Source of the DNA: a virus | DNA length: 54,633 nucleotides | IMG/VR virus record: IMGVR_UViG_3300046525_000020 | Location: 1 to 54,633 of that record | Direction: 5' to 3' (one strand) | Part shown: one piece after another, positions 1 to 54,633 of the stretch | Position numbering within the stretch: position 1 is the stretch's first letter | Layout of the letters: every line of letters starts with the position of its first letter | The notes under the pieces: generated by a model | The model's database searches: none | The model's input: the letters and a program-made list of their open reading frames with translations, nothing else | Told to the model about the DNA's origin: nothing | Position numbers and translations under genes: made by a program

Positions 1-129
1 ATGTTACCCTGACGGAAGCCGAGGCGGACAACCGCTAACCTCTGTTCCCTATCAGGAAGCAATTAAGCACAAAGACATGGTGTATGACGAGGTTGATATT
101 TGTGAATGGACAGGGCATGGCGGGAGCTG
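1..129. repeat. Terminal overlap (left copy) of a circular assembly
   Basis: Bases 1-129 match 54505-54633 in direct orientation. The first 126 bases are identical, position 127 is C here and T at 54631, and the last two agree. The overlap lies inside one continuous gene, so it marks the closing point of a circular or circularly permuted sequence rather than a biological repeat. The mismatch is silent in the reductase frame (AGC/AGT, Ser). Confidence 0.9.
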
Positions 130-139
130 CGGTGTTTAA
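1..139 (+). CDS. nrdJ: Class II ribonucleotide reductase, C-terminal end (gene split by the window ends)
   Basis: This is the last 45 codons of the reductase gene that begins at 52982; base 1 is the third base of a Thr codon. The fragment ends with D-I-C-E-W-T-G-H-G-G-S-C-G-V and stops at 137-139. The two Cys near the C-terminus fit the swinging dithiol pair by which class II reductases are re-reduced after each turnover. Joined across the ends the protein is 553 residues. The next small ORF overlaps its 3' end. Confidence 0.9.
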   Translation, partial: CYPDGSRGGQPLTSVPYQEAIKHKDMVYDEVDICEWTGHGGSCGV

Positions 140-224
140 GCGACATCGCACAGATGTAGAGACGTGTCTTTGTGGGCAGTGCGTGTATAATCGAAACTAT
201 CGCGAGGGTCAGCCGCAAGGATGA
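117..224 (+). CDS. Small 35-residue protein with a CxCxxC motif
   Basis: An ATG at 117 opens a 35-codon frame that overlaps the end of the reductase gene by 23 bases and ends in an ATGA overlap with the next gene at 221. This fits the coupled style of the whole operon. The product is basic and contains C-L-C-G-Q-C, which could bind zinc or act as a redox pair. An accessory role for the adjacent reductase is only a guess from position. No family recognised. An alternative GTG start lies at 132. Confidence 0.45.
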   Translation: MAGAAVFKRHRTDVETCLCGQCVYNRNYREGQPQG

Positions 225-667
225 CCACTATTGCCTGCAATAAGAACAGCATTGCGTGTGACCTACAAATTAGTTGGGATTCAGGATATAAATTTCGTAC
301 AACAACCAAGGTGTTTGGTATTGATGCGACAGACCTTATCCCTGAGCCATTCTATGTGGGCTATGCAGGGCAGCTAGACCTAGCGTATGAAGTAATTGAG
401 TGGCTACGCAATCCGGACACTGTGAAGCGTCCTAAGCGTAGCTGTCAGATGCTCATCCTAACAGAACGAGGTAAGATTATTACCTTTGCTAAGAACCCCA
501 ATCCTGCTACTTGGATTACAGTGAACGAGCCTTTCTTCTCCATTGGAAGTGGAAGCAACTTCGCTCAAGCAAGCATGTTAGCTGGCCTGTCTCCTAAAGA
601 GGCTGTGCTAGCAGCAAGCAAGCTAGACATCAACACAGGTATGGGCGTTAAGGAATACGTGCTATAA
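221..667 (+). CDS. Ntn-hydrolase, HslV/proteasome-like peptidase
   Basis: The 148-residue protein begins M-T-T-I-A, so removal of Met leaves an N-terminal Thr, the nucleophile of proteasome-type hydrolases. A conserved-looking C-terminal stretch (G-S-G-S, A-x-x-S-M, G-L-S-P-K-E-A-V, then D-I-N-T-G) matches the pattern of HslV and phage proteasome-like proteins. It is shorter than HslV (about 175) and no HslU-type ATPase is in the window, so the partner and substrate are unknown. It is the last gene of the rightward operon and is followed at once by a terminator. Confidence 0.75.
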   Translation: MTTIACNKNSIACDLQISWDSGYKFRTTTKVFGIDATDLIPEPFYVGYAGQLDLAYEVIEWLRNPDTVKRPKRSCQMLILTERGKIITFAKNPNPATWITVNEPFFSIGSGSNFAQASMLAGLSPKEAVLAASKLDINTGMGVKEYVL

Positions 668-671
668 AAGA

Positions 672-703
672 AAAGGCCCCAAGGAGCAATCCAAGGGGCC
701 TTT
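672..703. terminator. Bidirectional intrinsic terminator between converging operons
   Basis: Nine-base arms AAAGGCCCC (672-680) and GGGGCCTTT (695-703) form a strong hairpin with A-rich sequence to the left and T-rich to the right, so it can stop transcription from both sides. It sits exactly between the end of the plus-strand operon (667) and the end of the minus-strand operon (705). Confidence 0.9.
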
Positions 704-704
704 C

Positions 705-1424
705 TCATTTGGGAATTGTAAAATCTATCGGTCTGCTAAAGGTCTTTTCCTTCTTGACATTCTCTCTAGACAGGATGGCATCAAACAAACTGCCAGGACG
801 GCCCCCATAACGCTGCACTAACTCAGAGTTGGGAGCACTCCTGCTGTGATACCACCAGTCCTTATCGAAGTCCATAGTGTCCTGCACCCTAAGCTTGTCC
901 CCCTCATCATACATATTGAAATTACCAAGAGTTGTTTTCATGGCATATGCAGGATCAGTGAGGCTGCGATAGGCAGCAGTTAGCCAGTTGTCATCAATGT
1001 GAATGTCTTGTCGGGCATCCTTTGCTTTGATAGGAAAGTCTTCATAGGATAGGCTATGCTTGTTAGGATTCTTAGAATAGGAGTCAACCATTTTCTGCCT
1101 ATCCATTGCATATTCCTCGTAAGGCACAGGCTGGCTACTGTAAGTAACCTTGTCCTTACCCCACACAGCATTAGGATTGTCTGGTCGATTCTCCCTATGA
1201 GGCTGTCGTGCATACTCATCGCGTGTCATTGTCTCAGCAGCAATGTTAGCGGGCTGTGCCTCGTTGTATGCCTTCTTTTTAAGAAACATCTCACGAAGCA
1301 TTCCCTGTTGCTCAGGACTAAAGTAGTCTGCTGTAATGGGAGCATTTCCCTTGCCCCCGAACATCCCTTCTAACAGCGACCTAGCATTGACAGGCAGCTT
1401 TTGAAATAGGTCGTTTAGTTCCAT
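705..1424 (-). CDS. Unknown late protein downstream of the endolysin
   Basis: This 239-residue protein is the last gene of the leftward late operon. Its ATG at 1424 overlaps the endolysin stop (TGATG) and is preceded by AAGGTGA, which decides this start over a TTG one codon upstream. The protein is polar, rich in Asp, Lys, Asn and Tyr, with no signal peptide or membrane segment. A central part (L-G-N-F-N-M-Y near residue 168, then D-T-M-D-F-D) looks like a compact domain. I do not recognise the family. Its position after ejection proteins and endolysin suggests a virion or lysis-associated role. Confidence 0.75.
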   Translation of the reverse strand: MELNDLFQKLPVNARSLLEGMFGGKGNAPITADYFSPEQQGMLREMFLKKKAYNEAQPANIAAETMTRDEYARQPHRENRPDNPNAVWGKDKVTYSSQPVPYEEYAMDRQKMVDSYSKNPNKHSLSYEDFPIKAKDARQDIHIDDNWLTAAYRSLTDPAYAMKTTLGNFNMYDEGDKLRVQDTMDFDKDWWYHSRSAPNSELVQRYGGRPGSLFDAILSRENVKKEKTFSRPIDFTIPK

Positions 1425-1948
1425 CAAATCACCTTACATGCTAAGGCATATAGCCTGTCTCTGTCTTTCTTCCCATTCAATCCGCCATTGATCCTACGGG
1501 TAATGGCATCAAACTGTCCGAGGTCAGCCAATGCGTTTAAGTTATTTTTGTACCAGAACCAACCCGCACTACGAGCAGCAAGAACTGGAGTTTCTAGCAA
1601 CTCTGGATTGTCAAGAACCGGCATGCCAAGTGCTTGTTCGAGAAGCGTATAATTATGCCGACCGGTTAATTGGATTAAACCCCGACCTTTGTAACGTACA
1701 CCATCTCCAGGTTCAGTGTTACCAAGACTTGTTCGATTCTCATAGGCTTCGCCTGATGCTAGCTCTTTCACATATCGAAGCTCCGCACTCTCATGTCCAA
1801 TCTGTGCAAGGAACATCCGAATCCGTTGAGGATTGTCTATCTCAAATTCTTGCATGGCTTGGTTTAAGGGTTCAAGGAATCGCGCCACCCGTGAGAGAGG
1901 CGCGAATTGATAGATGGCTTTCAGTTGGTTAACGGTTATAGTTGTCAT
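1424..1948 (-). CDS. Endolysin, glycoside hydrolase family 19 (chitinase-like)
   Basis: The 174-residue protein is a single-domain GH19 enzyme expected to cut the glycan strands of peptidoglycan. Visible signatures are Q-I-G-H-E-S near residue 48 with a catalytic-type Glu, E-x-x-x-G-E-A-Y-E-N-R with a second Glu, the G-x-G-x-R-Y-K-G-R-G-L-I-Q-L-T-G-R block, and a C-terminal I-N-G-G-L-N-G-K-x-D-R. It has no signal peptide, so a holin should be needed for release. Its 5' end overlaps the large internal virion protein gene by 20 bases. The holin candidate is far away near the terminase genes. Confidence 0.92.
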   Translation of the reverse strand: MTTITVNQLKAIYQFAPLSRVARFLEPLNQAMQEFEIDNPQRIRMFLAQIGHESAELRYVKELASGEAYENRTSLGNTEPGDGVRYKGRGLIQLTGRHNYTLLEQALGMPVLDNPELLETPVLAARSAGWFWYKNNLNALADLGQFDAITRRINGGLNGKKDRDRLYALACKVI

Positions 1949-4900
1949 ACCTGTTGATGGAGCTTAGGCTGTCAGTGGGAATACCCTCAAGACGCTTCTG
2001 CCGTGGGAGGTTGCGCTTCATCTGTACATCTAGGATGTGATTGATGAAGTTCTGTGGATTGCCTCCCTTGGCAACATATTTGTCTCGATAGTGGTCCAAC
2101 ACTTCCTTGTTCCAATGTCCTGTATTAATTTCCTGTTCAACCTGAGTTAGAATGCCTCGCTGTGCGTCTTGAGCAGCTTTACCACGTTCCATCTGGAAGT
2201 ATTGCCGTTCACCCTGCTTCGCTAGAGGCAGACTAGTTAAGCCCCATTCCTTTAGTTGTTGATCACGCTCTGTACGTGGATTGCCTAGTTGGCCCTGACG
2301 GTTCATAACTGCAGGGCCTTCTGTGCTTTCACGCATCTTAAGACGTTGTTCAACAGCACCCTTAGCAAAGTTTGGAGTACCTGATACAGCGAGGTTCTTC
2401 CACATCTGCGGATTGCTTGGATTGGTTGCAACATCCTTAATAGAACCAGCAAGATCACCATACATATTTGCATATGGAGAAATCATTTCAGGAATGCTGT
2501 CAGGCACTAGGTTGGCTGCCGACAGACGACTAGAGAAGTTAATCCCAGTCTCTGCTGACAGAGCGCCATACTGCACCCAGTCCTTAGAGTTTTCCAATGC
2601 TAGCTCTTGAATGTTCTTAGGCTCCTTACCAAACCAGTTGGTCACCATCTGCACGAAGGCATCTAGTTCCTGATATCCAGGCATACCCTTAACACCCATT
2701 AATGCTGCACCCACAGCAGCAGAATAAGCAGCAGGAGCCCACCCACCCTTGAGAGGGTTGGTAGTTAGTGCGTCCTTAATAAGCTTACCTTGCTGTCCTA
2801 GCATGCCATGCTTAAAGGTTGCAAGTGAACCAGCAAGCTGACCCACAGCACCTAGACGCTGATACATCATTGGACGTTCTGCATGGGCATAGTCAATCAT
2901 GCCTGCTTGGGTGATGGTGTAAGCCACATCAAAGATTTCTTCCTTAGGAAGCTTACCCTTCTTCACGGCGTCTTCCAGCATGTTTACAGCTGTGTAGAAC
3001 ATCGTTGAACGTGTAGTGTTTTCAGCTACACTTCGCACAGCATCCACTGACTTGTCAAACGCACGACCGCCCCGACTTTGTGCAAGTTGGTTTACGTCTT
3101 GGAATTCAGAGAACTGGTTGATACCACGCTTCTTAGCTTCTGCCACAGCCTCTTTCATTAGCGGAGAGAGGTTGTTGTTCATATCAAGATGCGCAGCAGC
3201 AATGTCAGGGCTCTGCAAGAGAGTCTTACCAAAGCCCTTCATTGGATCGATGAACTGATTCAAACCAGCTAGCCGAGCAGAACGCATTAGTTCTGGCACT
3301 GCCATCTGGATAAGCTGCACACCCTGTAGGGCTGCAAATGGAAGGTTTACGAAACCCATTGCCCATTGACCAGCACGCTTGTTGCCTTGCTGGATAATGA
3401 AACGTGGCACTGACGGGCCTACACGAAGGATATGTTTGCCAGGAGCATCCATAAGCTTGTTTAGAGCATCACCAATGGTTCCGACATTGCTGCCGGTAAC
3501 GTTCTGCATATATTGAGCCGCAAACTTCTTAGCCCGTGGCATATTCTCTAGTGAAGGATGATCCATTAGAGCCTTCATCTCAGCAGTAACAGGCATCATT
3601 GCATGAGCCATCATGCCTTCTTCCCAATAGCGTAGGAAAGCATCAATAGCCTGCTTTGCATTCTTCTCAGGACTGACAAAGAGCTTATTGCCTTGACTAC
3701 CGCCAACACCCTTCTTAGCCATGCCGTGGAAGTGTGCGCCATACATAGCATTGGTTTGCTCTGCAAGGGCACCTTGTGTCAGTTCCTGTAGCTTGGCAAA
3801 CTCAGGGTTGTGACGAGCAAGCATAGCAATCATGTCGCTCATACCACTGAATAAGTCTGAACGTTGTCCATTGCCACCTAGAGCACGACGATCCATCTCA
3901 CTGAATGTTACGTCCTGTCCCTTGAAGTGTTCCTCAAGTTTGCGCTTTTGGGCCTTAGCACCCCATTCTGTATCAGCAGAAATAATATACTTAACAGGAC
4001 GAGTGCCATCCTTTAGGGGAGCACCATACACAAGCATCTTATAATCGCCACGGAACACACCAGGGAAGTGGCCTGGAAGTTGGTCTACCTTAGGCATTCC
4101 CATCTTGGCTAGCTGTTCATTCCAGTAGTCAAGCTTAACCTTGTCAGCTTCCCAAACCTTCTGCACAAACTCAACAACGTGTTCAGGAGCCCCTGCACGA
4201 CGCATCTCATCTGGAGAGATGAAACGCTTTTCCTTATCAGCACGCATAAGAATTGTGTGTGCAGTGACAGCATCGTCACCCTTCATCTTATAGAGGGAAG
4301 GGCGTAGTCCTGTTTTCTCAGTGATGTATTTACGACCCATGCCATCTACAAAGTGCTCTGCCTTTTTAACGGCAGTGTGCATAAACTTGATGAGTGGGTT
4401 ATTAGAATTAATTGCCATGTTGTTGGCACCAGCACCAACAGTGTTGCCACGTAGTGCTTGATCTGGACGGATGTCCTTCGCATGTGCGGCAGCAGCAATT
4501 ACCTTTGGAGGCGTATCAATATTACGCCGATATCCATCTAGTCCTGCACTACCAGCTAGAGCAGTACGTTTCGCATCGCGGGCCAAACCCTCTGACGCTT
4601 GCAATACCTCGGGAGAGTTAACTGCAAGCCTGCGAATCCAATCAGCCGCTTTACCAGTAGCTTCTGCTACAGCATTAACATCAATACCGCCTCGTTGGCC
4701 CTTAGGAACTCCTGTGCGGAAGCCAGGGTTAGCAGCTTCCTTAGCAGCACGAGTCTTTGGGCCTTGACCACCAAGGTCAGGCTTATAGGCAGATGCTTCC
4801 AGATGTTCCTGTAGCTGCATTAGTTTTTCGTCAATGGCAGCGAGCCGTTCACGAATTGCCTGCTTCTCCTGAATAGACTGAGCACGTTGCTCAACCTCTT

Positions 4901-6212
4901 TGTACATCTGCTCTACTTGCTTGGCCTTAGCCATTGCTTCCTCAACCCATTGACGGTCGAGAATTTTGTTAGCAATTTGACGGTCTGATAGGCTACGTGG
5001 AGCATCATCAAACTCCTGTACCAGTCCCTTAGCTTTGTCCCATGCCACCTTCTCAGTGGCAGTCATGTCAAAGTGTTGGTTGTTGGCGAGCTTATCCACG
5101 GCAGTCTCAATAGATGGCCGTTCAGGTACTACTACATCCTTGGGTAGTTCAGGAAATAGTTCCTTGCCTACACCTGTATAACCTGTACGTTCACCAGTAC
5201 CAAACTGAGTTAGTGGAGTTGGAACCTCAGGCTTAGGGGCAACAGGAGGTTGCTCCATAAACATATCAGGTTGCTGTGGATCAGCACGACGTGCAGCAAT
5301 TTCCTCAGGTGAAGTGAAATCAGGTAGGGCATCCTGATGAACAGGCATTGGTCCTACAGGACGTTCCACCTTTGGAGGTAGTTGATTACCAACAAACATA
5401 TCAGCTTGATTGGGATCAACTTGATGGGCAGCAATGGCTTCTGGTGAGGTAGCCAGTGGAAGTTCCATCTGCTTCTCTGGTGTCATAGGACGCATGTCGT
5501 CCATTGTCATTGGAGGACGTTGCAAAGCTTCGTCTAGGTTCTGAGTTGCAGCAGAGCGAGCATAGCCCTTTGTCTGTGCATCTAGAGTGGCATTCATATC
5601 CGCTAGAACAGCGTCACGGCCTTCTAAAGCGGCAGGAGCACCATCCCCTAGTAGTTCAGGATTAAAACGCGGCTTGCCCTTGTTAATGGCCCTCTTGACG
5701 GCAGAGCCAGTCATATGACCAGCAATGCCCAGTGAAGGGAGAGGAACAGTGTTCAAACCTAGTTCTGTACCGGCACGTGCGCCGGTTTCAAATAGGTTCT
5801 GCTGACGTAGATATTCTTCTTCTGAGGTTAGGCCAAGCTTATGTGAAAGCTTGCTGCCTGCCATCATTGGCTTCTTAATGTCATCAGCAATGAACTGCGT
5901 GCCCTTCTCAATGAAGTCACCCACATTCTTGGAATACTTCTTACCTACTTCTGAGGTAGGCTCGTATGTCCAAGCATCCTGCACAGCGTGCATAGCATTC
6001 AAACCTTCTTCCATGCTGCCATTAATAGCACCGTGAAAGGCTCCACTAACGCCAGCAGGAATGAAGTTTAGGGCAGAGCTTCCCATTTGGAGGGCTGTCT
6101 CACCAACCCCCTTAAGACCTTCCCAAGCACGGTCATCAACGGAAGCTTTGTCTAGACCTAGAGGGTCATCTAAGCCTAGTGGGTCGTCAAGACCGAGTGG
6201 GTCGTTGTTCAT
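1929..6212 (-). CDS. Very large internal virion / DNA ejection protein
   Basis: At 1427 residues this is the largest protein of the window. It opens with three tandem copies of D-P-L-G-L-D, followed by a Pro/Glu-rich low-complexity region to about residue 400, a coiled-coil-like charged stretch, and a long C-terminal half with several hydrophobic segments (for example around L-P-F-A-A-L-Q-G-V and A-A-Y-S-A-A-V-G-A-A). The location next to two other ejection-type proteins and the endolysin, and its size, fit the membrane-interacting ejection proteins of podoviruses (analogous to P22 gp16/gp20 or T7 gp16). I see no lytic transglycosylase motif. The start overlaps the previous stop by ATGA. Confidence 0.75.
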   Translation of the reverse strand: MNNDPLGLDDPLGLDDPLGLDKASVDDRAWEGLKGVGETALQMGSSALNFIPAGVSGAFHGAINGSMEEGLNAMHAVQDAWTYEPTSEVGKKYSKNVGDFIEKGTQFIADDIKKPMMAGSKLSHKLGLTSEEEYLRQQNLFETGARAGTELGLNTVPLPSLGIAGHMTGSAVKRAINKGKPRFNPELLGDGAPAALEGRDAVLADMNATLDAQTKGYARSAATQNLDEALQRPPMTMDDMRPMTPEKQMELPLATSPEAIAAHQVDPNQADMFVGNQLPPKVERPVGPMPVHQDALPDFTSPEEIAARRADPQQPDMFMEQPPVAPKPEVPTPLTQFGTGERTGYTGVGKELFPELPKDVVVPERPSIETAVDKLANNQHFDMTATEKVAWDKAKGLVQEFDDAPRSLSDRQIANKILDRQWVEEAMAKAKQVEQMYKEVEQRAQSIQEKQAIRERLAAIDEKLMQLQEHLEASAYKPDLGGQGPKTRAAKEAANPGFRTGVPKGQRGGIDVNAVAEATGKAADWIRRLAVNSPEVLQASEGLARDAKRTALAGSAGLDGYRRNIDTPPKVIAAAAHAKDIRPDQALRGNTVGAGANNMAINSNNPLIKFMHTAVKKAEHFVDGMGRKYITEKTGLRPSLYKMKGDDAVTAHTILMRADKEKRFISPDEMRRAGAPEHVVEFVQKVWEADKVKLDYWNEQLAKMGMPKVDQLPGHFPGVFRGDYKMLVYGAPLKDGTRPVKYIISADTEWGAKAQKRKLEEHFKGQDVTFSEMDRRALGGNGQRSDLFSGMSDMIAMLARHNPEFAKLQELTQGALAEQTNAMYGAHFHGMAKKGVGGSQGNKLFVSPEKNAKQAIDAFLRYWEEGMMAHAMMPVTAEMKALMDHPSLENMPRAKKFAAQYMQNVTGSNVGTIGDALNKLMDAPGKHILRVGPSVPRFIIQQGNKRAGQWAMGFVNLPFAALQGVQLIQMAVPELMRSARLAGLNQFIDPMKGFGKTLLQSPDIAAAHLDMNNNLSPLMKEAVAEAKKRGINQFSEFQDVNQLAQSRGGRAFDKSVDAVRSVAENTTRSTMFYTAVNMLEDAVKKGKLPKEEIFDVAYTITQAGMIDYAHAERPMMYQRLGAVGQLAGSLATFKHGMLGQQGKLIKDALTTNPLKGGWAPAAYSAAVGAALMGVKGMPGYQELDAFVQMVTNWFGKEPKNIQELALENSKDWVQYGALSAETGINFSSRLSAANLVPDSIPEMISPYANMYGDLAGSIKDVATNPSNPQMWKNLAVSGTPNFAKGAVEQRLKMRESTEGPAVMNRQGQLGNPRTERDQQLKEWGLTSLPLAKQGERQYFQMERGKAAQDAQRGILTQVEQEINTGHWNKEVLDHYRDKYVAKGGNPQNFINHILDVQMKRNLPRQKRLEGIPTDSLSSINRYDNYNR

Positions 6213-7222
6213 TTGGGATTGTATCCTTTAGTAGATAGGGCACGGCGAATCTCTTCATCAGAGCGGCCGGGATAACGTTGTTTCCATTGCTGCATAGACC
6301 AACCTGCATATGGGTCAGCAGCGGAAGCAGCAGAAGATGGAGCACTTGCAGCGCCTGGAACATTAAGAGCAGGAGCAGGACGTGAAGGAACAGTTGGAAG
6401 GTTTGTAGCAGCACCAAGTTCAACACCACCAGCCCTAGGTTGCGCACCGGCAGCACCCTTAGCGTCAATAACCTTCTGTGCGTATTGCTGACCAATTGGA
6501 GTCCAATAGGCTAGCTCACGTTGAATGTCTTGAGCTTCTTCTACAGTTTCAGCACTTTGCAACCTTAGGCCAAGCATGGCGAGATGGTTGCTAATTAGTG
6601 TGTCTGCCTTCTCGTAGTTGAGCTTGCCACTAGCAAGGGCATCCTGTAGAGATTGCGCTGCACCTGAGGTCTTAGACTTGTTATATTTACCAGCACCAAT
6701 ACGCAGATTCTCAAGTTCACGCTGTTGAGCACCAGTGGCATTAATAGCGTTAATCTGGTTACGACCTTGGTTGTCCTGTTCGAACTTCTTCTCAACCACA
6801 GATTTGGAATGTTCAATGATGTCCATACCTAGCTGACGAACCTTAGGATCAGGAGACCTTAGCCATTCTTCTGCCTGTAGCATCGCCTTTTTCTGTGCCA
6901 TTTCTTGGGGTTTAATGGCGTTCTCTGCATTCGTAGCTGTAATCTTCCCGTCCTGTGTTTGACGAGTGAACAGGTTGCTAAGTTCAGTGGCTTGATTGTT
7001 TAGCATCTTGCCCTGCGTTTCCACAGGAATCTGTTCATTCTCTAGCTGGCGTTGCTGAACCTTTAGGGGATTCATCTCATGGTTGAGGAACATATCTTGC
7101 AGTCCCTTGGCCTGATCTAGCATCTCCCCATTCTGTGCCTGATTGAACTGATCAAGTCCAAGCTGTGGGGCCAGCATACTCTGTTCCCCAAACAGCTGAC
7201 TTAGATTAGGAAAGTTTCCCAT
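6209..7222 (-). CDS. Internal virion protein candidate, helical
   Basis: This 337-residue protein is rich in Gln, Asn and Ala. The first 250 residues look like long helices (repeated Q-x-x-x-L-E patterns), followed by an Ala/Pro-rich linker and a short C-terminal domain ending W-S-M-Q-Q-W-K-Q-R-Y-P-G-R-S-D-E-E-I-R. That tail resembles the short W/Y-G-R motifs seen at the ends of phage ejection proteins. No membrane segment or enzyme motif is visible. It sits between two ejection-type proteins in a coupled set. Confidence 0.65.
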   Translation of the reverse strand: MGNFPNLSQLFGEQSMLAPQLGLDQFNQAQNGEMLDQAKGLQDMFLNHEMNPLKVQQRQLENEQIPVETQGKMLNNQATELSNLFTRQTQDGKITATNAENAIKPQEMAQKKAMLQAEEWLRSPDPKVRQLGMDIIEHSKSVVEKKFEQDNQGRNQINAINATGAQQRELENLRIGAGKYNKSKTSGAAQSLQDALASGKLNYEKADTLISNHLAMLGLRLQSAETVEEAQDIQRELAYWTPIGQQYAQKVIDAKGAAGAQPRAGGVELGAATNLPTVPSRPAPALNVPGAASAPSSAASAADPYAGWSMQQWKQRYPGRSDEEIRRALSTKGYNPK

Positions 7223-7230
7223 GATCGACC

Positions 7231-8952
7231 TTAACCCTTAAAGAGACCCTGGAGGCCAGAGCCAATAGCATCAAATGCACCACTCTGCTTACCAAAACCA
7301 AGAAGGTCTTGTAGCGTGCGTGCGTTATTCATATTACGTTGCTGTGCAATAGCAAACTGTGTAGGAGCATTGCGTTGATTCATCTCAGCAAGCTTTGCCT
7401 GTAGTTCTACTTCACGTGGACCATATTGACTACGACGACCACCAGCAGCATCCCTACGTTCTGTCTGCTGTCGTAGAGCCTTCATGTAGCTAGAGTCTTG
7501 TCCAAGATTCATACTCTTAGCCTGATCCTTAAGCTTGCCGTTGGCATTGTGGTTGTAGTAGAGAGAGGCTAGAGCACCTAGACCAGCACCTACAGGGTTC
7601 ATCTTCTGCTGACCAAACAGGGCAGCATATTGAGGATTCTTAGCAATGAGGGCAGCTTTAACACCATCACCAAGTCCGCCAAGTAGGTCACGATGCTTGT
7701 TAATGAAATCATCATCAATGCCACCAGTGCTTGGTGTTTGTGCAGGAAGATTGAAGCTAGGCATATTCTGCCCTTGACCGAAGTCCATACCTAGGCCAAA
7801 GGCATTAGGTTGGCTTTCTTGTCCTTGTGGATTGGTGTTGCCAAACCCTTGCTCACCGCTTAGGATACTTCCCCAATCTAGTTGACCACCACCTTGACTT
7901 TGCATCTGAGGGGTTGTAGACATTGGACCTTGTTGCATCCCACCAATACCATTCTGCGAAAACACATTATCCAATGTGCTAGGTACGCTAGAATAACCAC
8001 CACTACCAAAACTATCTTGTTCCCACACGTTTCCACCCCCTGAGTCTAGGCTGTTCTTTAGAACATCACCAACCTTATTAAATCCCTGTTGTACCAGAGG
8101 ACTAGCGCCCCCAATCAAAGCCCCTTGGCTTCCGCCCCTAATGCCACCTAGTGCAGCACCTTTAAGGCTCTTACTAATTAGGTCTGAGTATTCACCAGCA
8201 CCACCTAGGAGACTTGGGTCAATGCCTGGAATGGCATTGGCAGCAAACTTAGTAGCAATGTCACCAGGGTTCAAACTTAGGTTGCCACCATTCATGAAGC
8301 TACTTGCAGCAGAAGTAGCAGCAGCAGAGCCTAGGCTACCTAAGAGTCCTGCACCCATTCCTGGGAGAGCAGAACTAATACCAGCAGCAAGACCCATCTT
8401 AGCTAGGCCAGGACCATATTCCTTAACAGCACCCCATACACCACCATCATCATGTGAGTTGGAGATGTAGTTGCCTAGCTCCTTCCCATTGCTGCCTGAG
8501 TAGTTGTACTGAGACTGTGTGGGATCATCCATGTTGCGGGCCTGATTGACTGTTAGGCCACCTTCACCAAAGAGGTCTTGGAGAGTTTTACGGAAGTCAG
8601 CACTCTGACCCTTGTCATCTCCCATACCCCAGTAGCGACCACCTTTGCCATCAAAGGACCAGTTGTCTAGGAACTTTTGTTGTGGTAGATAGTTGAGTTC
8701 CGCAGGAACGTTCAGACTGCCGTTATTGAGGTTGGACCATGCATCGGCATTAGGTGCCTCTGTCATTCCACTCTTGTCAAACAGATTGAACAGCTTGTCT
8801 AGAGAGTAGTTTGTACTCTTCTCAAAGCCATAACCCTCGTTCATCCAAGAAGTGTCTACACCACCAAAGCCTCCAGCATCACTGCCATCAAAGGCACCAC
8901 GCAATCCGCTTGTCGCTGCAACCCGTTCGCCAGGATCAAAATTGTCATTCAT
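7231..8952 (-). CDS. Gly/Ala-rich internal virion (DNA transfer) protein candidate
   Basis: The 573-residue protein has a Gly/Asn-rich N-terminus, a central Gly/Ala-rich hydrophobic zone (about residues 180-300, with A-G-I-S-S-A-L-P-G-M-G-A-G-L-L-G) and a Gln/Gly-rich linker. The C-terminal 130 residues form a charged region including S-L-Y-Y-N-H-N-A-N-G-K-L-K-D. Glycine-zipper segments of this kind are common in podovirus ejection proteins that enter the host envelope. It precedes two similar virion proteins. The assignment rests on composition and position, not on a recognised domain. Confidence 0.65.
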   Translation of the reverse strand: MNDNFDPGERVAATSGLRGAFDGSDAGGFGGVDTSWMNEGYGFEKSTNYSLDKLFNLFDKSGMTEAPNADAWSNLNNGSLNVPAELNYLPQQKFLDNWSFDGKGGRYWGMGDDKGQSADFRKTLQDLFGEGGLTVNQARNMDDPTQSQYNYSGSNGKELGNYISNSHDDGGVWGAVKEYGPGLAKMGLAAGISSALPGMGAGLLGSLGSAAATSAASSFMNGGNLSLNPGDIATKFAANAIPGIDPSLLGGAGEYSDLISKSLKGAALGGIRGGSQGALIGGASPLVQQGFNKVGDVLKNSLDSGGGNVWEQDSFGSGGYSSVPSTLDNVFSQNGIGGMQQGPMSTTPQMQSQGGGQLDWGSILSGEQGFGNTNPQGQESQPNAFGLGMDFGQGQNMPSFNLPAQTPSTGGIDDDFINKHRDLLGGLGDGVKAALIAKNPQYAALFGQQKMNPVGAGLGALASLYYNHNANGKLKDQAKSMNLGQDSSYMKALRQQTERRDAAGGRRSQYGPREVELQAKLAEMNQRNAPTQFAIAQQRNMNNARTLQDLLGFGKQSGAFDAIGSGLQGLFKG

Positions 8953-8960
8953 CTTATTCC

Positions 8961-9551
8961 TTAGATAAAGTAGGAGCCCTGTAGAACAATTGAAGCTGCG
9001 GTATCAATGGGCATATCCGACGCAGCAGCAGCACTAGAATACTGAGCAATTTGTAGTTCTGTGCTACTAGCAAGAGTAGCAATATACGCAGAAGTACCTG
9101 TGTATGTAGTATTGCTAAATCTCACTGCGCAAGCAGGAGCAGACCGTTTAGCAGCAATTGGCAAGCCTGCAATGTGCATGTTACCTGTCCCTGTATGTGC
9201 TGTCCAAGTAAGAGCACAATAGATATGGACAATATTGCCAATGCGCGTATACTCTCCTGTCTGTGCTGTGTAGGTTCCTGTTCCTGCTGTAGTCGTACCA
9301 ACAATGGTTGGAGTCCACGTCCCTGTACTATAGTTGGGCACATGATGTGTACCACTTCCCAAGATGTTCTGTAAGTCATCATGGTTTCTAGTTGGAAGGT
9401 CCGTTAGATTGGCACCAGTGAAGTCATTGATGTTGGTCCAAGGAATCTCAATGTTGGAGTTGTTAATTAGGTTCCTTAGCTTCTCATACCAATCGTTCCA
9501 GAAGCTATGTCCCGGAGGCACGCCTACAGGAGTCGGAGGTAATAGAGCCAT
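8961..9551 (-). CDS. Small tail-fibre-like virion protein
   Basis: The 196-residue protein starts M-A-L-L-P-P-T-P-V-G-V-P-P-G-H-S-F-W-N-D-W-Y, an N-terminus I associate with phage particle proteins just after the tail hub. The rest is Thr/Gly/Ala-rich beta structure (T-G-T-W-T-P-T-I-V, then G-N-I-V-H-I-Y) typical of fibre tip domains. The stop of the upstream hub gene and this ATG share TAATG. The likely role is a needle or fibre component; the exact location in the tail is not shown by the sequence. Confidence 0.65.
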   Translation of the reverse strand: MALLPPTPVGVPPGHSFWNDWYEKLRNLINNSNIEIPWTNINDFTGANLTDLPTRNHDDLQNILGSGTHHVPNYSTGTWTPTIVGTTTAGTGTYTAQTGEYTRIGNIVHIYCALTWTAHTGTGNMHIAGLPIAAKRSAPACAVRFSNTTYTGTSAYIATLASSTELQIAQYSSAAAASDMPIDTAASIVLQGSYFI

Positions 9552-11011
9552 TAGGTTTGTCCCTTATTAATATCTACTTCGAATGCTCTAATTCGCATGG
9601 GGCTTGCAGATGTGTAGCTCCATTTGAATGCTCGCTTGCGGAAGGTTCCTAGTTGATGAATAGCAGGAAGGTCTGAGTTGAGCTGCACGTTTCGTGGACC
9701 TACGAATGTTTGATAATCATCGTCAGTGTAGTAGATTGACATTTGACTATCGAACGTTGGGCGATCTGCCCACACAGTGAGTCTATACATCTGTTTGCGG
9801 TTCATAGTGTCGAATTCTTCGCTAGCCGTAATACCGTGGCATGTGAAGTTGACATCGTTGTCCTTATACACTGTTGAATCGAAGGAGTAGAGAGCCGTAG
9901 TTCCTGCAATAGCAAAGATGCTTCGATAATCAGCAGCAACCTTGGTGTTCACACAGAACAGCATCTTGAATGCGTCTGTCTGTTGAAATGCCCATCGTCC
10001 CCATAGCTTCGTACCAATGTCATACACGTATGTAGACTCACCAGCATTCAGCACATAGAAGTGATGGCCATCAATGCCAACAATCGAACCCTTCCATGTG
10101 GAGTAGGTTGTAGCCAGTCCCTGCAGATAGCGTGTGATGGTTGTATCACCAATGGTGTCCATCTTGAAGTCTTCCAGCATGAACACATCTGGCTGTCCTT
10201 CCTTGTTGTTGCCAACGAAGAAGATGTTGTTACCCCACTGTGCTAGTCCACCAATGTAGCCATTGAGCTTTACAGGAGTATCATTACGCTGTAGTGGAGA
10301 ACCCGATGCCACACCAGCATCCCAAAAGTATTCAATAGAACCTGAGCCAAACACCACCAGATAGTTGTTCAGCTTGACAATCTTCCTAGCATCGTCAGGA
10401 GCAATTTCTGCTGTGATGAAGTTGCCAGGAGTCCACGACATAGGATCATTCAAATCGCTGTTGTAGATGTCTGATGTGCCGTTCTTAATCAGGAAGATGT
10501 AGCCGTCTAGGAACGCTAGGCTAGGGATGTGTGCTGGTAGATCAGCATCTGCACAGGTAGTCACAACCTGAGTGCTACTAATCATCTTAAGAGTAGTACC
10601 GTCAGTAATCACAACCACTGCTGTACCTGTGTCATACAGGTAGTCACAGAAGGCCACATCACCTGAGCTAGTACCAAAGAATGCAGGAATGGAGGTAGTG
10701 AGAGCACCGCTGGTCACATTCCATACATACAGCGTAGAACCAATTACATAATAGAGCTTGCGGAAGTCTTCGTTGTAATGCATCCCACGAATTGTGGTGC
10801 CAGCCACAGCAGCCACATATTCTGTGCAGCCGCTGCGCTTTTGAATGAAGTAGCGTTGGTCTTGTGCTTCTTTATTATTAATAATCTCAAAGAACACATT
10901 CTGGTAGTCAACGTCCTTAGTGGCGTTGATACCTCGGTCATTCTGCTCCTTGAGCAAGCTTACTAGCTTAGTCTGATAAGTGTTGTTTTCAGGAGCCTTC
11001 GTGAATGCCAT
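9551..11011 (-). CDS. Tail hub / DNA stabilisation protein, P22 gp10-like
   Basis: This 486-residue protein has the repeated beta-sheet pattern of a propeller: segments such as L-Y-Y-V-I-G-S-T-L-Y-V-W, A-F-L-D-G-Y-I-F, L-N-N-Y-L-V-V-F-G-S and G-G-L-A-Q-W-G-N-N-I-F-F-V recur at about 50-60 residue spacing. This is the pattern of the P22 gp10-type packaged-DNA stabilisation protein, which plugs the portal and forms the tail hub. It lies directly downstream of the gp4-like adaptor, the same order as in P22-type phages. Family identity is from pattern memory, not a search. Confidence 0.75.
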   Translation of the reverse strand: MAFTKAPENNTYQTKLVSLLKEQNDRGINATKDVDYQNVFFEIINNKEAQDQRYFIQKRSGCTEYVAAVAGTTIRGMHYNEDFRKLYYVIGSTLYVWNVTSGALTTSIPAFFGTSSGDVAFCDYLYDTGTAVVVITDGTTLKMISSTQVVTTCADADLPAHIPSLAFLDGYIFLIKNGTSDIYNSDLNDPMSWTPGNFITAEIAPDDARKIVKLNNYLVVFGSGSIEYFWDAGVASGSPLQRNDTPVKLNGYIGGLAQWGNNIFFVGNNKEGQPDVFMLEDFKMDTIGDTTITRYLQGLATTYSTWKGSIVGIDGHHFYVLNAGESTYVYDIGTKLWGRWAFQQTDAFKMLFCVNTKVAADYRSIFAIAGTTALYSFDSTVYKDNDVNFTCHGITASEEFDTMNRKQMYRLTVWADRPTFDSQMSIYYTDDDYQTFVGPRNVQLNSDLPAIHQLGTFRKRAFKWSYTSASPMRIRAFEVDINKGQT

Positions 11012-11697
11012 TAGCAGCCTCTATCTGGTTGAAAGAAAATTGATCCGTCTTCGTCTCCATAGTCACTGGCCATCTTCTTATACATTTCAGCTTCCTTTAG
11101 GAGAAGCTGTCTGTCTTGTAGAGGAACCCCATACTCAGGAGCTAGCCTAACAGCCAGTCCATAAATAAGAGCATCAGTCCAATAATTAGGAAAGTCAGGA
11201 GTATCGCTAGCGCCAAAGAAGCCATCGAACCTCCGCTGGTAAACTGCAATTAGAGTATATTCAGCAGCCGCCGTAGCATCCGGCGTGGGCCAGACAGTAA
11301 TGGTTCCAGAAGAAATCCCAGGAGCAAAAGTGTAGTGAACAGGTAGGCTACCATCGCTAGTTGGAAGTTGGTTAAAGTCGTAGAGACTTTTCTCGGTGAT
11401 TTCATACTGCACGTCACTTGTAGTTGATTGCAGGATAACTTGCGCTACCTTGATAATGTTGTTAGTCGTGTAGCTTGCTGTACCGTCTACTAGAGTGGTA
11501 GTCACTGTGGTTCGTTTCCACAGCGGCATTCCTTCTGTAGAGTACAGAGACACTAGAGAGTTGAGGGCCTGACCAGCAGAGGTATATTCCTCTGCCTCAG
11601 GTGTTTGACCTAGAGCAAGCCGGCCAATCTTGCGAAGGGCCGACTCGATAATGTCATTTCTATCTAATTCAAAATTGGTATTTCCAGAAGTAGCCAT
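11011..11697 (-). CDS. Head-tail adaptor, P22 gp4-like
   Basis: The 228-residue protein begins with a helical module typical of short-tailed phage adaptors: D-I-I-E-S-A-L-R-K-I-G near residue 14, then A-L-N-S-L-V-S-L-Y-S-T-E-G-M-P-L-W-K-R. A beta domain follows, and a C-terminal helix set (W-T-D-A-L-I-Y-G-L-A-V-R-L-A-P-E-Y-G). Proteins of this kind bind the portal ring and receive the hub. It lies between a tailspike and the gp10-like hub gene, with one-base overlaps to its neighbours. Confidence 0.8.
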   Translation of the reverse strand: MATSGNTNFELDRNDIIESALRKIGRLALGQTPEAEEYTSAGQALNSLVSLYSTEGMPLWKRTTVTTTLVDGTASYTTNNIIKVAQVILQSTTSDVQYEITEKSLYDFNQLPTSDGSLPVHYTFAPGISSGTITVWPTPDATAAAEYTLIAVYQRRFDGFFGASDTPDFPNYWTDALIYGLAVRLAPEYGVPLQDRQLLLKEAEMYKKMASDYGDEDGSIFFQPDRGC

Positions 11698-13772
11698 TAG
11701 ATGTTGTTCGCTTGAATGTTACCTGCTCCACCACCTAGAGTTACAGGAGTAGGGTAGCCACCAGTAACGTTTGCAATTACACTTGAATTGGTTGTGTTAG
11801 CACCAAACTGAATTGCAGCCCCTGTAGGGACACCCGCTTGAGCGCCTACAGTATTTCCAGTAACAGTATTGAAATTGCTAAGTCCTAGGGAAGTAGCGTC
11901 AATCTTAATAGCATTGTAGGTACTAGCTGTAGCAGTTTGCACGCTATTACCAGAAATGGTAGTAAATGTTACATCCATTGCAGAAATTCCAATAGTGGTG
12001 TTACCATATAGCTGGTTACCTGTAACAGATAAACCCCGTACCTTTTCTAGATAGATACCTTCTACACCAGAGTTAGAAACACTGTTTCCTGTGACAGTGA
12101 CAGATCGTAGAGAGTTTGAACCTCCCTTAATTACAATGCCTGCATTACTAATGAACATGCCAACAAGCCGGCCATTACCTTGTACAACGTTTCCTGTAAC
12201 TGCTACGTTTGTATAGCCGAAAGCAGTTCCGCGTGTTCCTTGTTGCACAAGAATACCACTTGTATTGCCGTACATTACTGTGTTGTTTGCAATGATTGCG
12301 CGACCATTTCGGTCTGACTCATTACGCACATTGATGCCAGGAGAAAAAGAATTAAGCACCGTGTTACCAGTGATTTCACAGTTTGGGCATTCAATGTTAA
12401 TACCGCAACCAGTAGAGCCACTGATGAAGTTACCAATGATTTTGATGTAGTCTCCGCCACCGTGAGTGTCTACAGCATCACCACCACCGAAAGGTTGCAT
12501 AGTGTGGGTACCACTTCCTGTAGCAGAAACATCAACTGCGTTAGTGTCTGCAATGGCATCTTCAATCTTGTTATAGAGTTTTACCTTTGAAGTTTGACCA
12601 CCAGAGGTAGCAGTTTCTCGTGTCCAGTATTCGTTGTTACTGAGCAGACCCGTAGGTAGAGTACCTGTGCTGCTTACACGAACACGTCGTGAGGTAGTAA
12701 ATTGAATATTTGGCGTAGCAAGAGTAAACTCATTTACAGCAAGATCAGTTGCTGTGAATGTAGAAGGAGTGCCTAGTGAGTTGGATGAACACTTGACAGT
12801 ATTTCCAATGAAACTCACTCGCCGCACAACACCATAGTCGGTACTAACGTTGTTATTGATTGATAGAGAATGTCGAACATCCTCAAAGTGACAGTTGGAA
12901 ATAACGGTATCAATTGTATGGTCTACAACTTCCACACCATAGCCTAGACCAGTAGGCCGGCAGTCATAAACACTGCAACCATGTACAAGTGCCTTATCAC
13001 AACCCTTGATGTAAATAGAGGCTGTATCAAACGAACGAAATTCACAATTATGAAGTTGTGGACTGTCAACCCATTGGAAACGAATGCCTAGTGCGTTGTT
13101 CTGGTCTGTTGTAGGGCCAATGAATGTGCCATTAAAAATCTTAACTGACGGCACCATATTAATTGGCGTAATGGTGGCACTATCAGCAGTAGTATAGTTG
13201 TCCGATAATGGGACAGCTAGTGGCAGATAACTTGTAGAGATTGTAGTGTCATTAATCAGACTCTTTGGAATACGATTGAGTTCTCCCACCTTTACATTGG
13301 TGTTAGACGCATCCCAAATACCATCACTGGCAATACGCACATGTTGTCCACGAGAAAATGTGGATGTGTTACCTACAACTACCACACCTTCATTCTGTAC
13401 AGCGTTAACTGTCAGGGGTACAGGAGTACCAAGGCTACCAAAGAACCACAGCAAGGCGCTTGCTAGAGTAGCCGTAGAGGCATCAATTGTACTGCCTTGG
13501 AAGTCAAAGACCAACGGTGCTGTAGGAGTGTAGGAGCCAATCTGAGAAGTAATCTTATAAGTTGCTGTTGGAAAGACAATCTTAGCTGGCTTGCCTAGAG
13601 CAATCGCTGCATCAATAGCAGCATCAATAGCCACCTTGTCGTTGGTAACACCATCCCCCACTGCGCCATAGTGCTTGACATTAAACTCAGCATATACATG
13701 CGAATTAACTTCATTAAGCCAGTTGGCAGTAACAGTGGTTTGTTGATCAATAAATGTGGTACTTGCTGTCAT
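11697..13772 (-). CDS. Tailspike with pectate-lyase-type right-handed beta-helix
   Basis: The 691-residue protein has a short N-terminal virion-binding stretch (T-T-F-I-D-Q-Q-T-T-V-T-A-N-W-L-N-E-V-N), then F-N-V-K-H-Y-G-A-V-G-D-G-V-T-N-D at about residue 28-43, the hallmark of the pectate lyase 3 superfamily used by tailspike depolymerases. Residues 200-640 show repeated N-x-V / G-N-x-V coils (V-T-G-N-S-V, I-T-G-N-T-V, I-S-G-N-S-V), the rungs of a parallel beta-helix. It likely binds and cuts a surface polysaccharide. It is one of two beta-helix spikes in the genome. Confidence 0.85.
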   Translation of the reverse strand: MTASTTFIDQQTTVTANWLNEVNSHVYAEFNVKHYGAVGDGVTNDKVAIDAAIDAAIALGKPAKIVFPTATYKITSQIGSYTPTAPLVFDFQGSTIDASTATLASALLWFFGSLGTPVPLTVNAVQNEGVVVVGNTSTFSRGQHVRIASDGIWDASNTNVKVGELNRIPKSLINDTTISTSYLPLAVPLSDNYTTADSATITPINMVPSVKIFNGTFIGPTTDQNNALGIRFQWVDSPQLHNCEFRSFDTASIYIKGCDKALVHGCSVYDCRPTGLGYGVEVVDHTIDTVISNCHFEDVRHSLSINNNVSTDYGVVRRVSFIGNTVKCSSNSLGTPSTFTATDLAVNEFTLATPNIQFTTSRRVRVSSTGTLPTGLLSNNEYWTRETATSGGQTSKVKLYNKIEDAIADTNAVDVSATGSGTHTMQPFGGGDAVDTHGGGDYIKIIGNFISGSTGCGINIECPNCEITGNTVLNSFSPGINVRNESDRNGRAIIANNTVMYGNTSGILVQQGTRGTAFGYTNVAVTGNVVQGNGRLVGMFISNAGIVIKGGSNSLRSVTVTGNSVSNSGVEGIYLEKVRGLSVTGNQLYGNTTIGISAMDVTFTTISGNSVQTATASTYNAIKIDATSLGLSNFNTVTGNTVGAQAGVPTGAAIQFGANTTNSSVIANVTGGYPTPVTLGGGAGNIQANNI

Positions 13773-13773
13773 A

Positions 13774-14085
13774 TTATCTCAGTAGATGTTGAATGTTATA
13801 TCCTGCTCTCATGCATCCTGCGACGCCAATTCCAGCAATGCCTTGTGAGTTGTATAAATCACAGCTATCAGCAGGGAACACTGGCGGAGGTTCAGGGCGT
13901 ACATAAGTGGGTACACAGGTTTCGGGTCTCACCCTAATAAACTTCTGTGGATGGTCATGTTCGAAGTCTTTATCACAGACCATCAAACCATCCCAACGTT
14001 TCATCAGCTTGTCGGAAGGAAACTCGAAGCCGCATACGTCACAAATTACGCGCCATGTTCCAGGCCAGGGTCCTCGCTTACTCAT
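13774..14085 (-). CDS. Small zinc-finger-like virion-region protein
   Basis: The 103-residue protein has C-D-V-C-G near residue 15 and a second Cys/His group (M-V-C-D-K-D-F-E-H-D-H-P-Q) around residue 36, which together look like a treble-clef or rubredoxin-type zinc site, followed by the conserved-looking H-P-Q-K-F-I-R-V-R-P-E and a Pro-rich tail. Similar short proteins are often found between tail genes of phages. Their function is not known to me. ATG at 14085 overlaps the previous stop (ATGA). Confidence 0.7.
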   Translation of the reverse strand: MSKRGPWPGTWRVICDVCGFEFPSDKLMKRWDGLMVCDKDFEHDHPQKFIRVRPETCVPTYVRPEPPPVFPADSCDLYNSQGIAGIGVAGCMRAGYNIQHLLR

Positions 14086-14312
14086 GGATGTTTCAGCTCT
14101 TTAATGTCTTCTTTAATTTCTCTAAACATATCACGAATCTCAACTCTAAATTCCTTAAAGTCTTCCTTACGCAGATAGTTGTCTTTAATGTCCTGAATTT
14201 CTCGGACTAGCTGGGCGTGCTTATCTTCAACTGACTCGATATGCCGTTTCAAGTACCACCCCCATCCTGCTAAGAGGATTCCAATGATCCCCATTACTAC
14301 CTGTGATTCCAT
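14082..14312 (-). CDS. Small membrane protein with coiled coil (possible inner-membrane lysis protein)
   Basis: The 76-residue protein has one N-terminal membrane segment (about residues 6-20, V-M-G-I-I-G-I-L-L-A-G-W-G-W-Y-L) and a highly charged helical tail with heptad-like spacing (E-I-Q-D-I-K-D-N-Y-L-R-K, then E-I-R-D-M-F-R-E-I-K-E-D-I-K-E-L). This is the shape of XhlA-like or i-spanin-like proteins. It lies directly after a secreted Cys-rich protein. A lysis or superinfection role is an inference. Confidence 0.65.
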   Translation of the reverse strand: MESQVVMGIIGILLAGWGWYLKRHIESVEDKHAQLVREIQDIKDNYLRKEDFKEFRVEIRDMFREIKEDIKELKHP

Positions 14313-14642
14313 TTAATTTCCCCATAACGCTTTGCCTACCTTACAGCGGCCATCCTCTTCATTGGCTAGGCAAAACTGTCGTGCTGCCTCGCACATCCGG
14401 AAATCAGTTGGATCAACACTCCCAATTCCACGAACAGCTAGAAACTCAGCCCAGGTTACCTTCTCTCGTCCTAGAAAGACAGGAGTGGCAAGTTGCTCAG
14501 GAGTAAAGCTCCCTGGGTCGGCAAGTGCTACGCACGAGCCTTGTTTCATTTGATTAACACAAGTGTTGTACATCCCATCAAAGGGGGCCGTAGCCCCCAC
14601 CATAGAACACACAAGCACTAGAGCAAGAAGTAGTTTTTTCAT
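14313..14642 (-). CDS. Secreted Cys-containing protein
   Basis: The 109-residue protein starts with a clear signal peptide (M-K-K-L-L-L-A-L-V-L-V-C-S-M-V-G-A-T-A, cut expected after Ala19). The ATG lies directly after the tailspike stop. The mature part of about 90 residues has five Cys (C-V-N-Q-M-K-Q-G-S-C near its start, three more near the end), so disulfides in the periplasm are likely. The sequence before the signal Cys does not fit a lipobox. Family unknown. The position between a tailspike and a small membrane protein suggests an envelope role such as lysis or exclusion of other phages. Confidence 0.7.
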   Translation of the reverse strand: MKKLLLALVLVCSMVGATAPFDGMYNTCVNQMKQGSCVALADPGSFTPEQLATPVFLGREKVTWAEFLAVRGIGSVDPTDFRMCEAARQFCLANEEDGRCKVGKALWGN

Positions 14643-14643
14643 A

Positions 14644-17600
14644 TTAGTTCTTAATGCAAATGGTGTTGGTTTGCTGATATACCCACTCGTTAAAGCTCTT
14701 CTCTGGATCAACCATAGTTTCTTGACGGGTTAGCCCGCCCTTATACTTAATCCAAATAACGCTGTTTGCAGTGTCATACCAGTATGTGTGTCCTGCGCTT
14801 GCCTCTAACAGTGCCAGAGATGTAATGCCAGAATCAGAGAACAGTTGTGAGTAAACACCACCTGTGTCTGAATAGGCATCCAAGTTCAAATGCTCTCCTA
14901 CAAGTGTGTATACCTGAGGATGTGCATTCACTCCTGCCCATGAAACACCAATGATGGTTGTATCGGCAGCAGTGTTGGCATTGTCAATTAGGAAGTTGAA
15001 GCCAGTTGTAGGCACACGTCCACTTTGCAACGTAACCCTAATCTTGCCACCTTTCACACAAGGAATGAACATCTTATCCTTGCCGTTAGCCACACCATCT
15101 CGGTTCTGTACGTTCCAAGTGCCAACAACAGTTGTTCCTGTCGACATACGCTCTGCTAGATATTGAGCCGTCTTATTGGGATCGCTGTTGTTGTAATACA
15201 TCTTCAAACCATATGGTGTAATCTGTGCTGGTGTAGCATGCACAGAATAGGGATCATCTGGAATGGCGTTGGTTGTTGCCCCGTAGGTGTACATTGCATC
15301 GTTATACACAATGTAGTTTCCTGCTGTACCAGTGATGATTCCAGTAGGGTCCCACTTAGCACCTGCAATTGATGTAGATTGGTTAACTGCTGATTGCCCT
15401 GTAAACTTAATACGGAAGTCCCAAGTCCGTGAGAACACCGACACTGGTGAGCTTAGGAACTTGTTATTCACAATATTAACGAAGCCCATTTCAATGGCCT
15501 TCATGTACAGGTCATCACTACCAATAGAACAACCAGTTGCTTCTACACCAGAAATCTTGCCATCGGGGTTGAAGGCAGAGCTACCAGGGGCAACTGTGTC
15601 TCCAGGGAAGGTGGCATTAAATCCAATGAACAAGCAACCATCTGGCACTAATGTATAGTGATAAGAGGCCATACCACGACGAGTTGGAGGTTGCCCACCA
15701 TTTCGGTTAGTAAGGTTGACGCTCTTATTTACTAGCAGGCTATTAACAATCTTGCCTACTGTAATTGAACCAGAGAAGTCTGTACGATAGTTGTCAGAAG
15801 TAATGAAGTTGACATAGCGAGGATAGCCACCACGGTTGGTGTAGGCATCGCTACCACTCTTATAGATTTGATAACCAGTAAGAGTGAACAGCAGTGTGGT
15901 ACTACCATCATCAGAAGTAGGCCAGTAATAACCACTGCCACCCGTTGCTGTACCTAACTCATCACTAACAATGTGACCAGTAAGAACACCTTGGTCTCGG
16001 CTAGTGATAGAGTATTGGTTTGACATCGTGCCGTGCATTAGCCGTGAGGGCCTAATAGCAATGTCTCGACTCAAACCGAAGCAAGCTTCTGCTGGAGATA
16101 GCCAAATACCATGAACAGCTCGCACAGATACACAGCCTGATAAGTCAGTGTCAGGATTGGTAATCCAGAATCCTGCTGCGTTTGCTTCGTGCTTGCGAAG
16201 CTGTAGCGTTGTACTATCTGGCATATCAATTGTCTGCATTGCAGTGCAATTGGTGAAGCTGTTACGCCGTTCGCTTCCATCCTCTAGGTTGAATGCGTGT
16301 CCTGCAACGTTGTATGTAACTGTGTTGCTAACTTCCACACCCATGCAGCCGTGAAGCTGAATGCCATGCTGTGCTGAGAAGTTCACTGCACAACCACGTA
16401 CGAACGTGTTAGTCATTGCACCCTTAGACACACCATTAGAAGGCTTACCAGAGCCGTAAGGCATCTCGTAGCTATTCATATGGAAGTGCAGAGGATAGCG
16501 ACCAATACGACCTCGCTGACCACAGCGAATAAACTCTACATGGTCAATCTTAATCTTGCCATCTGTACGACCCATAATCATCATATGGGCACCAACACGT
16601 CCTGTGCTGGTTGCTTGCCATGTTGCATCATCAGGGCCTTGGAACTTGATGTTCCGAGTTGTATTAATTACCCATGCACGTTGGTCAATAACCTTAGGGG
16701 TTGTTGGTTGGTGCGTGGTGTAGCCTGTGTCAGTTACAGAGATGTTGCCTTGATTACGGCCATAAATGTCATCTGCTGTTTGTTGAACATATTGCAACAC
16801 TGCCCAACGAGCACGTGAAAGTCCGCCACCGCTAATTGACATATTTACATCTGTCATTGTACTAGCTAGTGTGCGAGCATCGCAGTTGGCTTGATCTGTA
16901 CCACCTGTACCCCATTGATGGTATTCAGTGGTGCCAATAACAACTTGATCCCCAATGTCCCAGTTGGAGGGAGTGGAGTCTACCTTTAGTGCTGTAGCAC
17001 CAGCAGCAAACGTATTGCCAGTAGTAGCCTGTAGACGGCAACGATCGGTCTTAGTTGCACCGAATAGTTTTAGTTGTCCACCATCATCCACTACAAATCC
17101 ACGGCTAGTTAGACCAGTGTTATTAAATGCCTTAGCTTGTGAAGTGAGGGTACGTGTATTGCCATTGGCGAATGTGCCAGTAGCTACAAAGTGAATCTTG
17201 TTGTTAAATGCAGTGCCTACTGTACCACTACCCAAAGGGCCAGAGCTAGACCCAGTAACGGTAAAATTTGAAGGACCAGTAAAAGATACAGTATAATTCT
17301 CAGCGCGGTCAATTCCTGTTCCTTCCCAAATAGCCTTTAATGTGCCAGTACCGCCACTAGAGGCTGTTTGCCATGTGCTGTAGGCAACTACCTTACCTTG
17401 CTCGGTATTGTTACACTCAATGGTATGAGTGTAAGCCTTAGGTAGACGTGAAGTAGGAGTACCGCATTGATAACGACCTGTAGAGGTTACGTTAACATAG
17501 AGAGCCGTAAGGCTTGTTGTTTGTGTTAGAGAAGCGTACAAACCGCCTGCCACGGTGACAGCACCAAGGGCAGGCGTATTTACGTCTAGAAGCCAGTTCT

Positions 17601-17760
17601 CTCCAGAAGGGATAACCAGCGGACTACCCGCTGTAAGTCCTAAACTGGAAATGTTGCCAGTGAAAGAACCCGGATAGTCATCTGGCCCAACGGGAGGAAC
17701 TCCGACAACAGGACTACGACTAGTCATCCTGTTGATAAATTTACGGAGTGCGGTGCCCAT
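14644..17760 (-). CDS. Giant tailspike with G8-like domain and CEMIP/TMEM2-type beta-helix
   Basis: The 1038-residue protein starts with a short anchor (to about residue 30). A G8-like beta module follows (G-E-N-W-L-L-D-V-N-T-P near 53-63, then T-S-L-T-A-L-Y-V-N-V), apparently interrupted by an Ig-like insert (about 120-215), resuming at G-G-Q-L-K-L-F-G and W-D-I-G-D-Q-V-V-I. Then comes G-R-Y-P-L-H-F-H-M (about 420-428), I-Q-L-H-G-C-M-G-V-E-V and H-A-F-N-L-E-D-G (about 488-495), the diagnostic blocks of the KIAA1199/CEMIP-TMEM2 family. The C-terminus carries H-T-Y-W-Y-D. The family includes hyaluronan-degrading proteins; here a polysaccharide depolymerase is inferred. Confidence 0.8.
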   Translation of the reverse strand: MGTALRKFINRMTSRSPVVGVPPVGPDDYPGSFTGNISSLGLTAGSPLVIPSGENWLLDVNTPALGAVTVAGGLYASLTQTTSLTALYVNVTSTGRYQCGTPTSRLPKAYTHTIECNNTEQGKVVAYSTWQTASSGGTGTLKAIWEGTGIDRAENYTVSFTGPSNFTVTGSSSGPLGSGTVGTAFNNKIHFVATGTFANGNTRTLTSQAKAFNNTGLTSRGFVVDDGGQLKLFGATKTDRCRLQATTGNTFAAGATALKVDSTPSNWDIGDQVVIGTTEYHQWGTGGTDQANCDARTLASTMTDVNMSISGGGLSRARWAVLQYVQQTADDIYGRNQGNISVTDTGYTTHQPTTPKVIDQRAWVINTTRNIKFQGPDDATWQATSTGRVGAHMMIMGRTDGKIKIDHVEFIRCGQRGRIGRYPLHFHMNSYEMPYGSGKPSNGVSKGAMTNTFVRGCAVNFSAQHGIQLHGCMGVEVSNTVTYNVAGHAFNLEDGSERRNSFTNCTAMQTIDMPDSTTLQLRKHEANAAGFWITNPDTDLSGCVSVRAVHGIWLSPAEACFGLSRDIAIRPSRLMHGTMSNQYSITSRDQGVLTGHIVSDELGTATGGSGYYWPTSDDGSTTLLFTLTGYQIYKSGSDAYTNRGGYPRYVNFITSDNYRTDFSGSITVGKIVNSLLVNKSVNLTNRNGGQPPTRRGMASYHYTLVPDGCLFIGFNATFPGDTVAPGSSAFNPDGKISGVEATGCSIGSDDLYMKAIEMGFVNIVNNKFLSSPVSVFSRTWDFRIKFTGQSAVNQSTSIAGAKWDPTGIITGTAGNYIVYNDAMYTYGATTNAIPDDPYSVHATPAQITPYGLKMYYNNSDPNKTAQYLAERMSTGTTVVGTWNVQNRDGVANGKDKMFIPCVKGGKIRVTLQSGRVPTTGFNFLIDNANTAADTTIIGVSWAGVNAHPQVYTLVGEHLNLDAYSDTGGVYSQLFSDSGITSLALLEASAGHTYWYDTANSVIWIKYKGGLTRQETMVDPEKSFNEWVYQQTNTICIKN

Positions 17761-19067
17761 TATGAAAGTCTAACCCATGTATTAGTAGCTACACAGCGTA
17801 GGTTCCAACCCTTGTATTGAGCAACGGTTGTTGTTACGTCTGCGTGTTGATTGATTGTTACTCCAGACCCAGCAGCAAATGCTACCGTGCCTGCTCCAAG
17901 ATTAATTCCATACAATGCATCCCCTGCAACATAGCCAGTAGGATCAACTGTTAGAGTAATTGGAGAAGCCGAGTTGGCTAGCACTTCCACATCACCATAA
18001 GTAGTTTTAGTCATGGTGGTATTGCCCGTCACTGTTAGTGGCGAGGGAATCTGTAGTGTGCTATCACCAACAACAAAGTTGGCAAACGACCCACCCCAAA
18101 TACCTGTGGTTGTGATTTGAACTGCGGTAGCTGTTCCTTGAGAATCACGAACAAGGATAACGTTAGGATCAAAAGTGCCTAATGGAATATTGGTTGTAGT
18201 GCCAGAAGCAACTGCACCAGATACTAGATTGGTTACGCTCCAAGTAACTCCGTAATTTGGATAGGTACGAGCCCAAATATCAATTTGATATGCAGCAGTT
18301 TCGTTACCATTTCCAGGGAAACCTGCGCCAAGGTCTTGGATGATTGTTGCGCCGTTAATCAGCTTTAGATTGAAGTCGCCGCCAGTGAGAGCAGGGTCAT
18401 ATGCAAAACCAAATCGGGTGCCAGTGTATGCATTAGGAGCAGTACCAGCAGCGGGAAGGTTTTGGGTAAGACCATAGAAACCTACAGCAGCGGCATTAGT
18501 ATCGTTAGGTGCCCAAGTACCTACATAACGAAACCCACCATACAGAGTAGTGCTGTTTTCTGGAAAACGAATCTTAGGTGAGGACGCAATACGAACATGC
18601 GAGTTGATTGCAGCCGCACTAGTCATACGTGCACGACCACGTTCGTTCCAACTATTGGTTGGGTTACCAGGACCTACGTTACCTGTAATGGCAGAACTGA
18701 CATAACTTGTGGTTGTCATGTTCGCACCAAACACAGAGAAGTTGGTAGTTGCTGGTGCAATCCACCAACTCTTACCATCAGACGGCTGACCTGTAACGTC
18801 TAGAAGACCTGGGTCAATTGTCACTGTGTTGCCTACACGTGAGGCATTAATGAACGTTAGAATAGACTCTTTACCCGCTAGCGCAGAATCTGTGTTTTCT
18901 TGAAACGTATTAAAGGCGTTAGTACCAACGAAGGCAGTAGCTGCGGCTTCACTTACTGGAAGCTTGTCGAGGGCTAGTCGAACAGTGCCTGTACCAGATC
19001 GCTTTACAACAATCTCGTCGGTAGTCTGTCCTGGGGCGCCATCTGTGTATGAACCAAACTGAGGCAT
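17760..19067 (-). CDS. Tail fibre / spike base protein
   Basis: The 435-residue protein has an N-terminal region (G-A-P-G-Q-T-T-D-E-I-V-V-K-R) of the type that mounts fibres on phage tails. A middle part is built of Thr/Asn/Gly-rich beta strands, including a probable lectin-like jelly roll (R-F-P-E-N-S-T-T-L-Y-G-G-F-R-Y-V-G-T-W), and a C-terminal 100 residues of short repeats ends W-V-R-L-S. It lies between capsid-associated genes and the G8 tailspike, so it may be the adaptor onto which that spike docks. No catalytic motif recognised. Confidence 0.65.
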   Translation of the reverse strand: MPQFGSYTDGAPGQTTDEIVVKRSGTGTVRLALDKLPVSEAAATAFVGTNAFNTFQENTDSALAGKESILTFINASRVGNTVTIDPGLLDVTGQPSDGKSWWIAPATTNFSVFGANMTTTSYVSSAITGNVGPGNPTNSWNERGRARMTSAAAINSHVRIASSPKIRFPENSTTLYGGFRYVGTWAPNDTNAAAVGFYGLTQNLPAAGTAPNAYTGTRFGFAYDPALTGGDFNLKLINGATIIQDLGAGFPGNGNETAAYQIDIWARTYPNYGVTWSVTNLVSGAVASGTTTNIPLGTFDPNVILVRDSQGTATAVQITTTGIWGGSFANFVVGDSTLQIPSPLTVTGNTTMTKTTYGDVEVLANSASPITLTVDPTGYVAGDALYGINLGAGTVAFAAGSGVTINQHADVTTTVAQYKGWNLRCVATNTWVRLS

Positions 19068-19070
19068 TAA

Positions 19071-19223
19071 TTACTCCGATAAGATGTAGTTGCCGTTTTC
19101 ATCGAGAATGTAATTGCCATTCTCATCTTGGAGTGCATTGAGTGGTGCTGCTGGAGCGCCGCCTGCTGCGTCATCTCCGCGAGACCCTCGCATCCGTTTT
19201 GCAGAACCAAATTTAACGGCCAT
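19071..19223 (-). CDS. 50-residue virion-region protein ending in a tandem repeat
   Basis: ATG at 19223 (directly before the 100-residue gene's stop on this strand) opens a 50-codon frame ending at 19071. The N-terminus is basic (M-A-V-K-F-G-S-A-K-R-M-R-G), the middle Ala/Pro-rich. The C-terminus repeats D-E-N-G-N-Y-I-L twice in tandem. Position between head and tail genes and tight spacing on both sides support it being real. Function unknown. Confidence 0.6.
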   Translation of the reverse strand: MAVKFGSAKRMRGSRGDDAAGGAPAAPLNALQDENGNYILDENGNYILSE

Positions 19224-19525
19224 TAGATGCCTTCGCCTACTGTAGAGTAGAGATTGGAAAGTCCACCAGTAACACCAAGAACACCATAAGTGTTAGTACC
19301 TTGGGGCACTGTGAAGATTTCAGTTTGTCCTGCTGGAATAGGGAGACCAGTACCAATGGCAGCAACACCGCCAAAGTTGATCCAGACAACGTCAGTACCG
19401 GAATTGACTAGTCGGATGGCTCGATGGCCAGCCGTGTAGTTGAGAGTGACAGTTTGATTGCTCGTAGTCACTGCTGTAGATTGTGTAGCGCCTAGTGGGC
19501 GGAACGCACGAAATAATGGGGTCAT
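19223..19525 (-). CDS. Small virion-associated beta protein
   Basis: The 100-residue protein is Thr/Gly/Val-rich beta structure with R-L-V-N-S-G-T-D-V-V-W-I-N-F-G-G in the centre and P-A-G-Q-T-E-I-F-T-V. Short proteins of this pattern are found near capsid genes of many podoviruses and may decorate the head or close the neck. It is the first gene downstream of the strong terminator at 19538-19577, so its expression must come from read-through or a promoter I do not see. Confidence 0.6.
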   Translation of the reverse strand: MTPLFRAFRPLGATQSTAVTTSNQTVTLNYTAGHRAIRLVNSGTDVVWINFGGVAAIGTGLPIPAGQTEIFTVPQGTNTYGVLGVTGGLSNLYSTVGEGI

Positions 19526-19537
19526 AATTTTGCTCGC

Positions 19538-19577
19538 AAAAAAAAGGGAAGTCCATGTTGTGAAACAGGGACTCCCC
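19538..19577 (-). terminator. Strong intrinsic terminator between capsid and tail genes
   Basis: On the minus strand a nine-pair stem (GGGGAGTCC with GGACTTCCC, one G-T pair) carrying an inner TGTT/AACA stem is followed by eight T. It lies between the 139-residue gene (19599) and the 100-residue gene (19525) in the middle of the late operon. It probably sets a high capsid to tail transcript ratio by partial termination. Confidence 0.85.
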
Positions 19578-19598
19578 AGGTTAAAGGGCTATGCCCAA

Positions 19599-20018
19599 TT
19601 ATCGAACGTACTCAATAGTGATATAAACCTCACCTGCTGTTGGGTTGCCAGTAGTGGCAGTACCAACAAAGTTTAGAGGCATATCAATGCGGTTGCCATC
19701 TGCTTGTTGGAAGACGTTGGCCATTGGGACCAGAGCTTGTGAACCAGCAGTTGGAGTGTGTAGATCGAGTGATGTTACGTAGGATGTGCCAGTAGCAGCA
19801 TTAACAATGTTAAGTGCAACTGCGCTTACCGAACCGCCTGAGAAGGCAGTTTTCTTCCAATACTTGATGTTGATAATCGAAGCATCGGCAGGAAGCACTT
19901 CACGTGTAGCAGTGTTGCCACCCGTAGTGAAGTTGGCAGCAACTAGCTTAACAATCTTAACGTAAGACTGCTTAATGCCATTACCTAGCGTAACTGGTTC
20001 TGTAAAATCGTATGCCAT
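19599..20018 (-). CDS. Capsid-module beta protein
   Basis: The 139-residue protein follows the major capsid gene and precedes a terminator. It begins M-A-Y-D-F-T-E-P-V-T-L-G-N-G-I-K-Q-S-Y-V-K and is made mostly of beta-type sequence (D-A-S-I-I-N-I-K-Y-W, S-A-V-A-L-N-I-V-N-A, ending E-V-Y-I-T-I-E-Y-V-R). Its position suggests a head decoration or head completion protein. No family recognised. Confidence 0.65.
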   Translation of the reverse strand: MAYDFTEPVTLGNGIKQSYVKIVKLVAANFTTGGNTATREVLPADASIINIKYWKKTAFSGGSVSAVALNIVNAATGTSYVTSLDLHTPTAGSQALVPMANVFQQADGNRIDMPLNFVGTATTGNPTAGEVYITIEYVR

Positions 20019-20034
20019 AATTTTCCTTAGGAAA

Positions 20035-20055
20035 GAGGGGACATTACATCCCCTC
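20035..20055 (-). terminator. Hairpin directly after the major capsid gene
   Basis: GAGGGGA (20035-20041) pairs with TCCCCTC (20049-20055). On the minus strand the stem is followed by TTTCC only, so it is a weak terminator or an mRNA-stabilising 3' hairpin placed between the capsid gene and the next gene. Confidence 0.55.
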
Positions 20056-20061
20056 GGTTAA

Positions 20062-20973
20062 TTAGGCGCCAGCAGAACCGAAGATAGCGCGGGGATCAGT
20101 CCAACCGAATGAGTAACGGGCGGTAGCCTTATACTTAGCATTCTCGGTGTCGAAATCTTCGTCAGTACCGAACTCGTCACCACGACGCTCGAAATACTTT
20201 AGGCCATCCTTAACATCGGTACGGATGAACCAAGCATCAGTATCGGTTAGGTAATGGTTAACGATGACTTCGGGAATTAGACCCATCATCTTTAGAACGT
20301 TAGGATCGTTGTTGGGGGTGCCAACACGACCATCCGCCTTAAGAATACGTGATGCTTCAAACATCAGTTCCTTAGGAAGAATTAGGCTCTTAGGACGAAC
20401 TGCAATCTTTAGACCACGGTCGTTGGTGAAACCAGCGATGTCAATTAGCGCCTGCTCAAGAGCAGCTTCGGAAAGGTCAGAAGCAGTGGCTAGTTGGTTG
20501 CTGAAGGTGCCACCAGCAAATAGTGGGTGTGAAGCGTTAAGTAGAGTAACGCCGTCACCGCCAGTGAATGAAGCATTGAACGCACGGTTGTAAACGTTCG
20601 CAGCAACGATTTCCTTAGTTTGACGCATCGAGAAAGCAAGACCTTGGGCCTTCTTCTGACCGACGATGTCATACTGGTCATCTTCATATGTCTCACGAGT
20701 AACCATGAAGCCTAGGGCATACACGATGTGTGAGTAGCGGGTAACGAAGGTCTGACGTTCGCTATCATAAGTGATAGGAGCGCCTTCAGCCTTTTGGACT
20801 GCTAGACCGAACGAAGTGATACCAACGTCTTCTTCAAATGCCTTACGGGAAGTGTGCTTCTCGAAAAGCTTTGTGTACTCGACGGGATATTCGTCGTATG
20901 CTTTGCCATACCATGCGTTAATACCAGGCCATAGGGCCTTGGCAAAACTAGAACTATTGATAATACCTGACAT
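20062..20973 (-). CDS. Major capsid protein
   Basis: The 303-residue protein has the pattern of a HK97-fold capsid protein of the type seen in many podo- and siphoviruses: Y-G-K-A-Y-D-E-Y-P-V-E-Y-T-K-L-F near residue 23, F-E-E-D-V-G, then G-F-M-V-T-R-E-T-Y-E-D-D-Q-Y, a loop with N-A-S-H-P-L-F-A-G-G-T-F-S-N-Q-L, and a C-terminal Y-S-F-G-W-T-D-P-R-A-I-F-G. Gene order scaffold, two small proteins, capsid fits. It is the only abundant-protein candidate in the block and is flanked by a hairpin at its 3' end. Confidence 0.9.
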   Translation of the reverse strand: MSGIINSSSFAKALWPGINAWYGKAYDEYPVEYTKLFEKHTSRKAFEEDVGITSFGLAVQKAEGAPITYDSERQTFVTRYSHIVYALGFMVTRETYEDDQYDIVGQKKAQGLAFSMRQTKEIVAANVYNRAFNASFTGGDGVTLLNASHPLFAGGTFSNQLATASDLSEAALEQALIDIAGFTNDRGLKIAVRPKSLILPKELMFEASRILKADGRVGTPNNDPNVLKMMGLIPEVIVNHYLTDTDAWFIRTDVKDGLKYFERRGDEFGTDEDFDTENAKYKATARYSFGWTDPRAIFGSAGA

Positions 20974-20989
20974 AATTTACCTCTCTTAA

Positions 20990-21568
20990 TTATAGGCCAG
21001 CAGTGCCGCCACCAAGGTTCGCAGTGTTCAGAAGAACATGGACCTTCATGTTGGTGCCGTCAGTAACGTCAACATCTGGACGTTGTACCCAACCAATGAT
21101 CTTGAGGGGTAGTGTAGCAGTAGCAGCCTTTGTGGTTGCATCTAGTTCCATACCGGAAATACCTGTTGAGGTAGAACCAGCAGTGAAAGTGACACCGGCA
21201 TTTAGGCCAACGTCAGCAACAACAGTAGTGCCAGTAGCTTGTACTTCATAAACCGCAGTGGGGTCAACCGATACTAGGGCATAGCGAAGCGTTGAAGCTA
21301 GGCGATACTGGCTAGGTAGGTTGAGGTTGGTTTGGTCTACAGCGAAACCAACGATAACACCAAGGGGTAGGTCAGTATTAGCAGTGATGCGGGTAATTGC
21401 TTGTACGCCGTTAGCGTCAGCAGTACCAGCTGATTTAACAATATCGCCTACAAACAGAGCGGTGCCATCCGAAGCTAGTACAGCGAAGGTCTCAATTTGA
21501 CCCTTTGCTGCACCACCAACGACTGACTTGGCTAGTTTAAGGCCAGACGGGCGAGATAGGTTTGCCAT
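20990..21568 (-). CDS. Capsid decoration protein candidate
   Basis: The 192-residue protein lies just before the major capsid gene. It begins M-A-N-L-S-R-P-S-G-L-K-L and is rich in Ala, Thr, Val and Gly. Beta strands are expected (P-L-G-V-I-V-G-F, Y-A-L-V-S-V-D-P, L-P-L-K-I-I-G-W-V-Q-R-P-D) with a final M-K-V-H-V-L-L-N. This composition and place are usual for head decoration proteins. No enzyme motif is present. Confidence 0.65.
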   Translation of the reverse strand: MANLSRPSGLKLAKSVVGGAAKGQIETFAVLASDGTALFVGDIVKSAGTADANGVQAITRITANTDLPLGVIVGFAVDQTNLNLPSQYRLASTLRYALVSVDPTAVYEVQATGTTVVADVGLNAGVTFTAGSTSTGISGMELDATTKAATATLPLKIIGWVQRPDVDVTDGTNMKVHVLLNTANLGGGTAGL

Positions 21569-21598
21569 TTAATTTCCTTTTAATCGCCCATCTGAAAG

Positions 21599-22006
21599 TT
21601 AGTCTCGGGTGATTTTAATAGACCCGTAATTTCCTTCACGATGAGCTTCTTCTTTCATAGTTTGCTCAAGGCGGTCAATTTCTACTTGCTTTGCTGCTTG
21701 GTCTTCTTTATACCAATCCTTAGGGATTCGCATGAGGACAGACTTAACACCATTACCAACAGAAGCAACTGCCACTGAACCTTCGGGAGATGCTTGCTCT
21801 ACGCGCTTGTCGCCAATTTTGGCGTCTGCGGCACGAACAGGTTCCCAACCGTTTTGTGTAAACGCTGCGACACGATCGTTTTGATCATTGACGAAACGGT
21901 ATTCATAATCGGGGTCCTTCTTGTCTACAGTGAGAACATTCCGGGTACCGATAGCCGTCCGCTTTGGACGTGTGACTGGCGTCTTAACAATAGCTTCTCT
22001 GCTCAT
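21599..22006 (-). CDS. Small capsid-module protein of unknown role
   Basis: The 135-residue protein sits between scaffold and decoration genes and overlaps the scaffold stop (ATGA). It shows R-N-V-L-T-V, Y-R-F-V-N-D-Q-N-D-R-V, G-D-K-R-V, V-L-M-R-I-P-K-D-W-Y-K-E-D-Q-A-A-K-Q, then a charged helix and Y-G-S-I-K-I. I recognise this as a recurrent protein next to capsid genes of podoviruses, but not its function. A head assembly role is inferred. Confidence 0.7.
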   Translation of the reverse strand: MSREAIVKTPVTRPKRTAIGTRNVLTVDKKDPDYEYRFVNDQNDRVAAFTQNGWEPVRAADAKIGDKRVEQASPEGSVAVASVGNGVKSVLMRIPKDWYKEDQAAKQVEIDRLEQTMKEEAHREGNYGSIKITRD

Positions 22007-22809
22007 TTTAGTCCTTTCACTGCCTTAAGATCGGCAATGTACTTTTCTTTGGTGATGGTTCCACTACGGACCAGGGTATTCATGATGTTTCGTTCTTGGT
22101 CAGTAAGATCAAAGCTTTCACCAGATGCTTTGTTACTACCACCCTTAACGCCTGTGCCCTCCACTGCGGGGGCATTGGCCTTATTAGGATTGACGAACTT
22201 TGTTGGAAACTCTTTACGTACAGCCTTCTCGACTTCCTTTAGGACTTCATGAGAGTCCAAGCCTTGTCGAGCAAGACGTACACCGACTTCATCCGCATAC
22301 ACTTGCATGTGACGCGAGGAAGTATACCAAGGATTCTTGTCAACCCATGCTTGGAAGCGTGGATCAACTTGTGGTGCATCAGCTACCTGAATACTCTCTC
22401 GCTCTTGGCGGAGAACAGCAGCTTCTGTTTCTACACGTGTAATCTGATCTTCAATAACATCAGCACGTTCGTAGTCACCATCCCGGTTTGCTTGTTTCAT
22501 CTGATGCTTGAGATCGCGTAGAGCACGGTTGTACTCAGTCTCTTGCACCTTGCCATAGTGTTCCTTAAGAGCACCTAGGGCTTTTGTTACTTCCTTGAGT
22601 TGCTTGCCTTGATGGTCAATCTTCTCAAAGAGTGGCTTACGACGCACAAATTCTTTGGCATCAATAAAATCTTCTTCATCGCCTTCAAAGCTATCCTTTG
22701 GGCGCCAGCCCATAGCGAGGGCTTTTTGTTCGATAGTGTCAACTACAGGAGTTTCTACTGCAGGCGCTTCTGGCGCCGGTGTACCACTGGGTACGACTTC
22801 TTCTGTCAT
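22003..22809 (-). CDS. Scaffold protein
   Basis: The 268-residue protein is acidic and Pro-rich at the N-terminus, then forms a long charged helical region (K-I-D-H-Q-G-K-Q-L-K-E-V-T-K-A-L, R-A-L-R-D-L-K-H-Q-M-K-Q-A) and ends in a small basic C-terminal module (T-K-E-K-Y-I-A-D-L-K-A-V-K-G-L-K) suited to binding capsid protein. This layout between portal and capsid genes is that of P22-type internal scaffolds, which leave the procapsid on maturation. Confidence 0.8.
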   Translation of the reverse strand: MTEEVVPSGTPAPEAPAVETPVVDTIEQKALAMGWRPKDSFEGDEEDFIDAKEFVRRKPLFEKIDHQGKQLKEVTKALGALKEHYGKVQETEYNRALRDLKHQMKQANRDGDYERADVIEDQITRVETEAAVLRQERESIQVADAPQVDPRFQAWVDKNPWYTSSRHMQVYADEVGVRLARQGLDSHEVLKEVEKAVRKEFPTKFVNPNKANAPAVEGTGVKGGSNKASGESFDLTDQERNIMNTLVRSGTITKEKYIADLKAVKGLK

Positions 22810-23117
22810 TCTGAATCCTTTAGAACAGCAATAATGTCTTCATCATTTAGGATGAGCGAGTCACCAATAAACTTACCACCATACTTAGCAAAGGCAACCT
22901 TGTCACCTAGCTTGCACCAAGCCTCACCACCGAAGTCTTTGAATGCTGTTGGACCAATTGCTTCAACGAAGCCGGTATCAATTGCACGCTGTTCCTTCTT
23001 ATGCTCACTGTCTACTAGCTGGAAGCCTAGCTTACCAAGCTCTTGTAGATGCGGGTCTGAGTCCTTAAGACTAATGGGCTTGACGATAATGCGATGTCCG
23101 CATGGAATAAGTTTCAT
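22806..23117 (-). CDS. GroES-like co-chaperonin
   Basis: The 103-residue protein matches Cpn10 in length and order of motifs: H-R-I-I-V-K-P near residue 8, G-F-V-E-A-I-G-P-T-A, then L-G-D-K-V-A-F-A-K-Y-G-G-K and the C-terminal I-L-N-D-E-D-I-I-A-V-L. The stretch between L-K-D-S-D-P-H-L-Q and the G-F-V block corresponds to the mobile loop that binds GroEL. Being placed between portal and scaffold genes, it likely adapts host GroEL to fold the capsid protein, as T4 gp31 does. It overlaps both neighbours by ATGA. Confidence 0.85.
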   Translation of the reverse strand: MKLIPCGHRIIVKPISLKDSDPHLQELGKLGFQLVDSEHKKEQRAIDTGFVEAIGPTAFKDFGGEAWCKLGDKVAFAKYGGKFIGDSLILNDEDIIAVLKDSE

Positions 23118-23257
23118 TGAGTATCCTCTAATTCATCTAGGGTAAAGTTTCTAACTTCTTTCAGTGCGTGGATTTGACCTTGGACATGTCTAATAAAGTT
23201 GATGTCGTCAGTTTCAAGCAAGGACCCCATTAAGAGGTCCATGCGTTTATCCAGCAT
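23114..23257 (-). CDS. 47-residue protein between portal and co-chaperonin
   Basis: ATG at 23257 starts 47 codons whose stop overlaps the co-chaperonin start. The product is helical (M-L-D-K-R-M-D-L-L-M-G-S-L-L, then F-I-R-H-V-Q-G-Q-I-H-A-L-K-E-V). Short proteins of this size and helix pattern are often found just after portal genes. The frame stays open upstream to the portal stop but without another ATG or GTG. Role unknown. Confidence 0.6.
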   Translation of the reverse strand: MLDKRMDLLMGSLLETDDINFIRHVQGQIHALKEVRNFTLDELEDTQ

Positions 23258-23274
23258 TACAAAGAAGGCGCGGG

Positions 23275-25413
23275 TTACTTGGTTGACCCGCCAGCTTTTG
23301 AAGTCGTCTTGGGACGTAATTTTTGCTGCTCCTTAGCATGTGTCATTTTCTGCTTGTGCTGCTGATCTTGCTGCACAATCTTTTGTTGGCCTTGAACCGC
23401 TTGCTGTTGTACAGATTGCTGACTCTTAGCCTGCTCTGCTGCCATAAAGATTTTCTGCTTATGCATCTCTGCGGCAGCTTGTACTTGTGCAGACTGGGCA
23501 GTGTGTTGCATCTTCTGTTGATGCTCTTGCTGCTTCATTTGCATTTGCATTTGCTTGTCACGAGAGTTGAGTTCCATCTCTTGCTGCTTTTGCTGAATGT
23601 CCATCTGAGCCTTCTGTTGTTCCATTTGACCCTTCATCTGCATTTCAAGCATCTTAGGATCAGGTGGAGGAGGAGGTAGCTGGCCAGTTTGCGCAACAGC
23701 GGGAGAGAGGAGTTCTTGCCAGTTGGGCTGTTCTTGTGCATCTAGTACACGCATAACAACCTTAACAGGATCAAGTACCTGAGATGGGAGAAGTTCCATG
23801 AGGCCCTGTGCCTTCATGAGTTTCTCCGTCTGACTTACTGCCGTTGGGTCTGCCCCAGGGCAAATGTCATAATCTGCATCGTCAAAGTCCTTAGGACCTA
23901 CAACATCGTCGATGACAGCCGAATACTTGTTGGGGTCCATGTAGATGTTATTAAGCTTGTAAATCTTCTTAAACTCTTCTGCAAGGGCTCGGAAGATACG
24001 CTTGTAAACAGCAGTGAACACTTTCATGCCCTGCTCTACTGTGGCCATCGTTGTAGTGGCTGGAGTGTTTTGTCCAGGCATTTTGCCTGTAAAGATTTCT
24101 GCTACGGACGCAAGTTCCTTGCCGCTCGTAACGAGGCTGCCCATAAGCTCAAAGAGTGTCTTGGACGGGTCTTTAGCTGGGAGCGGTACGATTTGCTTTT
24201 TAAGATCATCGCCAGTGGCGTTAACGGCCTTCCATTCACCGGGCTGAAAACGTTGCTCACCCATCTTAAGTTTGAGACCCTTTCCAATAAATCCCCCTTG
24301 GAGATTGGAAAGTGTACCAGCGTCAATAAGTTGATTGATGAGTGTGTTAACCGATTCATTTAGTGGGCCGAGAAGAACACCAAAGCCAATTCCATAGAAG
24401 CTACCATCAGGGTTAGGAACGAAAGAAAACTTAGTGTAATACTGCGTTGGCTTGATCTTGAGGATTTTCTTACCTTCAAGTTCCACATCCTTTTCTGTAT
24501 AGCGTGCTACAATGCGAACCACTGTTCCGCTTGCGCGGTGGAAGGTTACAACGTAGGGTTCTGCGTAGCCATCTCCATCCTTGTCATAGAACGTATGCTG
24601 TTCTACGAAAGTGTGGGGAGTGGTTTCGTCAATCTTGGTTTGGTCAAGACCACTAGCCGCACGGCCAATGTCTTGTTGAATCTGTGGTTGACCTAGTTCC
24701 TCTGCTTCCTTCAGAAAGATGCCCTTATTAACCCGTTCCTTGACAAGCCGTGGTGATAGCTCAAAGATTTCGCTAACACGTTCTGCATCGTCGAGGCTGG
24801 TAGCCCAGTAGTTCACTACTAGTTGCTTTGGGCTAATCAGGCAGCTCTTAACCTTATCTGCATGTGGATCGTAGTAAGTCTTCTTGAACACTGTGCCAAT
24901 GATGGGAAGCATCATCAGCATCTTATCCATGTCCTCTTCCCACCCATCCATCTCATGCATAATCTGGTAGGACATGAAGGTGGCAACTCGCGTAGCCTTT
25001 TCCTTCTTCTGTCCATCCTTATCCTTGCCAATTACTACAGCACTTACCACCTTGCCATTGCTTGGCACAAGTGACGGATATGCACGGGCAGCGAATTGCA
25101 TCGCTGCGGTTGACAGCATTGGATACTTGACGTTAGAGGCTTTAGCCCACGGATAGCTTTTGGTTTCTCGGTGCTGCATTGCGAGCTTTGTCCACTCGTC
25201 AAGGCATCGTTCCCACTCATATCGGCTCTTAAGGTCTTCTTCAAATCCAGTCCTTACTTGCTCTGAAAGGGCTTCTAGGTCTTCCTTCTTCCACTTCTCT
25301 GCGAGGTTGGTAGAGGTAAGTTCCTTATCGAAATTGGGTTCTTCTTCTTCTGGTACAGGGGTGGGTCCCATTCCTGGGACACCGGCCCCCATCTCAGTAA
25401 CCTGTGAATCCAT
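23275..25413 (-). CDS. Portal protein, P22-like
   Basis: The 712-residue protein forms the dodecameric DNA gate at one capsid vertex. The N-terminal half has portal features (W-T-K-L-A-M-Q-H-R-E-T-K-S-Y-P-W-A, a Y-Y-D-P clip region, and N-P-D-G-S-F-Y-G-I-G-F-G). A C-terminal 130-residue Gln/Met-rich helix set (Q-M-K-Q-Q-E-H-Q-Q-K-M) resembles the barrel of large P22-type portals. ATG at 25413 is chosen because AGGA lies six bases before it; an ATG at 25425 is the alternative. It overlaps the terminase gene by 20 bases. Confidence 0.88.
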   Translation of the reverse strand: MDSQVTEMGAGVPGMGPTPVPEEEEPNFDKELTSTNLAEKWKKEDLEALSEQVRTGFEEDLKSRYEWERCLDEWTKLAMQHRETKSYPWAKASNVKYPMLSTAAMQFAARAYPSLVPSNGKVVSAVVIGKDKDGQKKEKATRVATFMSYQIMHEMDGWEEDMDKMLMMLPIIGTVFKKTYYDPHADKVKSCLISPKQLVVNYWATSLDDAERVSEIFELSPRLVKERVNKGIFLKEAEELGQPQIQQDIGRAASGLDQTKIDETTPHTFVEQHTFYDKDGDGYAEPYVVTFHRASGTVVRIVARYTEKDVELEGKKILKIKPTQYYTKFSFVPNPDGSFYGIGFGVLLGPLNESVNTLINQLIDAGTLSNLQGGFIGKGLKLKMGEQRFQPGEWKAVNATGDDLKKQIVPLPAKDPSKTLFELMGSLVTSGKELASVAEIFTGKMPGQNTPATTTMATVEQGMKVFTAVYKRIFRALAEEFKKIYKLNNIYMDPNKYSAVIDDVVGPKDFDDADYDICPGADPTAVSQTEKLMKAQGLMELLPSQVLDPVKVVMRVLDAQEQPNWQELLSPAVAQTGQLPPPPPDPKMLEMQMKGQMEQQKAQMDIQQKQQEMELNSRDKQMQMQMKQQEHQQKMQHTAQSAQVQAAAEMHKQKIFMAAEQAKSQQSVQQQAVQGQQKIVQQDQQHKQKMTHAKEQQKLRPKTTSKAGGSTK

Positions 25414-26926
25414 TCCGTCCTGCATCGGCAAGGTCGGAGTTTCGTAGTTCGTCAAGATATTCTTCCTCTTCCTGTTCTTCCTTAGTGGGAGCCTCAACCA
25501 TAATGTCCAAGAGCATACCCAGGTAGGCGAATGCATCTACTTGGTCATCATGCTTTGATCGAGGAAATGTTACTAGCTCTTCTTCGAAAGCGTCATACCA
25601 ATCGGCTCCTTTATAGAACCTAACAGCATGGGCACGCATTCGGCCTTGCATAGAGCGAGCACGCATCATCTTATCCTTACCTCCATGCTTGAGTTGTACA
25701 AGCGTGGGGAAGGTGTTGTACTTAATCATCTCTTCTCGGAGGAAAGGGCCAATGGCCTTACTCACCTGCATTTCTTCAATGCCAATGGCTTCTGGCTTCC
25801 ACAGCCTTTCCAATCCAAGCACAGTGTCAACAATCTCACGTCCGTCCAAGCGTTCGCGGATAACATCGACAATGTGAATGAGTTTATTCTCATCCACACC
25901 AGCAACGACAAACACAGAATAATCTGCTGTTTCCTCTTTGCTGATGGCCAAGTCAGCCGTAACATAGTAGTGCAACTTGGACTTCAAATCGACTTCCTGA
26001 CTTGTCAAGAAATCGGGACGCTTGAAGAAGCTGATGGATTCATCAATTGCAATGTTTAGATATTCCTGAGAATAGCTATCTTGCAATCCTTGATTGATCA
26101 TGTCAGCACGTAGCCAACGAAACCAACCAGCAGCCCCTCCAGGGATGTGAGCATCGCGTGCCGCATTGGCATGCTTGCCTTCCCATAAGATGTGTTTAAA
26201 ATCGTCTGAGTGAGCACGATATTTGACAGAGCGCCACGTCTTACGCTTTGTCGAGTATTGCTTTAAAGGCTCTGTAATGGTGTCTTTGGCCCCTGCCTTA
26301 GGCATGAGGTTTTCAAGCATACTGTCTGTGTGCAGGATGGTTCCTACATAACGGACAATACCATTAGCAGAACGGCAAGGCAGCAAAGCTGCATTGAACC
26401 AGCGCCGGAACTTTAGGCGTCGTTCTTTGTTAAGAACAATCTCGTCATTCTCTAGGTCATCGCATACGATGAGGTCGGGACGACGGTTGTTCCACTTGAG
26501 TCCCCGCACCTTCTGTTCACTGCCCTTAGCCTGAATACGGAACAAATGTCCGTCCTCACAAGCGCAAATGATGTCGTCCTCAGAGTCTTTAATCAGTTCC
26601 TTAATCTTGAACAACTCCCGTAGGGGTTGATTGTCAAGGAGTTCTTTTTTAATATCACCAATGAATTGCACTGCCTGTGCAACAGTGTCGGAGACGAGAA
26701 TTAGGTAGCTTCGTTCCCGAAAGACGAGACAAGCCAGCGCATAAACAAAAGAAATTGCAGTGGATTTTGCATGGCCCCGTGGTGCAGCAATAGCAACTAG
26801 GGGGCTTTGTGGTTCACAGCAAAGTCTCCACCACTCCATGTGGCAAGCTGGACTGTCAACGGCTCCGTCGAAGTTTCGCTGTAGCAAGGAAGCCGAGAAA
26901 CCATAAATAGTCTCAGCTGAAAGCAT
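25394..26926 (-). CDS. terL: Terminase large subunit
   Basis: The 510-residue packaging motor has Walker A A-P-R-G-H-A-K-S-T near residue 48, Walker B L-I-V-C-D-D-L-E-N near 153, a coupling S/T-containing strand (R-Y-V-G-T-I-L-H-T), and the C-terminal RNase H-like nuclease with acidic residues in V-T-A-D-L-A-I-S (about 318) and K-H-D-D-Q-V-D-A-F-A-Y (about 464). It hydrolyses ATP to pump DNA through the portal and cuts it. An HNH endonuclease gene is inserted just upstream, sharing one base (26926). Confidence 0.95.
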   Translation of the reverse strand: MLSAETIYGFSASLLQRNFDGAVDSPACHMEWWRLCCEPQSPLVAIAAPRGHAKSTAISFVYALACLVFRERSYLILVSDTVAQAVQFIGDIKKELLDNQPLRELFKIKELIKDSEDDIICACEDGHLFRIQAKGSEQKVRGLKWNNRRPDLIVCDDLENDEIVLNKERRLKFRRWFNAALLPCRSANGIVRYVGTILHTDSMLENLMPKAGAKDTITEPLKQYSTKRKTWRSVKYRAHSDDFKHILWEGKHANAARDAHIPGGAAGWFRWLRADMINQGLQDSYSQEYLNIAIDESISFFKRPDFLTSQEVDLKSKLHYYVTADLAISKEETADYSVFVVAGVDENKLIHIVDVIRERLDGREIVDTVLGLERLWKPEAIGIEEMQVSKAIGPFLREEMIKYNTFPTLVQLKHGGKDKMMRARSMQGRMRAHAVRFYKGADWYDAFEEELVTFPRSKHDDQVDAFAYLGMLLDIMVEAPTKEEQEEEEYLDELRNSDLADAGRNGFTGY

Positions 26927-27339
26927 CAGATAGGTTCAAATTTATTACACTTACTAGAGTTTTGAGCTGGAGTAAGTAGTTGAAGGTTTTCAGGAACGTG
27001 TAGTCCACACACTAGTTTATGCTTTAGCGGAATAATGTGATCCACCGCCATCCCTCTACGAGAGGCAATATCATACAGTTCTGAAATATACAGTTCATCC
27101 CACTCAGTGAGCGTTAATGGGGTGGCCTGTTCTTGTCTAACGCGACGCTTAGAAGAATGAAATGCAACACGTCCCTTATTTTTAGCCCGCCATTCTTTTT
27201 GATAAGCAGATTTTTTGGCTTTAAATTCAGGGTCGTCTTTCTTTTTCTGGTAGCGTTCTTTAACTTTTTCGGGATTATCCAACGCCCACTGCTTTGCACG
27301 GGCCAGAGAAATCTCACGATTCTCAGCGTACCAACTCAT
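26926..27339 (-). CDS. HNH endonuclease, probable free-standing homing type
   Basis: The 137-residue protein has a basic, Lys/Gln-rich N-terminal half (K-E-R-Y-Q-K-K-K-D-D-P-E-F-K-A) that likely binds DNA, and a C-terminal HNH module: V-D-H-I-I-P-L-K-H, then G-L-H-V-P-E-N-L-Q-L-L-T and N-S-S-K-C-N-K-F. It stands between the holin candidate and the terminase large subunit. HNH genes beside terminase can be homing elements or can help the terminase cut. The sequence alone does not decide between these. Confidence 0.85.
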   Translation of the reverse strand: MSWYAENREISLARAKQWALDNPEKVKERYQKKKDDPEFKAKKSAYQKEWRAKNKGRVAFHSSKRRVRQEQATPLTLTEWDELYISELYDIASRRGMAVDHIIPLKHKLVCGLHVPENLQLLTPAQNSSKCNKFEPI

Positions 27340-27716
27340 TTCTTAGAACCCTTTAGTCCTAGAAGGAGGCGTTCACCGAAGATGAAGCCAAAAGGCATAG
27401 CAATTAGTTGTAAACCGGCATCTTGTAGGGCCTCGGAGGAAGTGCCCCCAACCAGAAAAATGCCTGCCAGAATGACGACGTTCGCAGCAAGATAACGGAA
27501 GCTAGCTCGAAGGTCCACAACCCATTGCGAAGGGGTTCCAATTGGCGTGTCAAGCTTGGCAATTGCGTCGAGCTTTGCAATGTCGGCATTTTGTAGCTTA
27601 ATTTGGTCATCAACTGACAGTCCGATCCATTTGCGCGAAAGAGCACCTACAGTGGTTTTCACCACATCGATTGCCGCAGGAGCGACCACAGAGGCAAGGA
27701 TTGACTCTAATATCAC
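27336..27716 (-). CDS. Holin candidate with three membrane segments
   Basis: The 126-residue protein has a hydrophobic N-terminus (I-L-A-S-V-V-A-P-A-A-I-D-V-V), a soluble helical part (L-Q-N-A-D-I-A-K-L-D-A-I), then W-V-V-D-L-R-A-S-F-R-Y-L followed by two membrane segments (N-V-V-I-L-A-G-I-F-L-V-G-G and L-Q-L-I-A-M-P-F-G-F-I-F-G) and a basic tail. The R-A-S-x-R plus two-helix order fits the 3TM holin family (PF11351). It would form the pores that release the GH19 endolysin, although that gene lies 25 kb away in the same operon. Confidence 0.7.
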   Translation of the reverse strand: MILESILASVVAPAAIDVVKTTVGALSRKWIGLSVDDQIKLQNADIAKLDAIAKLDTPIGTPSQWVVDLRASFRYLAANVVILAGIFLVGGTSSEALQDAGLQLIAMPFGFIFGERLLLGLKGSKK

Positions 27717-28012
27717 TTCTTGCGCTCCTTCTTACTGGTTTGGGACTTGAGACTGCCGTCAGAATTTCGGGAGAAACTGCGGTTGGCTGAAGCACTGGAA
27801 ACCCGAAGATTTCCTCTAGCATTTGTGCCGCCTTTAGAGAGGGGCTGTCTGTGATCCACATCTTTGCCGTCTCCTTTATGTACCAGTCCTGCCTTCTCCA
27901 TCGTCCGACGTGCTGCGTTCTGCTCCGTCCTCTTCTTCACTACTTCCGGTTTCGAGGTATAAAGAGCTACTTCCCTCTTGTAGTCCCTCTTCCCGTTCTT
28001 CATGAATGGCAT
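27713..28012 (-). CDS. Small HNH-like / nucleic-acid-binding protein
   Basis: The 99-residue basic protein begins M-P-F-M-K-N-G-K-R-D-Y and has the conserved block G-D-G-K-D-V-D-H-R-Q-P-L-S-K-G-G-T-N-A-R-G-N-L-R-V, an HNH-type D-H...N pattern. It is a protein I often associate with terminase regions. The start is fixed by AAGGAG seven bases upstream of ATG 28012. Its first 137 bases lie inside the end of the terminase small subunit gene in another frame. It may assist packaging or cutting. Confidence 0.75.
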   Translation of the reverse strand: MPFMKNGKRDYKREVALYTSKPEVVKKRTEQNAARRTMEKAGLVHKGDGKDVDHRQPLSKGGTNARGNLRVSSASANRSFSRNSDGSLKSQTSKKERKK

Positions 28013-28616
28013 TGTCGTTATCTCCTTCGGAGCTAACTCCGTTGTCAGTAAATTGGACATCTTCAGCAGGAGGTTCCAAACTGATGGTCCGCTTGGTATT
28101 GAATTTAGCGAATTCTTGAGCAAGCATCTTGATTTGATCTTGCACGGAGATGGTGGCTTGAGCAGAAGTTTCAACAACTTTCAGCTTTTCCATCTGCATT
28201 TGCTGGTCCATCAGTGCCTTTGCAGCACTGGTCGCGTCCTTGATACTCACGGGTTCTCGGAACGCTTCCTGCTTCTTGAAGTCATACTTGACGTTGCCAT
28301 TTTCTAGCCGATCTGCAATGGTTTCCAGAGCACGATCTACAATTTTGGACAACTTTGTGTCAAGGACAGCATTGCGGGAAGCCTTAACTTCAGCAACAAT
28401 TTCATTCCACCAAGGAGATGCTTTCCATGACTTAACTGTCTCGAATTTAACGTCACAAAGGTCAGCAGTGAGTCGTAGATTGCCTAGGGCAAGCCACTTT
28501 GTCACCACCTCAATCCGCTTTTCAGGAGGATATTGGTTGGCTTTACTACCTCTCACAGGCCCTGGCTTTCGTCGTAGCGAAAGGGCCTTGTCACTAAAAT
28601 CAGGCTTGAATGTCAT
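27876..28616 (-). CDS. terS: Terminase small subunit
   Basis: The 246-residue protein is the first gene of the late operon. Residues 32-75 form a helix-turn-helix (K-R-I-E-V-V-T-K-W-L-A-L-G-N-L-R, then F-E-T-V-K-S-W-K-A-S-P-W-W) for recognition of the packaging site; a coiled-coil oligomerisation part follows. The last 55 residues are acidic and low-complexity (E-E-R-E-E-G-L-Q-E-G-S-S-S), and this part overlaps the next gene out of frame. GAGGAG lies eight bases before the ATG. Confidence 0.85.
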   Translation of the reverse strand: MTFKPDFSDKALSLRRKPGPVRGSKANQYPPEKRIEVVTKWLALGNLRLTADLCDVKFETVKSWKASPWWNEIVAEVKASRNAVLDTKLSKIVDRALETIADRLENGNVKYDFKKQEAFREPVSIKDATSAAKALMDQQMQMEKLKVVETSAQATISVQDQIKMLAQEFAKFNTKRTISLEPPAEDVQFTDNGVSSEGDNDNAIHEEREEGLQEGSSSLYLETGSSEEEDGAERSTSDDGEGRTGT

Positions 28617-28718
28617 GGATGCTCCTCAGCAGAAAGGGGCACAGGAATGGTTGCTGTGCCCTGATAAAACTAAAAGGCTGGGAGGGCACACAGTGCCTTT
28701 CCAACAGCCTATACCTAT
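28617..28718 (-). promoter_or_regulatory. Late-operon leader with two hairpins that can pair alternatively
   Basis: Between the leftward promoter and the terminase small subunit start the roughly 95-base leader holds two stem-loops: an outer AGGCTG/CAGCCT stem with an inner GGCAC/GTGCC stem (28675-28710), and GGGCACAG/CTGTGCCC (28637-28661). On the minus strand the first is followed by a T-rich run (CCTTTTAGTTTT). The arm GGGCACA can pair with TGTGCCC of either hairpin, so the two forms are partly exclusive. This suggests attenuation or processive antitermination of the late operon. Confidence 0.55.
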
Positions 28719-28747
28719 AGTATACCACAGAATGTAACAATTGTCAA
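28719..28747 (-). promoter_or_regulatory. Leftward late promoter (sigma-70 type)
   Basis: Read on the minus strand: TTGACA (28742-28747), 17 bases, TATACT (28719-28724) with a TGG extension just before it. This is a near-perfect host promoter. It fires toward the terminase small subunit gene and the whole virion operon. The palindrome CTATA-CC-TATAG (28709-28720) covers the expected transcription start and could be an operator. Confidence 0.88.
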
Positions 28748-28762
28748 GCTTTATTCTTATAA

Positions 28763-28788
28763 GGGCCTGTTTTTCTTCAAACAGGCCC
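28763..28788. terminator. Hairpin between divergent promoters (1)
   Basis: Ten perfect pairs, GGGCCTGTTT (28763-28772) with AAACAGGCCC (28779-28788), loop of six. It lies between the leftward and the rightward promoter and probably insulates them from each other; U-tracts are short on both sides. Confidence 0.6.
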
Positions 28789-28795
28789 GTTTAAG

Positions 28796-28815
28796 GGAAG
28801 GCTTGTCAGCCTTCC
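28796..28815. terminator. Hairpin between divergent promoters (2)
   Basis: Eight perfect pairs, GGAAGGCT with AGCCTTCC, loop TGTC. It is close to the previous hairpin and has no T-tract. Either a structural element of the control region or an RNA processing site. Confidence 0.45.
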
Positions 28816-28872
28816 TGCAGGATGTAAGCGACCCATGAGGGGAGCTATATGCATTGGCAAGCCTCTAAGGGC

Positions 28873-28901
28873 TTGACAAATGCTTAAAAGTATGATACCC
28901 T
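28873..28901 (+). promoter_or_regulatory. Rightward early promoter (sigma-70 type)
   Basis: TTGACA (28873-28878), 17-base spacer, TACCCT (28896-28901) preceded by TGA (extended -10). An AT-rich stretch follows. Transcripts would start near 28908 and meet an intrinsic terminator at 29045-29082, so the first product is a short RNA of about 170 bases unless read-through occurs. Confidence 0.8.
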
Positions 28902-28942
28902 AATACATATATATTCTTTATTATTCTTTTTATTATTATATA

Positions 28943-28980
28943 TTTCTTTCTTTCTTTATGAACCTTTCTTTCTTTCTTTA
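28943..28980 (+). repeat. Two 16-base direct repeats of TTTC units
   Basis: TTTCTTTCTTTCTTTA occurs at 28943-28958 and again at 28965-28980, six bases apart. The pyrimidine-rich copies lie in the putative early RNA and would be single-stranded C/U tracts there. Confidence 0.85.
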
Positions 28981-29044
28981 AGCGGCTCACCTACCCCCAC
29001 CATAGCCTTGTGCGAGGGGTGTACTCATCCCGAGCCCAAACATA

Positions 29045-29082
29045 GCCCTAGAAGGCCCTTAAAAGGCCGCTAGGGCGTTTTT
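29045..29082 (+). terminator. Intrinsic terminator of the early leader
   Basis: Outer stem GCCCTAG (29045-29051) / CTAGGGC (29070-29076) with an inner GGCC/GGCC stem, followed by G and TTTTT on the plus strand. It lies about 140 bases downstream of the promoter at 28873. Confidence 0.8.
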
Positions 29083-29702
29083 ATGTGTGTGAAGCATAGG
29101 CGATAGCCAGACAACCATTTAAAACGCTTGTAGGCCCTTTAATCCAAACACCCCCCTTAAACCAAAAAAATTATAGTAGCGATATAAGCAGGTTCTGTCT
29201 TTTTCCCGCGCACACGGATTTTCCCGCCCACCCCCTCGCTCAATCGTCAACCCACGCTGATAGCCAGTTGACATAACGTCCTATTATACGCGATACCCAA
29301 CCTTACTCCCTGTGTGGAGACCATAATGTATGTATGAATATACATATACTAGGGCCTGTGTATACATTAGTAAGTTTCGATGGAAGTCATCCACATACAT
29401 ATCAACAACATAGAATGTATGTCCCCCATTATTTATATTAAATACTCCCCCCCTTTATTTACTTATATATTCTCTGCCTTCCCGCCGGAAGTGTCAGGGA
29501 TCGGCCGCTCTTGGTCGGTAAATATGACAGTCACCGGAAAAGATGACAAACCGCGTTACCGGGCACCCTTTCGCAGCTGCCAGGGACTCCCGTAAGCCCT
29601 TGATCCATAAGCCCCCTCGCTGGCGTGGGCTCTGGCATAGAACTTGCATGGGTTATGTCCGGGCGTTGCCCGCGCATTCAAACACTTTCAGGAGTATCTA
29701 AA
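29083..29702. other. Non-coding part of the control region
   Basis: No convincing gene in these 620 bases. Visible items: a run of A with C-rich flanks near 29155-29175, a TTGACA at 29270 with only a weak -10 match downstream, an AT-rich stretch with repeated TATACAT/ATGTATG words near 29320-29375, and a sigma-54-like site at 29631-29650. A 71-codon frame at 29380 lacks a ribosome site and is not called. This region may also hold the replication origin, but I see no iterons here. Confidence 0.6.
29631..29650 (+). promoter_or_regulatory. Sigma-54-like promoter signature upstream of the first early gene
   Basis: CTGGCATAGAACTTGCA keeps the sigma-54 hallmark GG-N10-GC (GG at 29634-29635, GC at 29646-29647) and fits most of the TGGCAC-N5-TTGCA consensus. 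It lies about 55 bases before the ATG at 29703, with no good sigma-70 promoter in between. A chance match is possible. Confidence 0.35.
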
Positions 29703-29966
29703 ATGTCCAAGATTAAATATTCAATTGTTTTCGCTACTGCTCGCGGAGAAACTCATTGCACAGAGATTTATGTTCATTCAGAGACTTATGCTGGCTCCGG
29801 TGATTATGGTTTCTATGCTTGCGATATGGGCGAGGGTTTGAATATCCCCGCTAATACTCCTACCCTTGGTTGCAGCAAGACCTATAAGCGAGTTTCCACT
29901 GCAATCTATATGTTGTTTGCCGACCATGGATATACTATCCGCCATCAATTGGAGATGGCTGTCTAA
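29703..29966 (+). CDS. First early gene, unknown 87-residue protein
   Basis: ATG at 29703 has AGGAG nine bases upstream. The protein begins M-S-K-I-K-Y-S-I-V-F-A-T-A-R-G and has G-D-Y-G-F-Y-A-C-D-M-G-E-G in the middle and a final helical part (Y-M-L-F-A-D-H-G-Y). No membrane segment. It is the first of a dozen very small genes with strong ribosome sites, the usual site of host-takeover proteins. Function unknown. Confidence 0.75.
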   Translation: MSKIKYSIVFATARGETHCTEIYVHSETYAGSGDYGFYACDMGEGLNIPANTPTLGCSKTYKRVSTAIYMLFADHGYTIRHQLEMAV

Positions 29967-29981
29967 TTAGATTCTAGGCAC

Positions 29982-30001
29982 GGGGATAGCCCATAATCCC
30001 C
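29982..30001 (+). other. Intergenic hairpin after the first early gene
   Basis: GGGGAT (29982-29987) pairs with ATCCCC (29996-30001), with no T-tract. Probably an RNA processing or 3'-protection hairpin; similar ones follow other early genes. Confidence 0.5.
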
Positions 30002-30019
30002 TAAATAGGAGAATATGAG

Positions 30020-30082
30020 ATGACAATTACCCTTGTTACTCTGGCTGTCCTCTGCTATGTTGTCGAGTATTATTTCAATTAA
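30020..30082 (+). CDS. 20-residue membrane micropeptide
   Basis: ATG at 30020 with AGGAG eight bases upstream (30007-30011) starts a 20-codon frame. The product is almost entirely a hydrophobic helix (T-L-V-T-L-A-V-L-C-Y-V-V) with a polar end E-Y-Y-F-N. A strong ribosome site in front of so short a frame, and a hairpin behind it, support expression. It could insert in the inner membrane early in infection. Confidence 0.5.
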   Translation: MTITLVTLAVLCYVVEYYFN

Positions 30083-30090
30083 TATCTGGT

Positions 30091-30112
30091 AATGCCCCTT
30101 GTCGGGGGCATT
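30091..30112 (+). other. Intergenic hairpin after the micropeptide
   Basis: AATGCCCC (30091-30098) pairs with GGGGCATT (30105-30112), eight perfect pairs and no T-tract. Second of the early intergenic hairpins. Confidence 0.55.
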
Positions 30113-30147
30113 GCCGGGTAACGTTGCCCGAATATAGGAGTATTAGA

Positions 30148-30348
30148 ATGGCTCTGCGCAAACTTGGAACCTATTTCAATGCTGCCACTCTCCGCAAGGC
30201 AGATGTTTACAAAGATACTGACTGGAATGAATACCGCGTGAAGTTTTATATTGCTGGCGAGCATCAAACCGAAGCCGATTATCATACTGACGACAAAAAC
30301 GAAGCTAATGAGAATGCTATTAATTTCATTAACTCGCAAGGAGTTTAA
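30148..30348 (+). CDS. Unknown early protein, 66 residues
   Basis: ATG at 30148 has AGGAG upstream. The protein has the order A-D-V-Y-K-D-T-D-W-N-E-Y-R-V-K-F-Y near the middle followed by A-D-Y-H-T-D-D-K-N-E-A and a final helix. I have seen this W-x-E-Y-x-V-x-F-Y plus Y-H-T-D-D pattern in small phage proteins, but the role is not known to me. Soluble and slightly acidic. Confidence 0.7.
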   Translation: MALRKLGTYFNAATLRKADVYKDTDWNEYRVKFYIAGEHQTEADYHTDDKNEANENAINFINSQGV

Positions 30349-30349
30349 T

Positions 30350-30541
30350 ATGCCGACCACTGCTAGAGCCTATCTGTTAATGACCAAACAATATGTTATT
30401 ATGGCGCGCCAAGCGCGCAGTATTGGTCGCCTATATCCTGAGCGCAGGCAATACTCATTCGACGTAGCCCGCACCTATATGCGTTGCGCTCGCACGGCGT
30501 ACAATACCTTTCTTATCTCTGCTATTTACTCGGAAGAATAG
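30350..30541 (+). CDS. Unknown early protein, 63 residues
   Basis: ATG at 30350 follows the previous stop by one base and has CAAGGAG upstream. The product is strongly basic and helical, rich in Arg, Tyr and Ala (Q-Y-V-I-M-A-R-Q-A-R-S-I-G-R-L-Y-P-E-R-R), so it may bind nucleic acid or a host complex. No family recognised. Confidence 0.65.
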   Translation: MPTTARAYLLMTKQYVIMARQARSIGRLYPERRQYSFDVARTYMRCARTAYNTFLISAIYSEE

Positions 30542-30542
30542 T

Positions 30543-30659
30543 ATGTTTATTCGTGAACAGTTTGGCAACGCCTACGATTATCATCCCGCATGGAGAGCAC
30601 AAGTTAGACGCTCCCCGTTTGATTTTGATTTTTGGGATACTCTCTATTTCGGAGCCTAA
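30543..30659 (+). CDS. Unknown 38-residue early protein
   Basis: ATG at 30543 directly follows the previous stop. The product has aromatic residues in clusters (G-N-A-Y-D-Y-H-P-A-W-R near residue 8, S-P-F-D-F-D-F-W-D-T-L-Y-F at the end). Close packing with both neighbours supports it. Function unknown. Confidence 0.55.
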   Translation: MFIREQFGNAYDYHPAWRAQVRRSPFDFDFWDTLYFGA

Positions 30660-30662
30660 ATA

Positions 30663-30878
30663 ATGATTATTGGCAAACTGGTTCAGCTTGATACTCTGAA
30701 CAATACCCGCAGCGGCAATCCACGCTACAGAGCGCACATTGAAACTGACCACGGGGTTATTATCCTGCTAACGCGCGGAGATACTACATTCTCATATCAG
30801 ATTAAAAACTATCTCAATAAGGAAAATCAACACTGGCTTGTCTCTGGCGGTCTAATCCTTGGAGTAACTGATAGGTGA
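30663..30878 (+). CDS. Unknown early protein, 71 residues
   Basis: The product begins M-I-I-G-K-L-V-Q-L-D-T-L-N-N-T-R-S-G-N-P-R-Y and looks like a small beta-barrel (V-I-I-L-L-T-R-G-D-T-T-F-S-Y, then W-L-V-S-G-G-L-I-L-G-V). An OB- or SH3-like fold is possible. It lies in the packed early cluster; no function is recognised. Confidence 0.65.
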   Translation: MIIGKLVQLDTLNNTRSGNPRYRAHIETDHGVIILLTRGDTTFSYQIKNYLNKENQHWLVSGGLILGVTDR

Positions 30879-30883
30879 ATCTC

Positions 30884-31018
30884 ATGAAACTTGTCATATG
30901 GATTATCTTTGCGGCATTCCTCGCCGCAATATCTCAGGCAGCGGATGCACCCGCACCCGATACTGTCGCCAATTGCAGCACCGATTGGGAATGTGAGAAT
31001 GGACCGGATAATGAATAA
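30884..31018 (+). CDS. Small secreted peptide with signal sequence
   Basis: A 44-codon frame opens at 30884 with TAGGTGA upstream. Residues 1-22 form a typical signal peptide (K-L-V-I-W-I-I-F-A-A-F-L-A-A, cleavage likely after A-D-A). The mature part of about 22 residues is acidic with two Cys (C-S-T-D-W-E-C), so a small disulfide-closed periplasmic peptide is expected. An envelope or exclusion role is an inference. Confidence 0.6.
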   Translation: MKLVIWIIFAAFLAAISQAADAPAPDTVANCSTDWECENGPDNE

Positions 31019-31247
31019 AGCAGAGCGTATTAGAAAGCACGGCTTTCATGGCGTTAGAGCGCAGCAACTAAACTGGATGCTGTATATCTCTAAGGGATAT
31101 GCCGCTAATCTAGAACGGGCGCTGCGAGTCAATAACTTCTGTATGCATACCGCAGATATTCAAGCGATGGAAAGGGTATTACAAAATGAGTACAAAAATA
31201 TTTCGCTTCTGGAAAAGCTTATTCAAAAACGGAAACATAAGGGATAA
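31011..31247 (+). CDS. Unknown early protein, 78 residues
   Basis: The ATG at 31011 overlaps the preceding gene's end; another ATG at 30999 is possible. The product is basic and helical (I-R-K-H-G-F-H-G-V-R-A-Q-Q-L-N-W-M-L, later E-R-V-L-Q-N-E-Y and a Lys/Arg-rich C-terminus). No membrane segment, no known motif. Confidence 0.6.
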   Translation: MNKAERIRKHGFHGVRAQQLNWMLYISKGYAANLERALRVNNFCMHTADIQAMERVLQNEYKNISLLEKLIQKRKHKG

Positions 31248-31287
31248 TGAATTAGACAGTATATTCGACCATGCAGGAGAGATTCCA

Positions 31288-31503
31288 ATGGCACTGGTAA
31301 CCCGATATTTAGTTATTGACGTGCTAGATAATGTGTATACGGTCAAATATGACCGGGAACTGGGTATCCAAGCCCTTAAAGAATGCCGCGCGAGCGGTGG
31401 AGTTTATGCGCTAATGGTGGAAACAGCAGTATTGGCGAAACCTGAGTTTACGCAGGAGCGCATTATCATCGGGTTTAACGACCCCATTATTAACATTAAC
31501 TGA
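31288..31503 (+). CDS. Unknown early protein, 71 residues
   Basis: ATG at 31288 with CAGGAG nine bases upstream is preferred to an upstream ATG at 31186 in the same frame, which lies inside the previous gene. The product begins M-A-L-V-T-R-Y-L-V-I-D-V-L-D and shows alternating strands and helices (L-G-I-Q-A-L-K-E-C-R-A-S-G-G-V-Y-A-L-M). Function unknown. Confidence 0.6.
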   Translation: MALVTRYLVIDVLDNVYTVKYDRELGIQALKECRASGGVYALMVETAVLAKPEFTQERIIIGFNDPIININ

Positions 31504-31511
31504 GGAACATA

Positions 31512-31763
31512 ATGGTTAGGCGGCGTGGCAAAATCCTAACGGATGAGCATAATATGCACGAAAAACCTGCAACCCTTGCCGAAGTAGAATCTCTTTGGAA
31601 ACTCAAAGCGGAGTTACTAAGCGCGCATGACGTTGCGCGCCTATTGGAGTGGCTTGTGAACAATACCCCTGCACAATCCCTGGATCGGGAAACATGCGAG
31701 AGGGTGTGCCATGCCCTTGTGAAGCACGGCAAAACGGCCGGACCTACATACCCCCTCAAATAA
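31512..31763 (+). CDS. Unknown early protein, 83 residues
   Basis: GAGGAAC stands before the ATG. The basic N-terminus (M-V-R-R-R-G-K-I-L-T) leads into helices (E-V-E-S-L-W-K-L-K-A-E-L-L, then V-A-R-L-L-E-W-L-V-N-N). The gene ends in a CCCC/GGGG hairpin (about 31752-31766), after which a separate promoter begins. Function unknown. Confidence 0.65.
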   Translation: MVRRRGKILTDEHNMHEKPATLAEVESLWKLKAELLSAHDVARLLEWLVNNTPAQSLDRETCERVCHALVKHGKTAGPTYPLK

Positions 31764-31775
31764 GGGGCATGTTCC

Positions 31776-31803
31776 TTGAATCCTGGCAACCATCGCCTAA
31801 GAT
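31776..31803 (+). promoter_or_regulatory. Promoter of a single-gene unit
   Basis: TTGAAT (31776-31781), 16-base spacer, TAAGAT (31798-31803). A hairpin GAGGGG/CCCCTC (31811-31834) follows in the leader, then AAGGAG and the ATG at 31859. Match to consensus is moderate. Confidence 0.5.
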
Positions 31804-31858
31804 AGAGTCAGAGGGGCGCGCAGTGGCACCCCTCGCAACCACCCTAAGGAGCCCTACC

Positions 31859-32134
31859 ATGCACGTTCTGGAAGTTCTCGCCGAGCAAGTCAAGGCGCAA
31901 CGGATGAAGCCGCAGCATCTGCTCACGCAACTGAAGACCAACGAGAAGGTGGCGATCGGCGCGCGTTGGGCTCAATACCGCAAGGTGAAGGCTGGCGAAT
32001 TTGTCATTGAAGTCGGTGAAGTCGGCAGCGACAAGGGAGAAGTCGTCGAACGTGCGTCCACCCCGGTGGAAGCGAAGCTTTCCTACGTTGACACTCTCGT
32101 CGACCTGCTTCCCAAGACTAACGGCCAAAAGTAA
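31859..32134 (+). CDS. Unknown 91-residue protein in a self-contained unit
   Basis: The ATG at 31859 has AAGGAG seven bases upstream. The protein is helical and charged (L-E-V-L-A-E-Q-V-K-A-Q-R, then Y-R-K-V-K-A-G-E-F-V-I-E-V-G-E-V-G). Unlike neighbours, its codons favour C/G in the third position. With its own promoter and a terminator ending in TTTTTT it looks like a moron-type cargo gene. Function unknown. Confidence 0.7.
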   Translation: MHVLEVLAEQVKAQRMKPQHLLTQLKTNEKVAIGARWAQYRKVKAGEFVIEVGEVGSDKGEVVERASTPVEAKLSYVDTLVDLLPKTNGQK

Positions 32135-32157
32135 AAGAGCCTTCGGTGTCCTACTTG

Positions 32158-32181
32158 CCCGCGCTGCCGCGCGGGTTTTTT
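32158..32181 (+). terminator. Intrinsic terminator of the single-gene unit
   Basis: CCCGCGC (32158-32164) pairs with GCGCGGG (32169-32175) across a TGCC loop and is followed by six T. Seven GC pairs make it strong. It closes the unit that begins at 31776. Confidence 0.9.
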
Positions 32182-32186
32182 ATTTC

Positions 32187-32260
32187 CTAAATGTAACAAA
32201 ATGTGTTTTATGTAACTTAATGTTTTCCCCAGCTACATAGTTGTAACACTTTGTAATTGT
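32187..32260. repeat. Short repeats between two terminators
   Basis: The word TGTAAC occurs three times: near 32194 and 32214 within two imperfect tandem copies (ATGTAAC, spacer, AATG, TTTT), and near 32242 within TTGTAACACTTTGTAATTGTG. The stretch has no gene and lies between terminators at 32158 and 32269. It could be protein binding sites or weak iterons. Confidence 0.5.
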
Positions 32261-32268
32261 GCTTGACA

Positions 32269-32293
32269 GGAGCCTTCGGGCTCCTTTTTTTTT
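32269..32293 (+). terminator. Second intrinsic terminator
   Basis: GGAGCC (32269-32274), loop TTCG, GGCTCC (32279-32284), then nine T. A textbook terminator with a tetraloop. A TTGACA just before it (32263-32268) has no -10 partner. Confidence 0.92.
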
Positions 32294-32565
32294 GCCCAAA
32301 AGCAACACATTGTTCGGAGCGTGCATTAAGTCACGGCCGAGTGTGGGGAACTAGGGTTTACCCTATAGGAAGGAAAATTACCGTGATTAATTCCCGAAAT
32401 TAATACCCATGATGCGCGCGTATATACCACAGAATGCCCTTGCTGTCAATAGGGGAATTCACCTAGAAACAACACTCGCTTTTCGGTTAGACTTGCGTTC
32501 AAGCAAGGTCGATCACTTCGATAGGCCGGCTTCGATAGATACCTCAACATTAACGGAGATTAAAA
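32294..32565. other. Intergenic control stretch before the 236-residue gene
   Basis: No gene seen. It contains a leftward promoter (32421-32449), the pseudo-palindrome CTTGC/GCAAG near 32490-32505, and a direct repeat CTTCGATAG (two copies between about 32516 and 32538) just upstream of the next gene. A rightward promoter for 32566 is not evident. Confidence 0.5.
32421..32449 (-). promoter_or_regulatory. Leftward promoter without an obvious target gene
   Basis: On the minus strand TTGACA (32444-32449), 17 bases, TATATA (32421-32426), again with TGG before the -10. The 14 bases CATTCTGTGGTATA are identical to the late promoter at 28719. No minus-strand gene follows for 3.8 kb, so it would make RNA antisense to the early genes. 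Confidence 0.65.
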
Positions 32566-33276
32566 ATGTCCTTCGAATCCCAAGCCACTATTGATCAAGA
32601 CCAAGACAAAGCAGCGGCTCTCGCACAAGCGGCGATTGTTGTGGCGAATCCCCCGATTGCAACGCAAAACCTTTTCAAGCCTGTCTCTAAGGGGCAAATT
32701 GATACTGAGGCAGCAAACAAGAAAGCGGATGGCAATAACGGTAAAGCCGTTGCCACCATGCTGGTTAAAGAATTGCTGAAACAGGAAATTAAGCTTGTGC
32801 TGTTTCTCCGCAATATTGCCGACCTTGGTCAAGAGGGCCGCACACAATTTCGGGTTGTCTTGAAGGAAAAGCAAGGCAAGCTTAAGGAATTGCTGGCTTT
32901 CCACGAAAAGGACAGCTATCAATATGTGCTGGTTAAACAGGCACATGCCACTGCCACTGTGCGTATGTCTGAGATTAAGGTTTTCTCAGAAGCCTGCGAC
33001 ATTGGATTTACCTTTGATGAGTCTGAAACCTATCCCGCCATCATTGCCGCTGCTCGTATGTGGAAGCAGGGTCAAGCCTCTGACGAAATTAACGCGGATG
33101 GCAATTTGGAGATGAAGGGTCCGACTCGTCGCCGTGGGCGCCCCGCTACACCGTTTGCCGATAAGTTTAAGAAATTCCTTGCAGACAATGTGACGGCAGA
33201 CAACCATGCCGAAGCGCGTGAATTCTTCAATACGTGGATGGCGCTGCAAAACTTCGGCAAAGAGGTTAAGGAATAA
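32566..33276 (+). CDS. Unknown 236-residue protein with an AT-hook-like motif
   Basis: The protein begins M-S-F-E-S-Q-A-T-I-D-Q-D-Q-D-K and has helical segments (V-K-E-L-L-K-Q-E-I-K-L-V-L-F-L-R-N-I), then a motif T-R-R-R-G-R-P-A-T-P near residue 188 that matches the R-G-R-P core of AT-hooks, suggesting minor-groove DNA binding. ACGGAG stands before the ATG. It follows a 430-base regulatory stretch and is followed by a hairpin, so it forms its own unit. No family recognised; DNA binding is inferred. Confidence 0.7.
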   Translation: MSFESQATIDQDQDKAAALAQAAIVVANPPIATQNLFKPVSKGQIDTEAANKKADGNNGKAVATMLVKELLKQEIKLVLFLRNIADLGQEGRTQFRVVLKEKQGKLKELLAFHEKDSYQYVLVKQAHATATVRMSEIKVFSEACDIGFTFDESETYPAIIAAARMWKQGQASDEINADGNLEMKGPTRRRGRPATPFADKFKKFLADNVTADNHAEAREFFNTWMALQNFGKEVKE

Positions 33277-33277
33277 C

Positions 33278-33299
33278 AAAGGGGGCTTTGCCCCTTTGT
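33278..33299 (+). other. Intergenic hairpin
   Basis: CAAAGGGG pairs with CCCCTTTG directly after the stop of the 236-residue gene. No T-tract follows, so a processing or stability role is likelier than full termination. Confidence 0.6.
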
Positions 33300-33333
33300 G
33301 ATCGACCCTTTCATCACATTACAAGGATTAATT

Positions 33334-33735
33334 ATGTTTAATGTTAACAAGCCTGTCCAAACCCGTAACGGCCGGTATAAGGGCCGCATTCTCTGTATTG
33401 ATCGTAAGGGGAGTGAATTTCAAATTGTTGCCTTGCTTACGGATGACAAAACAGAGATGGAACAATGCTACGTATTTCTGGCAAATGGGCAGATGTTTAA
33501 CGGACAATCTAGTCCTATGGACCTTGTGAATGTTCCTGACGTGAAGAAAATCTATCGACTGGCATTCAGTGAGGGGCGGGTTTCTGCGCGCCGCTATATG
33601 TCCACTGAGACAGCTAAGGCAGACGTACAACACAATCATTTTGACACTGCGGAAATTGCATGGGAGGGCTATACGGAAACCATCATTATGGATGGCAAGA
33701 TTAGCGAAATTAATTTCATTAAGAAAGATGCGTAA
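33334..33735 (+). CDS. Unknown 133-residue protein
   Basis: ATG at 33334 has CAAGGA upstream and is preferred to an ATG at 33298 that lies in the hairpin. The N-terminal part is beta-like (V-N-K-P-V-Q-T-R-N-G-R-Y-K-G-R-I-L-C-I), resembling small beta-barrels, followed by C-Y-V-F-L-A-N-G-Q and a C-terminal beta part (Y-T-E-T-I-I-M-D-G-K-I-S-E-I). Soluble; function unknown. Confidence 0.65.
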   Translation: MFNVNKPVQTRNGRYKGRILCIDRKGSEFQIVALLTDDKTEMEQCYVFLANGQMFNGQSSPMDLVNVPDVKKIYRLAFSEGRVSARRYMSTETAKADVQHNHFDTAEIAWEGYTETIIMDGKISEINFIKKDA

Positions 33736-33802
33736 ACATAAGGCTAGACACTACGCTCGCTTTTGGGTTGGAAATAACGGACTACATAGGAAAACATCAT
33801 GA
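33728..33802 (+). CDS. 24-residue basic peptide
   Basis: ATG at 33728 (AAGAAAG before it) opens 24 codons whose TGA overlaps the next ATG at 33799. The peptide is very basic with H and R throughout (R-K-H-K-A-R-H-Y-A-R-F-W). Overlap at both ends suggests coupled translation; it may be only a coupling device. Confidence 0.4.
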   Translation: MRKHKARHYARFWVGNNGLHRKTS

Positions 33803-34044
33803 CTATCTTTATTCTTGTTCTAGTGTTCATCACGCAAGGCAACGAACACGGCGTTGGCTTCAATCAGAAAACTGTTTATAAGACACAGGAAGAATGTGCT
33901 GCTGCTGCTGAGGCACGCATTCATGATGCCAAGCGTAATGCGGGCATTCGTCAAGCTAAGGCTCTGTGTGTTCCCATGCAGCTAGGCGAAGAAGCACAAG
34001 ACTTCACGCCGAATAAGGGCGCTGCTGTTGGGGAGAATACCTAA
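33799..34044 (+). CDS. Small protein with N-terminal hydrophobic segment
   Basis: The 81-residue product begins with a short hydrophobic stretch (T-I-F-I-L-V-L-V-F-I-T) that may be a signal or anchor, then a soluble helical part with two Cys (E-E-C-A-A-A-A-E and A-L-C-V-P-M) and a polar tail. A periplasmic, disulfide-linked form is possible. It overlaps its neighbours at both ends. Function unknown. Confidence 0.6.
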   Translation: MTIFILVLVFITQGNEHGVGFNQKTVYKTQEECAAAAEARIHDAKRNAGIRQAKALCVPMQLGEEAQDFTPNKGAAVGENT

Positions 34045-34355
34045 TGTGCAAACCACATAAGCATGCCGCACTCATCAAACTATGGGCAGATGGTGCGAAG
34101 ATTCAGTGGTTTCATGAAGCTGATGAAGAATGGAAAGACTGCACACCTACACCTAACTGGCTTGGCAATACAAACTATCGCGTCAAGCCTGAGCCTGTTG
34201 TGGTAGAATACAAGCGGTATATTTATAAGTTTAATAGTGACACACCGAAAGTATATATCGAATACAAGAATGAGTGTGCTTATCCGGAAAACTATAAACA
34301 TTTTGTAAAGTGGATTGATACTGAGTGGCAAACTATTGAGTTGGAGAATGAGTAA
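34044..34355 (+). CDS. Unknown phage protein, 103 residues
   Basis: The product has the order K-H-A-A-L-I-K-L-W-A-D-G-A-K-I-Q-W, then W-K-D-C-T-P-T-P-N-W and Y-R-V-K-P-E-P near residue 50. I know this K-L-W-A-D-G plus Y-R-x-K-P-E pattern from many phage early proteins. The second half is charged and aromatic (V-K-W-I-D-T-E-W). The biochemical role is not known. Confidence 0.7.
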   Translation: MCKPHKHAALIKLWADGAKIQWFHEADEEWKDCTPTPNWLGNTNYRVKPEPVVVEYKRYIYKFNSDTPKVYIEYKNECAYPENYKHFVKWIDTEWQTIELENE

Positions 34356-34659
34356 ACGCCATGTTGTCACTGCCACCATCTACGACAAATCCGGGAATGT
34401 ACTTTCCTGCCAGCAGAACAACTATTCCAAATCCCACCCCCTACAAGCCCGCTTTGCCGCATTGGTGGGACAACCCGAGCGCATCTATCTTCACGCCGAG
34501 ATTGCTGCATTAATTAGGTTAAAGAAGAATGATCGACCTTACCGCATCGCAATAGAACGCTACCACAGGAACGGCAGTGCTGCTAATGCCCGGCCCTGTG
34601 AAATATGTGAAGCAGCATTGAAACAATGGGGCATTAAACGTGTCGAATACACTCTATAA
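34348..34659 (+). CDS. Cytidine/deoxycytidylate deaminase-like protein
   Basis: The 103-residue protein carries H-A-E-I-A-A-L (about residue 48) and P-C-E-I-C-E-A-A-L (about residue 83). These are the zinc-binding His, the catalytic Glu and the two zinc Cys of the cytidine deaminase fold. Length is minimal for the fold. It could act on free (deoxy)cytidine nucleotides to feed dTTP synthesis with ThyX, or on a base in nucleic acid. ATG 34348 overlaps the previous gene's end. Confidence 0.75.
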   Translation: MSKRHVVTATIYDKSGNVLSCQQNNYSKSHPLQARFAALVGQPERIYLHAEIAALIRLKKNDRPYRIAIERYHRNGSAANARPCEICEAALKQWGIKRVEYTL

Positions 34660-34855
34660 ATACGTCGCAATTTGTTATGCAACCAATGACCTTTGCACCA
34701 GTCTATGTGATTCACCTGAACAGGCATTAACAGAACTAGTAGATATGGCTGGTATCGACGTTGATGTAAATGATTATAGAGTTTTGCAAGTTTCTGCTGT
34801 TGCTAAGATTGTTCGTGGTGCACTAAAGGTTTCCTCATTTAATGGAGTTAAATAA
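34640..34855 (+). CDS. Unknown protein, 71 residues
   Basis: A GTG start at 34640 lies 20 bases inside the deaminase-like gene; the end touches the next ATG. The protein has L-Y-K-Y-V-A-I-C-Y-A-T-N at the N-terminus and E-Q-A-L-T-E-L-V-D-M-A-G helix, with a final beta part. Small two-layer fold likely. Function unknown. Confidence 0.55.
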   Translation: MSNTLYKYVAICYATNDLCTSLCDSPEQALTELVDMAGIDVDVNDYRVLQVSAVAKIVRGALKVSSFNGVK

Positions 34856-35064
34856 TGCAAGTTCAAATCCGCCAAGCTGGTCGTTATGTTTATGATGTTT
34901 TCTTCGGGAATGGTTATGACAATTGGAGCCGTGTGCGGCGCAATACTTGGGGTGTTTCTGTGCTGGCTGGTGGACGGGTCAGTCCCAAAGTGTGCAAATC
35001 ACTGAATGAGTATCTCAGCGAACATCCTGTTCCCCTAATCACCCCTGTCGAAATCGCGGCTTAA
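34855..35064 (+). CDS. Unknown protein, 69 residues
   Basis: The product starts M-Q-V-Q-I-R-Q-A-G-R-Y-V-Y-D-V-F-F-G-N-G, with a positively charged strand-rich core (W-S-R-V-R-R-N-T-W-G-V) and a C-terminal helix. Start and stop share bases with the neighbours. No function recognised. Confidence 0.6.
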   Translation: MQVQIRQAGRYVYDVFFGNGYDNWSRVRRNTWGVSVLAGGRVSPKVCKSLNEYLSEHPVPLITPVEIAA

Positions 35065-35459
35065 TGATTACGCATTCCATCATTGTGGAGGAGCCATATA
35101 AGTATGTGGCTCCCTATGTGAACAATGGTCCGCCGGTCTATACTCTAGAATATAAGCACAAGCTAGGGTATGCAGCCTATATCGGCCGGCTCATCTATCG
35201 GAAAGGTGACTATGTATGCAAGGTGAATGCCACCTATCCATATAAGGCTGAAAACTATTGGCGAGTTAAGGATATTCAGGAGGTACACCACCTTGTGTCC
35301 TACCACCATCAAACAGGGCTACCATTCTGTATTAATCTGGTTAATGCTAAGGGAGATGATATTTGGGTAACAGCAAACGAAATCTTTCGTTCATCAAATC
35401 CTCCCCCTGGAACTCAATTTAAGGTAGAGGGTTTGGATGATCACGCACCAAATCATTAA
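35064..35459 (+). CDS. MITH-type protein 1, unknown
   Basis: The 131-residue product starts M-I-T-H-S-I-I-V, the first of three consecutive genes with this N-terminal tetrapeptide. A middle part (G-D-Y-V-C-K-V-N, then W-R-V-K-D-I-Q, L-P-F-C-I-N-L-V, E-I-F) looks like a small SH3-like barrel shared with the next gene. The 3' end overlaps the next start by 23 bases. Function unknown. Confidence 0.6.
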   Translation: MITHSIIVEEPYKYVAPYVNNGPPVYTLEYKHKLGYAAYIGRLIYRKGDYVCKVNATYPYKAENYWRVKDIQEVHHLVSYHHQTGLPFCINLVNAKGDDIWVTANEIFRSSNPPPGTQFKVEGLDDHAPNH

Positions 35460-35745
35460 ACAACAGGAGCGTCCTAAGACAAGCCCTAAGGCACGATACA
35501 AGGGAGAGTTTGGATCGGACGATCATAAACGCTACATTCTGGAACGTAGCTGGCTACACCAACCCTACAGCATTGGCGAGTGGGTTGTTATGGCAAAGAA
35601 GCACTATCAAATTATTGATATTTATTCTCATCTCAGTCTGCCCATTCAATGGGATCACCTAAAGCCCCTATATATTGAACTATACGACCCTGAAACTCAG
35701 GAACTATTCCTAGTCCATCCTAGTGATATAAAGAAGGTCAAATGA
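35437..35745 (+). CDS. MITH-type protein 2, unknown
   Basis: The 102-residue product starts M-I-T-H-Q-I-I-K. Its core (G-E-W-V-V-M-A-K, Y-Q-I-I-D-I-Y, P-L-Y-I-E-L-Y, S-D-I-K) follows the same strand order as the preceding protein, so the two look like distant duplicates. Basic N-terminal third (P-K-T-S-P-K-A-R-Y-K). Function unknown. Confidence 0.6.
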   Translation: MITHQIIKQQERPKTSPKARYKGEFGSDDHKRYILERSWLHQPYSIGEWVVMAKKHYQIIDIYSHLSLPIQWDHLKPLYIELYDPETQELFLVHPSDIKKVK

Positions 35746-36068
35746 TTACTCACATCGTAACCCTTGTGCATCCAAAGAAGTTGGTTCAGCGTAACACCTA
35801 CAATGAATTCAACGGCCGAGAAACGATTGCAGCAATGCATGCCCGCACTGTGGCTGATCCAGTGGAAAACTACAACAAAAACAATTTTCTAGACTTGCTG
35901 ACGTTCTACTTTGATAACGAACGTGATGCAAAGTATTTTGCAGAGTTTGCTGCGTCTGAGCGGCCCGGCATTGAAGTGTATGTAGCTGAGGCAAAGTTCA
36001 TTTACAATGTAGAGATTGGTGCACCTGTCGCCAAGAAAATCACAGATAAGGGAGTGCTGCCGGTATGA
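35742..36068 (+). CDS. MITH-type protein 3, unknown
   Basis: The 108-residue product starts M-I-T-H-I-V-T-L-V. The remainder differs from the other two: a helical acidic part with L-L-T-F-Y-F-D-N-E-R-D-A-K-Y-F-A-E-F-A, resembling a ferredoxin-like alpha/beta fold. ATGA overlaps on both sides. Function unknown. Confidence 0.6.
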   Translation: MITHIVTLVHPKKLVQRNTYNEFNGRETIAAMHARTVADPVENYNKNNFLDLLTFYFDNERDAKYFAEFAASERPGIEVYVAEAKFIYNVEIGAPVAKKITDKGVLPV

Positions 36069-36241
36069 AGTCAGGAACCGCTAAGGTAAACTGTGTTTGC
36101 AAGCATGAGTACCAAGACAAGGAACATGGTGCTGGTGTCCGCATTGCGAATGCAACACAAAAGGCCACAGACAAAACTGTAGACGTGCGCTGCACTGTTT
36201 GTGGTAAGATTCATACTGTTAATAAGGAACGAGTAAAGTGA
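36065..36241 (+). CDS. Zinc-ribbon protein, 58 residues
   Basis: ATG at 36065 overlaps the previous stop. The product has C-V-C-K-H-E-Y-Q-D-K at residues 10-19 and C-T-V-C-G-K near residue 46, the four Cys of a zinc ribbon. The middle G-A-G-V-R-I-A-N is also typical of a small phage zinc protein I have met before. Its stop overlaps the GTG of the amidotransferase gene, so it may be translated with the amidoligase cluster. Confidence 0.65.
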   Translation: MKSGTAKVNCVCKHEYQDKEHGAGVRIANATQKATDKTVDVRCTVCGKIHTVNKERVK

Positions 36242-36870
36242 CACGCCTAGTATCGGCATGCTTTAATGACTTCTTCCCATTTAATCAGCTTAAAGGAGTT
36301 GACAGCCACACCGCTACAGTAGAGCCTAAAACCCTACGCGAAGGGGACATTCTTCTGACGTGGGGAGGGGAAGACATTTCTCCTACTCTATATAAGCGGG
36401 CTGTTGGTAGGCGGTGTGGGGCAAATGATCGTCCTTCCCGCCGCGACAACATTGAATGGTCATTGATGCAACGTGCCTCTGAGCTTGGCATCCCAATTGT
36501 TGGGGTATGCCGTGGCGCACAGATGTTATGTGCCCATGCCGGTGGCTTTCTTATCCAAGATGTTCGGGGCCATGCTACTGGTCATCCGCACACTGCAACC
36601 ACTGATGAGGGTATTGAGATTGTTGTAAACAGCTACCACCATCAAATGCTTTACCCGTTCGAGGTAGAGCATGAAATGTGGGCAGAATGTAAGGACGCAC
36701 TGAGTCCCTACCATCTAGACGTAGATACAGACATTCCTGTGCCCACTGAAACAGAGATGGTGTATTTCCCCAAGGTGAAAGGCTTTGCTGTACAATGGCA
36801 TCCTGAATGGATGGATGACGACTGCAACGCCACTCAATTTATGATTAACAAAATTAATGCATACCTATGA
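36238..36870 (+). CDS. Class I glutamine amidotransferase-like hydrolase (peptidase C26 type)
   Basis: The 210-residue protein has the catalytic triad of class I GATases: Cys in V-G-V-C-R-G-A-Q-M (about residue 95), and H-P-E in V-Q-W-H-P-E-W near the C-terminus. L-T-W-G-G-E-D-I-S-P is the oxyanion-side G-G motif and V-N-S-Y-H-H-Q the C26 signature. Members cleave gamma-glutamyl bonds or supply ammonia from glutamine. It starts with GTG, overlaps the next gene, and opens the amidoligase cluster, so it may edit or feed that pathway. Confidence 0.82.
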   Translation: MTRLVSACFNDFFPFNQLKGVDSHTATVEPKTLREGDILLTWGGEDISPTLYKRAVGRRCGANDRPSRRDNIEWSLMQRASELGIPIVGVCRGAQMLCAHAGGFLIQDVRGHATGHPHTATTDEGIEIVVNSYHHQMLYPFEVEHEMWAECKDALSPYHLDVDTDIPVPTETEMVYFPKVKGFAVQWHPEWMDDDCNATQFMINKINAYL

Positions 36871-37601
36871 GCCTCGAAACTTACGTTGGAAATCTATTCC
36901 ATGCTGAAGTAAACATCACTACTCAGCGAAAGAGCGACAGTCTTGGCACTAGCTGTGCTGGTCAGGTCGGCCGCCTAGTGGTGCTGCCTAATGCGACAAA
37001 TGTCATCGTGGAAACAGCCCCACGTGATGAAGTTGTAGAGAAAGTGGAAGGCGCAGAACGCTATGAAGTGTTTAGTAAGTCTGTTAAACTAGACCAAGAC
37101 TATGCCAACATTCGCTTTACAAAGGTTGTCGATTTCGAAGCACCCAAGGTCATTGGAGAATGGCAATACACTGATCTATCTGACAAAGAAGAATTCAAGT
37201 GGATGCATGAGATTAATCAGCGTAAACTTAAAACCTTCGCCAATCGCAAACGCCCTAAACCACAGCGAGACAAACTAAGCTACATCTATGTAAATGGTTG
37301 GCTGAGTGCTTACAGGCGAAACAATCATACAGATTGGGGTGTTCCATTCAATGGAGAGCCTAAGAAATATTCGCAGGAAGAAGTAGTTGAGGAACTAAAG
37401 AAACAAATTAAGGGTAAGTTTTTCTTCACGATTCTTAATAACGATACTCGTAGAGAATTTGGTGGCAAGCCCATCCTTGAAGATGCCAAGCAACTATTTC
37501 ATACACTTGGTATGGAAGCCCTGTATGAAAGCGATAAGTACAACAATCGCATTCATGAAGGCGTCACTAATTATCTCACCACAATTGTTCTGAAAGGCTA
37601 G
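36867..37601 (+). CDS. Unknown protein of the amidoligase cluster (1)
   Basis: The 244-residue protein overlaps the amidotransferase stop and ends two bases before the ligase gene, so it is part of the cluster. The N-terminal half has beta-type sequence and the C-terminal part has Y-V-N-G-W-L-S-A-Y-R-R-N-N, then helical E-E-V-V-E-E-L-K-K-Q-I-K-G. No catalytic motif or signal is recognised. A substrate protein or adaptor of the ligases is possible. Confidence 0.65.
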   Translation: MSLETYVGNLFHAEVNITTQRKSDSLGTSCAGQVGRLVVLPNATNVIVETAPRDEVVEKVEGAERYEVFSKSVKLDQDYANIRFTKVVDFEAPKVIGEWQYTDLSDKEEFKWMHEINQRKLKTFANRKRPKPQRDKLSYIYVNGWLSAYRRNNHTDWGVPFNGEPKKYSQEEVVEELKKQIKGKFFFTILNNDTRREFGGKPILEDAKQLFHTLGMEALYESDKYNNRIHEGVTNYLTTIVLKG

Positions 37602-37603
37602 TC

Positions 37604-38374
37604 ATGCAATTCATCATTGGCGCTGATCCTGAGGTTTTCGTTGGCGATAAGACCGGGGTGCGGTCGATCATTGGCAAGATTGGTGGCACTAAAGCCAACC
37701 CTATGCCACTGCCACTAGGCGAAGGCTTTGCTGTACAGGAGGATAATGTTGCTCTTGAATTCAACATTCCCGCTTCAAAGTCAAAGCAGGAGTTTGTTGG
37801 CAACATTCGAGAAGCAACCGCGTTTCTGGAAAAAGTGGTATCTGACCAATACGGATTTAACTTCGTTAAGGACAGTGCTGTTTCGTTCCCTGATGAGGAA
37901 CTACAAGACCCTGCTGCACTAGAGTTTGGTTGTGAGCCTGACTTCAATGCATGGACACTAGAGGTAAATCCCAAGCCTAAGGCAGAGGATGCCAACCTCC
38001 GCTCATGTGGTGGGCATGTGCATGTTGGCTTTAAGAAGATGGACATTGCCAAGGTGATTAGGACAATGGACCTATACCTAGGCGTGCCTAGTGTTAAGAT
38101 GGACAAGGGAGAGCTACGCAAGAAACTATATGGTAAGGCGGGTGCCTACCGTAAGAAAAAATATGGTGGCGAATATCGCACGCTAAGTAACTTCTGGATT
38201 TTTGAATCCAAACTTGTTGAATGGGTGTATGACAATACCGAGCGCGCGCTGGATGCAGTGAAGGCGGGTATCGACATTTCAAACGAGAAGGAAGCCATCC
38301 TAGACGCGATTAATAACAATAATCACGTTGCTGCCGACTACCTCATCAATCGCTACAATCTGTCTGTACTATGA
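37604..38374 (+). CDS. COOH-NH2 ligase type 2 (phiEco32-like amidoligase)
   Basis: The 256-residue protein fits the phage COOH-NH2 ligase family of the glutamine synthetase fold (PF14395): G-A-D-P-E-V-F at residue 6, E-D-N-V-A-L-E-F-N-I near 46, and C-G-G-H-V-H-V-G-F near 139, whose His and Glu residues would bind Mg-ATP. Later R-T-L-S-N-F-W completes the pattern. Such enzymes join a carboxylate to an amine through an acyl phosphate. It is the third gene of the cluster. Confidence 0.8.
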   Translation: MQFIIGADPEVFVGDKTGVRSIIGKIGGTKANPMPLPLGEGFAVQEDNVALEFNIPASKSKQEFVGNIREATAFLEKVVSDQYGFNFVKDSAVSFPDEELQDPAALEFGCEPDFNAWTLEVNPKPKAEDANLRSCGGHVHVGFKKMDIAKVIRTMDLYLGVPSVKMDKGELRKKLYGKAGAYRKKKYGGEYRTLSNFWIFESKLVEWVYDNTERALDAVKAGIDISNEKEAILDAINNNNHVAADYLINRYNLSVL

Positions 38375-38979
38375 AAGAACAATTCACAAGCGACGGCTAC
38401 AAGGATTTTCGTCAACGGTATGAGGGCACCTTTGGCTATTACACCACAGAAACTAACAAGCGTCTGCTGGTGCAAGTGACAGAGGTCAATCCTGTTGAGA
38501 TGAAGTTTGTAGACCGCAATCGTGGCGACTATGTGGCCCTTAGTGATAAGGGGCATGTGTTTGAATTCGTCGCTCCTGTCAAGCGTCTGTTTGATATGCG
38601 CGGTCGAGTAGCCCTCATTATCCGCAAGCCTGCAAAGCAATATCAACGTGGCATTTCTGCATCCAACACACAAGTAGTTTTGCTGGATACTGGCACTGTG
38701 CTTGCGCCATCCTTCAACAATCTTTCATGTGCTTTCACAGATGATGGCTTCAATAAGCAGAAGTTCGCAGAATATGTGGACGGTAAGCGTGAGCAAGTTG
38801 TGCTGTCACGTATGATTGCGCTGGTAAGGGACGATGTGTTTCTGTATAATGCCATTGTTGGCACGGTCGATCGTCAAACAAAAACTTTCAAGTGTGCTCC
38901 TATGTTCAAGCAGGAAGTGTCAGACTGTGTGCGTGATCTAGCTCTTGACTTTAATGTAGAGGTTATTAATGCAGATTAA
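38371..38979 (+). CDS. Unknown protein of the amidoligase cluster (2)
   Basis: The 202-residue protein lies between two ligase genes with overlaps on both sides. It has beta-type segments in the first half (R-L-L-V-Q-V-T-E-V-N-P, Y-V-A-L-S-D-K-G-H-V-F-E-F-V) and a helical end. No recognised motif. Conservation of this place in related phages would show whether it is a carrier or substrate. Confidence 0.6.
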   Translation: MKEQFTSDGYKDFRQRYEGTFGYYTTETNKRLLVQVTEVNPVEMKFVDRNRGDYVALSDKGHVFEFVAPVKRLFDMRGRVALIIRKPAKQYQRGISASNTQVVLLDTGTVLAPSFNNLSCAFTDDGFNKQKFAEYVDGKREQVVLSRMIALVRDDVFLYNAIVGTVDRQTKTFKCAPMFKQEVSDCVRDLALDFNVEVINAD

Positions 38980-40237
38980 TAAGTTGTATGGTGTTGGCAA
39001 CGTCGCCCATCTGATGCTAAATGATGCCAATTACACGATTGGTGCAACACCAATGGTGATGCCTGAACTAGTGGTTGGTCTTGAACTAGAGATGGAAGGC
39101 TATCCTGAGGGAGACCTAGAAACAAACGATCTGTTCACAGTGGAACAGGATGGCAGTCTGCGTAATGGTGGCATTGAGGCAATTACTCGGCCCACCAAGG
39201 CTAAGTTTGTTGAGTGCCTACTTGGGTCCTTCTTCGCAGATAATCAGACAACTGAGGCCAACTACTCCGATCGGTGCTCTACTCATGTGCATGTGAATAT
39301 GCAAGACATGACACTGGATCAGGTGCGAAGCATCGCTCTGGTATACCAAACCGTAGAACGTCTGCTGTTTGAGGCGTTCATTGGTGAGGCACGGGAGAAC
39401 AACATCTATTGTGTTCCCTGGTATCAGGCAGGCTTCACCACTGCGTCAATGGACAAGCTCATTGCCAACTTCGACCTCAACATTCGCACATGGGTTAAGT
39501 ACACAGCACTAAACATGCTGCCACTACGTGAGCGTGGCACCATTGAATTCCGCCATCTACGTGGTACGTGCGATGTAGCAGAGATTATTAAGTGGATTAA
39601 TCTCATCTCCTGCATTGTCAAGTATGGCAGCACTGTGCCCTATGACGAGATTGCTACCTCAATCAAGGGGATGAACACTGACTCCACGTATGAAGGCTTC
39701 CTTCGTGCAGTGTTTGGTGAGCATGCTGATGTGTTTGCTGCTCTGCCAAACTACCAAGAAACTCTGGCCTATGGTGTGGTGGATAGCAAGATGATGCTGC
39801 TACAGATTGGCAAGAAGCAAGCAGTAAAGGCAGCGGAAGAAGAAGTACCTAATTTTAATTGGGCTCAGGCAAGACAGGCATTACAGGCATACGAGGCTCG
39901 TGGACGCCCTGCACCAGCAGCGGATGATGTTTTCCTAGTTATCCCAACCGTTGACAATCCTGGAGATGGCCAAATCTGGACACAACAGATGAGAGACATT
40001 GCAGCGGCTTATATGCGGGCTTATCCAACGCATGACATTGGACGAGCCATCACTTATGCACGTACAGTGTATGCGGCACCTGACCCTGCAGATGCTGCAC
40101 TAATGCCTGAGCCTGCTCCTGCACGTGAGATTAATTATGTAGCTCCACGTCCTGATCGCATTGGTCCTGCTATTGATCAAGCTGCGGCTCGTCTTGCTAA
40201 TGCTCGTCCTGCTCCCCGTCCTGCCCGTCGTCGTTAA
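38969..40237 (+). CDS. Amidoligase (PF12224-like) with Ala/Pro-rich tail
   Basis: The 422-residue protein has amidoligase motifs in order: V-G-L-E-L-E-M-E near residue 35, Q-D-G-S-L-R-N-G-G-I-E-A near 61, C-S-T-H-V-H-V-N near 109, and T-I-E-F-R-H-L-R-G-T near 191. Together they make the ATP- and Mg-binding site of a glutamine synthetase-like ligase. Beyond residue 290 it has a low-complexity Ala/Pro/Arg tail ending P-A-P-R-P-A-R-R-R, absent from the core family, perhaps for binding DNA, the envelope or a partner. Confidence 0.82.
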   Translation: MQINKLYGVGNVAHLMLNDANYTIGATPMVMPELVVGLELEMEGYPEGDLETNDLFTVEQDGSLRNGGIEAITRPTKAKFVECLLGSFFADNQTTEANYSDRCSTHVHVNMQDMTLDQVRSIALVYQTVERLLFEAFIGEARENNIYCVPWYQAGFTTASMDKLIANFDLNIRTWVKYTALNMLPLRERGTIEFRHLRGTCDVAEIIKWINLISCIVKYGSTVPYDEIATSIKGMNTDSTYEGFLRAVFGEHADVFAALPNYQETLAYGVVDSKMMLLQIGKKQAVKAAEEEVPNFNWAQARQALQAYEARGRPAPAADDVFLVIPTVDNPGDGQIWTQQMRDIAAAYMRAYPTHDIGRAITYARTVYAAPDPADAALMPEPAPAREINYVAPRPDRIGPAIDQAAARLANARPAPRPARRR

Positions 40238-40246
40238 GGAATAAAT

Positions 40247-41455
40247 ATGTGTGGACTAGTTGGTGTAATTAATAAGCTTAAGAATGGTTTTCTGGATAAG
40301 CAGCTAACCATCTTTGAGAATCTGCTGTATATTGATGCGATGCGTGGAGAGGACAGCACAGGGGCATTCCTTGTCACCACTCTAGGCAACGTATACATTG
40401 CAAAGGAAGCCGAGGAAAGTACATATTTTTTGAAGGATCAAGCATGGGCAGACATACGTTCAAAAGCTTTCGCTAGTGGATGGGGTCTCATTGGTCACAA
40501 CCGCAAGGCAACACGCGGGTCGATCACTGACCAAAACGCTCACCCATTTTGGGTGGATGACAAGCTAGTGCTGGTACACAATGGCAGCCTAGTTGGTGAC
40601 CATAAGCACCTAGCAGATGTCACTGTAGACAGCGAAGCCATTGCCCATGTACTAGCCAAGGAGCCTGATCCTGAGAAGGCTCTTAAGCAGATTAATGGTG
40701 CCTATGCGCTCATCTGGTATGACGTAGAGAATAAGAAGATGAACATCATTCGGAACAACGAGCGTCCGTTGTTCTGGATTGAAACAGACAATGCTTTCTA
40801 CTTCGCATCAGAGAATGCCATGCTCTACCTAGCTCTGTGGCGCAACGGAGTTAAGGCAATTAATAAGGACGGCATTGCAGAGATTTTCGCAGAGCACAGT
40901 CTGTCTGAATTTTACATGGACGGTAAGATTGTCAACACACAGCTAGACTGCAAGTATGTTGCTCCACCAACCCCGTTATCTGTAGTCGATTGGCGGCAAA
41001 TTGCACGTGATTCAATTGATGCATGTGCCCTGCCAGGGGATGTGCAGGATGTTGTAGATATGTCTCAAGTTAAGGACATCTCACCGGGCGCTGAGGTGCG
41101 CCCAGCAACCTTTTCAGCATGGCAAAATCTGCGAGAGGCACGTTACCCAAAGGGGCGCATGGTCAAGGTTATCGTCAATGATTACCACTGGGATATCAAC
41201 GATAAGCACAGCGATGTGTTCCTTATGGGCCACACAGTAGATGATGCACGGGCTTTCGTAGTGGTGCAGGCAGACAAGAGGGAGATTCGTCGTCTTGCCG
41301 ACACTGTGCGAAGTGGTGAGGCTCTATTTAATGTGGTTATTGAGAACTGTGGGTGGGCTCCTGACCGTAAGGGAGTATCAATCACTCCCAACACTCCTGG
41401 GCATATTCGCATTGTTAGCAGTAAGTATTTCAATCTAATGGAGACACAGCAATGA
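40247..41455 (+). CDS. Class II glutamine amidotransferase (GAT-II)
   Basis: The 402-residue protein starts M-C-G-L-V-G-V-I, so Cys2 becomes the N-terminal nucleophile. Other GAT-II marks are M-R-G-E-D-S-T-G-A near residue 33, G-H-N-R-K-A-T-R-G near 84, and V-H-N-G-S-L near 109. The last 150 residues form an extra domain with no synthetase signature. It should release ammonia from glutamine, or transfer a gamma-glutamyl group, for the neighbouring ligases. AAGGA precedes the start. Confidence 0.85.
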   Translation: MCGLVGVINKLKNGFLDKQLTIFENLLYIDAMRGEDSTGAFLVTTLGNVYIAKEAEESTYFLKDQAWADIRSKAFASGWGLIGHNRKATRGSITDQNAHPFWVDDKLVLVHNGSLVGDHKHLADVTVDSEAIAHVLAKEPDPEKALKQINGAYALIWYDVENKKMNIIRNNERPLFWIETDNAFYFASENAMLYLALWRNGVKAINKDGIAEIFAEHSLSEFYMDGKIVNTQLDCKYVAPPTPLSVVDWRQIARDSIDACALPGDVQDVVDMSQVKDISPGAEVRPATFSAWQNLREARYPKGRMVKVIVNDYHWDINDKHSDVFLMGHTVDDARAFVVVQADKREIRRLADTVRSGEALFNVVIENCGWAPDRKGVSITPNTPGHIRIVSSKYFNLMETQQ

Positions 41456-42150
41456 AGAAGATCGTTGTTTCATCCCCCAACATCAAGAGTGCTGCACTAA
41501 AGGAACTAGCAAATGAACTCTCTATTCGTCTTGGTTATCGTGTCTTTCGTGTTCGTCCTGAACGCGTTCGGCGGCGTCGTGCTGTTAATTTCCAAACTGG
41601 AATCGACAAGGTGGTTCAATTCACTAAGTTTCATGAAGCAGGCGTTTCTAGTCCTAAATATTGTGTGTCTGTGGATGGTATTGATTCTTTCACTACTCGG
41701 CTGGTGGTTGGGCGTACTCTAATCAATAGCAGCGAGGGTAAGGGCATTGTCATCTTTGACAAAGGAGAAGCCCCTCCTAAGGCCCCCCTATATACAGAAT
41801 ATATTCCGAAGAAGAAAGAGTTTCGTGTTCATGTGTGGGACTCTAAGGTTATTGACATTGTAGAAAAGAGGCGCCGCCGTGGTGTGGAGAAAAAGGAATT
41901 CCAAGTTCGCAACACAGCTAATGGGTATGTGTTTTGTCGGGACAATGTTACCCCTCCTGGCGATTGTGCTGCTGTCGCTCTATCTGCTGTCGCGGCTTTG
42001 GGCCGCACTTACGGCGCAGTTGACATCATTTGGAACGAGAAGCAAGACAAATGCTACGCACTTGAAGTGAATAGCCGTCCTGGCATGCAGGGCACCACTG
42101 TTCAGAAGTATGCTGATGCAATTATGGAGAATCTAAATGCCGTGCTATGA
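41452..42150 (+). CDS. ATP-grasp ligase
   Basis: The 232-residue protein has ATP-grasp features of the RimK type: a basic N-terminal lobe, Y-T-E-Y-I-P-K-K-K-E-F-R-V-H-V at about residue 115, and a C-terminal metal site A-V-D-I-I-W-N...L-E-V-N-S-R-P-G (about 195-215) with Asp, Glu and Asn for Mg. It would add an amino acid or peptide to a carboxylate. It overlaps the amidotransferase stop by ATGA and closes the cluster. Confidence 0.82.
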   Translation: MKKIVVSSPNIKSAALKELANELSIRLGYRVFRVRPERVRRRRAVNFQTGIDKVVQFTKFHEAGVSSPKYCVSVDGIDSFTTRLVVGRTLINSSEGKGIVIFDKGEAPPKAPLYTEYIPKKKEFRVHVWDSKVIDIVEKRRRRGVEKKEFQVRNTANGYVFCRDNVTPPGDCAAVALSAVAALGRTYGAVDIIWNEKQDKCYALEVNSRPGMQGTTVQKYADAIMENLNAVL

Positions 42151-42451
42151 TGATCGCGATAATATTCGTTATGTAGAAACTGAAAAAGAACATGACGGTA
42201 AGATGGCTGCTCGCCTATGTGCTGTATTCACCGTGCTAGAGGCAAAGGGAACCCTGATGCAAACCCTTAAGGAGGCTTCGTGGCCTGAGGCTGGAGTCAC
42301 TGCAAAGGGTACGCTCCGCTGGTGGGAAGATCACAAACGCCTTGATCTAGAACGTAAGCGACGCGAACGTGAAGATCGTGAACGTTATCGTGATAAGCAA
42401 AACGCACTGAAGAAACTTACACCAGCCGAACGAAAGGCACTAGGACTATAA
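42137..42451 (+). CDS. Unknown phage protein with long charged helix
   Basis: The 104-residue product begins M-P-C-Y-D-D-R-D-N-I, a start I recognise from small phage proteins, and then M-A-A-R-L-C-A-V-F-T-V-L-E. The second half is a highly charged helix (R-K-R-R-E-R-E-D-R-E-R-Y-R-D-K). It overlaps the ATP-grasp gene by 14 bases and abuts the next gene. Function unknown. Confidence 0.65.
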   Translation: MPCYDDRDNIRYVETEKEHDGKMAARLCAVFTVLEAKGTLMQTLKEASWPEAGVTAKGTLRWWEDHKRLDLERKRREREDRERYRDKQNALKKLTPAERKALGL

Positions 42452-42681
42452 TGCGCTGTGATTGCTGCGATAAAGAGCTAAACGAGTTTGAGAGCACCCG
42501 CCGATCAGCCGTTAGCGGCGAGTATCTTAATACGTGTAATAAATGTCTCAAGGGCCTAGGCATTGCAACCATTGACCGCACAGACCTCAATCCCTATGCT
42601 CCTACAGGAGACCTAGACGAGGATGGAGATACCTTTGATCGTGAGATTGAAGAATGGGAAGAAGGATGGGAGGAAGAATGA
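42451..42681 (+). CDS. Small zinc-finger protein with acidic tail
   Basis: The 76-residue product has C-D-C-C near residue 3 and C-N-K-C near residue 29, a four-Cys zinc site, followed by a very acidic C-terminus (D-L-D-E-D-G-D-T-F-D). The acidic tail could mimic DNA or contact the primase/helicase encoded next. ATGA overlap with the following short ORF. Confidence 0.65.
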   Translation: MRCDCCDKELNEFESTRRSAVSGEYLNTCNKCLKGLGIATIDRTDLNPYAPTGDLDEDGDTFDREIEEWEEGWEEE

Positions 42682-42749
42682 ACCATCCTCTTGACGGCTG
42701 GCTTCGGTGTAAGATTCCCATGAAGAAAAAGGAAAAGAAATGTGGCTAA
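42678..42749 (+). CDS. 23-residue basic peptide before the primase
   Basis: ATG at 42678 overlaps the previous stop, and its own stop lies eight bases inside the primase gene. The peptide has two Cys and a Lys-rich tail (K-K-K-E-K-K-C-G). It probably couples translation of the primase; an independent role is uncertain. Confidence 0.4.
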   Translation: MNHPLDGWLRCKIPMKKKEKKCG

Positions 42750-43446
42750 AGTTGTCAAACACACTGCGTGCCCACGCTGCCGAGACAATGGCAAAGACAG
42801 ACGTGGGGACAATCTTGCGATATACGCTGATGGTGGGGGGCATTGTTTTAGCTGCGGCTATCACCAGTGGCCTACTACATTCATTCCTCCAGTAAAGGTC
42901 GATCATCATGTCGAAACAGTGCTTCCTAGTGACTTCACGCGAGAAGTTCCTAGAATTGCTTGGCAATGGCTACTACAGTATGGACTCTCAGCAAACTACT
43001 GGAAGCCACACATTGGGTGGTCGGAAAAATATATGCGCCTTGTGTTCCCCAATGGTGATTTCTCCATCGGTCGTTACCTTGGACCTCCCGATCCCAAAGC
43101 CCGCAAGTGGTGGGTGTGGGGAGACGACAAAAAGCGACCTCTCGTTTTTGGAGAAAATAACGAACGGGTGGTTCTGGTCGAAGACCTTTTAAGCGCCCAC
43201 AAGGTCGGGCAAGTGGTTCAAGCCATCCCCCTACTTGGCACCCGCGTTTGGCCCGCTGTAGTGCCCATTCTGAGGCATCTAGGGGCACCTATTACCATGT
43301 GGCTAGATCAGGACCAAGAGGAACACGCCAGAAAGCGTGCAACGCACCTATCCATCCTCACCGGCTTGCCTGTGTCGTATGTGTTCACGAAGGACGACCC
43401 TAAGCTACTGAGCTTGGACATTATTCGGGAGAAATTAAATGATTAA
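42742..43446 (+). CDS. DNA primase, T7 gp4 primase-like
   Basis: The 234-residue protein starts with GTG after a GGAAAAG ribosome site. It has an N-terminal zinc-binding domain (C-P-R-C near residue 9, C-F-S-C-G-Y near 34) that reads template trinucleotides, and a TOPRIM-like catalytic part (V-V-L-V-E-D-L-L-S-A-H-K near 143 with the key Glu, and M-W-L-D-Q-D-Q near 187 with the D-x-D). Unlike T7 gp4 it is separate from the helicase, which is encoded 1 kb downstream. Confidence 0.85.
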   Translation: MAKVVKHTACPRCRDNGKDRRGDNLAIYADGGGHCFSCGYHQWPTTFIPPVKVDHHVETVLPSDFTREVPRIAWQWLLQYGLSANYWKPHIGWSEKYMRLVFPNGDFSIGRYLGPPDPKARKWWVWGDDKKRPLVFGENNERVVLVEDLLSAHKVGQVVQAIPLLGTRVWPAVVPILRHLGAPITMWLDQDQEEHARKRATHLSILTGLPVSYVFTKDDPKLLSLDIIREKLND

Positions 43447-43588
43447 TTGGATTAAATCGTGGTTCTGCATGCACCGCTGGAAGATCATCGGTATGGGCAA
43501 TATCACCTATCTTGGCAATGTCACTGGTCACTACTACCACCTACAGTGCGAGAAGTGTGGTGACGTGCGACTTAAGGAGCTAGCATGA
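43439..43588 (+). CDS. 49-residue small zinc-type protein
   Basis: ATG at 43439 overlaps the primase end and its stop overlaps the next ATG. The product has C-M-H near residue 10 and C-E-K-C-G near residue 37, which may form one zinc site, with W-x-I-x-G in between. A small zinc protein of the replication module. Function unknown. Confidence 0.55.
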   Translation: MINWIKSWFCMHRWKIIGMGNITYLGNVTGHYYHLQCEKCGDVRLKELA

Positions 43589-43842
43589 TTCGAGGCAACC
43601 CAATGCATGACGTTGTTTCACCACCAGGACAAGTTCAGTATGAGGTGAAACAATCCCCACCGGGGCAGGTTAAATATGGCTTTCGCCAAGTAGTGACTTT
43701 GAATGACTATGTGGAACAGGTGGCAGCGGCTGAGAAGCCTAAGCTGTCCTTTGAACAGTGGTATGTAGCAGTGTGCAATCCGCAATATGAGGACATTACA
43801 TTTGCACGTATGGTTTGGGAAGCATCAAGGGAGAACCTATGA
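43585..43842 (+). CDS. Unknown protein with internal PPGQV repeat
   Basis: The 85-residue product contains S-P-P-G-Q-V-Q-Y and, 12 residues later, S-P-P-G-Q-V-K-Y. A helical part follows (L-N-D-Y-V-E-Q-V-A-A-A-E) and an aromatic end. The repeat suggests a linear binding motif in duplicate. Function unknown. Confidence 0.6.
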   Translation: MIRGNPMHDVVSPPGQVQYEVKQSPPGQVKYGFRQVVTLNDYVEQVAAAEKPKLSFEQWYVAVCNPQYEDITFARMVWEASRENL

Positions 43843-44108
43843 CCTGCGACTATTGCACAGACGGCCGGTGCAATTGGCTATGCGAGACAGCGGTGCTTAA
43901 CGCACGTTCGCCAGAACCAATCTCATTTGCTGAGGCCATGAAAATCATGGACGCAGAACAGCGCATGTTGACAAAGCCAGGGCAAGTGTGTTATACTATT
44001 ACGTCAGGCATGTCTCTTAAGGACTTCAAGCGAGATGCCATTAACGCCTACTACAACCGCGACGCAGAGACCCTGAATCGCCTACTCGACAGCCTGGGGC
44101 CGGTCTGA
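43839..44108 (+). CDS. Small Cys-rich protein, 89 residues
   Basis: ATG at 43839 overlaps the previous stop. The N-terminus has C-D-Y-C-T-D-G-R-C-N-W-L-C-E, a compact four-Cys zinc site, followed by helices (F-A-E-A-M-K-I-M-D-A-E-Q-R-M, F-K-R-D-A-I-N-A-Y-Y). A promoter for the helicase region lies inside its coding sequence. Function unknown. Confidence 0.6.
   Translation: MTCDYCTDGRCNWLCETAVLNARSPEPISFAEAMKIMDAEQRMLTKPGQVCYTITSGMSLKDFKRDAINAYYNRDAETLNRLLDSLGPV
43968..43997 (+). promoter_or_regulatory. Internal rightward promoter (1)
   Basis: TTGACA (43968-43973), 18-base spacer, TATACT (43992-43997), with TGT just before the -10. It lies inside the gene at 43839 and would drive the helicase, polymerase and downstream genes. 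Confidence 0.7.
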
Positions 44109-44185
44109 TGTTCACGTACGAAGAATTCCTCATCCTGTGGAGCGAGGCTCTTGACAGACTCAGGAATCTGTGCTACCCTAAATAA
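44108..44185 (+). CDS. 25-residue ORF overlapping a promoter
   Basis: The ATG at 44108 overlaps the previous stop (TGATG) and 25 codons follow (M-F-T-Y-E-E-F-L-I-L-W). The promoter at 44151 lies inside it. It may be a real micropeptide or only the coupled end of the operon. Confidence 0.35.
   Translation: MFTYEEFLILWSEALDRLRNLCYPK
44151..44179 (+). promoter_or_regulatory. Internal rightward promoter (2), ahead of the helicase
   Basis: TTGACA (44151-44156), 17-base spacer, TACCCT (44174-44179) with TGC before it. The -10 and the AT-rich sequence after it (ATATATAT) resemble those of the early promoter at 28873. A ten-base palindrome TAGTATACTA (44199-44208) lies just downstream of the start. 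Confidence 0.75.
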
Positions 44186-44253
44186 TATATATACTACATA
44201 GTATACTATTAATATAATAAAGAAAGAATATATATACTAGAATTAAAGCTACT

Positions 44254-44281
44254 AAAGCTCCTTCTGAGCAAGGAGCTTTTT
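44254..44281 (+). terminator. Perfect hairpin at the helicase 5' end (terminator or attenuator)
   Basis: AAAGCTCCTT (44254-44263) pairs fully with AAGGAGCTTT (44270-44279), loop CTGAGC, with extra T after it. It has the form of an intrinsic terminator 75 bases behind a promoter, and its right arm contains the ribosome-site word AAGGAG. It lies within the part that also reads as helicase N-terminus, so it may control helicase expression. Confidence 0.7.
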
Positions 44282-44449
44282 AATAAGTATTACAGCTCTA
44301 TTGATCAGTCGTCCATCAAGGACTCCTGTGTAGAACTTTGGTATGTCTACCAAGCTCTCTCAGAGCTACACAGCAAGACTGACCAAGGTCTGAGCTTTGA
44401 CGAGCTACAGACCTTTTTCTATGCCAAATATCCTGACGCCAACGCTGAC

Positions 44450-45481
44450 GTGTATGCAGGCATCTTTAATGACATTAATGCTGCCGAGGTAAGCGATGAT
44501 ATCGGTCAACACGTCCTGGCGGAAATTGCACAGAGGCGGCATCTACTACGTATTAGCGAGCTTGCTTTCGCCGCAACGCAGGGCAGGGCGCAAGTGTCGG
44601 ATATCCTTGAGGGAATCAAAGCACTCGAAGGCACTGCCAAAAGTGTGGACACCGGCGAAGATGCGTTTGTCACGACTGATCTTGAGGAAATCGTAAATGG
44701 AACAATCTCTAGCCCAGGAATCAGATTTAGACTTAACTGTCTTAACAAATCTCTTGGCAGCCTTAGAAAAGGCGATTTCGGATTTATCTTTGCGCGTCCG
44801 GAAACTGGAAAAACCACCTTCCTCGCTGACATCGCTGCAAATGCACTTACTCAAGTGTCAAGCCCAGTTGTATGGTTTAACAACGAAGAAGTGGGAACTA
44901 AGGTGATGCTGCGGGTGTACCAGAGTTTCTTCCGGTGCACCACAGACCAGCTTATGGCCAATGTCAGGGGCTATAAGGCTAAGTTTCATGAGGTAGTAGG
45001 AAATAACTTCCTGATGCTTGACAGCGCAGGAATTGACAAGGGAACAGTGGAACGAGTGCTAGAGAGGCACAAGCCATCACTAATCATCTATGACCAAATT
45101 GACAAAATCAAAGGGTTCAAAGCTGATCGCGATGACCTTGTTTATGGAGCAATCTATCAGTGGGCGCGAGAACTATCTAAGCAGTATGCTCCTTCCATCG
45201 GGGTGTGCCAAGCTGATGGTACGGCGGAAGGACAAAAATGGCTATCGATGGCAAACGTTGCGAACGCTAAAACCTCAAAGCAAGCAGAAGCTGACTGGAT
45301 TCTTGGCATTGGTAAAACCCACGACCAAGACACAGAGCATGTGAGGTATCTAAACATTAGTAAGAATAAACTTACTGGTGATACAGATAGCATTCCTGAA
45401 CAGCGGCATGGACGGTTTGAAGTTCTTATTCAGCCTGACGTTGCTCGCTATAAAGACCTAGCCCCTTGGGACAATGCATGA
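44450..45481 (+). CDS. Replicative DNA helicase, DnaB/RecA-like (start uncertain)
   Basis: The 343 residues from GTG 44450 carry Walker A A-R-P-E-T-G-K-T-T near residue 116, Walker B L-I-I-Y-D-Q-I-D near 211 and C-terminal arginine- and Gln-rich motifs of SF4 helicases. It should unwind the fork with the separate primase. The same frame stays open upstream to 44213 and reads as a helical N-terminal domain (L-F-N-K-Y-Y-S-S-I-D, E-L-W-Y-V-Y-Q-A-L, F-D-E-L-Q-T-F-F-Y-A-K). GTG 44450 lacks a ribosome site, so the true start is probably upstream at a non-standard codon. Confidence 0.85.
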   Translation: MYAGIFNDINAAEVSDDIGQHVLAEIAQRRHLLRISELAFAATQGRAQVSDILEGIKALEGTAKSVDTGEDAFVTTDLEEIVNGTISSPGIRFRLNCLNKSLGSLRKGDFGFIFARPETGKTTFLADIAANALTQVSSPVVWFNNEEVGTKVMLRVYQSFFRCTTDQLMANVRGYKAKFHEVVGNNFLMLDSAGIDKGTVERVLERHKPSLIIYDQIDKIKGFKADRDDLVYGAIYQWARELSKQYAPSIGVCQADGTAEGQKWLSMANVANAKTSKQAEADWILGIGKTHDQDTEHVRYLNISKNKLTGDTDSIPEQRHGRFEVLIQPDVARYKDLAPWDNA

Positions 45482-45621
45482 CCTATCAGCCTAAAGGCAG
45501 TATGTGTATGAGTTGCACACGTAAGTTTGAAGTGTGCAAGTTTGACTTCTCTAAGATGAAAGTTATTAAGGTGTATCCAGACGGCGTTAAGGCTGTGAAG
45601 TGTGAGCATTACAATGCGTAA
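45478..45621 (+). CDS. 47-residue Cys-motif protein
   Basis: ATG at 45478 overlaps the helicase stop. The product starts M-T-Y-Q-P-K-G-S-M-C-M-S-C and has further Cys at about residues 20 and 42, a probable zinc site. I recognise M-T-Y-Q-P-K-G-S-M-C as the start of a recurrent small phage protein. Its role beside the replication proteins is unknown. Confidence 0.65.
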   Translation: MTYQPKGSMCMSCTRKFEVCKFDFSKMKVIKVYPDGVKAVKCEHYNA

Positions 45622-45826
45622 TCGAACACTGCTATATTGCGTTATTCGTACCGGCCCTGAGGCCCACAGCATGCCTACAACACTTTCTGCACATGGCACC
45701 TGGGATGGTGCTGATGCCAAGTGTGGAGAGTATGAACAAACCTGCATTGACAAAGGACTTACCCATGACAACGGAGAACCCATCTTCGGATTCAGCGTCC
45801 AAGCAACCTACTTCTACAACGAATAG
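45614..45826 (+). CDS. Unknown protein, 70 residues
   Basis: ATG at 45614 lies within the end of the previous gene. The product has S-A-H-G-T-W-D-G-A-D-A-K-C and E-P-I-F-G-F-S-V-Q-A-T-Y-F-Y, a small mixed fold. Its 3' part contains, in another frame, the leader of the polymerase. Function unknown. Confidence 0.55.
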   Translation: MRNRTLLYCVIRTGPEAHSMPTTLSAHGTWDGADAKCGEYEQTCIDKGLTHDNGEPIFGFSVQATYFYNE

Positions 45827-45833
45827 TTTTTGA
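45765..45833 (+). CDS. 22-codon leader, probable 5' part of the polymerase via +1 frameshift
   Basis: ATG at 45765 has AAAGGA eight bases upstream, a good ribosome site, and 22 codons end T-N-S-F then TGA at 45831. The last sense codon and stop read TTT TGA within a run of five T. If the Phe tRNA slips one base forward it re-pairs perfectly on TTT, and translation continues GAA-GGG-GAA into the polymerase frame, which has no start codon of its own. The polar Ser/Thr-rich leader would then be the polymerase N-terminus. A one-base assembly error in the T-run is the alternative. Confidence 0.5.
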   Translation: MTTENPSSDSASKQPTSTTNSF

Positions 45834-47010
45834 AGGGGAATCAAAAATAATTGGGACGCTAGATTTAGAGACTACGACCAGCAACCACGGCAACCCCTAC
45901 GACACAAGCAACTACATTGTCTGTGTACAAACAAAACGAGAGGATGAAACTACTCTATGCCAATTCTATGATGAACCTGATTGGAAAACTAAAACACGCG
46001 AGTTTCTGGCTAACACTACCCTATTGGTCGGCCAGTCTATTAAGTTTGATTTGGCTTGGCTTCGTAACCACGAGCTTTCTCCTGCCCCTGGCTGTCGCAT
46101 TTGGGACACTCAGCTTGCTGAATTTATTCTTTCTGGTCAAACGAATTCCTTCGCGTCACTCAACTCACTCCTCGATCTATACGGTTTGGGAACGAAAGAA
46201 GAAGCAGTGGCCGAATATTGGAAAAATGGAGTAGACACCCCTGACATTCCTAGAGAAGTTCTTTCTAGCTATGGCATTCGTGATGTGGATGCTACTCGCT
46301 TGGTTTACCAGCACCAGCTAAAAGACCCACGTATGACTCCCGCATTACACAAATTAATTATCCTATGCGGGCTTGACCTCCTAGTGCTCATGGAGATGGA
46401 GCACAACGGCATGCTGTATGACAAGGAGGGATCACTTAAAGAGGCCGAGAAACTGGGCCTAGAAATTAAGGCACAAGAAGATGAACTACATGGTGTCGCT
46501 GGTCGCAGCTTTAACATTGATTCTGGTGATCAGCTTTCCTGTTTCCTATACGGCGGTACAATCGAAGAGGATGTGTTCCTCCCCGTTACCAAAGTGTATA
46601 AGTCTGGCCCCAGGAAGGGACAGGAGTATGTAAGGAATGAGTATCAACAAACTAACACACACGTATTCCCTGGATACTTTCGGCCCCTCAAAGGCACAGA
46701 ACTGGCTAAATCAACACCTGCAAAACCTTTTTATCAGACAGGTGATGAAGTGCTACAACAACTCGCCGCCCGTACAAAAGTTCAGCGCAGGATACTCGAA
46801 CTACTCCGTTCACGGTCTAAGCTTGAAAAGCTTGTGGGGACTTACCTCTCTGCTCTGCCTAAAATGTGTGATGCGTTTAACTGGGGGAGTGTCGTACACG
46901 GGCAGTTCAACCAAGTCGTTGCACGAACTGGGCGACTGAGCAGCAGCAAACCCAACATGCAGAATGCTCCTGCACAGGTAGACCAATTTTTCATTACACG
47001 ATATGACTGA
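45832..47010 (+). CDS. polA: DNA polymerase I, N-terminal fragment (3'-5' exonuclease and thumb)
   Basis: About 392 codons in frame from 45832 to the TGA at 47008. The proofreading exonuclease motifs are all present: T-L-D-L-E-T-T (Exo I, with D and E), V-G-Q-S-I-K-F-D (Exo II) and Y-G-I-R-D-V-D (Exo III). A thumb region and the pre-motif A block T-G-R-L-S-S-S-K-P-N-M-Q-N-A-P follow. It ends F-I-T-R-Y-D just before motif A. No ATG, GTG or TTG lies upstream of the exonuclease motif; TTG 46024 is inside the domain. It is thought to work with the second fragment at 47179. Confidence 0.88.
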   Translation, partial: EGESKIIGTLDLETTTSNHGNPYDTSNYIVCVQTKREDETTLCQFYDEPDWKTKTREFLANTTLLVGQSIKFDLAWLRNHELSPAPGCRIWDTQLAEFILSGQTNSFASLNSLLDLYGLGTKEEAVAEYWKNGVDTPDIPREVLSSYGIRDVDATRLVYQHQLKDPRMTPALHKLIILCGLDLLVLMEMEHNGMLYDKEGSLKEAEKLGLEIKAQEDELHGVAGRSFNIDSGDQLSCFLYGGTIEEDVFLPVTKVYKSGPRKGQEYVRNEYQQTNTHVFPGYFRPLKGTELAKSTPAKPFYQTGDEVLQQLAARTKVQRRILELLRSRSKLEKLVGTYLSALPKMCDAFNWGSVVHGQFNQVVARTGRLSSSKPNMQNAPAQVDQFFITRYD

Positions 47011-47179
47011 AAAAGAAGCTAGAGAACTCCTAATTGAGTCTGGTGTTGACAATGGGCTAGGTCATTATGAAGATGGCAAGCTGCAAACAGCAATCACTTC
47101 ATATGACGAGCTAGCAGTTTTAATTGACCTCGCATGGCAAAAGGGGTATGAGGAAGCCTATAATGACTACAACCATTAA
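47003..47179 (+). CDS. 58-residue acidic ORF inserted between the two polymerase genes
   Basis: ATG at 47003 overlaps the end of the first polymerase fragment and the TAA overlaps the ATG of the second, so all three are coupled. The product is acidic and helical (E-K-E-A-R-E-L-L-I-E-S-G-V, then A-W-Q-K-G-Y-E-E-A-Y). It has no homing endonuclease motif and no family I recognise. It could hold the two halves together or be the remnant of an inserted element. Confidence 0.6.
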   Translation: MTEKEARELLIESGVDNGLGHYEDGKLQTAITSYDELAVLIDLAWQKGYEEAYNDYNH

Positions 47180-47952
47180 TGCTGATTAACTGTGACGTCA
47201 AGGGGCTAGAGGTTGTAGTTGCTGCACAGCTATCTGGCGATAAGGTGCTTAGTCAGGAAATTAAAGACCAAGTAGATATTCATGAGACAAATCGTAGTAC
47301 ATTCGATCTTGGTGGCAAAGCGGCTTACGCCGGCGAGACAGAGGCTGAAAAAGCAGCCCGTAAGGCCGGGCGTCTGGTCGCAAAGATTTTCAAGTTTCGC
47401 CTCATCTATGGTGGCAGTGCGTACTCCTATGCACACGATCCCGATTTCATGGGTGTGTCCACATCTGAGCAGTTCTGGCAGGAAATCATTGACCGTTATT
47501 ACGCCAAATACTACGGTGTCGCAGCATGGCACAAGGAGATTGTCAAGGAAGCGCAAGACAAGGGACGACTCAGCATTCCGTCAGGCCGCTACTATCCTTT
47601 CCCGCCAGAGCGAGACTTCCGAGGAAACATCAAGTGGCCTATTACCAAAATCAAGAACTACCCAGTTCAAGGCTTTGGTGCAGACCTTGTGATGCTTGCA
47701 CGACTCGAAGCAAGCAAGCGACTGAAAGCCTCTGGCCTAGAGTACAAGCTCGTATCCACAATCCATGACTCGATTGTTGTTGACACGACAGATGCAAACT
47801 GGTATACTATTAGTATGGTCCTTAAAGATTGTGTTGAAGCAGTGCCGGCGCTCTGCAAGCAAGTGTGGGGATACGACTTTAGTTTGCCGCTGACATGCGA
47901 AGTGCAACGTGGCATGAATAAAAAAGACATGCAAGAAGTAGTTTTCAATTAA
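47179..47952 (+). CDS. polA: DNA polymerase I, C-terminal fragment (palm and fingers)
   Basis: The 257-residue protein starts M-L-I-N-C-D-V-K-G-L-E, which is motif A with the catalytic Asp at residue 6. Motif B follows (R-K-A-G-R-L-V-A-K-I-F-K-F, then Y-G-G), and motif C S-T-I-H-D-S-I-V-V-D near residue 197 has the second catalytic Asp; Ser replaces the usual Glu after it. It is in the same frame as the first fragment but separated by 168 bases. Both parts together give a complete T7-type family A polymerase without 5' nuclease. Confidence 0.9.
   Translation: MLINCDVKGLEVVVAAQLSGDKVLSQEIKDQVDIHETNRSTFDLGGKAAYAGETEAEKAARKAGRLVAKIFKFRLIYGGSAYSYAHDPDFMGVSTSEQFWQEIIDRYYAKYYGVAAWHKEIVKEAQDKGRLSIPSGRYYPFPPERDFRGNIKWPITKIKNYPVQGFGADLVMLARLEASKRLKASGLEYKLVSTIHDSIVVDTTDANWYTISMVLKDCVEAVPALCKQVWGYDFSLPLTCEVQRGMNKKDMQEVVFN
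47780..47808 (+). promoter_or_regulatory. Internal rightward promoter (3)
   Basis: TTGACA (47780-47785), 17-base spacer, TATACT (47803-47808) with TGG before it. A near-consensus promoter inside the polymerase gene, placed to drive SSB, exonuclease and the nucleotide metabolism genes. Confidence 0.78.
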
Positions 47953-47960
47953 AGGAAAAA

Positions 47961-48509
47961 ATGCTATTCACAATTAAGAATGTAAGTATTGAGGACCGCC
48001 CTGCTAAGGGCCGTGGCCAGCCATATCAAATGGCTGAGATTATCTATGACGATGGTCGTGGAATCAAAACCTACAAGATGGCGAGCTTCTCAAACCCTCA
48101 GGTATTTACAACGATTAAGAACGCTAAGGGTGGAGAACAATACGATGTTACAGTGGTTAAAGGCGATGATGGCTATAACAAGTGGACTAGTGCGAATCCT
48201 GCGGGTGGAGCTAGCAGCGGTCCTACTGCGCCTAGCCAAGCTGGCGCTCCCGGTCGATCATCAAGCCCGCAAGTAAACAACTATGGCCGTGACTTTGAAA
48301 GCAAAGAGGAACGCACAGTAAAGCAGCGTCTCATTGTTAAGCAAAGTTCACTAGCTGTAGCAGCCGCAAACCTCGCTGTAGGCGCTAAAGCACCCCCTGA
48401 GCTAGACAAGGTGCTTGAAGCAGCAGATAAGCTCGTAGCGTGGGTTTATGACGCTCCTGGCCTAGACACTACACCACTACAAGACATTCCTGACGACATT
48501 CCCTATTGA
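47961..48509 (+). CDS. ssb: Single-stranded DNA-binding protein
   Basis: The 182-residue protein has a beta-rich N-terminal half (L-F-T-I-K-N-V-S-I-E-D-R, then E-I-I-Y-D-D-G-R-G-I-K-T-Y, Y-D-V-T-V-V-K-G) suited to an OB fold, a Ser/Pro/Gly linker, a helical segment, and the C-terminal tip D-I-P-D-D-I-P-Y. This tip closely matches the D-D-I-P-F end by which bacterial SSB recruits replication and repair proteins. GGAAAAA precedes the ATG. It sits between polymerase and exonuclease. Confidence 0.8.
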   Translation: MLFTIKNVSIEDRPAKGRGQPYQMAEIIYDDGRGIKTYKMASFSNPQVFTTIKNAKGGEQYDVTVVKGDDGYNKWTSANPAGGASSGPTAPSQAGAPGRSSSPQVNNYGRDFESKEERTVKQRLIVKQSSLAVAAANLAVGAKAPPELDKVLEAADKLVAWVYDAPGLDTTPLQDIPDDIPY

Positions 48510-48512
48510 TGC

Positions 48513-49244
48513 ATGCTGGCTTTAATTGACAGCGACACCCTAGCCTATGCCTCTGCTGTAATGGCAGAGGGGCAGGGAGAACAAATTGCTATTTGGAATG
48601 CCAACTACGCCATTGAGAGTTTGCTTAGAGACATTAATACTAGTAATAACAACGAGTATCAACTCTACCTCACTGGCGAGAACAACTTCCGATATAACGT
48701 CTATCCAGAATATAAGGCTAATCGCATTAAGATGCAACGGCCTACATACCTGCCTGCTGTAAGGCAGCACATGATGGAGAAGTGGGGAGCCTTCATGTCC
48801 GAAGGCTGTGAAGCAGATGACATGCTTGGAGTTGATGCACATCAAGCGGACCTAGATGAACGGGAAGTTCTGTTGGTTCACATTGATAAGGACATTGACC
48901 AGATTCCAGGCAAGCATTACAACCCACGAAAGAAAACTACCTATTACGTAAGCCCCATTGAGGGGCTTCGTTTCTTCTACTACCAGCTACTTGTAGGAGA
49001 CAGTGCAGATCACATCAAGGGTGCTAAGGGCATTGGCCCCAAGAAGGCAGAGAAGATTTTAGAAGGACTTACCTCAGAATGCGATTTATTGAACGCTGTA
49101 AGAAACTACTACAGTTCGGACGAGGAACTGCTTATGAACGGCCAGTGTCTATGGTTGTGGCGGACAATGGGCGATACGTGGCAAATTCCCCAGTGTGGCG
49201 AGTTGTCGAACGAAACTACGGAGACTTCAAGCACTACCATCTAG
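48513..49244 (+). CDS. 5'-3' exonuclease / flap endonuclease
   Basis: The 243-residue protein has the PIN-like FEN pattern: L-I-D-S-D-T-L near residue 4, Y-P-E-Y-K-A-N-R, E-A-D-D-M-L-G (about 98) and I-D-K-D-I-D-Q with metal-binding Asp residues, then the H3TH DNA clamp G-D-S-A-D-H-I-K-G-A-K-G-I-G-P-K-K-A (about 163-180). It would remove RNA primers and flaps, the activity missing from the phage polymerase. Its last 30 codons overlap another frame. Confidence 0.87.
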   Translation: MLALIDSDTLAYASAVMAEGQGEQIAIWNANYAIESLLRDINTSNNNEYQLYLTGENNFRYNVYPEYKANRIKMQRPTYLPAVRQHMMEKWGAFMSEGCEADDMLGVDAHQADLDEREVLLVHIDKDIDQIPGKHYNPRKKTTYYVSPIEGLRFFYYQLLVGDSADHIKGAKGIGPKKAEKILEGLTSECDLLNAVRNYYSSDEELLMNGQCLWLWRTMGDTWQIPQCGELSNETTETSSTTI

Positions 49245-49381
49245 AAGGTCTCATCAATAAGAAGTATTGGAAAATCATTCAAAACTATTATGGTGATAAG
49301 CAGAAGGCGCTTGATTCTGCATACCGACACAATCTAGAAGAGGGCTGCATCCTGCCCTATACGGAAACTGTAATTGGCTGA
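49151..49381 (+). CDS. Unknown protein overlapping the exonuclease end
   Basis: A frame with ATG at 49151 (another at 49079) ends at 49381, overlapping the exonuclease gene by 94 bases. The product has W-R-V-V-E-R-N-Y-G-D-F-K-H-Y-H-L-E-G-L-I-N-K-K-Y-W and Y-R-H-N-L-E-E-G-C-I. The part beyond 49244 is clearly protein-like and no other gene covers it. The exact start is uncertain. Function unknown. Confidence 0.55.
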   Translation: MVVADNGRYVANSPVWRVVERNYGDFKHYHLEGLINKKYWKIIQNYYGDKQKALDSAYRHNLEEGCILPYTETVIG

Positions 49382-49742
49382 GTGGACAGATGGACGCAAA
49401 CATGGGTTCATCGTTGCTGTGTTGCGGGCAGGCACTAGACGCTGGCCCCCTAAGTATGAAGCTCTGAACGACGCCAAGACAGAAAAGAAAAAGAACGTGA
49501 AAACCGGGCGCATTGCACAGCACTATGTGTGCGCCCAATGTACAGAAGAATTTACTTCTACCAACATTCAAGTGGATCACATTACTCCTGTTGTTGACCC
49601 TAAGAAGGGGTTCAAAGATTGGAATACCTACATCCCTCGTCTGTTCTGTGGAAAGGACAACCTACAAGTGCTATGCGTAGGCTGTCACAAGGAAAAGACA
49701 GCAAAGGAAAAGAGTGAAAGTAACCGTAAAAGCAAAAAATGA
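49374..49742 (+). CDS. HNH endonuclease
   Basis: The 122-residue protein starts with TTG at 49374. It has a zinc-type HNH module: C-A-Q-C near residue 52, V-D-H-I-T-P-V near 68, N-L-Q-V-L-C-V-G-C-H near 97 and a Lys-rich end. An N-terminal helix region (F-I-V-A-V-L-R-A-G-T-R-R-W-P-P-K-Y) matches phage HNH proteins of replication modules. It may process DNA branches or be mobile. It lies directly behind the exonuclease. Confidence 0.82.
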   Translation: MAEWTDGRKHGFIVAVLRAGTRRWPPKYEALNDAKTEKKKNVKTGRIAQHYVCAQCTEEFTSTNIQVDHITPVVDPKKGFKDWNTYIPRLFCGKDNLQVLCVGCHKEKTAKEKSESNRKSKK

Positions 49743-49914
49743 AGATGGTGATATTATCCTTGAAGGTGTAATTGCTAAGGAAGAACTTTCATTCCTAGTT
49801 CAATATGCCATTAATGACCTAATGGCAGTTGGCATGGAGTTCATGCTAGGCGAAGAGGATGGTGACGGGGATAAGCAGCTAAAGTTCAATTACGGCGAAG
49901 GCAAGCTGAATTGA
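49714..49914 (+). CDS. Unknown acidic protein, 66 residues
   Basis: Starts with GTG at 49714 inside the HNH gene and its end overlaps the next gene by four bases. The product is beta-alpha (V-T-V-K-A-K-N-E-D-G-D-I-I-L-E-G-V, then F-L-V-Q-Y-A-I-N-D-L) with an acidic stretch G-E-E-D-G-D-G-D. Function unknown. Confidence 0.55.
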   Translation: MKVTVKAKNEDGDIILEGVIAKEELSFLVQYAINDLMAVGMEFMLGEEDGDGDKQLKFNYGEGKLN

Positions 49915-50678
49915 AGCATTTTGTCATTCCTGACACACAGATTAGACCTGGGGATGATGTAGAGTTTCTGCGTTGCATTGGTCGCTACCTAGTGGCCAAG
50001 CAGCCTGAGAAAATCATTCATCTAGGCGATCATGCTGACATGCCTTCTCTGAGCAGCTATGACGAAGGCAAAAAGAGTTTTGAGGGTAGGCGGTATGTCA
50101 ATGACATTGCTGCTGCTACAGACGCTATGGCGGCCCTTCTAGAGCCTGTCAATGATTACAATGAACGGCAAAGAAAAAATGGCAAGAAGCAATACAAACC
50201 TCAGATGGTCTTCTGTCTCGGAAACCACGAAAATAGAATTAATCGAGCAGTGGACTCCGACCCTAAGCTGGATGGGGTTCTTTCAATCAATGATCTTGGC
50301 TATGAAAAGTATGGTTGGGAAGTGCATCCGTTCCTTGAAGTGGTTGTGCTCGATGGTGTGGCGTACTCTCATTTCTTTACTAGTGGTATTATGGGCCGTC
50401 CTTCTTCTAGTGCTCGCGCGCAACTAGCCTCTAAGCACATGAGTTGTGTAGCAGGCCACCAACAAGGACTTCAAATTGCAACAGCAGGACGAGCCGATGG
50501 AGGTCTCATTACAAGCATTATTGCTGGTAGCTGTTATGAACATGATGAAGACTACCTCGGCCCCCAAGGCAATAAGCACTGGCGTGGCGCTCTCATGCTA
50601 CATGACGTGCATGATGGCGAATTTGATTTAATGCCTCTTTCACTTAAGTTTCTAACTACACGATATGCGCAACAATAA
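49911..50678 (+). CDS. Metallophosphoesterase
   Basis: The 255-residue protein (TTG start) has calcineurin-type motifs in order: P-D-T-Q at residue 7, H-L-G-D-H-A-D near 38, C-L-G-N-H-E-N near 103 and V-A-G-H-Q near 182, the metal ligands of a two-metal phosphoesterase. Such phage enzymes may cut nucleotides or DNA ends; the true substrate is not shown. It belongs to the replication and nucleotide block. Confidence 0.82.
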   Translation: MKHFVIPDTQIRPGDDVEFLRCIGRYLVAKQPEKIIHLGDHADMPSLSSYDEGKKSFEGRRYVNDIAAATDAMAALLEPVNDYNERQRKNGKKQYKPQMVFCLGNHENRINRAVDSDPKLDGVLSINDLGYEKYGWEVHPFLEVVVLDGVAYSHFFTSGIMGRPSSSARAQLASKHMSCVAGHQQGLQIATAGRADGGLITSIIAGSCYEHDEDYLGPQGNKHWRGALMLHDVHDGEFDLMPLSLKFLTTRYAQQ

Positions 50679-51027
50679 ACTATACGAATATTCTGATTCT
50701 GGTGCTGTTCCTGTGATGATTGATCCATTCGCTAATGTGTCTTGGCCCGGTCTGCATGTGCCACCAATTAATCTATATAATGCTCCTGCACTAAACAAGC
50801 AGGTAGGTGGTGGACATTACAAGAGCAAGGGCATTCAGCCCATTGAATATATTCACGCCAATAAGCTGAACTATTCAGAAGGAGCCATTGTTAAATACAT
50901 CACTCGCTGGCGTGACAAGGGTGGTATTGAAGACCTAGAAAAGATTAAGCACTACGTTGATCTTCTCATTGACATGGAGCGCAAGTATGGCTCACTTAAG
51001 TCTAGTCCCGTGGAAGACACTGCTTGA
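50665..51027 (+). CDS. DUF3310 protein (nucleotide-kinase-associated family)
   Basis: The 120-residue protein has the DUF3310 core: K-Q-V-G-G-G-H-Y-K near residue 47, I-Q-P-I-E-Y-I, then G-A-I-V-K-Y-I-T-R-W-R-D-K-G-G and D-L-E-K-I-K-H-Y-V-D-L-L-I. The family occurs in many phages and is related to T7 gp1.7-type nucleotide kinases. Its role in nucleotide supply is inferred. The first 40 residues are variable. Confidence 0.8.
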   Translation: MRNNKLYEYSDSGAVPVMIDPFANVSWPGLHVPPINLYNAPALNKQVGGGHYKSKGIQPIEYIHANKLNYSEGAIVKYITRWRDKGGIEDLEKIKHYVDLLIDMERKYGSLKSSPVEDTA

Positions 51028-51034
51028 GCCTATT

Positions 51035-51184
51035 ATGAGTTTCCAAGACCTACTACAACTGCTGCGTAACGAAGAAGAAACTATTGTGCTAGAGCTATTG
51101 GAAATTCATTCCGACGAACTGGTGGATAAGTTTCTAGAACGCATTGAAGAACGACGAGAAGAAATCTACAAACACTTCCTATGA
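51035..51184 (+). CDS. Small helical protein, 49 residues
   Basis: ATG at 51035 lies just after the previous stop. The product is acidic and helical (F-Q-D-L-L-Q-L-L-R-N-E-E-E, then L-E-I-H-S-D-E-L-V-D-K-F-L-E-R-I-E-E). It resembles a short helical protein common in phage nucleotide blocks. Its stop overlaps the next ATG. Confidence 0.6.
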   Translation: MSFQDLLQLLRNEEETIVLELLEIHSDELVDKFLERIEERREEIYKHFL

Positions 51185-51378
51185 GTTGGATTAAAGTAAC
51201 AGACAAGCTGCCAAGCGTCAATATTCCTGTCCTTGTATATATCTCTTCTTGGAAGTTGGTAGAAGTAGCATACTACTCTGATAATTATGATAAACCCCAA
51301 TGGGTTTGGTGTGATGATCCACTATATCAAGAAAATCTACCCTCTCATTGGCAACCCCTTCCAGAACCTCCACAATGA
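51181..51378 (+). CDS. DUF551-like protein
   Basis: The 65-residue product begins M-S-W-I-K-V-T-D-K-L-P and ends H-W-Q-P-L-P-E-P-P, the two conserved ends of the DUF551 family, often found in phages. Between them are V-L-V-Y-I and an aromatic loop. ATGA overlaps both neighbours. Molecular role unknown. Confidence 0.75.
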   Translation: MSWIKVTDKLPSVNIPVLVYISSWKLVEVAYYSDNYDKPQWVWCDDPLYQENLPSHWQPLPEPPQ

Positions 51379-51563
51379 CCGGCCGCAAGACACGCAAAGA
51401 AGTAGATAATGAAGACCGACATGGACGCAAGCGTTTCATTGAGCGGCAAATTCAGGACAACCTAGCAAAGAAAGAAATTGAAGAATATGACGACTATTGC
51501 CTCGACGACTCCATCGATCGTGACGCCATCAATGACCGCCTCCGTGAACTACGAAAATATTGA
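51375..51563 (+). CDS. Small charged protein, 62 residues
   Basis: ATG at 51375 overlaps the previous stop. The product is highly charged: a basic N-terminus (T-G-R-K-T-R-K-E) and an acidic end (E-E-Y-D-D-Y-C-L-D-D-S-I-D-R-D). Its 3' end shares bases with the MazG-like gene. Function unknown. Confidence 0.55.
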   Translation: MTGRKTRKEVDNEDRHGRKRFIERQIQDNLAKKEIEEYDDYCLDDSIDRDAINDRLRELRKY

Positions 51564-51867
51564 TAGTTACCAAGAGAAGATCAAGGACTTCCGTCTACCA
51601 TCGTATGGGAGTGAGGCTGCTGTTATGGGCCTGCTTGCTGAAAGCGGCGAAGTTGCTGCTGTGTTTCAGAAACTACTTCGTGGAGACTATGACATGGATA
51701 CGGCAGCGACTAAGTTGCATTATGAACTAGGCGATATTCTTTGGCACGTAGCTGCCATTGCAGAAGACAATGGCTGGAAGATTTCAAAGCTTCTGCAAAG
51801 CAATGTTGACAAGCTAGAGAGTCGTCGTCTTCGTAATCAAATCCTTGGAAGTGGAGACAATCGATGA
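51532..51867 (+). CDS. MazG-like nucleotide pyrophosphohydrolase
   Basis: The 111-residue protein has the all-alpha NTP pyrophosphatase pattern: G-L-L-A-E-S-G-E-V-A-A-V-F-Q-K near residue 30 and H-Y-E-L-G-D-I-L-W-H-V-A-A-I-A near 63, giving the E-x-x-E and E-x-x-D Mg site. It may remove non-standard dNTPs or ppGpp. An ATG at 51487 would add 15 residues that look like an out-of-frame copy of the neighbour, so 51532 is preferred. Confidence 0.75.
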   Translation: MTASVNYENIDSYQEKIKDFRLPSYGSEAAVMGLLAESGEVAAVFQKLLRGDYDMDTAATKLHYELGDILWHVAAIAEDNGWKISKLLQSNVDKLESRRLRNQILGSGDNR

Positions 51868-51944
51868 AAGAATCATTTCTGCTTCTTTCTCCCATTATCC
51901 TTGCGCTACTCCTAACCGTCCTCGCGTGCATTAAAAAGAAATGA
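51864..51944 (+). CDS. 26-residue membrane peptide
   Basis: ATG at 51864 overlaps the MazG-like stop, and the TGA overlaps the ThyX start. The product is one hydrophobic helix (F-L-L-L-S-P-I-I-L-A-L-L-L-T-V-L) followed by A-C-I-K-K-K. It should sit in the inner membrane. The V-L-A-C sequence recalls a lipobox, but only four residues follow. Function unknown. Confidence 0.5.
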   Translation: MKESFLLLSPIILALLLTVLACIKKK

Positions 51945-52657
51945 ACATTGCGCAACAAAGCGTTGAACTGATTGACTATATGGGCAGCGATCTTAGTGTG
52001 GTTAATGCTGCCCGTGTTAGCTTTCAGAAGGAAAGCGATTGGGACATTGATACTATCCAAGGTGCTGAACCACACATTTATGAGAATGTCAAGGTTCTTT
52101 CTGAGCAAGACCAGAAGCTTATTCGCTACCTTGCTACGCACAACCATTGGACGCCGTTTGCTCATGCCTTTCTAAGCTTCCGCATTAAGGCTCCCATCTT
52201 CGTGGCTCGCCAATTGGTTAAGCATCAAGTTGGTCTTGCTTGGAATGAGGTTAGCCGTCGCTATGTGGACGATGAGCCAGAGTTTTATTTTCCTCCTATT
52301 TGGCGTAAGCGAGCAGAGAACGTAAAGCAAGGCAGCAGTGATGAGCCAGTAGATGATTGGTCAGTTGATTGGGCACATGGAGAAGCACTCTATCCAGAAA
52401 CACTTACTAAGGCGGCTCTACGCACCTACACTGAAATGCTGTTTGCTGGTGTAGCTCCTGAGCAGGCACGTATGGTGCTGCCACAGAATACAATGACAGA
52501 ATGGGTCTGGTCAGGTAGTCTTGCAGCATTCGCACGGGTTGTGTCTCTGCGAATCGATCCACATGCACAAAAAGAAACACAAGAGGTTGCATGGCATATC
52601 AATGCTCTAGTACCTACTGAATTCACACACTCATGGAAGGCTCTCGTTGGTATCTGA
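51941..52657 (+). CDS. thyX: Flavin-dependent thymidylate synthase
   Basis: The 238-residue protein has the ThyX signature as K-H-Q-V-G-L-A-W-N-E-V-S-R-R-Y near residue 88, a variant of R-H-R-x-x-S-x-N-E-x-S-x-R-Y, plus N-A-A-R-V-S near 24 and Q-A-R-M-V-L-P near 168. It makes dTMP from dUMP using FAD, NADPH and methylene-tetrahydrofolate. It acts with the deaminase-like protein and the reductase to supply DNA precursors. A homing endonuclease gene overlaps its end. Confidence 0.92.
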   Translation: MNIAQQSVELIDYMGSDLSVVNAARVSFQKESDWDIDTIQGAEPHIYENVKVLSEQDQKLIRYLATHNHWTPFAHAFLSFRIKAPIFVARQLVKHQVGLAWNEVSRRYVDDEPEFYFPPIWRKRAENVKQGSSDEPVDDWSVDWAHGEALYPETLTKAALRTYTEMLFAGVAPEQARMVLPQNTMTEWVWSGSLAAFARVVSLRIDPHAQKETQEVAWHINALVPTEFTHSWKALVGI

Positions 52658-52985
52658 ACAATATCTAGCAGGCTTCTTTGATGGAGAAGGCACATTCTAT
52701 ATTGGCAAACAGTTTAAGAATGGTAAGGAATATCCTAAGGCAACTGTGATGCTGTCGCAGTCTGGTTATGAGGGGATGCTGCTTCTTGAAGAAATTCAAA
52801 AGCAGTATGGTGGTAGTTTGTATCAACATCTAAAGGCTGGTGAGCACAAGGCCACTAAAGATGCCTATAAACTCTGGTGGCCTAAGGACGAAGCTATTGA
52901 GCTTTGTCAAAAGCTTATTCCTCATCTCAAGCTTAAACAACAAGCAGCACAGACAGTGCTGGCATATCTAACAAGGAATCAATGA
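52647..52985 (+). CDS. LAGLIDADG homing endonuclease, single motif
   Basis: The 112-residue protein has Y-L-A-G-F-F-D-G-E-G-T-F at residue 6-17, the LAGLIDADG helix with its catalytic acidic residue, followed by the beta strands and helices of one repeat (A-T-V-M-L-S-Q-S, W-W-P-K-D-E-A). One motif means it acts as a homodimer. The TTG start lies in the end of thyX, and its TGA overlaps the reductase ATG, so it is a free-standing homing gene between two nucleotide genes. No intron or intein is seen there. Confidence 0.85.
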   Translation: MVSEQYLAGFFDGEGTFYIGKQFKNGKEYPKATVMLSQSGYEGMLLLEEIQKQYGGSLYQHLKAGEHKATKDAYKLWWPKDEAIELCQKLIPHLKLKQQAAQTVLAYLTRNQ

Positions 52986-54633
52986 GCGAGTTTAAAACAG
53001 TATTCGGAGAGAACGTATTCCGTTATAAGTATGCGCAAGGGCCAGGGGATACGTGGTCTAAACTTTGCGAGCGACTAGTAGAGGATGTCTGTGGAACACG
53101 GTGGGGCACTCAAACGGCCCTTATGTCCGCAGATGATCGAAAGCAACTCGTCAAGTATATGAAGGATTTTAAATTCCTCGCTGGTGGACGGTATCTATAC
53201 TATGCAGGTAGGCCGTTTCATGCTTTCAATAATTGCTACCTTTTACGAGCAGAGGAAGACACGCGAGAAGAATGGAGCAACGTAACATGGCGGGCAATGA
53301 GTTGCCTAATGACCGGTGGAGGTATTGGAATTGACTACAGCCGACTACGACCCTCAGGCAGCGCACTATCACGAACTGGGGGGACAGCTAGCGGACCTAT
53401 TCCCCTCATGTATGCCATTAATGAAATCGGGCGAAACGTCATGCAAGGAGGTAGCAGACGTTCTGCAATCTATGCAAGCCTTAATTGGAAGCATGACGAC
53501 ATTGCTAAATTCCTGCACGCAAAAGACTGGCGCAACATGCCAGTCGGAAAAACAGGAGCAACCCTCCACGACGTAAAGCAAGACGACTTCAACTATGCTG
53601 CACCACTAGATATGACCAATATTTCGGTCAACTATGATGATGCATCTATGGTTGGTGGGCTACAGAACAACACAGTGTTCCTAGAGAACTGCCGACAGGC
53701 ACTGATGACAGGAGAGCCAGGATTTAGTTTCAACTTCGGGGACAAAGAGAATGAAACTCTTCGTAATGCGTGCACAGAGGTTACATCAGAAGATGACTCT
53801 GACGTATGCAATCTTGGCTCTATCAATCTTGGCAATATTGAGGATTTGGAAGAATATACCCATGTGGTACAACTTGCATCCAAGTTCCTTGTATGTGGCA
53901 CGCTTAGAGCCGACCTCCCTTATGAGAAGGTCTATAAAGTTCGGGAGAAAAACCGGCGACTTGGACTTGGTCTTATGGGAATCCACGAATGGCTACTTAA
54001 GCGAAAGGCCCAGTATGAAGTCACCCCCGAACTCCACGAATGGCTAGGCGTATATCGAGATGAATCAGAACGAGCAGCAAATGAACATTGTGATCGATTC
54101 TTTATCTCGCGCCCTGTGGCATATCGAGCCATTGCTCCGACAGGAAGCATCGGCATTCTCGCGGGAACAACTACTGGAATTGAGCCTCTGTTTGCTGTCG
54201 CTTACAAACGTCGATTCCTTACTGAAGGGACTAAGTGGAAATATCAGTTTGTCGTTGACGGGACTGCTTCCACCCTCATCAACCAATATGGCGTAGACCC
54301 CGATAAGATTGAAAGCGCACTGGACCTAAGCAACAACTATGAACAACGAATCAAATTCCAAGCTGACATTCAAGATTATGTTGACATGTCAATTAGCTCA
54401 ACCATCAATCTCCCTGCATGGGGAACTGATGGAAACAATGAATCGCGGATTGGAGAATTTGCGTCAACACTTGCTAGTTACGCTCCCCGACTGCGTGGCT
54501 TCACATGTTACCCTGACGGAAGCCGAGGCGGACAACCGCTAACCTCTGTTCCCTATCAGGAAGCAATTAAGCACAAAGACATGGTGTATGACGAGGTTGA
54601 TATTTGTGAATGGACAGGGCATGGCGGGAGTTG
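52982..54633 (+). CDS. nrdJ: Class II (adenosylcobalamin-dependent) ribonucleotide reductase, continues at base 1
   Basis: The gene starts at 52982 (ATGA overlap) and is cut by the window end; joined with bases 1-139 it encodes 553 residues. Visible motifs: N-N-C-Y with the first redox Cys (about residue 83), M-T-G-G-G-I-G-I-D-Y, P-G-F-S-F-N-F-G, N-A-C-T-E-V with the active-site Asn, thiyl Cys and Glu, C-N-L-G with the second redox Cys, and A-P-T-G-S-I-G-I-L-A. The short length and lack of class I features fit the monomeric B12-dependent class. It makes deoxynucleotides without oxygen or a second subunit. Confidence 0.92.
   Translation, partial: MSEFKTVFGENVFRYKYAQGPGDTWSKLCERLVEDVCGTRWGTQTALMSADDRKQLVKYMKDFKFLAGGRYLYYAGRPFHAFNNCYLLRAEEDTREEWSNVTWRAMSCLMTGGGIGIDYSRLRPSGSALSRTGGTASGPIPLMYAINEIGRNVMQGGSRRSAIYASLNWKHDDIAKFLHAKDWRNMPVGKTGATLHDVKQDDFNYAAPLDMTNISVNYDDASMVGGLQNNTVFLENCRQALMTGEPGFSFNFGDKENETLRNACTEVTSEDDSDVCNLGSINLGNIEDLEEYTHVVQLASKFLVCGTLRADLPYEKVYKVREKNRRLGLGLMGIHEWLLKRKAQYEVTPELHEWLGVYRDESERAANEHCDRFFISRPVAYRAIAPTGSIGILAGTTTGIEPLFAVAYKRRFLTEGTKWKYQFVVDGTASTLINQYGVDPDKIESALDLSNNYEQRIKFQADIQDYVDMSISSTINLPAWGTDGNNESRIGEFASTLASYAPRLRGFTCYPDGSRGGQPLTSVPYQEAIKHKDMVYDEVDICEWTGHGGS
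54505..54633. repeat. Terminal overlap (right copy)
   Basis: This end repeats bases 1-129 with one difference (T at 54631, C at 127). It lies inside the reductase gene and shows that the sequence closes on itself. Confidence 0.9.

Follow-up and report, generated by a model that had tools for sequence, protein, structure and literature searches.

The window, 54,633 nucleotides of viral DNA, carries seven tightly packed plus-strand open reading frames (ORFs) between positions 36238 and 42150. Adjacent genes either overlap by 4 to 11 nucleotides or are separated by gaps of 2 to 9 nucleotides. From 5' to 3', they are as follows:

36238 to 36870, plus strand, 210 amino acids, GTG start: C26, class I glutamine amidotransferase / peptidase C26
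36867 to 37601, plus strand, 244 amino acids: X, orphan protein
37604 to 38374, plus strand, 256 amino acids: CN, phiEco32-like COOH-NH2 ligase type 2
38371 to 38979, plus strand, 202 amino acids: Y, conserved cassette protein without a recognized enzyme domain
38969 to 40237, plus strand, 422 amino acids: AL, Amidoligase_2
40247 to 41455, plus strand, 402 amino acids: G2, class II glutamine amidotransferase (Ntn) with N-terminal Cys2
41452 to 42150, plus strand, 232 amino acids: AG, RimK-like ATP-grasp ligase

A sequence-only reading had described these genes as an amidoligase, amidotransferase, and ATP-grasp cluster filling over a tenth of a podovirus genome. All seven ORFs lie where it placed them, the enzyme families were matched, and the block takes up 10.8% of the window. 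The podovirus assignment also fits, as the best matches of the portal include a "head to tail connecting protein" of podovirus-like phages, the closest portal being that of Alcaligenes phage QDWS535 (57.6%). The block is part of a longer coupled gene run, in which the preceding ORF (36065 to 36241) overlaps its start by 4 nucleotides and another ORF (42137 to 42451) overlaps its end; a primase-like gene at 42742 and a DnaB-like helicase gene at 44450 are its replication neighbors. Since a strongly hydrophobic stretch is absent from all seven proteins, they are probably cytoplasmic. A comparison with known defense-system proteins returned no match.

Profile searches assigned five of the seven proteins to enzyme families, three of them ATP-dependent amide-bond ligases (CN, AL, and AG), bearing out the names given to them beforehand, and left X and Y without a significant match. 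Alignment with relatives showed that the catalytic residues are retained. C26 matched PF07722 (Peptidase_C26; 8e-19) and phrog_7218 (9.4e-30), and its triad C91, H188, and E190, the Cys-His-Glu required of this family, is identical in 30/30 relatives. CN and AL scored above the cut-offs of PF14395 (COOH-NH2_lig; 8.6e-12) and PF12224 (Amidoligase_2; 7.6e-10), respectively, and matched phrog_3815 (2.9e-79) and phrog_7469 (1.2e-35). The conserved residues are E10, E52, H138, H140, and R192 in CN and E39, E41, E43, E70, H106, H108, R142, E193, and R195 in AL; searches by sequence with the two profiles found no solved structure. In AL, the catalytic part (residues 1 to about 290) is followed from about residue 295 by a variable Pro/Arg/Ala-rich tail. 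Previously singled out as unusual, this tail is instead a lineage trait, being also present in a close relative (L008), and many other relatives stop soon after the catalytic domain. G2 matched PF13522 (GATase_6; 2.3e-17) and phrog_4736 (1.6e-59), conserves C2, R86, N112, G113, and D128, and has a C-terminal extension of about 200 residues with no assigned function; it could act as a hydrolase instead of an ammonia source. The single-sequence Pfam RimK score of AG (16.9 bits) is below the cut-off of 21; AG matched phrog_2599 at 1.3e-39, and its family profile found RimK (5zct; 2.3e-11) among solved structures, with D-Ala-D-Ala ligase next. The conserved residues of AG are K53, R125, K139, D191, E205, and N207.

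Relatives of the cassette enzymes occur in about 200 to 320 deposited phage records, many of Pseudomonas and Escherichia coli, which devote several kilobases to the pathway. The five enzymes co-occur in nearly all untruncated relatives, most commonly in the order C26-CN-Y-AL-G2-AG. This order is retained in many relatives, and the window fits the pattern both in gene order and in its position beside replication genes.

At least one of two gamma-glutamyl-cleaving families, C26 and GGACT (gamma-glutamyl cyclotransferase), is present in all 35 records checked (G002 is counted through a C26 gene cut by the contig end), and GGACT was found in 6/6 records without C26 versus 6/29 of the others (Fisher P = 0.0006; P = 0.005 for a test with four lineages, which are few as independent lineages). 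This distribution suggests that C26 and GGACT substitute for each other across relatives. The window has C26 and no GGACT, and GGACT was not taken as defining because this is the state of most relatives, including PA11 of the published list. C26 is a predicted gamma-glutamyl-amide hydrolase. Its nearest named NCBIfam model (NF045546; 1.2e-9) is gamma-glutamyl-CDP-amidate hydrolase, which strips the gamma-glutamyl group from an N-linked intermediate; C26 was rejected as that enzyme itself, its 38.6 bits falling far short of the 250 that the model requires. The earlier proposal that the hydrolase acts on gamma-glutamyl bonds thus gains from the family match, from the nearest model (far below its cut-off), and from the interchange with GGACT, with the caveat that not every member of these two families is a gamma-glutamyl enzyme.

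The two proteins without enzyme domains, both put forward as carrier or substrate, proved to be very different. Codon usage marks both as real genes, and does so in no frame other than the right one. X had no family match in Pfam, PHROG, or NCBIfam. Searches through viral contigs, 50,697 phage records, and a set of 26 related records turned up no detectable relative, and X is therefore not a standard part of the cassette. Other phages have proteins of several small groups in the interval from C26 to CN, or ahead of CN, and X is matched by none of them. Structure prediction was informative for Y (pLDDT 91.4) and unusable for X, modeled from its single sequence (pLDDT 36).

The Y family lies between CN and AL in 35/36 loci of the first set that hold both ligases and in 11/11 further loci with the CN-then-AL order. 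Against a profile built without the window, the Y of the window scored an E value of 1.1e-27, and three Y proteins that were never in the training set (L013, L023, and L031) scored from 7e-36 to 1e-27. RIO-1_12 also matches the family, and matches are weaker in LUZ24- and phiEco32-like phages (tf, 1.2e-3; 7-11, 1e-7; each left out of the profile). The Y of the window has no Pfam family and no significant match of its own; phrog_11055, of unknown function, was matched by 13/20 Y relatives, the window's own Y not among them. In one locus with the order CN-AG-G2-AL (L016), no Y was detectable, and Y is therefore not universal. Residues 85 to 94 form the motif R-x-P-x-[RK]-Q-[WY]-x-R-G. The predicted fold, the same as that of the equal-sized CW02 protein, begins with a small, possibly SH3/Sm/Tudor-like beta-barrel (residues 6 to 69), which resembles Hfq/Sm and Tudor domains; the comparison with Hfq gave a Z score of 7.7 over 56 residues (rmsd 2.1), and a Z score below 8 may reflect merely a common arrangement. 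On these comparisons, Y is a core, structurally recognizable part of the cassette and no orphan, and because of its barrel-type predicted fold, it looks like an adaptor.

The cassette type is already known, and the window holds a divergent, complete example. The link to phiEco32-type ligase sets drawn from the sequence was correct, and the novelty that it implied was not, as the "seven-gene peptidoglycan modification cassette" has been published for RIO-1, phiEco32, LUZ24/PaP3, tf, PA11, and CW02 (PMC5498523). Cell-wall modification and superinfection exclusion have been put forward only as a hypothesis (PMC5498523, PMC10580990), and the literature found reports no product, substrate, or mutant phenotype. 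In PaP3, the cassette genes fall within ORF22-56, which are middle genes (PMC4707531), and the AG, G2, and GGACT homologues of SU10 were detected by mass spectrometry and classed as early (PMC4281155). A 23.3-kDa early SU10 protein (Table 2, CDS86) was considered and rejected as a detection of Y: SU10_087 has a mass of 23.28 kDa, and the numbering disagrees.

The block is a complete phiEco32/RIO-1-type amide-ligase cassette, which we consider fairly likely to work as follows. During infection, G2 would release ammonia from glutamine in the host cytoplasm. CN and AL would activate carboxylates for coupling with ammonia or an amine, and a gamma-glutamyl amide would arise in one or more of these steps. 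AG would append an amino acid, glutamate if its likeness to RimK is a guide, to a carboxylate end; C26, or GGACT in other phages, would then take off the gamma-glutamyl group. Y, sited between both ligases and built on a small barrel, may keep enzymes or substrate together. The target, reached early or mid infection, may most readily be a soluble host precursor such as the cell-wall peptide, in line with the published hypothesis, a choice toward which we lean only slightly. No sequence feature links the product with the cell wall, and the RimK likeness points equally to protein C-termini, the main alternative.

Modification of a protein is the rival with the best standing, possible though doubtful. 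AG would extend a C-terminus or side chain in the manner of RimK, CN and AL would amidate or cap the tail, and Y would be adaptor or substrate; the target would be encoded by the phage or belong to the ribosomal or transcription proteins of the host. The nearest solved relatives of AG are RimK and alpha-L-glutamate ligases, expression is early or middle in the phages with data, and the fold type of Y is common in protein- and RNA-binding modules, with a weak match (Z score of 6.8, again in the range below 8 where a common arrangement may suffice) to the tandem Tudor-like N-terminus of RNA-polymerase-binding RapA. However, resemblance to RimK does not by itself define a substrate; the matches also include D-Ala-D-Ala ligase and cyanophycin synthase, and Y has no conserved acceptor tail. 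A narrower, phage-specific form, in which Y is a dedicated adaptor recruiting a protein of host or phage origin for the RimK-like and amidoligase enzymes and the tag passes through gamma-glutamyl intermediates trimmed by C26 or GGACT, seems quite unlikely.

Synthesis or detoxification of a small gamma-glutamyl amine, such as a polyamine conjugate in a Puu/Spu-like route, is unlikely. C26 belongs to the PuuD-type family, its nearest solved relatives include 7d4r, 7d50, and 7d53, which we take to be SpuA of Pseudomonas aeruginosa, and every cassette checked has a gamma-glutamyl-cleaving family. Nevertheless, no Puu/Spu oxidase, aminotransferase, or transporter was found among the scanned genes in or beside the block, and three ligases exceed the need of such a pathway.

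That Y or X serves as a peptide carrier for product build-up, like LysW or acyl carrier protein, appears improbable. Y stands nearly always between two ligases, but it is a predicted well-folded protein of 180 to 200 residues whose variable C-terminus has no residue common to all Y proteins, and neither a conserved acceptor residue nor a conserved acidic tail, which counts against a carrier of the LysW or Pup type; X is not retained in relatives.

DNA hypermodification, with amide bonds formed on phage genomic DNA as by CmoY on 5-carboxymethylcytosine, has a precedent (PMC12783734) and suits a cassette adjoining replication genes, yet it is highly improbable, since Rembedalsseter carries a CN-Y-AL-G2-AG-GGACT set while nanopore reads of its native DNA showed nicks only and no modification motif (PMC11780129), and the DNA cytosine methylase (PF00145) and asparagine-synthase (PF00733) domains of a CmoA/CmoX/CmoY-type system were not found in the window. 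The window contains one match to the nick motif of tf-like phages where 1.8 would be expected, which is no enrichment.

Beyond the published cassette, this analysis adds the Y family and its fold, the C26/GGACT pattern, and the Rembedalsseter point against DNA modification. The status of Y as a core component and the exchange of C26 with GGACT narrow the chemistry toward gamma-glutamyl amides and give a concrete set of proteins for reconstitution.

Among known systems, RIO-1 (RIO-1_8 to _14) and PSA-HP1 likewise hold GAT-II, CN, Y, AL, and AG in one run, and in RIO-1-like podoviruses, the cassette adjoins primase/helicase and DNA polymerase. RIO-1 differs in several respects: GGACT takes the place of C26, CN is longer, there is one more small protein (RIO-1_11), and GAT-II comes before CN, whereas in the window G2 follows AL and the orphan X is present. 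The phages phiEco32, 7-11, and SU10, together with LUZ24, PaP3, tf, and Rembedalsseter, share the order CN-Y-AL-G2-AG and have GGACT in the same genome; in contrast to the window, no C26 was found in them, two other unknown proteins precede CN, AG is longer, and Y is much diverged. Alcaligenes phage vB_Af_QDWS535 (OK172329) has additional GGACT, an AL without the long tail, and unknowns between C26 and CN that are not detectably related to X, but its order (C26, unknown, CN, Y, AL, G2, AG) is that of the window, and its portal is also the closest.

An ORF check of the window upheld the seven genes claimed by the sequence-only reading and showed them tightly packed on the plus strand:

36238-36870, plus strand, class I amidotransferase/peptidase C26 (C26)
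36867-37601, plus strand, 244-aa orphan (X)
37604-38374, plus strand, COOH-NH2 ligase type 2 (CN)
38371-38979, plus strand, protein Y
38969-40237, plus strand, Amidoligase_2 (AL)
40247-41455, plus strand, class II amidotransferase (G2)
41452-42150, plus strand, RimK-like ATP-grasp ligase (AG)

Its five named enzyme functions also stood, as Pfam, PHROGs and NCBIfam were concordant; the ATP-grasp call is weak by Pfam alone and firm by PHROGs and profile comparison with solved structures. The expected catalytic residues are kept in the window proteins (conservation tested on 30-38 relatives per family). The block makes up 10.8% of the window. It is embedded in a more extended series of small coupled genes and lies shortly upstream of genes for a primase-like protein and a DnaB-like helicase.

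Searching 50,697 phage records by tblastn, we found relatives of CN in 308, of AL in 320 and of AG in 208, all below 60% identity, and a CN-based scan of viral contigs yielded 32 loci. The joint presence of the five enzyme families is a recurrent feature of these loci and of six reference phages, most commonly in the order C26-CN-Y-AL-G2-AG, with variants in which G2 lies ahead of CN or AG is relocated. Among 84,980 species genomes, a CN scan that detects close relatives only gave 14 hits, every one on MAG contigs, most of which, where long enough to judge, carry the same cassette; this scarcity suggests that the pathway belongs to viruses and not to cells. On one MAG contig (L053, about 4136-7330) the CN matches are split over three separate ORF pieces, suggesting a broken or interrupted gene.

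Protein Y (202 aa) had no direct database match, and a similar-sized ORF stands between CN and AL in relatives with CN then AL. A profile built without the window found the window protein at E 1.1e-27, and three loci never in the training set gave E 7e-36 to 1e-27; in a second leave-out test, phages tf and 7-11 were recovered at 1.2e-3 and 1e-7, respectively. Y lies between CN and AL in 11 of 11 later-fetched loci with CN then AL, two of which (L040 and L041) are relatives of training members. RIO-1_12 also matches the profile, and the sole exception is the related locus L016, where gene order is different and Y was not detected. The AlphaFold model of Y (pLDDT 91.4, pTM 0.83) has as top matches among viral models uncharacterised phage proteins, including H9D1D2 of phage CW02 (190 aa, E 1.3e-8), equal in size to CW02 gp8, which is located between CN and AL. 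Residues 6-69 are modeled as a small barrel of the sort seen in Hfq, in MscS and in Tudor domains; the best match, with Z 7.7 over 56 residues and rmsd 2.1, stays under the level that would indicate kinship. The near-invariant R85, P87 and G94 all fall within the motif R-x-P-x-[RK]-Q-[WY]-x-R-G, and comparison of the Y C-termini found none conserved. Most economically, Y would be an adaptor with no catalysis of its own.

Phages tf, 7-11, Rembedalsseter and SU10 are without C26 and carry GGACT, a gamma-glutamyl cyclotransferase family protein. Whole-record searches found C26, GGACT or both in 35 of 35 records tested, one of them (G002) counted solely through a C26 gene that is truncated where its contig stops. 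GGACT occurs in all 6 records without any C26 (these four phages, G009 and G019) versus 6 of 29 with it (Fisher p 0.0006 for six records; p 0.005 when counted as four lineages). In RIO-1, outside this set, a GGACT gene is annotated, and the stretch covered contains no C26; in the window, C26 was found and GGACT was not. The nearest NCBIfam model to the window C26 is gamma-glutamyl-CDP-amidate hydrolase, with a score far under cut-off. The folds of C26 and GGACT are unrelated. Since known members of both families act on gamma-glutamyl amides, a gamma-glutamyl intermediate is their likeliest common point.

Codon usage marks X as a genuine coding frame, and no relatives were found in the 50,697 phage records, the viral contigs or 26 related records. 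Other cassettes hold different unknown proteins at or ahead of its position. In Alcaligenes phage QDWS535 (locus L002, 3192-4485) the interval from C26 to CN encodes a weakly related pair of unknown proteins; L020, L027 and L023 have faint relatives of them, and no relation to X was detectable. Another accessory family comprises tandem pairs of related unknown proteins directly after the cassette (L003, 7180-8519; L015, 10841-12236) and one homologue each in L032 and L037. AL has a Pro/Arg/Ala-rich tail that is common to the close relative L008, partial in L022, missing in many relatives and acidic in others, a distribution indicating that it is not part of the catalytic machine.

The cassette chemistry is probably cytoplasmic, since none of the seven proteins has a strongly hydrophobic stretch. 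As to its target, the sequence does not decide between a precursor of the cell wall and the C-terminus of a protein: AG is nearest to RimK, with D-Ala-D-Ala ligase next (profile versus solved structures). DNA is an unlikely target: Rembedalsseter carries CN-Y-AL-G2-AG-GGACT, yet its native-DNA nanopore reads gave nicks and no modification motif (PMC11780129), by a method that could miss a uniform or weakly signalling change, and neither C5 methylase nor asparagine-synthase domains were found in the window. Concerning timing, PaP3 p43-p48 are cassette homologues as named in the tf record, and PaP3 ORF22-56 are middle genes in the final classification (PMC4707531). Mass spectrometry of concentrated SU10 phage detected its ATP-grasp, amidotransferase and GGACT homologue, all classed early (PMC4281155), a finding that shows expression, not virion membership.

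Other genes of the window include:

34315-34659, dCMP-deaminase-like, nucleotide metabolism
46024-47952, split family A DNA polymerase, two ORFs
49374-49742, HNH endonuclease, replication region
51478-51867, MazG-like, nucleotide metabolism
51941-52657, ThyX, FAD-dependent thymidylate synthase, nucleotide metabolism
52647-52985, HNH endonuclease, replication region

The first polymerase ORF terminates at 47010 with '...QVDQFFITRYD*'; the second, in the same frame, opens at 47179 with '(M)LINCDVKGLEVVVAAQLSGDK', the break falling at the polymerase core. The intervening ~170 nt contain in-frame stops, no Rfam intron was found there, and another frame holds a small ORF, by eye some 57 codons long, from the first ORF's end into the second's start. 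Introns have been reported between two DNA polymerase parts in the LUZ24-like UFV-P2 (PMC3890496). Both HNH genes possibly encode homing endonucleases. Two large late-region minus-strand proteins (1929-6212, 1427 aa; 17760-19067, 435 aa) had no PHROGs match.

Annotated RIO-1 genes 8-14 correspond to the published 'seven-gene peptidoglycan modification cassette' (PMC5498523), and the cell-wall idea has been repeated, with functions said still to be explored (PMC10580990). The window block is confirmed as a complete, divergent member of this known phage cassette, with a predicted function. This analysis adds the recognition of Y as a conserved cassette component, the swap between C26 and GGACT, and evidence that speaks against DNA being modified.
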